A stretch of DNA of 64,000 nucleotides, from the NCBI RefSeq assembly GCF_037975245.1, contig NC_092572.1:1215501-1279500 (forward strand), written 5' to 3'. This document shows, piece by piece, positions 1-64,000 of the stretch (positions are counted from its first letter, which is position 1; every line of letters starts with the position of its first letter). The stretch is from Apostichopus japonicus (lineage: Eukaryota > Echinodermata > Holothuroidea > Aspidochirotida > Stichopodidae). The notes under the pieces were generated by a model. That model saw only the letters and a program-made list of their open reading frames with translations, did not search any database and had not been told where the DNA came from. The position numbers and the translations under genes were made by a program.

Positions 1-200
1 TTATCTTATCTCGTTAATTGGACATGTTTTTGGCAAAATGTTCAATTGTTCACTTCATCCCAATTGAGCACTTGTAAAATTGTCTGCAAAATGTTTAATT
101 GGCAACTTATCGTATCTCGTCAACTCAACATTTTTCTGCAAAATGTTTAACTAATCACTTCATTCCCAATGCTCAGTTGGAATGAAGTGAACAATTTAAT
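1..200. repeat. Direct plus inverted repeat block at the window edge
   Basis: Two direct copies of a unit that begins TTATC(T/G)TATCTCGT and runs through GCAAAATGTT start at 1 and about 106. In addition, AATTGTTCACTTCAT near 47 reappears as its reverse complement near 180-195, followed by a matching CCAA(T/C)TGAGCA segment. The arms at about 44-75 and 168-199 match at roughly 27 of 31 positions, so the block could fold into a long hairpin. No coding potential is seen. It may be the edge of a larger repeat cut by the window. Confidence 0.55.
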
Positions 201-1045
201 TTTTTTCATGTGAGTGATAAATAGCCCCCCCCCCCCCAAGAAAATAATATTAAATTAAGCGCGCTAGGAAAAAGCACTGTATTTTGGGGTAGTTCACTAT
301 GTCTTCGAATATAATTTGTTGAAAAAGAAAACTTTTCCCCTTTGTTACATTAACATAGCTTTTTTAGTTCGTAGTCTATGTAGCCTATCAAGCTGATAAC
401 TTATACTCATTGCTTACTCGCTAACCAGAGTGATTAATAAATTTGTGAAGTGAGGGCCAGTGGTACAAATGTACCAAAAAAACAAAAGTGCAGTCGCGAA
501 AGATGGAGTGTCTGACTGACTGACTGACACTGACTCTATCGTTGACGAGTAGGGTGTGGGGGGGGGGGCTGCGGGTTACAAGGCAGCAGTCGGAATTTTC
601 TGGCTCCAAATCCCATCCAGTTGGAATTTCAGCCACTAAATCTCTCCCCCCCCCACCCACTCTCAATCATCAGGCCTTAGTTACGTCCCTGTGTATAATA
701 CGTATAAACGACGTTCATTACTGTTTAGTTTTTACGGAAATGTCGAAAATAATTTATATCGCTTGAGGAAATAAGCATTATGCCAAAAAATTGGCATATT
801 CACGTGTGGTGTTTGTAAAAATCACGCACCTATATGCAAATATATAATAGCTAAGATTGTCCTGTGTCCGTTATATAATTCCATTAAAGAAATGCATACC
901 TGAGACACGGAAGTATTATCCTGTGAGGGTACCGTAATACATTCATGCTTGAGACACATGCAAGTCTTAAATAAACAGAATAGCAAGTCCCAAACATATA
1001 GACCTTCCTTACCGGTTTCGAACCTATGGACATACAATCAGCGTC

Positions 1046-1117
1046 CATATAGCCTTGTGGTTAGGGTGTCCGCGTACAGAGCGGGAGGCCCGTGGCTCGA
1101 ATCCTGGTGGAGGCTGA
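1046..1117 (+). repeat. tRNA-like SINE remnant
   Basis: The stretch resembles a tRNA with Pol III promoter boxes: TAGCCTTGTGGTTAGGG resembles an A box and GGCTCGAATCC resembles a B box, about 40 bases apart. A CCGC/GCGG stem sits where the anticodon stem should be. The acceptor arms do not pair convincingly, so a tRNA-derived SINE head or a tRNA pseudogene is likelier than a working tRNA. It is followed closely by a (TA)n tract. Confidence 0.45.
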
Positions 1118-1158
1118 AAGTTTGTTTCACTGTTCTTGATTTACAAACTCATTACGAT

Positions 1159-3195
<2,037 letters not shown>

Positions 3196-3199
3196 TTGC

Positions 3200-4544
3200 A
3201 AAGAGCATTCAAAATGGACGATTCCGGCTTCCGTGGTTTATTGCAGAAGTAACAGAAAGCTCCGTGGAAGCAAGGTTGCCAGTTTATAAAAGTACACTTT
3301 CAATTCGATCGGTCGCTGGTTTTTAATGATGTTCCGCAGGAAAATGTCTTTTTGTGTATTGGAAAAAGACAAAAACATTTAGAAGCAGCGACAGTTGGAA
3401 CTACCGCGGCAGTATGCACATGTTGTGACAGAAAGCTCGATGCAAACATTTGAAGGAAGAATTAAAGGCACTCCGAGCACTACTGGCTGAGAAGGAACAA
3501 CTTCTTTCGGAAAAAAAAACGAAAACGAAGTTCTCTGTGCTACTGGATTGTTCGGTACGTAACACTAGGCCAAGACTTATTAATGTAATTTTTCAATCAC
3601 TAAAAGTCACCGTTATATAAACCCTAGACCTGTACAGGCATTCGCTCATTTAAAAACGATAAATTAAAAGAGTTAAAATATGACAGTGAGAGAAATAATA
3701 TAATAATCTCCTTTTAGATATCTGTAAAATGTTTCATGCACAATTTGCCAGGGTATACTGTTATTGATACATTCACGTTCTAACCTTGTGATGGTGAACG
3801 TCACCCGACCACGTACCCCCTACCTCCCCCAACCCATAAACAAATCTGCTTTGTAAACCGTTGAAACATACAGTGGCGTAGGAAGGTACATTTGAGTAGG
3901 GGGGTTGAAGACTGATGGCCGGCCCGGGGGAGGGGTCTAAGGGGAGTTTTTGCATTTCCAGGTGGCCTCAGATGCAATTTGGTGCAATAAAGCACACTTC
4001 AACACCCACCCCATTTTGTAAACTTAATTTTGTATTTTCACCTGGCCTTAGATGCAATTTGGTGCTCCAAATGAGATTTTTTTTTCTCATTTGGAAAAAG
4101 GGGTTTTTCTGACTTGCGAAGCGGGGGGGGGGGGGGGCGGAATGATACTTCCGCGCCTCCACATTTTTCACTGGGGGGGGGGGCTGGAGATATTGACAGT
4201 TGGAGCTAATATATTTTTCGACAAAAGTAAACTATATGCCAACTGGTCTTTATATATGTCTAATTCATACTTATTCTTGTGTCTTTGTTTACAGAAACTT
4301 CAGTGTAGATTGAGCGCAATGAAGAACATAGACTGGTCAGAGGAGAGAAAAGACAGACTGTACAGTGATGTCAACTGATTATATGTCATCCGAGGAATCT
4401 GACATGGAGAGCGAACGAGCTAGGGTACCGTAGTGCAGGAGTTCACTTGGGAATCGGAAAGACTGAACAAAATGAGGCTGGACTCATTCTATAAGGACGT
4501 TCTCCTTAGCGAAAAGTCCAGAAAAAAGGATACCCACCGTTAGG
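3200..4544 (+). pseudogene. Decayed repeat-associated protein gene
   Basis: Fragments of one or more broken reading frames lie on the plus strand. Around 3446-3525 a frame reads as a charged, leucine-rich coiled coil (LKEELKALRALLAEKEQLL). From 4292 a frame reads KLQCRLSAMKNIDWSEE and, after a frameshift, DYMSSEESDMESE near 4378-4418. A further frame change gives FTWESERLNKMRLDSFYKDV, stopping near 4541. An acidic serine-rich DYMSSEES segment followed by a W-E-S-x-R-L motif is, as I recall, common in multi-copy proteins of aquatic invertebrates that accompany mobile DNA. That link is from memory and unverified. At least two frameshifts and a repeat insertion at 3871-4178 make it nonfunctional. 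Confidence 0.35.
3871..4178. repeat. Interspersed repeat A, short nonautonomous element
   Basis: It begins CAGTGGCGTAGGAAGGTAC and ends near ATTTTTCACTG. Its interior (two near-copies of GCCT(C/T)AGATGCAATTTGGTGC about 80 bp apart, then CTCATTTGGAAA and a G run) recurs at 23214-23515. CAGTG and CACTG would be minimal inverted ends. I cannot identify a target duplication, because a G run follows the right end. Confidence 0.55.
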
Positions 4545-6190
4545 AAAGGAGACGTATCTTTAAAATGCGTACCGACTGACGCCCCAACTTGGGCTGTTAA
4601 TTAGGCTGAACAATAACAATGAAGGTATGACCCCCCTCCAAATGGTGAAAATGGTCATTGTTTGATGTGCCGGATTAAGCTTGTGGGAGGCCCGTGGCAA
4701 ACAGTTTATTGGAGCTTCCATAGAGATACATTGGTACCGGATAACGCCGGATGTATAGCTCACAAAAGACATCTATTTGACCACGGTGGTTATGATACGT
4801 ACATTAAAACATCACATAAAAACAGTCATTGATCAACAGCGTAAAGACTGCATATCGAAATCCATTTCGTTTGACTTCTTTGAACTTTTTGTACCATATA
4901 CAACGTAGAATAATGTAACGTTATAACAATATTTCTTTGAATTTTTTACCCAACGTTTAAACTCGTGCCCCAGTTGCACTTGGATAATCCTGTCCTGAGC
5001 ATTTGTTGATTAATGAGGCACCAGGACCACACAGCAAACGCCGTTGTTTCGGATACAAACAAGTTGCAGTTGACGATTTTGTATAATAAAGAAGAGTTTT
5101 CTCTAATTTAACATTTGGTGTAATTACATGGTACCTTTAAAAAGAAATCCTGCCTGAGATAAATGCAACAAGGAAGAAAGAATATGCCCATAATAATAGA
5201 TATCAGATTAATTATTATTTTCTTGTTAGTCTTTTGCTTTAATGGAAGCCTTTTTTTTTAAATTTCCCTTCACAGCTAATATATTCCATCAAGGGATTAA
5301 ATGTAAAGGATTAAGTTATCCTTAAAATATTTTCAGGAAACAAAAGCCAAGAAAAAAGCACGATTCTATTAATTGTTAATGAATCATTTAGTAAATCATA
5401 TTTTAAAATAAGACATAGCTATAGAGCATGGGCCTAATAATTTGTCGAAATGTTGTTGTACTTTTACGTTTGTCTTTTATTATTCATGCATGGCTAATTC
5501 CAGACTTTCAGGGTAAAAAAATTAGAGATCTTGTTTGGGCTATCATTGCATTGTATATCAAAATATATGTTAATAACAATAAAATGTAAAGCAGCAACAA
5601 AATATTAAGCGTGCTACGAAATGAGGCAGGAAGTGGTGTTCTGTATCAAGTTCGTTCCACATAAAAGAGGCTGATACCGTTTCCGGGCCTGGGTGGAGGG
5701 GGGGGGTCGAGGGGCCGATAACCATCATGGAAGAAGTGCCTAGGCGTTTATATCATCTGAGGATAAACACACCGAATTTTAAACATAAATTTGTTTGGTT
5801 TAATTTAACTGCTGATATGTTAAGTTACTTCAAGAGGGTAGCTGGTTTTCAGAGGTTTTGATTCAAAACTAGTAACTAAAAATAGAAACATTCCATATTT
5901 ACTTGTTTTTTTCCTTCTTTCACCTGGCATTAAAACCGTTGCATGTGTATATATATGCCACAATGTAAGTAGAGTAATATTTGGGCATCAAAAAACATTC
6001 TCCGGACAATAATGCATGTTTTGAAATTTGAAAAGGAAAATGGCTTCTCGAGGTTTCTCGAGGTTTGTATTCAAAAAGCTGAATATTCAACACTATGATG
6101 TAAAGCAATATTGAGTTGCATTTAGATGTATTTACACATTAGAAGTGGTATTTCGTTCATTTACATAATTTTTGTATAAGTGTAATAATA
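4545..6190. other. Noncoding stretch, no gene seen
   Basis: AT-rich sequence with short spurious frames only. A G-rich patch lies at 5690-5715. No splice-consistent exon or RNA gene is recognised. Confidence 0.5.
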
Positions 6191-6194
6191 ACAA

Positions 6195-6990
6195 ATAAAC
6201 GTTTACGATGCGATATGAGGTGCATATAAATAAAAAAGTGGAAAATCAAACGAGTGTGATTTTATATTTATTATTTTTAATTTTCTTTAAATCAAATGTA
6301 ATATTTGATAGAGGTGGTCCGTGTATTTCTCAGCCTAATCAACCCGATTAAGACTCCCTAAACGTGGCGAATAAGCCCAGCCCCTGTATTGGTCGTAAGT
6401 AATGTGTTTACGATGACCACGTTTCTCCGTATATATTGGTGTAATCATGGCGTTTACGATGATCAATGCGAGAAGTTTACTGCTGGATTCAAACGTAAAC
6501 TCCAGATTAACGGTCATGTTTAAGGTAGCGAATCTGTTGTAATTGTGACCGGAAACGTAAAGATTACCCTTCCCTGAAACCGCACGATTAAGTGAGCTTC
6601 ACCGTATTTGGATGACACTTGGCGTTTACGGTCACCGCGTACTCGGTAAGTAAGTCATCGCGAAAGCGGAAAACTCACGCGTTTAAGTTGGGTCGTAAGC
6701 TTACCTTAATCACTAGTTTCAGGAGTGGAAACGTAACGGAAACAGGCTGGAACTCGGAATTTACGTCGCAATTACAGACCGAAAACGGCGATTTAAACGC
6801 GGGTTTTTTTCCCGTGTTGCCTGCAAATACAACAGACGGGTGAAATGACTTCCATAACAAAGTTTAGCGTTATCTTACCAGATGTACACTCCGTATGACT
6901 GTTATCGTGCAACGTGAACGAAAATACGTGACTACTTAAGGCTCATCACCAAGTGTTTCGTTCCGTAGTGTTTACTTCTTACGTGATTTA
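6195..6990. repeat. Cluster of GTTTACG / CGTAAAC words
   Basis: The heptamer GTTTACG occurs at 6201, 6406, 6452 and 6624, and CGTAAAC occurs at 6494. Three of them extend to GTTTACGATG. Near-matches (GAAACGTAA, TTTACGTC, GTTTACTTC) continue to about 6970. The cluster sits just 3' of the copy-1 NACHT gene, where copy 2 has its last two exons, so it marks the edge of the segmental duplication. Its role is unknown. Confidence 0.5.
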
Positions 6991-7156
6991 AATTGTCCGG
7001 GAAAACATCAGATATTTATACGATCTCTAACTGTCCTTTCCGTAAGATGTTGCCTTTAAGCACAATATTCATATCAAGCATAAACAATGACTTCAATGCT
7101 ATATTCAAACCTTCTATGAATGTAGGGTCACTGTATATATAAGATACACAATAACT

Positions 7157-10100
7157 TACTGAATCGTTACGTTAATCTTTGTAGCGATGTACGTTGCGAT
7201 CTCAAGTATGTCGTTGTCTTCAAGTTTCTTCTTACTAATCACAACACGTTCAGCATTTGGTAATGGTACTTTCGTGAGAAACTGTACAGAGAAGTCCCCC
7301 TCAAAGACGAATGTCCCGTTAGGAAGCTATTGAAACATTAAGAGGAAATAATATTTATTTTTTATCTCTTCATTAAGCATGAACACGAGGAGCAGAATCC
7401 CATGTCCACACACGGGCCTACACACAAACACAAGTACATACATTACTGCTTGATCCCACATCATAATGTGAAGTCGACTCCATATTATTGTGCAAACCTA
7501 TGATACCTCCGATTAAGTCAGACCAATCCACCTAGTTTTAGTTCAGTACCCCAAGGGTGTGAGGTGGGCAATAATTGTAGCACAACATTTAGTAAAAGTG
7601 TTCGATAGAGTACAGTATATAATTCCCAGTACGCTATGTTATGGATGAGATCATTATAACCGTATTTCCTACTACGTATTCAATGGAATAGAGACAACGT
7701 TCATCGGTACAGTTATATCTATGGATTATTTATGTGGAGTACTCATTTAACAAGTTGATGTTGTTAATTCCTTTAAGGGAAATACGTATTTTTAGTTGAT
7801 TTGGACAGTGGCTGAATTTGTTTCATTAATTTACCATATATGCAACTCGTAAAACACGTAAAACAAAACAATCTAAGACTTACATTTTCCTTTCTACAGA
7901 AAGTGAGAAAGTCTTCAATATTATGTTGATGATATGGGATCTCCGTCTTTGTAATGGTAATCTCTTCCTTCTTATTTATGGTATTAATTATTCGTTGTCT
8001 TACTGGAAGGTCAACTTCATGAAAGCAATCAATAAAGACATTCCACATTTCCTGTTTTTTAAGTGCATTAAGAATTTTTGTTTGCTGAGTTTCATCGTCG
8101 CTTAAACCAGAAGCGAACATTACGGCTGAATTGAAATCATCATTCATCGATTTAGTCTGGCAGGATAACATATTTCCTGGTAGCTCCGGCAGCAAATAAT
8201 GTCCCAAAAAGAATTTCTTAAAAAATGGGGACGCAGCATTGACACAATTGTCAGGAATCACTGTACTAAGATTCGCCTTTGAATGGTATGAGTCTACATT
8301 GTTTGAATCTACTTTAAGGAGTCCAATTGACAAAGCCTCTTGGAAAAAATAGCTCCGACTTTCTTCTTGCCAATACTCGATTGATCTCCTTCCTTTATAG
8401 AACGCTTCTCCAATGGTCTTTCGCAGGGCTAAAAATTCAGACTTGTCGCAATGTTTTTTGTTACCCTTTGTAACATAATGTCTTTCCATGCTATTGACGT
8501 GTGCTTCCAGGATCTTTGATAGACGACAATGATCGCCATGTTCATTGCCCTGTTTCGTTACTTCCATGGCGTTTAAATACAACCTTGTAGTAACGAATAA
8601 TGGAACCTTATACAACTCTTTCAAGAATTCTTTTGAATAACTGAGCGAATAAATCATTTTCTTTACGATGCTGTCGTCTGTCTTTCTATTGTGTTCGTTC
8701 TGACACGAGTATGACTGCATGCTCATGACTGTCTTGTCAAGTTCACCGGTACCACTTTCATCATCTATAGTGTTACTTTCGTTATTACAGTCCCCATGAT
8801 CAGTGCTTGGCTCTGGGCTATCCAAAAGAGAACTATTTTCCGTGATTGGTTGCTTATTTCTGTCCTTGTGATATACAGTTCTCGATCGATCATGGTATAA
8901 ATACATTTTCGCACATAAGTCCTTAACTTGGTTCTCGTTGAATCCTCTCAACTCAATCGTGAGGAATTCATCGGTATATGAGAAATTTAAGTTACGTGAT
9001 GCTACCCACATTCTCATTTTGTGATATTGCTGTACTGTTGTTGTTAATTGAGCGAGATGCTTATATTCATTTTCTTTAGTGTCCAATTGAGTCCCCGAAG
9101 TGCTTGCTTTAGTTAGGTGTTCTTCCTTCTGCATTTTGTTCCTTTGTTGAACATTTATTGCACTGCACAAGTCACTCAATCCGTCAATAAGAACAATTAC
9201 AGGTTGATCTGACAAGATTTTCTTCACGTCGATAGTTTCTATTCCTGAGTCATCGGGAATGTCAGTCATTATTATATCAACGAGACACATCTGATTATTA
9301 CTGTCAGTCAGATGTATGTAAATCAAAACGAAAGTTTTTTCGTCTTGTTGGATCCATTGGCTTAACATCTTCAGAATCAATGTTGTTTTCCCAAATCCTA
9401 GACCAGCCGTCAACGCCACCAATTTTTCTGTTGGTGGATTTTTATACAGCGTTTGTGTAGATACTTCGTATTGGCCTTTGTTTTTCGGTCTTTTAACTAT
9501 ACACTGGCTGTCCACGTAGATGGTATCAATATCAACGGGTACCGTTTCATGGTGAAAGATGTTGATATAAAGGTGTTTAGCATAACTATCACAAAGACAA
9601 GAAATGAACCTTGATAGATTCTTATCTTTTTCTGCAAAATAAAAAAGAAAACAAACTCGCTTTATAAAAAAGGCATAAGTCGATTCGTAATTTTACAGAG
9701 AAAACTTTCAAAATCTTCTATAATGTCTTTCCTTCCCTAAATATTAATTAGGTTTCCTTTCATATTACCTTTATTCCTAATTCGACAGTTGACTAACAAC
9801 CTTTTTCACATCCTGCACACCTCTGATCGTTTCAAAGGGCCATTCTTGACAAGCCAAGACCTACCTAGAGACACCAATATAACCTGCTGGATTTTTTTAG
9901 CTTATGGTACTGTATCAGGATTAACGTCAAACCCCACCTCTGTCCAGCATGGTACTATAAAATGTTTCCTTCCCTCCAGGTAGATTGTCTGCAAAGTTCA
10001 CCTCTCGGAATCAGATTCTTTCCCCAGTCACAGTATACACGCAAACAAAGTGTTACATCACTCGAACTATCTCAAGGTTTTCCTTCCTTATCCTCTTTTT

Positions 10101-13100
10101 TACCTCCATTACTAATTACTTCATTTTGCTACTTCCCTCAGATTTTATCTCCCCCTGAGTCCTCTCATTGCATATTCCTATCATATGACTTGATGTATTT
10201 ATTGTTGTCATAATCATTGCTCACTCCCCCAGTTTATTTACATGTCCATTTGTGTGTCTTTTTATGTTCTTAGTTTTTATTCGTTTAACTTAGCTCAGAA
10301 GATCCTGCTGGTATCGAAAGGTCAGACCCTCTAAATTGTACACATTTATATATATTTTCCGTTTTTTTTAGCAGTAGACAAGCAGTTTGCTACCATGATT
10401 GCCCTTTTAACAAATTTGATATCAACAATCAAACATCCAACTTACTATTAAGTGATCTCTGTTTCTGCGATTTGGTGTTGAAGTTTTCCATTTTTTCATG
10501 TGACCCTTCCTGAAAAAGTTAAGCATAGTAAATTATCACAATTATATTTTACGGAGTTGTGTAAGGCTACATTTTTATCTTTGAATATCCGAAAATTTGA
10601 AGAATATATTACATTTAAATACATTTACAGCTACCTCTCTAATATGCAAATGTCAAGTTTAAGAATTATAATGCAGACATCATAAAGACTTTATTAACAA
10701 TAGACCAACAAATATTACTATTAAAAATTAATTCGGACCTTACCTGTTCACTCATTGCAATGGTAACTCCATCGCTTTTTGCACGCTCACCTCCTAAAAA
10801 TAAAATAAAACTTTCTTGGTAATAACGTCAATTAAAGAGATTATGTATTAGTCGTTTTTGCAGCCTATGTTCTCAGTCGTTACGTCGCAGACTCGGTTGA
10901 TCATATACATTTATTTATGTTGAAGTGTATATTTTGATATAATATAAGTGTACATTATGATATAATAATATAATATACACTGAAGTGTATGTTGTGATAT
11001 TTACTATCAACCCTTAAAAGTATCTAACCAGACTTTTTTATAATTCTTTTTTATAATTTAATTTTAAAACTTTTTATTCGCACTTTATATGTGACTCTTA
11101 CTTGTGATTAAGTGTGAAGGATGTATTGTAAAGTATATATCATGATATAAATTAGCAAGCCCAAAAAAATATCTTACCGTACTTTTTCGTTTCTTGCCTT
11201 CCATTAGTCTTCTTTCGTACATAACAAGTCAGGAGAATTAGAGAAACTACAAAAATCACCCCGACGAGAGATATCACTACCCACAACAACCATGGTGGAT
11301 TATGCAATTGTGGAGATACTGTAGAAGTAATTTCAACAGCTGGCTCTCCTGTTAGACAGGGATCTAAATATATAAAATCAAACAGTTTAAAACTATACAT
11401 TTTACAACACAACAAGTGTACAATCTGACAATACTTGGATCATACTTGTTTACTTGAGTGAATGCCTACTGCTTATAATTTGCATATATTTCAAACCGTT
11501 GGTGTGACTTACGTGCACCACGTAGACTGTTGGACACCTAGTATTTCTATAATAATCCTAGACGTTATCGTTGTGAAACTGTTTCTTCTATGATTTTTAT
11601 TTGTTTTTGTTTTGTTTCTGGTTTCTTATTATCGCTTGTTTTGCATATTGCTATGTATACGCTACATGCTTTAAAAGAACATATCTTTTTTATATTACTT
11701 AACTGGAAGTAAACCACTATCATGTCGTTCTATTGAACATTCATTAATTTATGCTCTGGAAAAAATTTAAATGACTATAGTCGGTCAACATAAACATAGG
11801 CATGTATATTACATTACAGTCACAATTATAAAGAAAGATCTAACGAATAGACGTGTTTACTGACACTTAATTTGTACTAACCAGAGGTTACCCTGACGTA
11901 ACTGTCTTTACGGTGCAAAAGGTTGATGTCATCTTGTGCCAGACATCTTATATCAGCAAAGCCTCCGCATGCGTCGAACGAGTATTTGGCAGATGTAGAT
12001 GTGTCCCATGTGCCCAGCTTTTCATTTTTCTTTGAAATAGATTCGCCTGTAGTAAACTGGAGATGCTCGCTATGTTTAATCTCCAATCGAAGCGGTACTT
12101 TTGGTCGGGATGCAGTAACAGAACATTGTAACTGGCCCGTTCGGTTTATTTGTAGTGAACAACTCAAACATGACGAACACTTAGCAATCAGTGGACATCC
12201 CTGTCGTGGACTGACTGGAAAAAAATATATGCAATTTATATTGGCTGTTTTTTGCAGTAAACGAAAAGTTGCATTCCAAATTCTATGTTTTAATCAACTA
12301 TTGCTCTCTGGGCTGTTTGAACACGTTCTTCACCTAGGCGAACAATAGGTAGGTCGATACGACACGTGAAAATTATTTTCAAAGTAAAGAAAAAAATCTT
12401 TATTTTACAGGAAGATTTTTTAAGTAAACAATACTTTAAGTAATGAATGCAATGTATACTGCTTAATTACTTACAGAATAATTAGATAAGGAGACATACT
12501 GAAAACGATTTCAGACTTTGAACTAAGACATACACTAATACGAAAATATAAAATCACCATCCATCAAAAAATGTCATCAAAGGCTTCATATTTAAGTACT
12601 TTGCAAGGTTCTGTATAGAGTTGTGGTTGTATCTACAAATAATTACTATAAAAATGACAAGATACCTTTTATGCTGACAGTAATGCTTTCTGTTTCGTAA
12701 TTTCCTGTTGCAAAGAATGCTACCACGGTATATACAGCCTCATCTTCAAGTTGGGCGTTCGAAATGATTACATCGCCGTTTGATGTGATGTCAAATCTAC
12801 TGCTGTCATAAAGAGTTCCTGATTTGATGTTGTTCTCCAAAGCAAGGATAGGACTTGTACTAGATGTCGATCCAATGTACCATAGCACCTCTGTTGGAGG
12901 TTCAGATGTATTACATCCGATCGTTGCATTGTGTCCCTTCTCGATTATAATATTTGACGGACAGTTGAGCTGCACACCTATGAAGAATTAAAGATGATTA
13001 ATAATTTGCTATTAATTTACATGCATCTTTTTACTTGTATTTTGTTCATAATAGTACAGTCCATACTGCGTAGTTATTTTACCTTGCTAGATTTCATTTA

Positions 13101-14112
13101 AGTAGTTCAGTGGCTGTCAAAAAACAAACGAAACTATAATTATCTAATTTCCCATTTTATGGATAAACTGCTAACATAAGTAACAAATATTTCTGATGAT
13201 GAAGAACGTTATCCATGGGTGGATCTAGGTTTACCAACATTTGTTTGAACGTTCAGAGCAACGATGATCAACGATGAAATAGGTAAACATAAGAAAGCTG
13301 TACCAGACAAAGTGTGGAAGCGACAGCATATCTTACTCTTGGGAAGATTCGCCATTTGAAGATTTTTAAGTTTGATGATACAGTTGTGTGGGTGTTTACA
13401 TTATGTTATTATGTGTTAATAAGACGTTTTCTAATTTCATATCTTGAATCGAAATCAATAGGCCGGGTACCAATAGACTGCAAATTGTAGTTATTTCGGT
13501 TTAGTTGTCGGCTGCTGTGGCTGACTGAAAATTTGAAATATAGTAACTAACTACCTCGTGTTGTGTTAGTTTAATATCTGCATCAATTAATTTTCGGACG
13601 AAAGCAGTATCTACTATGTATGTTATTTTGCACCTGATTTATGCATTAATTTGTATCTTTGGTAAAACAAGCAGGCGGCATTTCTCCTCTTATCTTATAA
13701 TCCTCTCCTCCTTTCGTGCCCTCCCATCATTAGTTGGAATTCGATAAGCAAATCTATTTAAACAATTACCCAATATCTTGTCATATCATGCTCCCACCAT
13801 CCCCCACCCCCCCCCCCACATCTCTTCTTTGTGATTAAGAGAGAAGCAGTCAGTCAGTAAGTTTCCGCAGTGATGGTGGTTTATTTTCTATATCTGTGTG
13901 TGTAAATCGTACTACCGGTAAGCAAAAGTGTAAAATTTTGTGGATTATATTAATTACGCTACTGCTTAACCAGTCAAACAGACAACGTGCAAACCCTGGC
14001 CTATTTGTATTATTATGTTACAGAGTTACGTGTAACAATCATACTTACCTGTGAAAGCACTAGATGCAAAAACGAGGACAAGCCAAGCCGAGGTTATGAC
14101 AGGCACCACCAT
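7157..14112 (-). CDS. Membrane-anchored NLR-like receptor: signal peptide, 2 Ig, TM, NACHT (copy 1)
   Basis: Eight exons fit GT-AG borders and phases: 14112-14049, 12977-12666, 12214-11882, 11363-11178, 10793-10744, 10509-10446, 9631-7884 and 7326-7160. They give about 974 residues without a break. Residues 1-21 are a signal peptide (MVVPVITSAWLVLVF). Residues 22-125 form an Ig-like domain with B-strand Cys and Trp, but VYTVV where the F-strand Cys belongs. Residues 126-236 form a Cys-rich second Ig-like exon. Residues 261-285 are a TM helix (WLLWVVISLVGVIFVV) followed by RKK. Two tiny linker exons lead to the NACHT region (about 337-919) and an LRR-like exon (920-974). The inferred role is a surface sensor with an NTPase signalling domain inside the cell. 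Codon 975 is CAG followed by TAA, which overlaps the last donor. The protein therefore either stops there (7157) or splices to exons I do not find. It lies divergently from the ITIM receptor at 14796. Confidence 0.8.
7884..9631 (-). CDS. NACHT exon of the copy-1 gene
   Basis: This single 583-codon exon holds the NTPase core of the Ig-TM-NACHT protein. The N-terminal part contains IDTIYVDSQ, like the segment that precedes NACHT in many invertebrate NLRs. Walker A is AGLGFGKTT (Lys at about residue 418). Walker B is VIVLIDGLSDL (Asp at about 486), where the usual DGxDE is weakened to DGLSD. A sensor-1-like MRMWVASRN and then ELRGFNENQVKDLC follow, as in NACHT proteins. LKELYKVPLFVTTRLYL fits the helical and winged-helix part, and PFFKKFFLGHYLLP fits the usual H-x-x-x-Q-E-x-x-A region in degenerate form. 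Whether it hydrolyses nucleotide cannot be judged. The exon starts phase 1 at an AG acceptor and ends at AAT|GTAAGT. Confidence 0.85.
10018..10368. repeat. About 350-bp insert present only in copy 1
   Basis: The flanks CTCTCGGAATCA and TAGCAGT are adjacent in copy 2 (about 42540-42565) but separated here. The insert holds pyrimidine-rich sequence and, near 10295-10335, AGATCCTGCTGGTATCGAAAGG, a phrase that resembles common 3' tails of invertebrate retroelements. It lies in the intron between exon 6 and the NACHT exon. Either an insertion in copy 1 or a deletion in copy 2 would explain it. Confidence 0.45.
10915..11005. repeat. Short AT-rich minisatellite
   Basis: Three or four imperfect units of about 25-35 bp share (T/A)GAAGTGTAT, then a TTGTGATAT-like end. 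They lie in the intron after the TM exon. The copy-2 intron (43140-43200) has fewer units. Confidence 0.45.
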
Positions 14113-14795
14113 GATGCAATGTGCGCTATTGAAAACAAAAACAGTCTGAAAACATGCATGGCTTCCTGAAGTCGTCTGATGCACTTTGAACATGAGCATC
14201 TCATACACATGATAAAATATAGTTTTCTCTTTCGATGCCAGTAGTGCACTTACTACTAGACAAATAGAAGATAGTAAGTATTGAGAAAGGCGTGGATTAA
14301 ACAGAAAGTATATATTATGTCTTAGAATAGTAATGACACGTTAGAATACAACTATGTCAACCAATTTATTTGCTTAAAGTAGGAACAATGAACATCTTGG
14401 AGCAATCATATTTAGTGACACGTTTAGCTATCAGTTTCATTACCAACATGAAGCGTTGGACAGAAAAAAATATGATGGTTAAATTGAGTGAGCCTTATGA
14501 AAAATGCTGTGATATATCACAACTCATTCAAAACGTCTCAGTTCTGATCGTCTGTCAAGTAGTCAAAATTACAGTCCAAATGTTTGTATTACAGTTGGTG
14601 AACATTGACGCCTTTGTATTTGCAGTAATGAACGACACACATTTCCGAGCGTTCCTTCTAGGTAGCCGTAGATGAATGATACTTTCTTTTACCTCGACCC
14701 ACAACATAGTATATCCGATCAACCTTCCTGTCCAACTTTCATTTATATATGTGTATTTCTTTTTCTCAGTCGGAGTTAAATAGTAATCGAGTGAT
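14113..14795. promoter_or_regulatory. Putative bidirectional promoter of the receptor pair
   Basis: These 683 bp separate the start codon of the minus-strand NACHT receptor from that of the plus-strand ITIM receptor. The region must hold both 5' UTRs and promoters, unless upstream noncoding exons exist. A TATA-like TTATATATG lies at about 14742 on the plus strand, 50 bp before the ATG. On the minus strand CTATATTTTATC lies near 14215. In copy 2 the corresponding region is disrupted by unrelated fragments (48160-48900). Confidence 0.5.
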
Positions 14796-17788
14796 ATGAT
14801 TCTGTGGTGTCAGATCGCATTGCTCTCTTTGTTCACAATTGCTAAAGGTAAATATTTGCTATTAATTTACAGATCAACCATAGTATGTTGTGTACTAATA
14901 TTAATGGGGATATCTAATTCCTTTTCATCTTTCAGGAGAGCGGCGATTTGACCGTGAGTGTAACTATGGGAATACTTCGACCAGTTCTCAGCATGTGAAC
15001 TGCATATGCTCGCGAAATTCGTCGATCTGTTTAATTTGCAATGTATCGAAAAGTAGCCACAATCTTACTTGGTACAACGACATCACCAACCTTATCTTAG
15101 CCAGACAATCATTCAAGAAAACAAATACTGAAAGCTTCGAAGTAGATCGATGCAATTCTTCAAATTATTCCATTCTGCTCCTTACGCCTTGCAGTAAAGT
15201 AAATCAAGCGAACTACTCATGTCTTCAAGGAGAGACTAAGCTAATGACATTCATCTTGACATTGCAAGGTAAATTTCTCAAATATTACAACAAGATATTA
15301 CTACCATATGAACATATTTTAATTATGATACATGTGACATGTAGACAAGTTTGTAATTATATATCAAATTACTTGGAGTTATACGTTATATTTTAACTTT
15401 ATTTGTTAATCATTTAATTTCTTTAATAACTACATAAGTATTAATAAATCATAAATAGGAAGTATTGTGTAAACGTTTGCTATTTGAAGAGTTGTTAATT
15501 ATTACTCAATTTAGTTTTCCTTGGTTCACTTTATTTTAAAGCATTAGTAATTATCAACTTTTTCTCTCATATATCAGTGACGCCAATTGTTATTATAAAT
15601 GGAACCAACTTTATCAGAGGTAATTCATTGTCTGTGAAGTCAGATAAGATTATAACATTTGAATGTATTGTGATGGAAGCAATTTTACCAATTACAACTA
15701 CATGGTACACAACAAATGGAATGGAAACGAACAATGTCACAGAAGTTTTCAACAACGCAACAGTCGCAATTTCGTACTATACTGTGCGTGTCACCTCAAA
15801 TTTTAAGTTGTATTGTTCTGCGGAAGGTCCTTATATAGCGAAGCGAACGACGTCCTTGTCAGTAACTGTTGAACAGACTGATGGTAAGTGGGTCACTTAT
15901 ACTTCAATTAAGGCTGCTTTTTGAATTGACCTTGCTAAGACACTGCTAAATGAAAGGTAGAGTTCTTCAAAACAAAATCAGGCAAATTGTCCATTACCTT
16001 TAATTCGGTATACAATATTTCTGTATTGTAAAATAGGTTTTTCAAAGCAGATATCGGCACATTATTAGGACACGTTTTAAATAATGTTGTTACGTTAATT
16101 AACGAACAGAAAAGTATGTACTAAGATTTATGTTGAAGCACACAGTGGTAAAGCTTACAAGCGGTTAGATCCATTCACAGTGCAGTAAAGTTTTCTTAAA
16201 TGGAAGATGAAATAAGTTTTCGGGACGATTGTAGGAATTTTCCCCTTTACAAAAAAAAATGAACAAACTGATGGTAAGTTGGTCACTTGTACTTCAATTA
16301 AAGCTGCTTTTTGAATTAAACTTGTTAACACACTGCTTAATTAAAAGCTAGAGTTCTTCAAAGCAAAATCAGGCAAATTGTCCATTACCTTAAATTCGGT
16401 ATAAAACATTTCTGTATTGTAAAATAGGTTTTTTTTCAAAGCAGATATCAGCACATTATTCGGACAAGTTTTAATTAATGTTGTCACGTTAATTAATGAA
16501 CAACAAAAGTATGTACTAAGATTTATGTTGAAAGCACACAGTGGAAAAGCTTACAAGCAATTGGATCCATTCACAGTGCAGTGAACTTCTCATATGGAAG
16601 ATGAAATATTTTTCGGGACGATTGTGGAAATTTTCCTCTTTACAATTTACCACCACATTGTCCAAAAGATGAAAGGGTTTTAAGAGTACCATAAGTATGG
16701 AGAGCGGTTGATACTTAAATAAATCAATACTGAGAGTTCTCTGTAGGGTTCACACACTTTTTTCATTAGTTGTTTTGATATTCTCAATGCTTTTCATTCC
16801 TTAAGTTAACTGCAATTATATTTACGCCTGGAAATATACTTAAAGTTCAGAGTTTAGTAAACTGTCATTTTAAAGGGTTGGTGTTGTGGAGAAATTATAT
16901 TCTCGCATATGAATACCAAAAGAAACGATAAGTATTTCTTAAAGATGAATATAAATATGGAAGGTAACTCGCAAAGTAGCAGCAAACATGTATCGGGTCT
17001 GGATATGCTCCTACAGTTTTTGTTTATGTCTACTAATTATTCACATTTTAAAATGAGTGATAAGTATAATGTTTAAGTTTTCATGTGGATATGTTTTCAC
17101 TTGTAATTCTACCATTTCTTATATATTAATGTATACCATTCTAAGTTTTACCACTGCAAATATTTATAGTTCAAATTGTAATGAGAATTAACAGATACAG
17201 ATGTTCATTTGCAGAAAATAACTCGGTGTTCAGGAACGAGATATCGATTGCTTTAGCTTTTATATCAACTCTCCTTGGCATATTAGTGATATTGTTTCTT
17301 CTCCACAACATGAAGATAATACGTGAGTATCAGCAGTAGAGCGGTTGTAAAATGTGGTATGTATATGAACTTCAACTGGTATATCCCAATATCATTAGAA
17401 TACTCGCAAATCTTAATACTTTGAAGCCAAAAAGCGGATCGATCGGGTGCAGAACATTAATACAATTCTACAATAGTCTTGCTTTGTACACTTTATACAT
17501 ATCTTATAAATTTACAAATTACAAATTTACACTATTTGAAAACGGCATAAAACTATTTTGGTTTCTTTCAGCATTACTACAGCAACGGTGTGCACGAAGG
17601 TAAGATCCCAGTAACAGTATGTAAATTGTTTATTTCCACAGTGTAACCGAAAAAACAAACAAATATATATATATATATATTAAATATATATATATTAAAT
17701 ATATATATATATATGTATGTATATATATATATACATAAATATATATATATATATATATAAATAAATATATGTATGTATATTTATATAT

Positions 17789-17857
<69 letters not shown>

Positions 17858-18191
17858 TTTGGCTAATATGTTACCAATAAATATTTTAAATAGTTTTGTA
17901 TAGTCATGATGAATGAGTCTAACAAGTAATCTAAATGTAGTTCAATGTCATGACAAGATTCGCAAGAATTATGTTACATGTTTAAATGGCTGACTCATTT
18001 ACAAGCAGTGCTTACATTCTTCAACATTCGTATATTTTATCTCATTACACATATTTTTTTTCTGGTAATAATCTTTTCAAAGTCAATTCGGAAGACAACC
18101 TCATAGTGCTGGTTCACCAGCTACCGAAGAAAGTATCTACAACGTGTGTTATGAAAGCAGCGACCTCGGATATGCTCCAATACCTCACTAA
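14796..18191 (+). CDS. Ig-domain receptor with cytoplasmic ITIM (copy 1, intact)
   Basis: Six exons fit GT-AG borders and phases: 14796-14847, 14936-15268, 15578-15883, 17215-17322, 17572-17599 and 18083-18191. They give 311 residues with no internal stop. Exon 1 is a signal peptide ([18 protein letters not shown]). Exon 2 (18-128) is a Cys-rich Ig-like domain with CLICNVS, LTWYND and YSCLQG. Exon 3 (129-230) is a second Ig domain with FECIVM, TTWYT and KLYCSAEG. Exon 4 carries the TM helix (about 240-260) and a short stop-transfer region. The tail contains SIYNVCY (Tyr 295, Tyr 299) and ends with LGYAPI (Tyr 306), which fits the ITIM consensus [SIVL]xYxx[ILV]. The inferred role is a surface receptor signalling through SH2 proteins such as SHP phosphatases. 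Two AATAAA signals follow the stop. No orthologue is recognised, so no symbol is given. Confidence 0.8.
15871..16650. repeat. Tandem duplication of about 390 bp over an exon end
   Basis: GAACA(G/A)ACTGATGGTAAGT occurs at 15871 and 16261, and the following sequence matches to about 16640. The unit includes the last 13 bases of Ig exon 3, its splice donor and about 375 bp of intron. The second donor has no acceptor or open exon before it, so it is probably unused. Copy 2 has only a single, shorter version. Confidence 0.85.
17661..17853. repeat. Compound (TA)n microsatellite
   Basis: TA runs are interrupted by TAAA and TATG units. It lies in the last intron of the ITIM receptor. Copy 2 lacks it. 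Confidence 0.95.
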
Positions 18192-18359
18192 CTTGACGAA
18201 AACTACGAAATCAAAGTAACACCAACTTGATTGCTGTCTTTATAGTTACTTGTTTGGAGTATACGTATTCACTTTGGTTATAAAATCGTTATAAAATATC
18301 ATCCAGATGTCGCAATATTGAACTTAGTTTATGATTTAACTATCTATATTTAGATTATG

Positions 18360-18383
18360 AATAAACATAAACACTTTAATAAA
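18360..18383 (+). promoter_or_regulatory. Polyadenylation signals of the ITIM receptor
   Basis: AATAAA occurs at 18360-18365 and again at 18378-18383, 170-190 bp after the stop codon. At the matching place in copy 2 (about 52085-52115) both hexamers are mutated (AATCGA and GATAAG). Confidence 0.6.
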
Positions 18384-19280
18384 TCAAGGTGTGTATAACA
18401 GATAGAATGAACGATTTCCATGATAGTTGTACATTTCATGGGATGTTCTACCTGCAACGAAACCGTAAGTGCAGTATGTAGTCTCCACGGCAACACTATT
18501 GACTTGTAGTTATTGTTCTTTATCAAGTAACGCACATGTAATAACTAAATGCAGGCTTCTGCATTTTCACTTTCCATTGTCTGTATGAACCGCTAAATGG
18601 ATACAAGTATTTCAAAGCGAATGAGGAACTTGGTTATTGATTCAACTCAAATTGGGACACTAGTCAAACGTACTTATTATATGTTTGTTTCACACTGTTG
18701 TCGCTTACACTCCAAGTCTTATTGATATACGAACATATTTTGCTTTCTTATTCGATATTATTTCATTTTCTATTTGTACAGGGAAGTAATCGACATGTCT
18801 GTGTCATTACTGTGTTGATTGAAATATTCAAAGTATACATTTACCTGGATGATCTGACTAAAACTGAATGATTAGTGCTATGTTTATTTCACTTCCAATA
18901 TCATATCTTTGACACCCTTTGCAACAGTCAAGCATTTAAATAAGCATTTTAAGCAGTCTTGCAGTATTTTAGCACATTTATGTCAAGTTCTTATATTAAC
19001 TAAATGTTTGTTTACTAAGATACTTCAAGGACTATAGGTAACAAAATATATGCACTCGGAAAATGATAATTGACTTTTTTGCCAGTATTTTTTAAATCAA
19101 ATGAACAGATTGAGCAATCAAGCAACGTCCGTGGCTGTCATTAATACTGAATTGTAGGGAGAGGGAGGGTCATATAGTTTCGTCGGCTTCTTTCATGTTG
19201 TCAGAGTAATCATTCTTACTATGCACTTATACCTATCGTCATAAAGTTAACGTGTTTACATCTCAAAGAAAAAAACAAAG

Positions 19281-19343
19281 GAATGTGTGGCTAGAAGGAG
19301 ATTACACACCTAAGGCTCTACAAGTTGAGCTACCCAGCCCCAT
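19281..19343 (-). repeat. tRNA-like SINE remnant in copy 1
   Basis: On the minus strand it reads GGGGCTGGGTAGCTCAACTT and then GTAGAGCCTTAGG, a good tRNA 5' half with D arm and A box, followed by an anticodon-stem-like segment. The T arm is not recognisable. The same element is at 52836-52907 in copy 2, so it predates the duplication. Confidence 0.45.
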
Positions 19344-19697
19344 GTTCTTGACGCTCCCCATATACACGTATGCTTTGTCAGAAACCACTGTATACAACCT
19401 AGAAAGCGGCATTTAATTGATTTTAAGATAACCTTTTCATTTGTATGCATTTAATAAAAAATATCAATGTTGCTCCTATCACAGACTTTCGTACATTCTA
19501 CCCAGTAATTGGATATAAAACAATCTTTGTCTAGCAAAGGATATTGTATCTAATTTAAAACCATATGGTATTATTAACCGTGTAATCTAATGTTGTTGCA
19601 ATACGAAAACACCAGACAGTAACTGATCTTGAAAAAATGATACAAATCATGCACTATTTTAATATACTTACTAATTTTACGTAACTGTGTGTTCTAG

Positions 19698-20317
19698 ACT
19701 TGTATCGCAACAACAGCACCATAACGTATGCAAAGGGTGCTTATCTCACTGTTCATGTTTGCACAGAGAGGACATATCAATATTTAAATTTCTATTCAGG
19801 TAAGGTTGTAGCTGCAACGTCATGCTTAAGTATTGGTCAAGTTAAAGAACCAGCTCGACGTCTGTATTGGGTTCCAACTTGAAATAAAAGGTTTCTAATG
19901 TTTAACAATAATCTTACTGTGAAACCTTTATTTAGTTCAATTGTTAGTCAGTACAAACATGCCGGTATAAATCGTGCTTCGGCCAGACATGTTTGTGATT
20001 GTCAAAACGCAATGACGTTTCGGAGCTGAATTCAAAGTCAAATCTTTCTAAATGCGAGTTACTCCGGAAATAACATCTCTTTTACGTCATTAGGTCAACA
20101 TTCAAGGTGGATAGCTACTTTAAGGCTTGATCATGTTAGAACTAAAAATAAATTAAGATGTAAGACTGGTGATCAGTTTGATTGGTCTGTTTTGTCGAAA
20201 AAGACTATTTTAGTAATGTGCTGTCAATGTGCTGAAGAAAATTGCAATCATTTGCTTATATCGATACATTATCACCACACAACCAATGTGGTAAATGACA
20301 TTCGGAAGATCTTTTAA
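19698..20317 (+). other. Possible exon pair of unknown gene
   Basis: An open 102-bp segment (19698-19799) lies between TTCTAG and GTAAGG and is phase 1 at both ends. It reads YAKGAYLTVHV, like the last strand of an Ig domain. An AG at 20093 then opens a frame in the matching phase, with TLRLDHV, QFDWSVLSKK and CCQCAEENCNHLL, up to a TAA at 20315-20317. The equivalent in copy 2 (about 53180-53820) is broken and its donor is ATAAGG. I recognise no family. It could be a downstream gene remnant or chance. Confidence 0.2.
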
Positions 20318-23204
20318 TCAGAAATAATCCTGTTTTTATTTGATATCATTTGAACTAAGTTTACAATGATCATATTGTGACACACAACACAAAACAGGCG
20401 CAGGCAATGAATGTGTACAACACTGTATACAAATTTCTATTCCATTTTTGTCGCCTTCACATGGACATACAACTGCAACAACTATATATAGAGTATGTAA
20501 CGTTTATTATATATTTCGTAACATAGGTCAATGTCAAAAGAGCTTACATACTACACATAGGCCATGTTATTTACATAGACCTAGTTGTGAACAGATGTGA
20601 ACTGTGAACAAAGTTATGTCATAAGTTTACCGTATCATACGACTACCTACGCTGTGTTAATACCTTTAGGCAGAAGGAAGTCAACCTAAACTTGAGGCAC
20701 AAACCAGAATAAATAAGCCAAACGAGTTGACATTTTGCAAAAAAAAAAGTATCAGCAACTGGTTGATGTTAACACATGATACTATTTAAAGCAAAGAAAA
20801 TGCTGAAAAAGAAAATACTTTTTTCCCCTCAAAATGTAAACAAAATGGTGGCTATGTTGGCAATATTGAGTCAGACTGGCTAATTGACCACCATGTTATT
20901 TGCCGGTTTATGTTATACTTACATATGGCCTCACCGTATTGTCCACAACTGAGTTTGAAAATCTTCTTCACGTTGGTTAGTTTGTTATTGATTCAACCGA
21001 ATTGAAACTGGATTCAGACTAACTGTAACTCTCGGTTGTCATTGTAGGCCACGTACTAATGTTTAATGTGTTGAGCCATAGGGCTAGATGCTCGTTATAC
21101 ATAGCATTGGGTAATTCCAATCACGTCATATTCAAATTCAATAGAACCAGTTGGTATACCAATATAAACAAGTACAGTGAATAGCATTTCCATGGTCTAC
21201 AAAGAAATGACTACAGCGGTTCTACAACTACAATAAGTTTACCTATGCAGAAATCGTTACAATCTTAACAGACGTGCATAAGTACAATACAATGGAATTA
21301 AGCTCTTTTGTTAGCAAGGAACAAAATTGGCTATGAAAATTGTTATGTTGTACTCCATATATGCCATAGCCAAGCATATTTAGGGTGATAGTATATGCCG
21401 AGTGGGTGGATATACGTATGCGTCAGGCATTGGCGTAACTAGCGGGAGTGGAGGTGAGGGAGCCCAGTCTCACCTCTGGCCCCATCCACCCAAATGATAT
21501 GGAGGGCAAAAACTTTGGACGAAAATGATAAATGCATTGAAAGGCTCAGTTAAACCAGTTGTAACCTTCAAATAGTAACAGATATCAAGGTCTTATTATG
21601 AACAACGTTAAGTCTAACTGTCTTTCAGTTGAAGCTGTCGTCACTCAAGATTCCATACTTGTGTCCGACCTTTTTATCATCTTTTTTGACGCTCTTTCAC
21701 GCCAGTTATTTATTTTTTGCTGACGATGTCAAAATTACAACTTTTCTTTTCACGGCTAGATAATGTTTGCAGAACTCACCACGATGCGCTGATAATATGC
21801 TACTTAATGTTGAAAATTGGTATTTTTTCATACAATGTTGTGAATTGTCAGGTCTGAAGCTTTTTTAATACATTCCAGACAGTGATCATGTATGATCAAG
21901 TATTATGATTTGCTAGCAAATACACAGTCCAATATATCACATGGTTTAAATGTAATCACTAGCAAGCACTATGAGTCTTTCTATATGTTTCTACTTTAAC
22001 ACATCTCTTTTACCACATCTTGTATATTCATGAGAGCAGAGAAAGGAGTGCTGATGTTATGTGGCGTTGAATGAGAGCCCGTAATACTAACCATGTGAAT
22101 GTATCAGAACTCACCGCCTCTTTGTATAGTATACTAAAAGACGGTCTCTTTTGCGTTCATATGCGATTAAAGTGTTGTTTTATTGATGGAACAGAACAAT
22201 AATGATAATAATAATATTGAAAATAGCAACACACATAGTTCCAAAGGCTCACTATCTCGTTGTTTCTCAATATCTAACACCTATAATACCCGCATTAAGT
22301 TGCATAGTTGGACATATTTGATCCATAACAAAATAGATGGGCAGGGTGAATTAATGCAAGGGGAGTTCTGAACCATAAATTTGCCAAACTGCAGTGTACT
22401 ACTAAGCATTTGGCTGAATCAATCACGATTTAGCAGGCTAAATGTTCATCGGTACTGTTAACATAGCTTTTAAAGTCATATTTGAGTTGATGATACAGAA
22501 AAGGGCGACGATATAGAAGTTGTCTGTAACTAGGATAGTTGGGTTAGTATAAGGGTCTTCTGCAATACAGTCTACTGACCATTGGTTTCGTAGAAAACGT
22601 AAATAATAATTAAATCCCCCAGTTATATAATACATAAATATATACATTATGTATAACGAACATTGTGCTTGTCATTTAACTACGGGTTTTCATTATATAT
22701 CATCCTCCCTTATTACTAACATTAGTATAAACATCAACGGCAAATCTTTACCGTAGGTATATATTACGCCATTTTTCAAATACCTAAGGTATGTCAAATA
22801 AGTAGCTTGCTATGAATAATACGTTAACCTCGTAAGGTATATTGTCGTATATACGTAAGGTTTATTGTCGTTAAATATGGCATAACGCTCGTCTTTGAAA
22901 GAAACCTAGCTTTTAACAGCTACTCATGTATGTCATGTTTGATATAGCGCATGCCGTTTTTTACTTTACAAAACAGTAACAAAGAAAACCCCAATAGGCA
23001 TAGACCAACCTTAAACAAACATTTAAACAAACCGGTGAGGGTGAATTTTCAGCCTCGTGTTTACGCTCAACTGAAGAAAAACGTTTATGATTTATACTTA
23101 ACACAAATAAAGTAAAAAATATGCTTTCTTTGCCCCTATATAAAGGAATAGGGGCAAAAAAATGATGTCAAAGTAAGCATACACCAAGCAGGAGTCACAT
23201 GTTA
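20318..23204. other. Noncoding stretch, no gene seen
   Basis: The end of duplication copy 1 lies near 21320. A repeat-like end, GGCGTAACTAGCGGGAGTGG, sits near 21433, with an inverted GAGGTGAG..CTCACCTC pair at about 21451-21477. Otherwise the sequence is AT-rich without plausible exons. Confidence 0.5.
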
Positions 23205-25252
23205 TATGGCAGGGGAAGTGGCGTAGGAAGGTACTTTGAGTGGGGAGTCTGAAGACTGATGGACGGCCTGGGGAGGGGTCTAAGGGGACGGGGTTTCCCC
23301 CTCCCCTTTGGAATTTTTGTGCATTTCCAGGTGGCCTCAGAAGCAATTTGGTGCAATATAGCACACTTCAACACCCACTCCATTTTGTAAATAATTTTGC
23401 ATTTTCACCTGGCCTTAGATGTAATTTGGTGCTCCAAATGAGATTTTTTTCTCATTTGGAAATAAAAAAGGGGTTTTCTGACATGCGGAGCAGGGGGGCG
23501 GAATGATACTTCCGCCCCGGGGGTGCGAATTACTATCTAAGCGGAGTGCCACCATCGGTTGGCGCGGAGCGTACAAGAACATTTCTGGTTTTGATACCCC
23601 CCAGATCACCGGAAATGGCACTTCTCGGGCTTGACAAAGACCAACCAGATGTACACTTTTGCCTGAGAAGCAAGTATTTCCCAATAGTTTTGTTTTCATC
23701 CATAACCTTTTTGAAGATTGTCACCAGTCACACATCATGTTCGACCTCATCGCATGTCCTGTGGATCATTGCTTTTGTATAGGTGATTCTACGTCGCGGC
23801 CCACAATACCCGAAAGCCCCACTTTTCAAGGTTTTAAACCCATTATTTGTTAAGAATGTTGGTCAGGAAATTTTTGAAAATTCAGACACAGTTAATTTAT
23901 TGGTGTAGAAATATTAAAACCTCTTATAACGGCTATTATAAAACTTGGTTGAAGGAAATGAAAAATACCAGAAATTTCCGATATCAGATTTCAGTTATTT
24001 TGAAACCGAACACTACACGCAATGGCGTAGGAGGCGGGGCTACAGCCCCCCCCCCCCAACCAAATTTGTTTTCCCTGAAAATTCGGGCAATATGCTGAGA
24101 ACTTTTCGGGCACCTACTGAAAGAAAAATAAATTGCAATGATGGAAATGAATAGTTTAAAAATTATCTCCTTGGTAATTAAAATAAAGTTCTAAGCTTGT
24201 CCGACTAATTCGCCATTACTAATGTAAAAGAGAGTTTTGACATAATTGCATCTCTATGCTTTTTCTCCATCTACATAGGACAATCGTTGTTTACATCAGC
24301 ATCCGGTGGTATACTGCGCAACTTTTACGGACCGTACGGTACACGCTGGCATGCGATGTTATAACCGATGCTTGCATGATATTGCCATGAATATGCTGAA
24401 CGCGCGCGCGCGAAGCGCGCGAAAAATTTCGGTTATATTTTGCGGGCAAGTCGTTACAGCCCCCAAATCAAATTGGGATCCTACGCCTTTGACTACACTC
24501 ATAGGCAGTTTTGAGGCTGATATGATGTGATATCTGCTCTTTGCTTTACAAATTCGAACAGGCGTGTATCGAGTAATTTGCCAAGGGAGGGAGGGCGAAG
24601 TCTGTAGGCAAACTATCTAAGCGTAGCGCCACAACCACAAGTTGGCGCGAAGCGTACAAGAACATTTTGGCCGAAAATGCATCCCAGATCGCTGGAAATG
24701 ACACTTCTCAGGCCTTGTAAGTTGCATCTAAGCATTTTCTATTTTGAAAATTACTAGCGATATCATAAAGAAAATTTGCTCTGGGGGGGGGGGCGGTCGC
24801 CCCCTTCCCGAATTGCGTCATGTTACCGACGACTCGGTCGAGTTCAAGACCAGCCACAATTGGTTATGATAGACCATATATAGCATATATATATAGATTC
24901 ATTAGTGAGAGAGGAAAAATGGAAACGTCAAAAATGTGTATCGGTGTAAGGATTAGGGTGAGGCGCACGTCCCCTCTGTAATCCTCGATCTGTCACTGGC
25001 TACCCTGTGTATATAATAGGGATCAGCGCTGTAATTATGACTGTTCCTCTTTCTCTTCCCGGTGTCTTGGCGTTTATCTTCTACTCCCTCCTTTTCTCCT
25101 TTATCTCTCTTTCTTCTTTTTCTTTTCCCTTCCTTCCTCTACTCCTTTTCTTTTCCCCTCTTTTTTCCCTTTTTCTTCTCTTTTTTCTCTCCTCTTTTTC
25201 TTACCCGGGGGGCGCGCGCCCCCAACGCCCCCCTGGATACGCGCCTGTATGG
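23205..25252. mobile_element. TIR-type nonautonomous element, copy alpha, with TATGG target duplication
   Basis: The element runs from CAGGGG at 23210 to CCTGGATACGCGCCTG ending at 25247. TATGG flanks it on both sides (23205-23209 and 25248-25252). Its left part consists of repeat A (compare 3871-4178). From about 23515 it matches copy beta at 31690-33572. Inside are the conserved hairpin at 23546-23565 and again at 24626-24648, a CpG palindrome at 24398-24422 and a pyrimidine tract at about 25042-25200. No transposase is seen, so it would depend on proteins in trans. The superfamily is not assigned. Confidence 0.65.
24398..24422. repeat. CG-repeat palindrome
   Basis: Alternating CG units separated by AAG form a perfect self-complementary stem with Z-DNA potential in an otherwise AT-rich region. 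Copy beta keeps only a short CGCGCG remnant near 32696. Confidence 0.7.
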
Positions 25253-28200
25253 TTAAGTTAATAGCTATTAAATATTATTGAATGGCGGTTCATTTGATTC
25301 CTTTCTAGTCAAATAACAATTACCGTACTAATTGATAATTGCATGGTTTAGCCATTTATAAAGTTAAGTAGGTGTATGTAGGAAATTACAGAGTTGAAAG
25401 GCAATCCTGTAATAGTGTAGGTCTACTGTAATTCCGTACATGACACTTCCTCCACAGCCGTAATACGTATTCCACCATCACTCACAACCCTGACTCTATG
25501 ATCCTGTACGTTAAATTTGAGTGAAAACAATGATATAGCATATTAACTGTTTATCCCAAGAATAACCCTCATGTGTTGATCTGTTTATAGAATAAATCAA
25601 AGAAATAAATACACATGTAAAATTTGTTACCTACAATAACTGCATTAAAAATAAGGTATAATTCCAAAAAAAAATAAAAATGGTAGTTCATGGAATTGCA
25701 GGTTTCATTTCAAATGTTTGTTATATGACAACTATGACGTCACGACAAGCTTTTTCGCACACATTTCCAAGTTCAACTGACTACGTAATATATGATGTTG
25801 TCCATTAATCAATCAAAGTTATTGTTTATACTTTGATATCTTAGCTAAATGGTACTAATGATATCGGCCATATTCTCATGTTAAAAATGTTTTGTTGTTA
25901 TTTGTCATAAATCGTAGAGTAACTAGATCTTTTGTTTAGCTGTATATGGCATTGTCCCGTACAATTTTGTATTACATATTGATGCTTCTCTTATGATTTA
26001 GTTTTTTCAAACAACCCCCACTGCCTGCAGGGTCCTTCAGTCGTTAAAATAGTGTCAATAACATCTCACTTACCAACTGTATCTAACTAGGGCAGAATAT
26101 TCGAAACACTTATGTTTACGGCGTGATCGCAATCGATCGTAAAGCTAGCCTTTTTCTTCAGTTAACAAACTTGGTGGCGGAGTGAAACAAACAACGACGT
26201 TACACAACGACATGACAGTTAGGAGGAAATGTGCGACAATCTTTGTAAGCTCTCTCCCACACGCCCCACACACACATCTCACACACACGCACCTCTCACA
26301 AACGGCCACGTTGAATTACTTGCCACCCTTCTCTCCAACCTCAAAATGGAATCTTGGTCAAACTATTACTGTCTCACCACCATAGACCTTTCTGAACTTT
26401 CCACACAATACATTTCATGACAACTGTTGCCATGGTAAACGATAGAATTTCAATATCATGCAACAGCCTTACAACAATACCATATCCCTCGTGTACATTA
26501 CAGGTTGGGTGCACGGATTAATTAACTTCAGGCCTACCTTATAGCAAAATAGCGAACGAAAAATTTATCGTACTTACAAACTAAACATAACGTTAAATAA
26601 TGTTTTAATTGATCTTTTCCAAAGTATTATTTAACTTTACCGCCAAGCAGTCGTTCCTTTCAAAGCAATCTCCATAGGAAGAAGAATTGGCTCGAGGCGA
26701 TTTATTCAATCACATTAAATAATATTATTAAATTATTAAAAGTATTATTTATTAAATATTACTGTTGGGCATATTACACATATACTCCTTTCGGAAATTC
26801 GAGACGTAACGGAACAAAACGTTCGACAATGATCTTTTGTGAAATCGGTATTGCAATTATTAGTTGTAGACAATCCCATTCCAGTTTTTGTATAAGTCTG
26901 CCTCTGAAAGGTCATGCTATTATCGAGTTGTTACGATTAGAAATTTCGTTTCCTGCTATTATCTCTCTGCGGTAACAATGACCTCAAAGTGAAAGTCAAA
27001 GTGAAAGCTCTTGTATCGTTTATATGTTATTACTTAAATTATGCTTCAGTTCTATTATATTACTCTCTCAATACAACATAAGGGGAAATAATGAACTAAC
27101 ATTCTGAAGTCATTGCACTATACGATAATGATGTAAAAGTGTTTTAATCTTCCTACGAGAGAACAATACATCTCTGAAACACTGCGGATACACCCCCTCC
27201 CCACCACAAACCCAATATATATAGTGCTGAGATATATTCCAAGGTTTACAAGTGGAGTAATTGCCATTTATGTGTGCTTCAGATTGCTAAGAGGCAACCA
27301 GCTGAAAGTGTTGGAATCTCGGGAACTTTCTCGTTGTTGTCCCAGCTAACAATTTACACCATTGAAATACTTCATACACGTAAAGAGTTCTAAGTTATAC
27401 AGTTATAAAAGCAAATTTTACTTTTTAAGAAAGATGAATCGAACAGTCACTGCATTCGATCTTTAAGAGCTCAGCGGTATCGAAAGCGACGTTACTATGT
27501 CAATGCAGCCGGTACCGACAAAGAAAAACACCCACTCACTGATGCCGACCCAATAAAAGAAATATATAAAATCTCTCCGCCAAACTGGAAATTGAAAGGA
27601 AATTCTTTTCCATGCGTCCAGGGTGTCAAATATAAAGCATAATCACCAAAGGTCAAACAAAGGTTGGACTTGATGATTATGGTTTCACTTTTAAGGGTCA
27701 TATTACATTGCAACACTGAGGTTTAAAACAAGGAAGTTTGGGAATGTGCTATGCAAGTTAACCTTATTATCCATGGATTGGACTACCTCACAATTTATGT
27801 AGGCATTACATACTACACTGCTTTACTGATATACGGTGATAAATAAATATAAGGACATCGATTCTGAAACATTTGCAGTTCGTTTGAAGAAGTTGTAAAG
27901 GAAAGTCGAAAGTGAACGGTATGGCAGGTTTCCATAGTAGATGTGGTTAGATGTGTGTATTAGCGCTGTGAAAGTGCGACACGCGATCTTGTGATGCCCG
28001 CCTGTTGATATATTGCAACATTGTAAATCCATTCGTGGTACGTCGTCGGTTAATCGTTTATCATAGCATGCTCGTCAGAAACATACATGGTGTTTTATTC
28101 AGTATTCTCCTTAAACTATGCAAACAATGTCACTAAACGGATAAAGGGTTACCATTTCTCAAGATCTAAAATACACCTGTGTGACATAGTAAAAGCTTTC

Positions 28201-28750
28201 TCTTTGCCCACCAGAACTTTTACAATATTCTCGTAAAGGAAATATTGTTTCTCACATGGATGCTTTGGTTTCAAGGAGGCACATGTTATAAACATGTAAG
28301 CAATATTGGTGCCCCTCATAAATTATCGGTGCCCCTCCAACTCGGAGTAACTGCTTCCCAAGGGCCCACACATTTCTGTAAAGCCGTCTCCCCAACATTT
28401 CGGTCTTATCCATGCCAGCATGGTGAAAAATATTGACGGCTTGGCTTCGTGGGTAAGTGACTAACGTAAGATTGTACAACATTTGCAAACATGCTAGGAA
28501 TTCCAATTTTTTGTGCAAATTGAAAAACAAAGTTACAGCTGTGTAAGTTGCGGCTAAAATCCAGTGAGTTGTAATCCATTACAACTACATTTTTTCACAC
28601 AAAATTCGAGCTAATATGCTGCATCAAGTGTTTCTATATTTGAAAATGAAAATATTTTGACAATAAGATTAGGATTTTGTCGAAACCTGGTTGATATAAC
28701 GTAGGCACACTTGCGCGTGTCCTTGTTTTGCGTGTCATAAGAGTGCGCTA
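25253..28750. other. Noncoding stretch, no gene seen
   Basis: There are short frames only. A CA-rich patch lies at 26262-26300. Near 26986-27010 AAAGTGAAAGT and AAAGTGAAAGC stand 12 bp apart, an arrangement like interferon-regulatory-factor sites, but no gene is found beside it. Confidence 0.45.
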
Positions 28751-28754
28751 GTGA

Positions 28755-31430
28755 CATTTCTTCTTCTTCAGCCGTTGTCGATCCACTGCTGGATGAAGGC
28801 CTCAGCATGATATCCCCAACTCTCTCTCTCCCTTGCATGTGTGTACCAATTGGTTTCATTCCAGAATTTCTGTATTTCATCTCTCCATCTCTTCCTTTGC
28901 CTGCCTCTGTTCCTTTTCCCGCCAAGCGGTGTCCATACAGTGGTTAGCGTGCTCCATCTTCCATCTCCCCTTCTAGTGACATGGCCGGCCCATGTCCATT
29001 TACGATGTTTGATTACTTCCATTATATCCTGTACCTTTGTCTGTTCCCTTATCCACTTACTGGTTTTGTGATCTGTGTATGTTATGTTAAGCATACTCCT
29101 CTCCATGTTATGTTGTGCGGCTGCTAACTTTCTTTCCATTTTAATTGTTAGTGTCCATGTTTCTGATGCATATGTCATTGATGGGAGAATGCATTGGTCA
29201 TACACTTTCCTTTTTAAGCATAATGGTAGATTGCCCTTCATGATGTGGCTGTATCTGCCAAATGCTTGCCACCCTGCTTTGATCCTCCTCCTTATTTCAT
29301 TATCTTGATTCCTTTCGGTGAGAGTGAACCTTTGTCCCAGGTAAATGTATTCAGATGCATGTTCCAATTCTGTTCCATTAATGATGATTGGTTTGTGTTT
29401 AACTGATTGGTCTGCCATTACTTTGGTCTTCTTCGTATTCATTTTCAGTCCTCTTTTCCTGCTTGCTATGTCCAAGTCCTGTAGCATGCTCTCCATTTCG
29501 TTGAAGTTGTTAGCTATGATGACTATATCATCAGCAAAACGGAGGTGGTTGAACTTCTCCCCATTCACATTGATACCTTTATCTTCCCAATTGATGTCTT
29601 TGAAGATGTGTTCTAAGCATGCAGTAAAGAGCTTTGGAGATATGGTATCTCCCTGCCTCACTCCTTTCCTTATTGGTATTTTGTTGCTTTCTTTGTGTAA
29701 CTTAACAGTAATTGTGCTGCCAGTATAGATGTCTTTGATTACTTTGATGTAGTTAGGGTTGATGTCTTGCTCTTTCAGTGCCTCGAGAACTGCCCAGGTT
29801 TCAACGGAATCGAAAGCTTTCTCATAGTCTACGAAAGCGACACATACAGGTATATTGAACTCCTGACATTTTTCCTTCAGTTGGTTGAGGGTGTGAATGT
29901 GATCTATTGTTGAGAAATTTCTTCTGAATCCCGCCTGCTCCATTGGTTGGTTGTCGTCTAGAAGTCTTTCCAATCTGTTTGTCAGAATCTTTGTAAAAAG
30001 CTTGTATATATTGGATAGAAGGCTAATGGGCCGGTAGTTCTTCAAGTCCCTTTTGTCTCCTTTTTTGTGCAATATTATCATGTTGGCATCTTTCCACTTT
30101 TGAGGCACCTTCCCTTGGTGAAGACAAGCTGTGAAGAGCTTTGCCAGTTCCTTATCAACTGCATCCCCTGCTTCTTTTAGTGTGTCGATCATTATGTTGT
30201 CCTGTCCAGGGGCCTTGCCCCGTTTCATTTGGCTTAAAGCATATTCTACTTCCCAGCATTCAACTTTGGGTACTTCCTCCTGAGAATCATCTATGTCTCC
30301 GGTTTGCTGATTGCTTTGGTATAGTTCTTCATAAAATTTCTCTATTCTCCGCAGAATATCATCCTGGTCTGTTATTTCCTGCCAATTTGAGTCCAGAAGT
30401 TTAGTGATTTTCTTTGTTCCCTGGCCAAGCTTCTTGTTGGTTTTCTTAATACTCCTGTTGTTTTCTATTGTGTCATGTATCATTCTGGTGTTGTAGTTTC
30501 TGACATCCTCACGTATCTTCTTCCTGATAGTTTTGCAGGTTTCACTGTACTCTCTGTTGTCAGTACCTTGACTGTCCATATTCATCTGTCTACGTTTTTC
30601 AATCAGTTTCCTTGTGCTGTCTGATAGTTTGCTAATTCTGTCTTTGGGTTTCCTGCCTGCTACATTGAGTGCAGTTTATTGAATGATGTCTATTGTCTCT
30701 TGGTTCCATGTGTCTAGATCTTGCTCTCTCCACTCGTCGTTAAGTGTACCAAACTTGTTTGCTAGTTCCAGTTGGAATTCATGGTTTCTTTCTGTGAGTT
30801 TGTCTAGGTTAATGTTGCTATACTTTGGTCTAAGTAGCTTCTGTCTCTCTAACTTAGTGTTGATTGGAAACTTCCCAATTTTCATTCTGTGGTCGCTGCC
30901 TATGTTGACTTTGTTGAGAACATTTACGTCCTTGACAATGTTTAGATCTGATGAAAGAATGAAATCAATTTCATTCTTTGTCGCTCTGTCTGGACTTATC
31001 CAAGTCCACTTCCTGTTTGCTTTTTTCTTGAAAAATGTATTCAGGATTTTTAACTTGCTGCTGATGGCAAATTCGACTAGTCCGTCTCCCCTGTCATTGC
31101 GCTGTCCATATCCAAAATTTCCAATCACTGATTCTTCCCCATCTTCCTTCTTTCCGACCTTTGCATTTAGATCTGCCATCATTATAGTAAAGTGTGTCTT
31201 GTTGTTTTGAAGCAGTTCATTGATTTCCTCATACAGTTTATCTACCTCTTCATCATCATAACTGCTGGTGGGTGCATATACTTGAATGATTTTGAGCCAG
31301 CGCCCTTAAGACAGATCTTGTTTTTTAGTTCTATCAGGGTGTCCAACCACCCTCCTCACTAGTCTAGATGGAGATGACTAGTGGGGTTGCCGGTTTAGTC
31401 ACCGACGGCCCGACCCTGAAACAGGTAGTA
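28755..31430 (-). mobile_element. RTE-like LINE, nearly intact ORF
   Basis: One minus-strand frame runs from about 31300 to the stop near 28768, interrupted by a single TAA at 30676-30678. The N-terminal part is the end of an apurinic-type endonuclease (QVYAPTSSYDDEE, MADLNAKVG, NEIDFIL, SDHRM). The reverse transcriptase follows (GKAPGQDNI, NYRPISLLSNIYKLFTKIL, VAFVDYEKAFDSVE, GVRQGDTISPKLF, LRFADDIVII), then a C-terminal part (YDQCILPSMTYASETWTL, WTWAGHVTRR) typical of RTE-type elements. The first two-thirds of the endonuclease is missing, yet sequence at 31305-31430 looks like 5' UTR, which suggests an internal deletion. The 3' end has a GAA-type repeat after the stop. It is not expected to be autonomous. 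Confidence 0.85.
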
Positions 31431-31664
31431 CTGGCTTACAGGATACCAGTAGCAGGTAGTAGAAAATGACCTGACATTTGTATCGCTGCAAAGCGTATTG
31501 TTCTTTACAGGTGTGATATGACTTATATGTTTAAATGTCTGTGTCACATGTACCTACAGGGTTTACTTACAATGTACTCTGCAGTCAAGAACACTATGAA
31601 TATTCAATTGTAACACAAAAATCACTATATAAATAGTTATAATTTTCCATTTTTATTGAGGTCT

Positions 31665-33577
31665 GGATCCAGGGGCGTATCCAGGATTTTCTAACCCGGG
31701 GGCGCGAATTACTATCTAAGCGGAGCGCCACCATCGGTTGGCGCGGAGCGTACAAGAACATTTCTGGTTTTACCCCCCAGATCACCGGAAATGGCACTTC
31801 CCAATAGTTTTTTTTTTCCAATCCATAACTTTTGAAGGTTGTCACCAGTCGCACATCATGTTCGACCTCATTGCATGTCCTGTGGATCATTCATTGCTTT
31901 TGTAGGTGATTCTACGTCACGGCCCACAATACCCGACAGCCCCACTTTTCAAGGTTTTAAGCCCATTATTTTGTTCAGAATTTGAAAATTCACATTTCTC
32001 GTGAATAAACTCACTTCAAAACATACCCATAATGTTGCACAAAATTCAATCTATGGCCAATTAATATAGAAAAACCTCCTTCAACCCCTAACAGACTGGT
32101 CAAAATGACACGAGTAGAGGGAAGTATGATGAAGAATGTTGGTCAGGAAATTTTCGAAAATTCAGACACAGTTAATTTATTGGTGTAGAAATATTAAAAC
32201 CTCGTATAACGGCTATTATAAAACTTCGTTGAAGGAAATGAAAAATAGCAGATATTTCCGATATCAGATATTTCGAAACCGAACACTACACACATAGGCG
32301 TAGGAGGCGGGGCTGCAGCCCACCCCCCCCCCCTCTCCAACCAATTTTTCCCCCTGAAAATTCGGGCAATATGCTGAGAATTTTTCGGGCACCTCCTGAA
32401 AGTAAAATAAATAGCAATGATGCAGCTTAAGGAAATGAATAGTTAAAAAATTATCTCCTTGGTAATTAAAATAAAGTTCTAAGCTTGGCCGACTAATTCG
32501 CCATTACTACTGTAAAAAGAGCGTTTTGACATAATTGGATCTGTATGCTTTTTCTCCATCTACATAAGACATTTCGTTGTTTACATTAGCAACCGGCGGT
32601 ATACTGCGCAACTTTCACGGACCGTACGGCACACGATGCCATGCGATGTAGTGACCGATGCTTGCTTATATGATATTGACATTAACATGTTGAACGCGCG
32701 CGAAAAATTTTGGTTATATTTTTCGGGTAAGTCGTTACAGCCCCCAAATCCAATTTGGCTCCAACGCCTTTGACTACACACATAGGCAGTTTTGAGGCTG
32801 TTCATCCTGGAACATGCATTTTCATGATCACTGGTATGATGTGATATCTGCTCTTTGCTTTACAAATTCGAACAGGCGTGTAGCGAGTAATTAGCCAAGG
32901 GAGGGGCAAAGCCTGTAGGCAAACTATCTAAGCGCAGCGCCACCATGAGTTGGCACGAAGCGTACAAGAAAATTTTGGCCGAAAATGCCTCCCAGATCGC
33001 TGGAAATGACACTTCCCATGCCTTGTAAGTTGCATCTAATCATTGTCTATTTTGAAATTACTAGCGATATCATAAAGGCGGTCGCCTCCTTCCCGAAATG
33101 CGTCATGTTCCCCGACGACTCGGTCGACTCGGTCAAGACCAGCCACAGTTGGTTCCATAGCACAATTGTACAATTGTTTAAGGCGTCCATACACACACAC
33201 GCGTTATGATAGACCATATGTAGTATATATATAGAGGCATTAGTGAGAGAGGAAAAATGGAACGTCAAAAATGGAGCTGTTGGTGTAATGGGTAGGGTGA
33301 GGCCCACGTCCCCTCCGTAATCCTCGATCTGTCACTGGCTACCCTGTGTATATTATAGGGATCAGCGCTGTAATTATGACTGTTCCCCTTTCTCTTCCCG
33401 AGGTCTTCTGCTCCCTCTTTTTCTCCTTGTTCTCTCTTTCTTCTTTTTCTTTTCCCTTCCTCTCCTCCTTTTCTTCCCCCCCCCTCTTTTTCCCTTTTCT
33501 TCTCTTTTTTGCTCTCCTCTTATCCTTACCCGGGGGGCGCACGCCCCCAACGCCCCCCTGGATACGCGCCTGGGATC
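31665..33577. mobile_element. TIR-type nonautonomous element, copy beta, with GGATC target duplication
   Basis: The left end is CAGGGGCGTATCCAGG at 31670. The right end is CCTGGATACGCGCCTG, ending at 33572. These ends are inverted repeats with 15 of 16 matches. GGATC flanks both ends (31665-31669 and 33573-33577). The interior matches copy alpha, including the hairpins at 31725-31744 and 32937-32956, an internal GGCGTAGGAGGCGGGGC segment near 32300 and a long CT tract at about 33386-33525. No transposase frame is present. Confidence 0.75.
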
Positions 33578-34197
33578 GATTATACTTTAAAAGGTATATG
33601 TATTATAGCCATGTAAGCAGTGTACTTGCGATTATGATTTTTCGACCAAACCACCTTTGTCATAGTAAAAGAAAGCAGAAAGTTAAAGCTTATATTGCAC
33701 GCCTCTTGATGGAATTGGGAGGAAGTGGGAGTGGTAGGAGAGGGATAGGAAGTAGTAGGAAGGGCTAGGGAGGGTATATACAAACCTAAAAGGTAACCAA
33801 ACACCAAGGTTAATTCGCGGTGGGCAAATGAATTCCAAAATAGGAACTGCACGTCAGCTGGGCTTCTCCTGGGGGATGTGGTATTTAGGTTAAAGTATGA
33901 TCCCCGCAATGAGCAACATCATTCCAAACGGTAACCTCTTGAAACCAAGCTGTACTTTATGACCACCATTGCATGGTCATTAAAACAGGGATGGGTGACG
34001 TTTAATTGCTAGAAGATTCTGTCTGACACAAATTTCGGCTCCAAAAAAATTTCAAATACAAAATTATGTACACCCCAACGCTATCGCAAGAACATTTGGG
34101 CAACTTATTTTGAGATTGCATACACCATGAAAGAACTTCATTTTTCTTTTCTTAGATTGGTTAAATACCAATAGACCTGTGTTTGCTGCAGTATTGT

Positions 34198-34390
34198 AGT
34201 ACTCAAGAAGTGTTGAGTGTTTAGTTACCAAGTAGTACTCAGTACTAGCACGTGATCTAAAGTACTCAGACATTACAGTACTCGTACTCATCAGTGAAAA
34301 CTCATATTCGGATGCAAAAATACTCTTACTTGAACTCAATTTAAAGCATATGGTTCTCGATTATGATGAGTACTTAAATAGTACTTGAGA
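34198..34390. repeat. AGTACT-rich cluster
   Basis: The palindrome AGTACT occurs about seven times in under 200 bp, mostly as AGTACTC, with GAGTACT-type inverted words toward the right. A few more lie near 34870-34920. This looks like the subterminal part of a small DNA transposon, but I cannot define the ends. Confidence 0.5.
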
Positions 34391-35089
34391 GTACAAGATG
34401 AAAAGAGGGCTATGTTCTTTTGAAGTAATAACAAGAAGCCGCAGAATGTTCGATTATTTACATATGAATTACGGTATAGTTTTACTACATTACTTCTCTC
34501 ATGCACCTATACCCCAGCAGAATATAATTTACATGCCTACTAATACATTACACAATATACATGAGCGATGTTTGTCGAACAGTTGTTAGTACACACGTTT
34601 TAGCCAACAATCTTGCATCTTTTCCATTGACACCAGCAAATGTTTGATGATATTGACACCTTATGAATTTTGAGAGCAATATCAAGGTCCGAGCAATGTC
34701 GTCATATTAAATATTACATTATTTGACTACAAGGACTTCATAAGGGAGCAGAAGTTTCTAAAATATTACACAAAAAATACTACAAAAGTATCGCATGAAA
34801 AGAACACCTAGTTAGTATTCGGCTTCTAAAATGTTGAACTTAGACACTGTTACTCGTCACTCGGATCCTAAAGTGTAGTATGGTACTTGGTCGTGGGAAC
34901 CACAAACACTCGGAAGTACTCGATAATCACAGGCATGTCCTCATCCACCACTGGTTTAGTGTGCCTCAAATGTATGCCCATCTTGATGTTTTAATGCTGT
35001 GACTTTAATGGTAAGGGAATAAACCACAGAATCACCTGAATACTTCTGTAATTTCTGTAATTCTTAGGATGCAATATTTTTAGACTGTA

Positions 35090-35211
35090 ATATTTTTAAG
35101 CTGTAACATTGTTTAAGTTGTATCATTTTATGCGTTTCTGTGAAGCTGCTTTGAGATCATTCTTTTGATGTAAAGCGCTATATAAGAATAAACTATTATT
35201 ATTATTATTAC
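35090..35211 (+). mobile_element. 3' tail of a LINE or SINE
   Basis: The sequence GTAAAGCGCTATATAAGAAT followed by an (ATT)n tail is a 3' end seen in many animal LINE and SINE families. The upstream part is too diverged to name a family. Confidence 0.5.
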
Positions 35212-38200
35212 TTCTCAACAAGAATATAACCTCTGTGATTTTTGTAGCGAAACTTCCTGTTCTAATATGAATGTCTTTCATCAAACCACACGTTTTATTC
35301 AGGCTACTTCGTTTTAAAAAAAGTCAACGCATGGGCACCTTTTAAGAACATTTGTCTCGTTACTCGCAAAATGGGTACTTTTCAAATAATAAAAGGCCAC
35401 AATTTATTTACACTACTTTAAAAGGGGTACTACAAATATGCATGTTATGCAAATACCTGAAAATACACGCCTTTGAATGAATCAAACTTACACCATCGAC
35501 ATCCCACACACTAAGTTGTGGACAGAGAGATGTCAGTTGTGATTAAGTATTAGTAAACCAAAATGTAGTACATAAAACAATCAGAAACGTGTTGAGTTCC
35601 CTTAATATCTTATAAATAGTAACACTTCAAATACTATCAAACAAATTGAGTCTGTAACTGATATTGTGCCTGTGTACCAGTGCTTAACAAGCTGAAGGCC
35701 TAGACCTAAATGCACTATTCCTGGATCACGTAGATAATACTAATACCCCATTTATATCTCTCGTGAGCTATCTCTACTATGAGTTTCCTCACTATGGACC
35801 TATGCTCGAATTAAAAATTGGTCTTTCATGTAAAAGCTAGAGAGGGTTGTCATTTTAAAGAATCCAAGTAACAGAATCATGTTCCACGTAAAGAAGTAAG
35901 CTAATAACACAGATTCAGATTCGGATTTGTTTGAAATGATGTCATCATAATTTTTTTTGGCGATTTTATATTCAATACTGTTATGTGCGAAGCTGTAAGT
36001 TACCTCAGATGTCCCACTCTTTTGAAGAGTGAAGTGCTAGATCAGGTAGTGACAGAAACAAACCTTCATGTATATTCATTTGGTATTCTTCCTGAACTTT
36101 AAATAGTCCACGCAATGATGATAACGTTTGTATATAGCGACGCGTTTGTTTCTTTTAGACTTTAAATCCGATGACTCATAACGTACGTGGTGGCTTAACG
36201 TTTATACTTGGAATGAGGATTCATCATCGTTATCTTGTAGTGAGGGTCACTCTAAGCTGTTGTTAAGTACAGAATCTAGGTTTATATAATCCCACACCCT
36301 CCGCCTGACTAAAAGAGAAATGACATCCCGTTTCAGTTGTATTCGGTCTACATTACGTCTACATTAGTGTTTGGAAGATCTAACATGGACAGTTGCTCTG
36401 CAGTGGCTACTTTGTAATGTGACAGTCGCAATTTTCTGAACAGACTATATAAAACAACGGCGCCTATTGTTAATTTCTCGTCAACTTTATATTCAGATGA
36501 GTTCTATTGGCGCTTTCAAATAAGCTGACTCGTACAGATTGTCTACGACTTCTTACGTTATCGTGAGAATCGCTGTAAGATGACTCCGAACGTTATCGCG
36601 ATGTGGTCTTTTGTACCTTCATAACTTCATATACCTGTATTGCAAAACTATGTAATTCCAAAGTATCAATCAAGTATGTTCGATTGGAAATGTCAACGAC
36701 GCAGCTTTCCGTTAGTTGCGACGTAGTTTTTTAGAGTATAGATGAAAGGCTAAACAAAATAAAGTGAGCGATATATCGTTAGGTTAAAAAGAAGTAAGAT
36801 GTTATCGATAGAAAATCTTACATAGAAGAGTATTCTGAAAGAGAGAGGATCAAATAAAAGCCAATTCCTAGTACATGTTTATTCACAGAGTATATCTTAT
36901 ACAATTTAGCAATCTACATTCGAGTAAGTTAACGTTTTTTTTTATCGAAAACAAAGCCCACCCGACCATTAAAAGCATTGAGCAAGAATACAAGCGTCCA
37001 GCTACCCTTACTAGTAATAAAGTCTTAAGATGGCATATATATTTGTAGTTTTTGAATGTTCTCGAAGCAGTTTTGGCAAAATTACATGATTAAATCATTT
37101 GCATTTAAAATATTATCACACAAAGTTGATTCCTCATTTTTATGTCATTTAAAACTAATAAAGGTGATATTCATGTCGTGTCAAATACTGTTACACTCAG
37201 ATTAAAATAAAACAAATATTGAAAATTGGCAGATAAAAAGATAGAGCCAACTGTATTAAATTCTTAAAACAATGGAAAAACAAAACGATTAAAACAAATG
37301 TGTTAGATCTTCAAATAATGGAAAAAACACGATTTGTGGAAGCATGTGGTAAACACATTCGTACAACACCAGGGATAACAGCAATGTCACAATTCATAAT
37401 ATGTGAGATGTTTTTTGTAGCTACTGATAGAGTTAAGCTTAGCCTCAAGAAGAGGTTGCCGTCTTCTGATTTATTTCTCAAACACTTTTAGCATGCTTAA
37501 GAATGATTTAATTCATACATTTCTTGCATTCCGACACTTCATCAAGCAATGAATAGAAACCACACACACGCTGCATAACATAGATTAATAACACTTTCAG
37601 AATACGTTGATGAATGGCATATTAACTTGTTTAACTAAATAATACATGTTGTCTTACGAAGCAACCTGATCATCATACACACCACGATACTTCTGCGAGA
37701 GTTTTCGAGACACATTCGACCCTGTCAGTAATAATTACTTCATGGAGTACATAGTTACACTTCCTAAAATCAATTAACATCTGTTTCGTCTTCTTCATAT
37801 TAAGAAAGTTATTAAGAATATTAACACAATATTATTAGACGAAACAATGTATTTGAGCTTAATAAATGTTACCAAATATAAATTTCATTCATGAACTGCA
37901 TGTGTAGTCGACATAATGAATTTTAAAGGATTAAAACATTATTAAACGAAATAAAACTGGAATATGTAAGCCAATCAAGTGTTGGGACTCATCTATAAGA
38001 TAATGTAATACTCATCAAATGAAATTATTTTGATAGAAACAGGAAACATATAGGAACGTTCTACATTGCAGGAATTTGTTTGTCATAAAGAAAATATAAA
38101 AATAGCCATTCAATTGTTAGTGAGTTGGTTGGCACAATATTCCAGAACTTTTATTGAAAGTTGGTCTAGACCGGTCGCTTTCGAGACATTTAAAGTAAAA

Positions 38201-40123
38201 TATTCCCGGTAAACATCATCTCCCGTTAGTGATCGAAAGATTTGACATTCATAACATTAAGCATACATAGGGAATTTCGGTGACGTTCAACCTGCTTCGA
38301 GAAGTCATAGCAATCAATTCGATTGTAGAACTTAATGAGCTAAACAACCATCAATATTATGTCCCTACCTCATGATATGGGTGGTTTTTGGAATAACATT
38401 GATAAACAATGCAATGAATGTTTAGCTCACTTGATGTGATACATCAATTATGCTGATGTTACCAGATGCATTCACAAAGATATCACTAAAATAAAATATA
38501 TATTTACAAAATGAGGATGGTATTGCGATATACATATTCAAGACTGGGTGACTTTCTCAAACGTTGCTTTCTGATATGTTAAACGTAATCTGAAGTGTTT
38601 GCCAAAAGGAACATAACCTCCAGCAATTTGGGTAAAGCTTGAAACTCTGGAAAACCATTATTGGTATTCTTTCCTTTCATCCCGAGTTCCATGTTCAAAG
38701 TTACAGATCGTCCGGGTGTCAATATTCTTCCAAGATTCGCCTGTTGAGTATACAACTGCAAAATATAAGAAATACCAACCACTATTTAGCTATCACATTC
38801 TTCGACTAACATTTCGACGGACAGAGTTGTTACTGAACGACGACAGCAAACAATATGATATTATATTTCAGCTCATGCAGGAACAAATTCAGCTTTACGA
38901 AGCTGAGTGGGTTGACAGCTATCGGATTGATAAAGAATATCATATTACTGCAAGTTAATATTCTTCGGTTTTAAAAACAAGTAACCTTTTAATTTGAAAA
39001 TAAACGTGTTTTTTTGTTACTTACTTGTAAATTGTTTCTGCCTCTTTACAATGTTACCAAGCTTAGTAATAGTTTCTTGAGAAAATGTATCCATAGCGCA
39101 ATTGTGAAACCTAAGAAAAGGTATGAAAATACATTTATTTATTTGGCACATAAACTGTCTAATATATGCGTGATCGCCATCTGAAAGACTTTCATGTTTT
39201 AAAACTTCATATCTGAAAATGAGGAAACAGTTACGTTATAGTTAACCAGCTTACACATGAATTAATGAATAATGTGTTAGTCGTTCAAAAAGGTAACTCG
39301 AACATCAATGATAGTGTAGACCAATTGGATTTCCCAACGTGCAATGTACAATCTGTTTCAAGAAAACATTCCATTTTGCCTGTTTGTTTAACACGAATAA
39401 AAACTCAAGTTTATTAACAGTCATTTTGTCGGAACACTGTCCCCTTGCAAATAATGGAAGCTTGTGAGTATAACTTCCATGTCACTCCTGAGAAACACAT
39501 TTAAAGACGTATGATTGGTTAAACTTTGATCTGAAATGACCTTGAATTTATTAACTTGATAAACACCATTCATAACAAGCACGGACAATGACTGCAAATA
39601 CTATTTTCAAACCTTCTACAAATGTATAAGGTCACTGTAAAAGATAGATACAAAATAACTTACTGAAGCTCTACTTCAATCTTTTTAGCGATGTACAATG
39701 CTATATTAAGTATGTCTTTGTCTTCGAGTTTATTCTTACTTATCACAAATCGTTCAGCATTTGGTAATGATAAGTTCGTGAGAAACTGTACAGAGAAGTC
39801 CCCATCAAAAACGAATGTCCCACGAGGATACTATTGAAATATTAAGAGAAAACAATACTTAATTAATGTTCTCCATTAAGCATGAACACGAGGAGCAAAA
39901 TCCCATGTCCACACAAGGGCACACACACACACTTACACACATATCCACTTCAAAAAAGTTAAGTCGACTCCATGTTATTATGCCAACCTATGTTACCTAC
40001 GATTATGTCAGAACAATCCACCCATTTTCAGTTCACTACCTCATGGGTGTGAGATGGGCAGCAATTGTAGCGCAAATTTAGTACCAAATTACGAGGTGCC
40101 ATGATAATAGTTCATCGGTGCAG

Positions 40124-40230
<107 letters not shown>

Positions 40231-40418
40231 ATGTTTAGCACTCACTTAACAAGTTGATGTTGTTCATGTCTCAAAGATAATGACGCATTTTACTAGTAGT
40301 CGATTTGAACAGCGGATGAATTTGTTCCATAATTTTAATGTATCTGTAAGTCTTAACTATGGCTAAATTCGTTATAAAATTTATATGTATACCATCATGT
40401 AATGCGAAGAAAACTTAC

Positions 40419-42165
40419 ATGTTCACTGCTACAAAAAGTGAGAAAGTCTTCAACATTATGTTGCTGATACGGGATTTCCGTCTTTTTAATAGTAATCTCT
40501 GCCTTAATATTCATACGACGAATCATTCGTTTTCTTACTAGAAGGTCAACTTCATGAAAGCAATCGATATAGACATTCCACATTCCTTGTTTTTGAAGTG
40601 AATCAAGAATTTGTGTTTGCTGAGTGTCATCGTCGCTTAAACCTGAAACGAACATTAAGGCTAAACTGAAATCATCATTTGTCAATTTACTTTGACAGGA
40701 TAAAATATTTCCTGTTAGGTCCGGCAGCAAATAATGTCCCAAAAAAATTCCTTAAAAGATGGATACGCTGCAACGACACAATTGTCAGGACTCACTGTAC
40801 TAAGAGTCGCATTTGAATGGTATGAATCTACATTGTTTGAATCTACTTTAAGGAGTCCAATTGACAAAGCCGCTTGAAAAGATACAATCCGACTTTCTTC
40901 TTGCCAATACTCGATTGATCTCCTTCCTTTATAGAACGCTTCTCCAATGGTCTTTCGCAGGGCTAAAAACTCAGACTTTTCGCAATGTTTGTTGTTACCC
41001 TTTGTGACATAATGTCTTTCCATGCTATTGATGTGTGCTTCCATGATCTTTGGCATACGACAATGATCGCCATGTTCATTGCCCTGTTTCGTTTCTTCCA
41101 CGGCGTTTAAATACAACCTTGTTGTAACGAATAATGGAACCTTATACAACTCTTTCAAGAATTCTTTTGAATAACTGAGGGAATAAATCATTTTCTTTAC
41201 GATGTTTTTATGTACCATTCTATCGTGTTCCTTCTGACACGAGTATGACTGCATTCTCAAGACTATCTTATCAAGTTCACCGGTACCACTTTCATCATTT
41301 ATATGTTTACTGTTGATAATATAGTCCCCAGGACCAGTGCTTCGCTCTGATCTAGCCAAAACAGAACTATTTTCCGTTATTGGTTGCTTATTTTCTTCCT
41401 CGTGATCTACATTTCTTGATCGATCATGGTATAAATACATTTTTTCACATAAGTCCTTCATTTGGTTCTCATTGAATCCCCTCAACTCAATCGTGAGGAA
41501 TTCATCGGGATATGACAAATTTAGGTTACGCGATGCTACCCACATTCTCATTTTGTGATTTTGCTGTACTGTTCTTGTTAATTGAGCAAGTAGCTTATAT
41601 TCATTTTCTTTAATGTCCAATTGTGCACCCGAAGCGCTTGCTTTAGTTAGGTGTTCTTCCTTTTGCATTTTGTTACATTCGTGGAAATTTATTGTACTGT
41701 ACAAGTCACTCAATCCGTCAATAAGAACAATTACAGGTTGATCTAACAAGATTTTCTTCACGTCGTTAGTTCCTATTCCTGAGTCATCGGGCATGTCAGT
41801 CATTATTAAATCAACGAGACTCATATGATAATTACTGTCAGTCAAATGTATGTAAATCAAAACGTAAGTTTTTACGTCTTGTTGGATCCATTGGCTTAAC
41901 ATCTTCAGAATCAATGTAGTTTTCCCAAATCCTAGACCAGCCGTCAAAGACACCCATTTTTCTGTTGGTGGGTTTGAATACAGTGTTTCTGTAGATACTT
42001 CGTGATGTCTCTTGTCTTTCGGTCTTTTAACTATACACTGGCTGTCCACGTAGATGGTATCAATATCAACAGATACCGTTTCATGGTGAAAGAGGTTGAT
42101 ATAAAGGTGTTTAGCATAACAATCACAAAGAAAATAAATGAACCTTGATAGATTCTTCTCTTTTT
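40419..42165 (-). pseudogene. NACHT exon of copy 2, one-base deletion
   Basis: It keeps Walker A (AGLGFGKTT), Walker B (VIVLIDGLSDL), MRMWVASRN and ELRGFNENQMKDLC. It is 1747 bp against 1748 in copy 1, the missing base being in a T-run near 40741. Downstream of the shift the frame GHYLLPDLTGNILSC continues open to the donor at 40418. A sequencing error in the homopolymer would also explain this. Confidence 0.8.
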
Positions 42166-45100
42166 CTGCAAAATAAAAAGAAAACAAACTCGCTTTATAA
42201 AAAAGGCATAAGTTGATTCGTAATATTACAGAGAATAAGCTCTTGTCGAAATCTTCTATAATGTCTCTCCTTCCCTAAATATCAATGAGGTTTCATTTCT
42301 TAATACCTTTATTCCTAACTCGTCAAATGACTAAAAACCATTTTCACATCCTGGACATCTCTGATCGTTTCAAAGGTCCATTCTTGACAAGCCAAGACCT
42401 ACCTAGAGACACCAACATAACCTGCTGGAATTGTTAGTTCTTGCAACTGTACCAGGATTAACGTCCAACTCCACCCCTTTCCAGCATGGTACTTTCAAAT
42501 GTTCCCTTCTCTCAAGGTAAATTGTCTGCAAGGTCTACCTCTCGGAATCAAGTTTTGTAGCAGTGGTCAGGCAGTTTGCTAACATTTTTGCCGTTTGTTT
42601 TACAAACTTGATATCAATGAATCAGACAACTTACTATTAAGTGATCTATGTTTCTGCGATCTGGTGTTGAATTTTTCAACTTTTTCATGTGCCCCCTCCT
42701 GAAAAAATTAAGCAAAATAAATTCTCACATTATTATTTTACGAAGTTGTGTTAGGCTACATTATTATCTTTGATCGAACATTTCCGAAGAAAAATAAAGA
42801 ATATAATACATTTATATATATATACATTACGAAATAAATTTACAGCTACCTCTCTCATATGCCAATGTCAAGTATTACTTTATAATGCTGACATCATATA
42901 GGCTTTAGTAATTTAACACAAATCAAAATCAAAATATTACTGTTGAAAATTCATTCGGACCTTACCTGTACACTCATTCCAATGGTAACTTCATCGTTCT
43001 TTGCACGCTCACCTCCTAAAAAGTAAATACAACTTTCTTGGTTATATCGTCAATTTAAGAGCTAATGCATTATTCATTTTTGAAGCCTATATACTCAGTT
43101 TTTGCATCGCAGACTCGGTGGTGCATACTCATTATTTATGTTGAAGTGACAGTTTAATATATAAGTGTGAAGGATGTATACTAAAGTGTATATTATGATA
43201 CTTACTATCAACCCTAAAAGTATCTCACCATACTTTTTCGTTTCTTGCCTTCCATTAGTCTTCTTTCGTATATAATAAATCAGGAGAATTAGAGAAACTA
43301 CTAAGATCACCCCGACGAGAGATATAACCACCCACAACAACCATGATGGATTATGCAATTGTGGAGATATTGTAGAAGTAATTTCAACATATGGCTCTCC
43401 TCCTGGACAGGGATCTGCACAGATGAAATAAAACAGTTTACAAGAAAAACGTTATGTAATCAACTAAACATTTAATAACAAAACAAGTGTACAATTTGGA
43501 CAATACTTGCACCACGTGTACTTGAGTAAATGCCTACTGCTAATCACTTGAGTGCATTTCAAACCGTTGTTTGACTTACAGACACCACGTAGACTGCTAG
43601 ACACCTAGTAGTTCTCTAAAAATCCTAAACGAACGTTAACGGTCTCAAACTGTTACTCTTTGTTTGTGTTTGGTTTATTATGATTATCGCTTGTTTTGCG
43701 AATTTCTATGTATGCGTTAAAGCTTTAAAAGAACATTTCCTGGAAGAAATGTAATTGACTATAGACGCTCAACATAAACATATACATGTATGTTACAAAC
43801 ACGGTCACATATATATAATAAAGAAACATCAATTATATATACACGCTAAAAAACCTATTCATCATTTGTTGGCTTGACTAATTACAAAATAATCAGATAA
43901 AGTGACATATTGAAAAACTATTTCACATACGGACATACAATAATAACAAAAGTAAGTTATCATTTTTTCTTTTATCAAATGCTTTATATTTAAGTATTTG
44001 GCAAGATTTCGTATAGATGTGTCGTTGTATCTACAAGTGATAACTGTAAAAGTGACAAGTAAATGAATATGAGGTACCTTTAAAGCTAACGGTAATATTT
44101 TCTACTTCGAAATTTCCGGTTGCAAAGAATGCTACCACGGTATATACATCCTCATCCTCAAGTTGAGCGTTCAAAATTATCACATCGCCGTTTGAATTGA
44201 TGTCAAATCTACTGCTGCCATACAGAGTTCCTGATTTGAGGTTGTTCTCCAAAGAAAGGATAGGACTTGTCCTGGATGGCGATCCAACGTACCAAAACAC
44301 ATCTGTTGGAGGTCCAGATGTATTGCATCCGATCGTTGCATTGTGTCCCTTCTCGATAACAATATTTGACGGACAGCTAAGCTGCACACCTATGTTCATT
44401 TAAAGATCATTAATGTTGTGGAACCTGTTGGCAGGCAACCATTTATTGGTATATAATTGGTAAATAATATGATTGTTAATATTGCGCAGTTATTATACAT
44501 TACTAGATTTCATTTCAATATTTCAGTGGTTGTCAAAAACGAAAACAAAATTGACATCATCTAGATTCCTTTTTTTTTTTTTGTAAACTGCTAACATAAG
44601 TAGGAACTGTTTCTTATGGTGGAGATCGTGATCCATTAGTGGATCTGTTTCACATGTTTTGAACGTTTAATGCAGCGTTGATCAACGGAAATCCCACAAA
44701 CAAAAAATAGTATGGCATACTATGTCATTTGACGACTCGTTTGCTAATACAGTTGCGTGGGAGTTTACATTTTGTTGTAATGTGTTAAAATGTAGTTTTT
44801 TTATTATTAACCTTTTCCCTTTCATCCACTTTTCCTTACCTCCCCTTCCCCTCTTGAGTTAGAATTCGATATGCAAATATATTTCAACAATTACCCAATA
44901 TGCTTCCACATCATATCTATCCCAATATGTTTTTACATCATACTCTGCCCTCCCCCCCCCCCCACCCACCTCCTCCTTCTTTGTGATTAAGAAAAAAACA
45001 GTTAGGCGCATTCATATTCTGTCAGTAAATTTCCTCAGTGATGACGTGGTTTTATTTTCTATATTTGTGGATGAAACGCCTTACCCCAGAACCATTAGTG

Positions 45101-45267
45101 TTTAAATTGTGTGCATCATATTGATTACGCTACTCATTAAAACTGAATAAGTCAACGTGTAGAAGCCCTGGCCCATGCTTATTACAATGTTACGGAGTAA
45201 ATTTTAACAATCATACTTACCTGTGAAAGCACTAGGTGCAAAAACGAGGACAAGCCAAGCCGAGGTT

Positions 45268-48129
45268 GATTTGATTTGATTTGATTTTATTCTGCAAGAT
45301 ATCATTCTTCATCTACATACAAACAAAAATTGCACATAAAGATAAACATTTAAAATACAAGATGGGAATATACTTAAATGCATCAAAAAAAAAGAGAGAA
45401 AATAACATGCCAAGGATAGCCCTTTAAGGTAAAAGCTTATTTCCAAAGGGGTCCTTATAACCATAAAAATACAAAAGATAAGAAATCAACTACTAAAACA
45501 TCTAAAACATGCATACAAACACTGTAAAAAAGAAAGATATTTACAAGCTAGACATTCATATGATTTAAAGGTAGGCTTTGGCATCTTTTTAAAAATTGTA
45601 TTTCAGCAGGATGGATTTTATGTTTTCAGGTAGCCTGTTCCAGTTTTTAATTGCATTGTAATAAAAAGACTGCACTGTGCGTTTTAATTTTGGGAAGTTG
45701 AACATTAAAAATACTACCTCTTGTGTTATGGCTATGAACAATATTTACTCTAATAAAACTCTCCCTCATATAAACTGGACAGGTACCATGGAAAACATTA
45801 AACACATGATTAAGACGAAGCTGTTCAGCCCTGGTGTTGATGTTCAAAATACCAAGAGTTTTAAAGTCAGCATGGTTAATGTGATAATAAAAATCTTTAC
45901 CCAGAATGAATCTGATAACTTTGTTCTGGGCACATTGTAATCTACGAGCGCGGTACTTAGATATACCTCCATACCAAGATGAGATGGAATAATCGAACAG
46001 ACAAAGAACAAGGGCTGTACAGATGGTCTTTTTCACATTTTGATTAAAATAATTAGCTTGCCTGTAGAGGAATTTGAGTCGAGAATTTGTTTTACTAATA
46101 ATGCCAAGGACAAGTTGTTCGCCATCAAGGTATTGGTTTAACTCCAGACCGAGGTAAACAACAGAATGTTTGGCCTTAATCAGTTGACCATCACAAACAA
46201 TTGAGAAGTCAGTATACTGACCAAGTTTACGTTTCGTCCCAAGCAAAATCAACTCGGTCTTACCCATGTGTAACGACAATTTGTTTTCAATGAGCCATTT
46301 ATTGCCACTCTCCAGGTTAGATGAAAGATTTTTGCCAATATTGTTAGGATCTTTGTCAGAGTAAATTAAAGCACTGTCATCGGGATATTGTAAAAGCAAG
46401 CAATTGATGGAGTTTGGCATATCATTTACATAGCAAAGAAATAAAATGGGGCCCAATATACTGCCTTGAGGCACCCCGCAAGTGATGGTCAGAGGATCAG
46501 ATTCAACTCTATTTATGCTAACAACTTGCCGTCTACCAGAAAGATAAGATTGGAACCAGTCAGTTGATGTACTGTGGACACCCAATGCGGACAGCTTATT
46601 ACACAAAATGTGATGGTCTACACTGTCGAACGCCTTCTGGATATCCAATAAGATCATGCCGGTATAATTACCAGCGGCAGTTTGTTTCCTGATATGATCT
46701 TGCAGATGAATAAGGCAAGTGTCGGTTGAATATGATCCTCTAAAACCAGATTGGAATTGGTAAATGAGATTATTGTTAACCAGATAATCGTTCAGTTGAT
46801 GGAAAACAGCTTTCTCTAAGAATTTTGACACAACAGAGAAGATGCTCACTGGTCTATAGTTTCCAGCTTCAAGCTTACTCTTCTTTTTATGAAGAGGAAT
46901 GACTTTTGCGATTTTCATGTCATTAAGAACAACACCACATCTTAAAGAATCATTAATAATATGTGTGATGGGGCCTGTAATAACCTCAGCAGCATCTTTA
47001 ATAAAACGCCCTGGGATACCATCGAGACCAGTACTTTTACTTATGTCAAGACTATGGACCTCATTCAGGACAAATTCCTCATTAATTTCTTGAAGCTGGA
47101 AAGAATCTGGAACAGCACTCTTATACTGATTTTTAAAAACAGGTGAGTCCACATCGTACAAGTTAAACTCTTGCTTTGGAAGTTGATTCACAAGATCTGA
47201 TGCAACATGAGTAAAAAAATGATTGAAATGATCAGCAACATCCTTTTATCATGGCATTTTTCGCCATTCACATCTAAAACAGTATTTGATGATGCATTAG
47301 ACTTTGATTGGTAGCCAAGAGTCTTGAGATGTTTCCATAACTCTTTAGGCTTGTCTTTGTATTCGTCTATTTTTTCAATCATGTAATGACGTTTGGCGTT
47401 TCTTATGTCATTATGAACTTTGTTGTGCATCTTACGGTACATTTGGTAATTTTCAGATGAGTGGGTATCCCCCCGGGACTTACGTAACCAACTGTACCGT
47501 TCACGAATACTCTCGAGAATCTCAGCTGAAATCCAGGGATCAGACTGATTTTTGATCCTAACTTCCTTAACTGGATCCACAGAATCAAGAACAGTGGTAA
47601 ACACACCCCGGAAACATACCCACGATTCGTCAACATTATCAGACATATAAACAGAAGACCAGTCAACATTTTTCAGCTCATCAACAAAATATTCCTTATT
47701 GTACTTTTTTGGGGACCTAATCTGAATCCCTTTATGGGAATCAAACTTGGTTTTGATGTTACCCCTTGTACAATAAACAATGTAATGGTCGCTTATACCA
47801 TATGGAATGACCCCATATTGCTGGATTTTTTTCATATTGTTACATATAACATGATCAATGGCTGAGGATGATGTGTCAGTGACTCTTGTAGGAGTATATA
47901 TCAACTGCTTGAAACCAGACATATTCAAAATATTTTGGTAGTTCTTATACTTATCATCTGCCTTGATACTACACATGTTGATATCACCGAGATAACATCA
48001 AATTCATTAGGAAGTTTAGTCAGAACATGCTCCAACTTATTGGTGAAATCAGATTCTAGATGGGTTTGAGACCGATAACATATACCAATAATAATGGGTT
48101 TTGACATTGGTAGAAGAATCTCTACCCAA
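45268..48129 (-). mobile_element. CR1/L2-like LINE inserted in the copy-2 signal-peptide exon
   Basis: AGGTT flanks the element (45263-45267 and 48130-48134), and copy 1 shows the empty site with a single AGGTT. The 3' tail is (AAATC)n at the low-coordinate end. The minus-strand frames read as a 5'-truncated endonuclease (GICYRSQTHLESDF, AIDHVICNN, ISDHYIV) and a reverse transcriptase (KSTGLDGIPGRFIKDAAE, GNYRPVSIFSVVSKFLEKA, LDIQKAFDSVDH, GVPQGSILGPILF). Frameshifts lie near 47980, 47245 and 45672. The catalytic box reads YPDD where YADD is expected. The element is dead. Confidence 0.88.
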
Positions 48130-48299
48130 AGGTTATGACAGGCACCACCATTATGCATGTGTGCTTTACAAAAAAAAAAACAGTATGAGATAACATGCTT
48201 GGTTTGCTGGTTGTCTGATGCAAATATTTGTTCGGACCATTGTATAAATTTGTCAATTTTGGAGTTCACCACAGCATTGTACAAAGATGATTTTAGTGT

Positions 48300-48900
48300 A
48301 TCATAATTATGGAAAGCGGTTAAAATTTACAATGTCAAAGTAACAAGAGCTCTTTAGAGAGTTGGCACCCTTTTTAACTAGTTGTGGTGATAATCTGTAT
48401 GCTTTTAAAATCTTTAAATGTATAGCTGGTGGTTTTTCGACATCCTTTAAAACCGTTCGGATGTATGTTAAGTTGAATATTCACACTTTCCATTGACGTG
48501 TGACTCATTGTATGGTTTTCCTATGGAACTCGGTAAAACTTGATCAAACCTAGCACGTTTGGACAAAGAAAGTCCTCTTTTTGAAACAGATTCTAAGCTC
48601 GCACGTTACAACAGATCACCCCGTGACGTAATGTGCGGAGTCGCTTGAGGAAAACATTCTATCAAGCTATTCATTTCAGCACTAACACTTGGCCAATACG
48701 ACATTCTGTCATATTGTTAATATCAAAATGCCAATGAATTGTGTATAAGTAGGTTGCAAAAACACATCTGAAAACCGAAATCTCTGTTTCTTTACGTTTC
48801 CCAGTCACCAAACGGATGAAAAAGGTCGCAGGTTTGGATTAACTTTGTAAGGGTTTTCCCATCGCCTGCACGCAAATGTTGGTATATGATTCCTTCCCAT
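48300..48900 (+). pseudogene. THAP-like zinc-finger fragment among shuffled pieces
   Basis: From 48728 a broken frame reads MPMNCV, a stop, then VGCKN, LCFFTFPSHQTDEKGRRFG and another stop. A C-x3-C pair followed by FFxFP is the start of a THAP DNA-binding domain. The later Cys and His ligands are not found. A second partial copy (FAFSSYQTDEK, KFGLIL) lies at about 50005-50098. Sequence at 48299-48420 matches the intron near 16675-16790 of copy 1. These pieces replace the signal-peptide exon of the copy-2 ITIM gene. Confidence 0.35.
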
Positions 48901-48907
48901 CTTTTAG

Positions 48908-51900
48908 AAGAGCTGCGATTTGACCGTGAGTGTAACAATGGTAACAGGTCGACCAGAAATCAGCATGTAAAGTGCATATGGTCGCGTAAATCTTCGATGT
49001 GTTTAATTTTTAATGTATCCACAAATAGCAGAGACCTTAATTGGTATAACGACATCAGCAACATGACCCTAGCCAAACATTCATTCAAGAAATTAAATAA
49101 TGGAAATCACGCAGTACATCAAATCATTCAATTATTCTCCTTACGCCTTGCGTTCAAAAAGAAATAAGTTGAATACTTATGTCGTCAAGGAAAAACTAAG
49201 CTTATGACATTCATCTTGACATAACAAGGTAAATTTTTCAATATTACGATAATATGTTACTGCCATATTAAGATATTTTAATTATGGTTTTTTGGCATGT
49301 AGACAAGCTTGTATTCAAATATATAAAAACTTCGATTACTAAATTGGAGTTGAAGTCCAGTTATAAGTTACATTGTAAAATCATCTTTTAATCAATTCGT
49401 TTCACTAATAACGAAATAAGTATAAACAATGTATAAATATAAATACATTTGAAAATGTATTAATTATGAGAATTCAACTTAGTTGTCAGTCGTTCTGCTC
49501 TTTGCTGGTTAATAATCATTTACCTTTTTTCTAATATCTCAGTGACGCTAATTGTTAATATAAATGGAAGCAAATTGAGCACAGAGATTCATTATCTGTT
49601 AAGTCAGATAAGAATATAACATTTGAATGTATTGTGATTGAAACAGTTTTACTGGTTGCAACTACATGGTTCACATACAATGGAATGGAAACAAACAATT
49701 TCACAGCAGTCTTCAACAACGCAACACTCGCAATTTCATATTACACTGTGAGTGCCACCTCAAATTTTAAAATGTATTGTTCTGCGGAAGGTCCTTTTAT
49801 ATCGGAGTAAACAACGTCCGATATCAGCACATTCCTTTGACATGTTTTAATGACTTGTGTTACATTGTGGTGATGAAATAAAAAAGTATGTATAAGGATC
49901 TAATCGTAAGCACAAAATGTGGAAAAGCTAACAATCAATTATATCCATTTACAGTACAGTTATAATATGTGCAGTTCGAATATGAACTATTTTGGGGGAA
50001 ATTTGTATGAATTTGCGTTTTCCAGTTACCAAACGGATGAAAAAGTTCGAAAGTTTGGATTAATTTTGTAAGTGGTTTCCCACCGTCTGGACGCAAACAC
50101 GTATACAGTAGGCAGTATAGTCTACGCAAAGGCCATCTAAAGGTAGTTTCTCTAACTTTTGGGTTTCATATATGCCCAAACGCTTTAGCAACAATTTCTT
50201 TGTTGTTCTAATGTACACTCTCAATTGTTCACATTCAGCCGTGATTAACCCCATATGTGCAGGGTTAACAGATAAGGTTACTTAAGAGGGGGTATACACT
50301 GCTACACAATAGGCCATGCACGACTTAGTTCTCCGAGATGTCGACATATTACACAAGGTATTAAGCACTTCAATTGCGGCAAGACCTCGATATCTTACAG
50401 CACAGTATGTATAGTGGCCTAAAACAGCAACGAATCTTACGAAATATGACCAGACGTTGGGGCAGTCTTTTAACTATAACTTACTTTTTACTGATCAATT
50501 GCCATCTACAATGGGTTAACAAAGGTGTGAGCAATTCTAACAATCATTTCTTTCTCTTGTAGCTGCATGTTTATTGGAAGAGCGCAGTTAATAAAAAGGT
50601 TCACTTCCTTACGAGAGGTACGTGGAAAGCCTATCGTTATTGTTTCGCGTTCGCGGTCCACTCCATACAGATACGTCACAGGATTACCTGTACGCAGTTG
50701 ATCTTTTACGCATCAAGTTTCTAGTCAGTAAGAATCTGCTAACTTTGACATCTAATTTCTTTGAATTACCGTCTCTTTTGACTAAACGGGGTCCATAGTA
50801 TCGTTGTTGTACTGAAATACTTTCGGATGAGCCCCCCCCCCCAAAAAAAAAAAAAAATACTCCTCAAGCTATGCATTTTAAGTTGATCGCAATTATATTG
50901 ACGCATTGGAATTCTACTTAAGGCTCAGAGTTAGTGAACTGTCATTTTACAAACTTGATATTGTCAAAAACAGAACTCTTACGTATTAGTTCCAGACATA
51001 AATGATATGTATTTCATTAAAAATAAATAGAAACATAGAAGCTAACTTGCAAAATAGCACCTTACATTTGTCTGGTGCTGGATATGCTCTTACGGTTTCT
51101 GGTTATACCTACTAATTATTCATTTGAAAGTTTAATATGAGTGTAAGGTATGTTAGTTAGGTTGTCATACGTATATTTTTGCATTGTAATTCGAAAATTT
51201 CTGACACATACCAGTATTCCATTCTGAGTTTCATCATTGCAAATATTATGGCTCAAATTGTAATTAGAGTGAACATATATATACATCTGTTCATTTGCTG
51301 AAAATAAATCGGTAGTCAGGAAAGATATATCGATTGCTTTTGCTATTATATCTACTCTCCTTGGCATATTAGTGACTTTGGTTCTTCTCCACAACATGAA
51401 AATAATAAGTGAGTACCAGCAGTAAAGCGATTTTTAAATGTAATATTTAAATGAAATTAAACTGGTGGATCCTTATACCATACTTAGACTGGCGAACCTC
51501 ATTAACTTAATGCCAATACACGGATCGATTAATACGACTCTGCAAATAGTCTTTGCTTTGTATATCTTATAACAGTTCTGCATGAACACTATTTGGAAAC
51601 GGTGTGAAACTTTTTTAGGTTTCTTTCAGCTTAAATAGTTTTGTGTAGTCATGATAATAAACCATTTAAATGTATTTCAATTTCATTACATGACACCTAA
51701 GAATAATGTTACAAGTCTAAACAGCTGATTCATTTGCAAGCAGTGGTTTCATTTTTAAATATTCATATATTTTATATTATTACACGCCTCCGTTTTTCTG
51801 GTAATAATCTCTCCAAAGTCGATACGGAAGTCGATACACAACTTCATAGAGCTGGTTCACCAACTACCGAAGAAAATACCTACAACGTGTGTTATGAAAG

Positions 51901-51934
51901 CAGAGACCACGGATATGCTTCAATACCTGGCTAA
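48908..51934 (+). pseudogene. Ig receptor pseudogene, copy 2 of the ITIM gene
   Basis: Exon relics lie at 48908-49228 (Ig1), 49543-49809 (Ig2), 51301-51408 (TM) and 51819-51934 (tail). The signal-peptide exon is absent. Ig1 has an indel frameshift, in-frame TAAs and a core Cys changed to Phe (CLIFN). Ig2 has a one-base frameshift and a TAA at its end. The acceptor before the TM exon is GCTG instead of GCAG. The tail carries a 7-bp tandem duplication (TCGATAC), and the ITIM position reads HGYASI, which no longer fits the consensus. The 28-bp exon is not found. Confidence 0.85.
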
Positions 51935-54900
51935 CTTGACGAAAACTACGAAATCAAAGTAACAACCACTCGATTGCTGTCTTTTTAGTTACTTGTTTGG
52001 AGTAAACATATTCATTTTTGATTATAAAATATCGTCCTGATGTCGCAATATTGAACTGAGTCTATGATTTAACTATCTGTATTTAGATTAAGAATCGACA
52101 TAACACTTTGATAAGTCAAGGTTTGTATATAACAGCTATATTGAACTATTTCCATGATAGGTATATATTTAATGGGATGTTCTACCTGAAACGAAACCGT
52201 AAGTGCAGTATGTAGTCTCCACGGCAACACTATTGAATTGTGTTTATTGTTCTTAATGGAGTAGCGCACAGTCAGGCTTCTGCCTTTTCACTTTTCATCG
52301 TCTGTTTGAACCGCTAAATAGAAACAAGTATCTCAAAGCGAATGAGGAACTTGGTTATTGATTTGATTAAAATTGGGACAAGAGTCAAACGAACTTATTA
52401 GATCTTTGACTCATATTGTTGTCACTTTCACACTTAGTCCTATTAATATACTAGAATGTATTTACAAAGAATAGCTGGCTAAAACTGAATGATTAGTACT
52501 ATGTTTACCTTATTTCCAATTTATTTTTGCAGTCTTTTAACACACTTATGCCAATTTCTTAAACTAACATTAACTAAATGTATGTTTGCCAAGATACTTC
52601 ACGGACTACGCACAACCGAAAAATATACAATCAAAATTGATAACTGGCTAGTTCGCCATCTTTGTTTAATCATGTAGACATGCTGAACAATCAAGCAACG
52701 TCCATAACGTTATTAATACCGAGTTTTATGGGAAAGGAAGGGTCATATAGCTACTGTCAGAGTAATCATTCGTACCTGTTGTGATCAATCTAAATTATTT
52801 TGTTCTAAATGAATAGGGCAACGAAATTCATGACTGGAACGAGATATGTGGCCGTGACTTCTGGATTACACACCCAGTGCTCTACAAACTGAGCTACATA
52901 GCCCTTTGCTCGTGGCGATCTCTATATACATGTATACCTTGTTAAAAACACTGAATACCCTGTATACACGGTAACCGGTGATCACGTCCATGTTTCTTTC
53001 GATACAATCTAGGAAGTTATTTCAAGATAACTTTACATTTTTATGCATTTAAAAACAAATTATCAATGTTTCTGCTATCACAGACTTCCGTAAATTTTTC
53101 AATAAATACAGTAACTGATCTTCAATAAACGATATAAACCTTCCAATATGTTAACAAATGTTTTACGTAGCTGTGTGTTGTAATCTTGTATCGCAACGAC
53201 AGGAATAGAACGTATACATGGCCCAGTATGTCAGTTACATAATGTTATATCGTGTTATTATACTGAAGTATCATTCACTTTATTAATAATGCTTATGTTA
53301 CTGTTCTTATTTGCACAGAGAGGATTAACCGATACATATTTTAATTTCTATTCAGATAAGGTTGTAGCTGCAACGTCAAGGTGTAATATTGGTTTAGATA
53401 ACGAATAAGCTTAAAATCGGTATTGGGTACCTACTTGAAATATAATGTTTCTAATTTTTAACAACAGTTTTTTTGTTAGACCCTATACTATTGATAGTTC
53501 AGTCACCACTTAACATGGAATTATTAATCGTGCATTCACCAGACATGTTAATAATTGTCACAAGGCAATGATATTTCGGAACTGAATTTAGAGTCAAATC
53601 TTTCAGTTTGAAAAGTAACTCCAAAAGTAACATCTCTATTACTTCATTGCAGGTCAGTATTCGAGTTGGAGGGCCACTTTACGGCTTTATACTACTATAA
53701 CTATAACTCAGTTAAAATGTAAGGCTGGTGTTCAGTTTGACTGGTCTATTTTGTCGAAGACTACTTTAGCCATTTGCTGTCTTTCGAAGAAAATTGCAAT
53801 CATTCGGTTATATTTGTATATGGTCACCACAGGATAAATGTAGTCATGACATTCGGCATGTAGGCATGACACACAATACAGCGGCAAGGTATGAACGTTT
53901 ACACCACTGTGTACAATTTCCCATTGCATATATATCAACTGCACGACTATATGTAAGGTATCAAACGATTATATTATATGTCGTAACCCTGGATCAACCT
54001 CGAGACAGTTTCTATACAATACAAAGGCCATGTTATTTACATAGACCTAGCTGTGTGAACAGTTGTTTCCCAGCCATACGTTTACCGTAGGACTTCCCAC
54101 GCTAAGTTGAAACCTAAGTCAGAGGTAATTAATCTTAAACTTGAGCCACAAACCAGAATAAAAAAGCAGAAAAGGTTGGCATTTTACAAAGTAAAGTGTT
54201 AACCACTGTTTTTTAGTGAACACATTATACTATTAAAAGCGAAGAAAATGTTGTTGGCAATATTGAGTCAGATTGGCTAATTAACCAACATGATACGTTC
54301 CGGCAGTAATATATGATTTGTCCACTTCACTTTGAAAGGTAGAATACAACATATTTATTAGCAAAAACATGCTTTACATCAATTAAAATTGTCCAATTCA
54401 TATCACTGGAACATATTATTTGGCCAAATATAAATTAAACATAACTAAGTTCCCTTAATGAATGGATTGATCGAAGGGCACATTAGTTAGTGCTACCGAT
54501 AAGCAGTGCTACTTGTGCATTCACAATGACTTGAAAACACATGTTTATAAAAGAACATTGTGGGGTATTTGATGTCAAATTCAGTTATAAAAAATTAAGA
54601 AATATTATAGTTAACCTACAAAGACTGATGTCTTAGGCATAAACAAAGATGTCGGAGCAGCAGTAGTATCTCCACGTATTACTAAGACCATTCAGAATAT
54701 CAAATCAATCAATTACAATGAAGCATATCTGAACGTAGACTATGTTATACTTACATATGGCCCCACCGTATTGTCCACAAATGAGAATGGTATTCTTTTT
54801 TTACGTTGGTTTTTTTTTTATTGATTAAAACAAGTAGAAACTGGATTCGATTCACTGTAACTCTTGGTTATTATTGTAGGCTATGTACTAACGCTGAGTC

Positions 54901-56211
54901 ATAGGGCGCCACGCTCGTTATATATAACATTGGGTAACTCCAGACAGGTCATGGGGAATTCCAACTCAATAGAACCACACATATGTCAGTTGTTATACCT
55001 ATAAATAGGTACTCTAGCATTTCAACGTTGTACAAGGAATGAATACAGCGGTTATACATTCACAGTAAGTTTACCTTCACAACAATCGTCAAAAGTATTA
55101 CAAATATGCATATATACAATACAATGGAATTATAGCTCTTTTGTCGGAAACGAAGAAAAGTGACAATACGCACATGAAAGAGACAATTAGTTAGTCAGTT
55201 GGAAAGCTGACCCGGGGGTCACCGGAATTTTAATAAGCTTTGCTGACGTCACAGCATTTGGATTTGAAAAGGTAATCGTTCACTGAGACGCGATGAATAA
55301 ATGTGTGTTGTTTTCTTTACAACCTAATTCTGAGGTCTACTTTACCTTTAAAAAACTAAGAAAAATAGGTGTCTGACTTACCACTAGCAATGAATTCGAA
55401 CAGAATGACTCAAAGGAAAGCCTAAAAACTCTCTGTTGTTATTGTATGTACTATGTACTAATGCTTAACGTGTTCCATTTGGCGCAGATCAGTCTTGGAT
55501 AATGGTGGGGACGCGTGTCTGTTCTCTGATACTACTAAAGCGGAGCGCGACCAGGGGTTCGCGCGTAGCGTACAAGAATTGTTTGGGCAAATATACCCCC
55601 CAGATCGTCGGAAATAACACTTCCCAGACCCAATGATGCTGATGATGATGAAAGAAGGGAAATGCATGGGCGTCTGCAGGAAACAAATCAGGGGACAAAT
55701 ATTCCAAGTAGACTTTGTATACGATGGGTCTGGGGTCCTCTCCCAGAAAACAATTATAGACTGCCGTTCTTTTATTTAATGACAGATGCAGTGCCTGTAA
55801 CAACTGGTAAGCAGAGTTGTATATTTCATTTCAAGTTTGTCTAACTAGCCATACAATTCCAAGCTCAACAGGAAGTATCCTTAACAATATGATTCTATAT
55901 ATTTTATGAACATAATTCTACGAAAGAGTTTGATCAAGTTCTAACTATGAATGAATAGATTTAGCCAAGTTAATGCATGCATTTTCGTAGGTTTTCCCTC
56001 ATTTAGTAACAGGAGGTCAATATTAAATTGTTCTTTTGTTACGAGAACAATAAGAATGAGGTAATCAAACTCGGTATTAAAACATAAGTTCTTGATATGT
56101 TCATACCGTATGGCAGACGATAGCTAGTGCATGCAGTCGTAATACCAATAAGGCCCACATTTTACAGTCATTAACGAAACGGGCACTTGTATCTCCCATG
56201 GTTATTTGCAG
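51935..56211. other. Noncoding stretch, end of duplication copy 2
   Basis: It matches 18200-21320 of copy 1 up to about 55155. A diverged copy of the conserved hairpin repeat lies at 55530-55640 (stem at 55545-55564). A frame with NIPSRLCIRWVWGPLPENN up to a donor-like CTGGTAAGC at 55806 could be an exon, but its phase does not fit the TM exon at 56212. Confidence 0.45.
52836..52907 (-). repeat. tRNA-like SINE remnant in copy 2
   Basis: On the minus strand it reads GGGCTATGTAGCTCAGTTTG and then TAGAGCACTGGG..TCCAG, a good acceptor, D-arm and anticodon-arm pattern. The T arm is weak or absent. It is the counterpart of 19281-19343. Confidence 0.5.
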
Positions 56212-56552
56212 GAACGCTTTCTTTCCATGTCCACAGAGACTCTAAATACAACACAAAAATCAGAAGGGCGACAACCACGGCAATTAGAAAACACATGGGT
56301 GATAGTAGCTGGTGCATTCGTGTTGATTTCCAGTTGCATGTTGGTCTGTGGGTGTATCGCAGTCAGGAAATTTAGATGTATGTAAAAGTGTTGTCGATAC
56401 CTTTGATATTTAAAGTTAAGGAACAGAAATATTAAAGCAATTTGTATGATATATATATATATATAGACTTACGATGCCAAATAATGTCGTATTGAGTCAA
56501 ATACGATACAAAAACAATATTGAAACAAGGCGTGGAAGCATTATCCAGGGGT

Positions 56553-56715
56553 CACCATGAATTAGTCAATGCGAGGTGATTTGTTATTTGTTGTAAAAAA
56601 GTATCTTTTCCTCCGTACTTTTAGCAAATGACGCACCATGAATTAGGCAATGCGAGGTGATTTGTTATTTGTTGTAAAAAAGTATCTTTTCCTCCGTACT
56701 TTTAGCAATCTTATG
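56553..56715. repeat. 81-bp tandem duplication
   Basis: CACCATGAATTAG(T/G)CAATGC begins at 56553 and 56634, and the units are nearly identical over about 75 bp. The duplication is recent and sits in the first intron of the kinase-like gene. Confidence 0.95.
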
Positions 56716-59486
56716 TTAAATCAGGGTGTATTGATTACCCATAAACTATAAACTTTTCAATAGTTATATTATAATAAATTCACTTGGCCTCTCAATGACT
56801 TGAGATCACTAGCATAGGGGTCCTTAACACAACTAGGTTTTCTAATTTGATTAATAATTATGTTCACAAAAAGGGAATAGTAATCAACGTCTGCGTTACT
56901 TACCCTCACTGTGGACGGATTAATCCAAACATACATTCTATCTCTGTCCGTGTACAGTTTCAGTAACAAAAAAACCGCCAAGGGTGAGTATTATTTAACA
57001 CATTATATTGCAAATTGTTCACCCCTCCCCCTGTCACTGTTATAGTTTACTCTCGAAATACTGTATTATATTTGTTTATTTTGCTGTGGCACGCAGTCAA
57101 ATTACCATTAACGTTGATGATACAATCCAAAAGTTATACTATGCTTTTCATTCATTATTTTCCGTTTGGTTTAGAAATATCAACTCAAGTCATCAAATGA
57201 AGGCACTCGATAAAGACGAAGTAAGATATATTTTCATGTCATGTCATTTTCTGAATTCGATTAAGGGATATTGAGAATCTTATGAACGTTGATTTTATTT
57301 TAAGCACGAATCCATATCCAATAAATAGGACACAACTTTACAACTTTACATGTGGCTGCAATCTTGTTCACATGCAACAATTCAACAATGAATACCGGTG
57401 CCCTCCAAAGTAAACAAAAATATGCATTCCTTTGTAAATTGTTAACAAATTGATGATTTTTGCTGGATTTCTTATGTAGATTAACACATTATTTCAATAT
57501 CATGTATCACATACTTTTTTTCACCATGACTACAATTTAAATACATATGAAATAAAAACTAATGCAGTTGTATGAGATAAAACATGTACTTTATTATGTT
57601 TTAGTTAATCGAAATGAGAGACTCACAGAAAGGAAGTAAGCTATGTTCTTAATGTTCTTTACATCTTTATAACGGAACCGCCAAGCTTTAAACTAATGTA
57701 CATACTAAATATTAAAGTTTATTATAGTTACGATAATTACAGATAATTTGCATTGCTATATTAATAGGTTATGACATGTGTTATTTTGATACGAGAAGAG
57801 TATTCGTGTAACTTCACTGGTTATCGATACTGATTTCTGTAGCAGGAAAGAATTACCAAAGATACCTGTTGACGAGGAAAACTCACAAAACTCCCACGAT
57901 TCTGGAGGAAGTGAACCTAGTAAGTTTAGTCAATACAACGATAAGTAATTTAAATGAATCAATTAAACAGATTCATATCATTTATTACACACTGTCAGCA
58001 CTCAAAAGAGATACAGATAAAGCTTGTCAAGATTATGATCTCCCCAATATCTATAGAAGGAAATGAATACGACTGTTTGATACTTATGCCATTGTGTTAT
58101 ACAGTCCAACAAGAATAAATTGACACTGAGGGTTATATGGAGCCACTGTGTATTCATAAATACTGAGTAATTACAAGAGATAGACTCCAATAGGTTATTT
58201 GTAGAACTATTTCGTGTGTAATTTGTATTTTTTTCTTGGTTTAGGACATTTTCCTCTTTCGCAGATTATTATTCTACAGCAGATGTAATTTCAGGAAAAG
58301 ATCCCCAGATTTTGAATGAAAATGATATTTCCATCATTATGAATATCAAGATGGGAGAAATTAACAAAAGATGGATGGGATCTATTAATCTTTCTAATGA
58401 GACCAATAAGTTTGTTGTAGTAACAACTCTAACAGGCTAGTCACATTATGATATGCACTTATTGTACTTTTTCAGTTTCAAGGCCACGGTCAGATATTAT
58501 ATAATACAATGTCTGTATCGAGCTTTTGTGCAACAACGGTGAATTGTTGGCAATGGTGTTCCTTTTACACATCATTTAACGATGAGAGGGGATAAATCGA
58601 TTTGTGTAACAATCTGAACTATATATTAATTTGTGACTGTTTATGGTTCTGTTTTTAGAAAAGCTATTTATAAAGAAAGAAATTCATTGGGAGGTTTTCA
58701 GCAGAAAATGTCTCGAATTACCAGCATCGAACCATCTAGCGAAGATTGAAGCAATATCTATCCAAAGCAGTGAGTTATTATTGTCCATTTATTATAGATA
58801 AAGTTATAGTATATTGTTAACCTATATTTAGGTTTAAAAAATAAACAAAATTATGTCCATTCACCCATATTTGTACTGTTTTTATCTGCAAACTTTCCCA
58901 AACCCCCGAGTGTGATATGCCCGCCAAATAGTATAGAAAGGAATGGAATAGATCAAGGAGCTGATATGATCTTCTGGTCATAATAAATATATGAGAAAGA
59001 ACCTGAACTATTCATAACCATCCAAATTAGCTGCTGAGCGATTCCAGAATTGTAGTAATTATATATTATAATTATAAGGTTTCTTACGCTACAATACTTA
59101 TTACATGCAGGACATTTCAACATATGAAAACTTATTTATTATGAACACGTTTTCTTTAACTTAGTTTTTGTTCTTTTTATTTCTTGTCTTGTTCAGATAA
59201 ACTGTTTCTTATCAGTGAGCACTTCGTCTGTGAAAATATGCACAAAGTCTTGTCACGTGACACTAAAGATGAAAAAAGACTACTATTGTTGTAGTTCATT
59301 GTAAGTTCCTGACGTCATCAAACACATAGCAGGAGTTTTGGAAGGAATGGACGATATAAATACGTTCGGGGTCAGTAATGATAGAAACCTTTGCACTCAA
59401 AACGTAACAACATTAACAACGTTTTTTTTCCATATAGCTGTCTGATTATTGAGTATTATCGTCAACTTTTTTTGTTATAAACTTAG

Positions 59487-60375
59487 AAGTTTGCTGATGA
59501 CACCAAATTGTACTCTGAGGTCTCTTCCAAAAGCGATTCTGATAAGTTTCAAACGGATTTGGATAAGGTTTTTTCCTGGTCTCAGGGGTGGCAAATGCTT
59601 TTTAATATTGATAAATGCAAGGTAATGCACATTGGTAGTAGTAACCAAAAGTGTACATACAATCTTAATGGTGTGGAGCTACAGGAGGTCTCTGTTGAAA
59701 GAGACCTAGGTATCTACATTGACTCATCTCTGCAACCTTCTAAACATTGTCTTGAAGCTGCTAAAAGAGGTAATAGGGTTTTAGATATGATCAAGAGCAA
59801 CTTCAGTTTTCTGAAAGAGGACATCGTAGTTAGGCTTTATAAGCAGTTGGTTAGGCCTCATCTGGAGTATGCTTTGCAGGCTTGGAACCCATATTTTGCT
59901 AAGGATAAGGAAGTACTTGAAAAGGTCCAGAGGAGGGCTACTAGGATAATTACTTCCTTAAAGAGTGTTCCTTTTTATAGGCGGTTACAACTGTTGAATC
60001 TCACCACACTGGAGCTTAGGAGGTTACGAAGGGACTTGATCCAGGTTTTCAAGATTGTGTATGGTTTCGTCAATTTTTCCTTTACCGACTTTTTCATGTT
60101 TGCTAACAGTAGTTGTACCAGAGGTCATTGTCTTAAACTCCAAAAGTCGCGTAGTAGGATTAATATTCGGCATAACTTTTTTTCTAATAGGGTTGTGAAT
60201 GAGTGGAATGGTTTGCCTGAGATGGGTTTAAGAATGCTTTGGACAAGCACTTTAAGCATTGTAATCGGATCTGAGTGTTTGTGTCTTCAGTTTTTTTTTC
60301 TCTCTCTATAGGGTACTTGATGGGGACTGAAGTGTCCCTCCTGATCCTTTTTTTTCTACTAAACTAAACTAAACT
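59487..60375 (+). mobile_element. 5'-truncated CR1/L2-like LINE fragment
   Basis: It starts abruptly at KFADDTKLYS, the catalytic YADD-type box of a reverse transcriptase, and continues with WQMLFNIDKCKVMHIG, DLGIYIDSSLQPSKH and LVRPHLEYALQAWNPY. After a shift near 60220 the usual C-terminus FKNALDKHFKHCNRI appears in another frame. The 3' tail is (CTAAA)n at 60358-60375. TAAACTTA lies on both sides and may be a target duplication, although it overlaps the tail motif. It lies in an intron of the kinase-like gene. Confidence 0.85.
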
Positions 60376-61564
60376 TATCTTGATTTCGTAAATAATTTCT
60401 AAGTGAACAACGTGTTAACACTTTGTCTCATATTACTCATTTGTGCTTCTCCACACATGAATCAAACTTATTGTTTTTCATCTTTGTTTATTTCCTTCAC
60501 CCTGGCCTCGAAGGACAGGTCAAATTATTTGACTTCTGTCTGGCTCGCGATGCACCGAAAATAGCTACTCTTAAAAAAGAAAATATAGAATAAAAATGTT
60601 TAATTTGAATATTAATTACAAGATTAAGAAAAAATGTTTTCTTCAATCAACTTATTCGTTATTCCGTAATAAATCTTCCAATCACTCATTGATTTAATCG
60701 ACCGAAATATTAAAATCAGCATAATCTTCCGGTAAAAATAATATATCCGAAACCGATAAACCTGTACATATAAACTGACTGCGGCTCTTCTTTGGTATAG
60801 TACTACACGTTATAGGCTTGTATGGTCAAAGTTGATATCGATTTTTTAGATAGTTTTTTTTAAAACCATTTAACAATTATCTGTGTCATATGAAATGTAT
60901 TAAAGAAATAACAAGGTCTAGGATGTACTTATATCACAGAGGACAACAAAAACACGTTAACTAAACATTCAGTGTGATTGCTTTTTATTTCAAAAGTTTA
61001 GATTATATTGGATAGTAGTTTACAATTTCATACATGACATGTTTGCGTTTTTTAACTAATGCAGTTATAGCATTACCGTATATGAGATACATTTCTCCAC
61101 GCTCGTTTTAACAATGTTGTCATTGATATTTTAAGAGAAATAAAACAGTCGCCATTTTCCCGTGTAGCTAACTGAAACGGTGGCTAATAACAATATTTCT
61201 ATTGAAATTAAATATTTACTTTTTGCATCAGATTCGTTCCGTGACTTTGAATCAATTTCCACCTGAAATGTTCATGTTGAATCAGTATACAGAATCCAGT
61301 GACGTGTGGTCTACAGCAGAAGTAATATAGGAGATTATGAAAGCGGGTAAAGCAAACTAAGTTCTATCAAACTTAAGGCAGTTGCATAAATTATTAAGTA
61401 TTTGTAGTATATTACTCAATTACTTACAGGGATAAAATCTTGTTCGATTGTTGTAATTATAACTGTTCTCTTCGACCTTCCATTCATCAATTGAGAGCAA
61501 CATTCGTAGCTGTAAGTATTCATTACTCATCTTTAGAACAAAATTTCAAAAATCAGTCCATAGT

Positions 61565-61740
61565 CAATGGCGGAACGAGGGTTATTGGTCAAGGGGGCGA
61601 GAATGGTCTGTATGGGCGCTTTCGACACTATCTAAGCGGAGCGCCACCACAGGTTGGCGCGGAGCATACAGATAATTTTGAGTTAAGATACACCCTAGAT
61701 CGCCGGAAATGACCCTTTCCGGGACTTTCTAATTTGCAGA
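61565..61740. repeat. Fragment of the hairpin-bearing repeat
   Basis: CTATCTAAGCGGAGCGCCAC and the following GCGGAGC, TACA and CGCCGGAAATGA match the interior of the alpha and beta elements. The hairpin stem is GCGCCA at 61641-61646 with TGGCGC at 61655-61660. It lies between two kinase-gene exons. Confidence 0.7.
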
Positions 61741-62417
61741 TAAACGAAGAATAAATAGGTATCATCGCCATTTCTGATAACTCGGAAGTTTAAATGGGTG
61801 TTGGAAGTACATGTGCTTCATCACAATCCCTGTGGTATCTTTGTGGGTGCTCATGTTTCCGTAGCCCTGGTACAATGCCTGTTGTGCCTATTAGGTATTT
61901 TGGACCTGTAAATGCCAACAAAACCACATCTTGTCAGAAAATTATACACCAACAAAATGTGACAAATGTTAATAGGTAGATGAGAGCGCAAAAAAAGTCA
62001 ATAATCGCGAATAAGTAAAAAGTGGTAAAAAGCTGAAAAGGGCGCCAGCAGTCCATTTGAGTCCGTCGGGGGGGGGGGGGCATCCGCCCCTGACTGTATG
62101 GACGCTCCGCCATACTTTGACATATAGTCTGCTTTGCTCTTTGAAATATTTCAACTCAGGCTTTTCTTGCAAAAACGTATAATGAACTAACAAGGCACTT
62201 TAGCTAATAGTTACTTAAAAGTTAATGCTAATTCTACTATGTTTATCCTGATTTTATATCTACAGTACGTACTGATATTATCCCTTAACAGATATTTGAG
62301 AAACTCATCACGGACAGTTCTTACGAGATACCGATACCTACGACGTATTTACCTATGAGAGCCCGTGATACCGCTCAACCTACCTATGTAGAGCAAATCT
62401 ACCATGCTGGAATGTGA

Positions 62418-63447
62418 ACTGGGTGTTGCAGGGCTCTGATATTGGATGTCATTGCTGGACGGTGCGGTATCTGGGGAGCCCCGGATGCTGCTGGAAACTG
62501 GAAACCAACCTTTTGGGGATATGAAACTAGTCATTATTCATTCTTATAAAGTCTGAGACGTTATTTGTGGTGCGAAATGAAATTGAAACTAAGCTGCATG
62601 TGCATGACGTACAGTGCACCGTTATATGAACATATCCAACAAAATAGCCAGCTGCAATTAGGTCATTTAACTGTAAAGTTAATCATCGAAATGTATCCTA
62701 TGGGAGTAGCAGTGCGGCCAGTCGATCAGTAGGTGGGTTTTCATTCTCTCATAGGAGAGAATGATGGTGGTGGGAGCGAAGCATTGGAAAAGAGTAGGCC
62801 ATTTTGAATATACTTTAATTGATTGTTGAAAGAAAATATAGACGTACTTAATATTGTTATACAGGATATAACGTTATCTGAAGCTGCTTGGAATAAACAA
62901 CACGATTAACATAATATGACATGTGACATGTAAATTACCAATAATGGATTCCGTGTCTGATTTAACATAAATATGTCACATGCAAAGCGTTCACACCAAA
63001 AAGGCTATCAGACGAAAACCTGTCATTCTAAAAAGAGATCGTGATCAAAAGCGACCGTTCAAGACACCATCGTTATAAAAGCTGTCACAATAACAATTAA
63101 CGAACCAAAAGGTGTATTTTATATTTGTTGTGATCATTTTACTTCATACGAAATTAACTTTATCTGATTATTACAAATAAACAAGCACTGCTTATCCTTA
63201 ATAAGACGGCAATTACTAACAATAAAATTACCAGGAGTCTGTTAGTTCCTATAGTAATAGTAAGAATTAAGAAGAACGTTATTACAGCTGCTACTCGGTG
63301 CAAATTCTCTCAATACAACACAAACGTATACTAATTGTCGTATATGTTTTATTATATACATTTTATCAACAGACTAGAAACTAATAAAGGTTAGGGGGAA
63401 ATTAATATGTTAATTATAATAATCGTTAATAGCCACAGAAACAACAA
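62418..63447. other. Noncoding stretch between convergent gene ends
   Basis: AT-rich sequence without plausible exons. It would hold the 3' UTRs of the kinase-like gene (plus) and of the gene with a terminal exon at 63448 (minus). AATAAA on the minus strand lies at 63353-63348. Confidence 0.45.
62741..62764. repeat. Perfect 10-bp inverted repeat
   Basis: TCATTCTCTC and GAGAGAATGA flank an ATAG loop. The sequence lies after the kinase-gene stop. There is no U-run or other sign of function. Confidence 0.6.
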
Positions 63448-63557
63448 TTACACAGCGGTGCTTTGAACTAAGAACGTCGTTTCGTCCTGTTTACTCTTTA
63501 TCCACTTTCCTTCTTCAAAGTGTAGGTTGAAGGTCTCATCATCTTTTCTGCGATTGA
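63448..63557 (-). CDS. Candidate 3' terminal exon, product unknown
   Basis: On the minus strand a strong acceptor (TTTATTTCGCAG) at 63558 opens a 110-bp frame ending in TAA at 63450-63448. It reads NRRKDDETFNLHFEEGKW, then SKQDETTFLVQSTAV. A polyadenylation hexamer AATAAA lies about 95 bp downstream (63353-63348). The charged, low-hydrophobicity sequence is coding-like, but I do not recognise a family, and upstream exons would lie at the very end of or beyond the window. Confidence 0.35.
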
Positions 63558-64000
63558 CTGCGAAATAAATGACAACCATGTTTACATTTATTATTATCCT
63601 CTCACCATGTACATATTTAGTTTGATGTTCCAGTCGTGAATATATTAGCGTATAGACCATCGGTGAATTTAAAAATGTGTCTTTCATTAACATTTTAACC
63701 TTTAACGGTTTACTTTGAAATTAGGTGACAGGCACATCTATCGTGACAGTAGTATGAATACAAGTGTTTCTGAGTATTTTGTTTTATCTGATTTGAACCC
63801 TATCTTTGGTCTCACTCATCTCGTGATCGTGAAATGGCCTAAACACTAAATTCATCAGTAACAGAAAAAAAACAGATGAAACACCAAGATATAGATTTAT
63901 CGTGCTTAACGTACGTTATTCGTCATTCTGTAGTTGAAATATCCTTACCCGAGAAAAAAACGGCAAAGTGCAAATTTATTCTGAAGCTGTGGTTACATGA

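Follow-up and report, generated by a model that had tools for sequence, protein, structure and literature searches.

NLRs are described in textbooks as cytosolic sensors. The sea cucumber Apostichopus japonicus possesses AjNLRC4 (accession MN607598, as cited in PMC11932488), reported as a membrane receptor of the order Ig-Ig-transmembrane segment (TM)-NACHT that mediates phagocytosis of Vibrio (PLoS Pathog 2021, PMC8699970). According to this report, AjNLRC4 is located on the coelomocyte membrane and binds microbes via its Ig part, a single open reading frame was amplified and expressed, and experiments showed that the bound particle is taken up through actin remodelling. The same source places TM segments at residues 483-503 and 776-795 and NACHT at 600-757, and reports no LRR. 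A second Ig-TM-NACHT gene of A. japonicus, AjNLR-new (PIK48001.1, 1197 aa), was described in 2026, with the Ig between two TM segments and NACHT outside (PMC13133943). In the apodid sea cucumber Chiridota heheva, 6 of 53 NLRs were reported in 2022 to bear other domains, including an Ig V-set that, according to the same account, was not found in sea-urchin NLRs (PMC8913654). Putative membrane-bound NLRs with TM segments have been reported from the sponges Amphimedon and Dysidea; the available text of that report mentions no Ig ectodomain (PMC12909245). An earlier note on the DNA studied here knew of no standard NLR class with an Ig-Ig-TM-NACHT architecture, a claim of novelty that is overturned by the reports on A. 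japonicus and C. heheva, as the design has been in print since AjNLRC4 in 2021. What is added here is a subfamily with an LRR-like end, along with at least 44 Ig-linked NACHT loci, some of them broken, and a chimera, P0010.

The window, the whole stretch of 64,000 nucleotides that was analysed, is C12:1215501-1279500 of A. japonicus. On its minus strand, a gene referred to as copy 1 joins in phase a signal peptide, a V-set Ig domain, a second Ig-like domain, one TM helix and a NACHT exon. Its eight exons have GT/AG boundaries and compatible phases throughout, which bears out, at the level of the gene model, the arrangement proposed in the earlier note:

14049..14112, minus strand: exon 1, ATG and signal peptide MVVPVITSAWLVLVFASSAFTG (ATG at 14112, GT donor, phase 1; start of P0001; hydrophobic segment 2-20)
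12666..12977, minus strand: exon 2, Ig domain 1, V-set (Pfam V-set E 7.7e-10; AG/GT, phase 1-1)
11882..12214, minus strand: exon 3, second Ig-like domain, cysteine-rich (100% to P0001 126-236; strands in the AF2 model)
11178..11363, minus strand: exon 4, membrane-proximal stalk and transmembrane helix (hydropathy segment 262-280; AF2 helix 262-288)
10744..10793, minus strand: exon 5, cytoplasmic linker (splice sites; 100% to P0001 299-315)
10446..10509, minus strand: exon 6, cytoplasmic linker (splice sites; match to P0001 315-338)
7884..9631, minus strand: exon 7, NACHT NTPase and the NLR helical part behind it (Pfam NACHT; 639-codon open frame; family profile)
7160..7326, minus strand: exon 8, first part of the LRR-like end (bounded by a GTAAGT donor rather than by the TAA that overlaps it; P0001 continues)

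The NCBI protein P0001, named merely 'uncharacterized protein' and taken by us to be a gene prediction, matches copy 1 and continues through two exons beyond the window. Its tail of 60 further residues matches C12:1207573-1207662 and 1207208-1207309, so that the gene does not end at 7157, where the TAA overlaps the GTAAGT donor.

Two Ig domains, a TM and a NACHT are thus contained in one predicted polypeptide, in the gene model as well as in paralogues. The V-set was found by Pfam on the open reading frame of the first Ig domain, and Pfam gave no match on that of the second; residues 22-238 of the AF2 model align to two-Ig-domain structures, in models whose mean confidence is low (pLDDT 53.7 and 52.1). 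Signal-peptide and TM prediction had been called for in the earlier note; by hydropathy, residues 2-20 of P0001 resemble a signal peptide, and residues 262-280 (score 3.03), with LTCYVRKK behind them, are its only predicted TM. Signal peptide, Ig ectodomain and single TM are the features of a type I Ig-superfamily receptor, here deduced from sequence and fold prediction, and the predicted signal peptide and TM speak against a cytosolic location of the P0001 product.

The NACHT open reading frame scored 28 bits in Pfam (E 2.2e-06; cut-off 26.7), and in P0001 the domain lies at about 414-578. Pfam signals are weak in the branch of copy 1 (P0001 26.6 and P0003 23.9 bits, against the cut-off of 26.7), and no NACHT was listed in the Pfam scan of the class B protein P0009. 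In a sequence search against solved structures, the NACHT open reading frame alone retrieved just an unrelated kinase (E 0.64) and a family profile was required; this profile, built from 24 family members, some truncated, matches NLRP3 (E 1.7e-05), NLRP9, NLRC4 and chain 5irm (NOD2). The profile search proposed in the earlier note upheld the NACHT, by Pfam and by the family profile; Pfam listed no LRR at E up to 10 in any of the five proteins scanned. Profile and fold comparisons support an NLR-type NACHT in the inner part and, behind it, a short end that is LRR-like but invisible to Pfam. Exon 7 contains a Walker A, AGLGFGKT, in which Ala replaces the first Gly, and a Walker B, VLIDGLSD, with DGLSD in place of the DGFDE of NLRP3; because of these alterations, ATP hydrolysis by the copy 1 NACHT may be weak. 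Neither CARD, PYD, Death nor BIR was found in the Pfam scan of P0001. The place of the N-terminal effector domain of an animal NLR is occupied by Ig-Ig-TM, and copy 1 is therefore not classed as a classical NLR. As in the vertebrate NLRs NLRP3, NLRC4 and NOD2, its NACHT is followed by a helical part and then by an LRR-like end; copy 1 differs from them in the ectodomain and TM that stand where they have CARD or PYD, in a much shorter LRR and in the altered Walker motifs.

Compared by description with AjNLRC4, copy 1 comes from the same species and has the same Ig-like and Ig domains outside, TM, NACHT inside and lack of a CARD. Unlike AjNLRC4 as reported, it has one TM, a NACHT in a different position and an LRR-like end, and its membrane location is a prediction. 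When the four AjNLRC4 primers (25 bases each) were compared with the window and part of the family loci, two had at least 6-7 mismatches and two gave nothing within 7. AjNLR-new also unites Ig, TM and NACHT in one protein but is reported with two TMs and the NACHT outside, whereas copy 1 is predicted to be oriented the usual way round. The likeness to the C. heheva NLRs lies in the described V-set, and the sponge NLRs differ from copy 1 as far as their report, by mentioning no Ig ectodomain, allows the comparison.

The window contains a second copy within a duplicated segment:

7067..21329, no strand assigned: duplicated segment, copy 1 (blastn blocks to 39568-55162, 65-87% identity)
39568..55162, no strand assigned: duplicated segment, copy 2, homologous part (blastn)
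45221..48222, minus strand: copy 2 exon 1, interrupted by a LINE at about 45268-48130 (exon 1 bases 17-109 at 48222-48130, 105-151 at 45267-45221)
44078..44389, minus strand: copy 2 Ig1 exon (88.8% to exon 2)
43231..43414, minus strand: copy 2 TM exon, the Ig2 exon expected before it missing (92.4% to exon 4; exon 3 unmatched)
42635..43015, minus strand: copy 2 exons 5 and 6 (42966-43015 and 42635-42698; 90.0% and 89.1% to exons 5 and 6)
40429..42165, minus strand: copy 2 NACHT exon, frameshifted (1-base deletion near 40745)
39660..39821, minus strand: copy 2 exon 8 (86.4% to exon 8)
38661..39106, minus strand: final two exons of copy 2, covering the LRR-like end and C-terminus (approximate outer limits; match the P0001 tail)

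The earlier note regarded this duplicate as a preserved second example of the architecture. The LRR-like end is indeed kept (about 39.1-38.66 kb), but the architecture as a whole is not: blastn found no homologue of exon 3 in copy 2, the NACHT frame is shifted, and a LINE with an (AAATC)n tail and the 5-bp target duplication AACCT interrupts the signal-peptide codons. Copy 2 is a broken copy.

Other loci of the genome show how regularly Ig and NACHT occur together. Among 41 loci found with the NACHT exon of the window, both window copies included, 29 have a family Ig match upstream on the same strand within 12 kb and 12 have none; in the other three orientations an Ig match was seen at 0 of the 41 loci, among the matches listed (57 of 57 NACHT and 150 of 152 Ig matches entered the count). 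In the control, which consisted of the 106 other strong NACHT loci that had been scored among 487 Pfam candidates, 3 had a family Ig match upstream on the same strand. The Fisher p of 7e-18 for 29/41 versus 3/106 is merely indicative because the loci are paralogues. Given these counts, the Ig-NACHT fusion is a gene family and not a chance event. In a second count of 68 loci, which used Ig matches on C12, C7 and C21 only and omitted 14 short C-terminal rows of 73, 8 loci also had an Ig match downstream on the same strand, presumably from the unit that follows in the array. Ig1, Ig2 and NACHT followed one another in that order, with 20-41% identity, at 6 of 8 loci sampled from distant clusters, and NACHT stood alone at 3 of 19 paralogue loci examined (L023, L024 and L030). 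All matches listed in three protein searches (8, 10 and 15) were named A. japonicus, which does not imply that relatives are absent elsewhere because the searches were word-based and candidates preselected, two of them scoring just the 7990 and 7995 candidates that shared most words.

Across exon comparisons, dN/dS was 0.29-0.52 for Ig (9 comparisons) versus 0.52-1.02 for NACHT (6 comparisons); by these descriptive values, constraint seems stronger on the ectodomain than on the NACHT exon. The dN/dS of the exon comparisons did not show the positive selection that had been expected on the Ig face. The fastest windows lie in the inner part, at residues 579-668 and 789-878.

These data bear on several other readings of copy 1. 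An Ig-TM receptor gene and a separate NLR gene next to it might have been joined merely by the earlier reader and the gene prediction. The 12 loci without an Ig match and the three with NACHT alone would agree with this, but the matching phases and the linkage count led to its rejection; the conserved Ig1-Ig2-NACHT order at distant loci and the reported expression of AjNLRC4 as one open reading frame (PMC8699970) also argue against it, and we regard it as barely credible. Nearly as improbable is an inverted orientation with NACHT outside and Ig inside, for which the topology claimed for AjNLR-new in the same species (PMC13133943) provides a precedent. P0001 has its signal-peptide-like segment before the Ig domains and a single TM followed by RKK. 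Its sequon densities barely differ between the two sides of the TM (3 in 262 residues before, 7 in 754 after), but in 14 of the 15 proteins in which both could be computed, the part before the TM has more sequons per 100 residues than the part after it, and in P0009 the two values are equal. It is also very unlikely that copy 1 itself is a decaying relic of a fast-turning array: although breakage is seen in copy 2, in L018 and in several class B loci, and some dN/dS values reach 1 (NACHT exon of copy 2 with L019, 1.02; TM exon, 1.04 and 1.02), all eight copy 1 exons are open with splice sites present, and in each of 8 exon comparisons of copy 1 with L018 and L019 dN/dS stayed below 1.

A receptor for adhesion or for self/non-self (allorecognition-like) discrimination, in which NACHT serves clustering and microbes are not sensed, deserves more weight but is still unlikely. 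Lutheran, nectins and nectin-like 5 are among the closest folds of the ectodomain, and the seemingly stronger constraint on Ig than on NACHT differs from what an arms race at the ligand face would lead one to expect. The fold matches of an Ig pair are, however, unspecific, T-cell receptors being within 1 Z unit albeit with an rmsd of 11-14, and AjNLRC4, of the same design, is reported to bind microbes via its Ig part (PMC8699970).

In the reading that we prefer and consider probable, copy 1 is an intact-looking type I membrane receptor of a sea-cucumber family that would bind a ligand, cluster its NACHT domains and promote particle uptake as in AjNLRC4. The data support the gene structure, a predicted orientation with the Ig domains outside and NACHT inside, and a relationship of the inner part to NLRs. 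From the outside inwards, the predicted layout is signal peptide, V-set Ig, second Ig, one TM helix, short linker, NACHT and short LRR-like end. On coelomocytes, the Ig pair would bind a microbial or cell-surface ligand; clustering of the receptors would draw the NACHT domains together beneath the membrane, and the output, by analogy with AjNLRC4, would be uptake of the bound particle through actin remodelling. With neither CARD, PYD nor Death domain found, a death signal, if there is one, would depend on a partner. The membrane-anchored NLR of the earlier note, with ligand binding outside and the engine inside, agrees with the gene and its paralogues as well as with the predicted fold; the design is simply not a new one, nor is the duplicate preserved. 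The arrangement speaks for an NLR engine that can be operated from outside the cell, contrary to the textbook role, and the large arrays formed by loci of this build suggest that the design of AjNLRC4 is not a lone oddity.

In this reading the family evolves through tandem duplication and decay; on at least one occasion, ectodomain and engine were also exchanged via the intron that separates the Ig2 exon from the TM exon and is of phase 1 in copy 1. P0010 is a genomic chimera that carries a copy 1-type ectodomain on a different NLR engine, and outer and inner halves thus appear to have been swapped at least once in the array. More tentatively, and as a possibility that we rate below even, the at least 44 loci may form a membrane-NLR repertoire in which the signal peptide-Ig1-Ig2 cassette and the NLR engine are separate modules exchanged by intron recombination; a single ligand-binding head would then be wired to different engines. 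Among the matches listed, literature titles and abstract openings contained no report of such an array-wide exchange of Ig and NACHT modules. P0010 represents a natural domain swap in which the outer Ig head and the inner NACHT engine could be compared as the part that sets the response.

In Apostichopus japonicus, a holothuroid echinoderm, the minus-strand Ig-Ig-TM-NACHT gene (copy 1) of the window, which covers C12:1215501-1279500, is identical across the 676-residue query region of a protein search to P0001, which NCBI names 'uncharacterized protein' of the same species. Its exons encode, in order, a signal peptide, a V-set Ig domain, a second Ig-like domain, a TM segment, two linkers and the NACHT domain, followed by exon 8, with GT/AG boundaries and in-phase joins throughout. 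Each of the first four introns is in phase 1; the Ig1, Ig2 and TM exons are therefore symmetrical, and the loss or exchange of any of them would leave the reading frame intact. The gene had been thought to end at 7157, but the TAA there overlaps a GTAAGT donor and P0001 extends 60 residues further. These last residues match C12:1207573-1207662 and 1207208-1207309, outside the window; copy 1 spans about 22 kb in total, of which the intron that follows exon 8 takes up about 15 kb. A Pfam scan of P0001 detected no death-fold domain.

The earlier note suggested that this architecture would be a distinct immune-sensor design. It is a known one, since AjNLRC4 and a second Ig-TM-NACHT protein have been published. 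AjNLRC4 is reported to reside in coelomocyte membranes with two Ig-type domains outside and NACHT inside, to bind microbes, to promote phagocytosis of Vibrio, and to bind beta-actin through its inner part with a Kd of 5.87 uM (PMC8699970); it has also been linked to a caspase-1-like protein and MLKL (PMC11932488). The description of the second protein mentions such genes in A. japonicus (PMC13133943). Other studies report V-set NLRs from Chiridota (PMC8913654) and sponge NLRs with TM segments (PMC12909245); no mention of an Ig-TM-NACHT protein was found in passages of PMC4852459 and PMC11797021. AjNLRC4, as described, and the window gene are alike in design; the published AjNLRC4 primers have no match in the window or in the family loci compared.

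A search of the A. japonicus assembly (671.6 Mb, 35 contigs) with the window's NACHT exon yielded 57 matches, merged into 41 loci that include both window copies. In 29 of the 41, a match to the family's Ig exons lay no more than 12 kb upstream and on the same strand; 12 had no such match, and the other three orientations gave none. Among the 106 scored Pfam NACHT loci listed as a control, including the expansions on C7, C12 and C16, three had a family Ig hit, likewise upstream only (Fisher p 7e-18, indicative only because the loci are paralogues). When class C loci found with the inner part of P0010 were added, 44 of 68 were Ig-linked, some of them broken; eight of the 68 also had an Ig hit downstream on the same strand, and none on the opposite strand. 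In a sample of eight loci from distant clusters (L029-L036), six contained Ig1, Ig2 and NACHT in order, at 20-41% identity. L030 contained NACHT alone, as did L023 and L024 of the main cluster, and L036 (C7) combined four Ig1-type hits with NACHT.

Other large NACHT expansions lie on C7 (3.1-12.3 Mb), C12 (27.6-34.1 Mb) and C16; their open frames are often similar in length, many of those on C7 measuring 512 and those on C12 frequently about 620-640. P0019 and P0024 appear to be TM-NACHT proteins without Ig. At 1.15-2.21 Mb of C12, nine NACHT loci for which no family Ig hit is listed each precede a class C or class C-like Ig-NLR locus by about 10-26 kb, upstream of it and on its strand (paired by eye):
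C12 1158517
C12 1324189
C12 1456760
C12 1528183
C12 1578234
C12 1852458
C12 1936237
C12 2073292
C12 2208207
Each may form a paired unit with its Ig-NLR neighbour; it is also possible that over-diverged Ig exons escaped the search.

The duplicate (copy 2) had been offered as a second case of the architecture. Window self-comparison showed that segment 7067-21329 is repeated at 39568-55162. In copy 2 the Ig2 exon is missing, the signal-peptide exon is interrupted by a LINE that has a 5-bp target duplication, and a single base is deleted from the NACHT exon. This copy is a pseudogene, or a truncated gene at best, and cannot serve as independent evidence for the architecture. Reverse-transcriptase-like open frames, apparently non-LTR (class by eye), are located as follows:
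45650-47997, minus strand, the LINE inside exon 1 of copy 2
28771-31305, minus strand
59487-60308, plus strand

Two further class A loci were fetched. In L018 a TGA near the end of the NACHT exon removes the LRR-like end, and the NCBI protein P0004 stops at the same point; the exons observed in L019 are open. Decay is evident in the class B loci L025-L028. In comparisons among copy 1, L018 and L019, dN/dS was 0.36-0.52 for Ig1, 0.29-0.37 for Ig2, 0.49-1.02 for the TM exon and 0.52-0.77 for the NACHT exon, the maxima reaching 1.04 (TM) and 1.02 (NACHT) once copy 2 was included. By these point values, the ectodomain looks to be under tighter constraint than the engine. The fastest-evolving windows are residues 579-668 and 789-878.

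In its ectodomain, P0010 shows 81-83% identity with class A (P0001, P0003) and 32-33% with class C (P0011, P0013, P0014). For the inner part the figures are 78-80% with P0011 and P0013, 57% with P0014, and 24-25% with class A. At the P0010 locus the matched exons all follow in order on a single strand, covering no more than 8.4 kb; DNA similarity with copy 1 continues through the Ig2 exon and ends about 65 bases into the following intron. Judged by sequence, P0010 is a chimera of a class A ectodomain on a class C inner part, the sole clear one noted in a non-systematic comparison of 13 pairs drawn from 13 proteins.

Gene structure, predicted orientation, the inner part's kinship to NLRs, family scale and one module exchange are supported. 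In the proposed model, Ig1-Ig2 would bind ligand, the NACHT domains would cluster beneath the membrane, and uptake might be driven by actin, by analogy with AjNLRC4.

A divergent neighbour gene (about 14788-18640, plus strand), duplicated at about 48.8-52.4 kb, comprises by eye a signal-peptide-like exon, two Ig-like exons, a TM exon and a tail; its exons were co-duplicated with the Ig-NLR gene. The 20 residues read in the tail include LGYAPI, which resembles an ITIM. A further open stretch, Ig-like by eye, is present in both copies:
20030-20314, plus strand
53631-53834, plus strand
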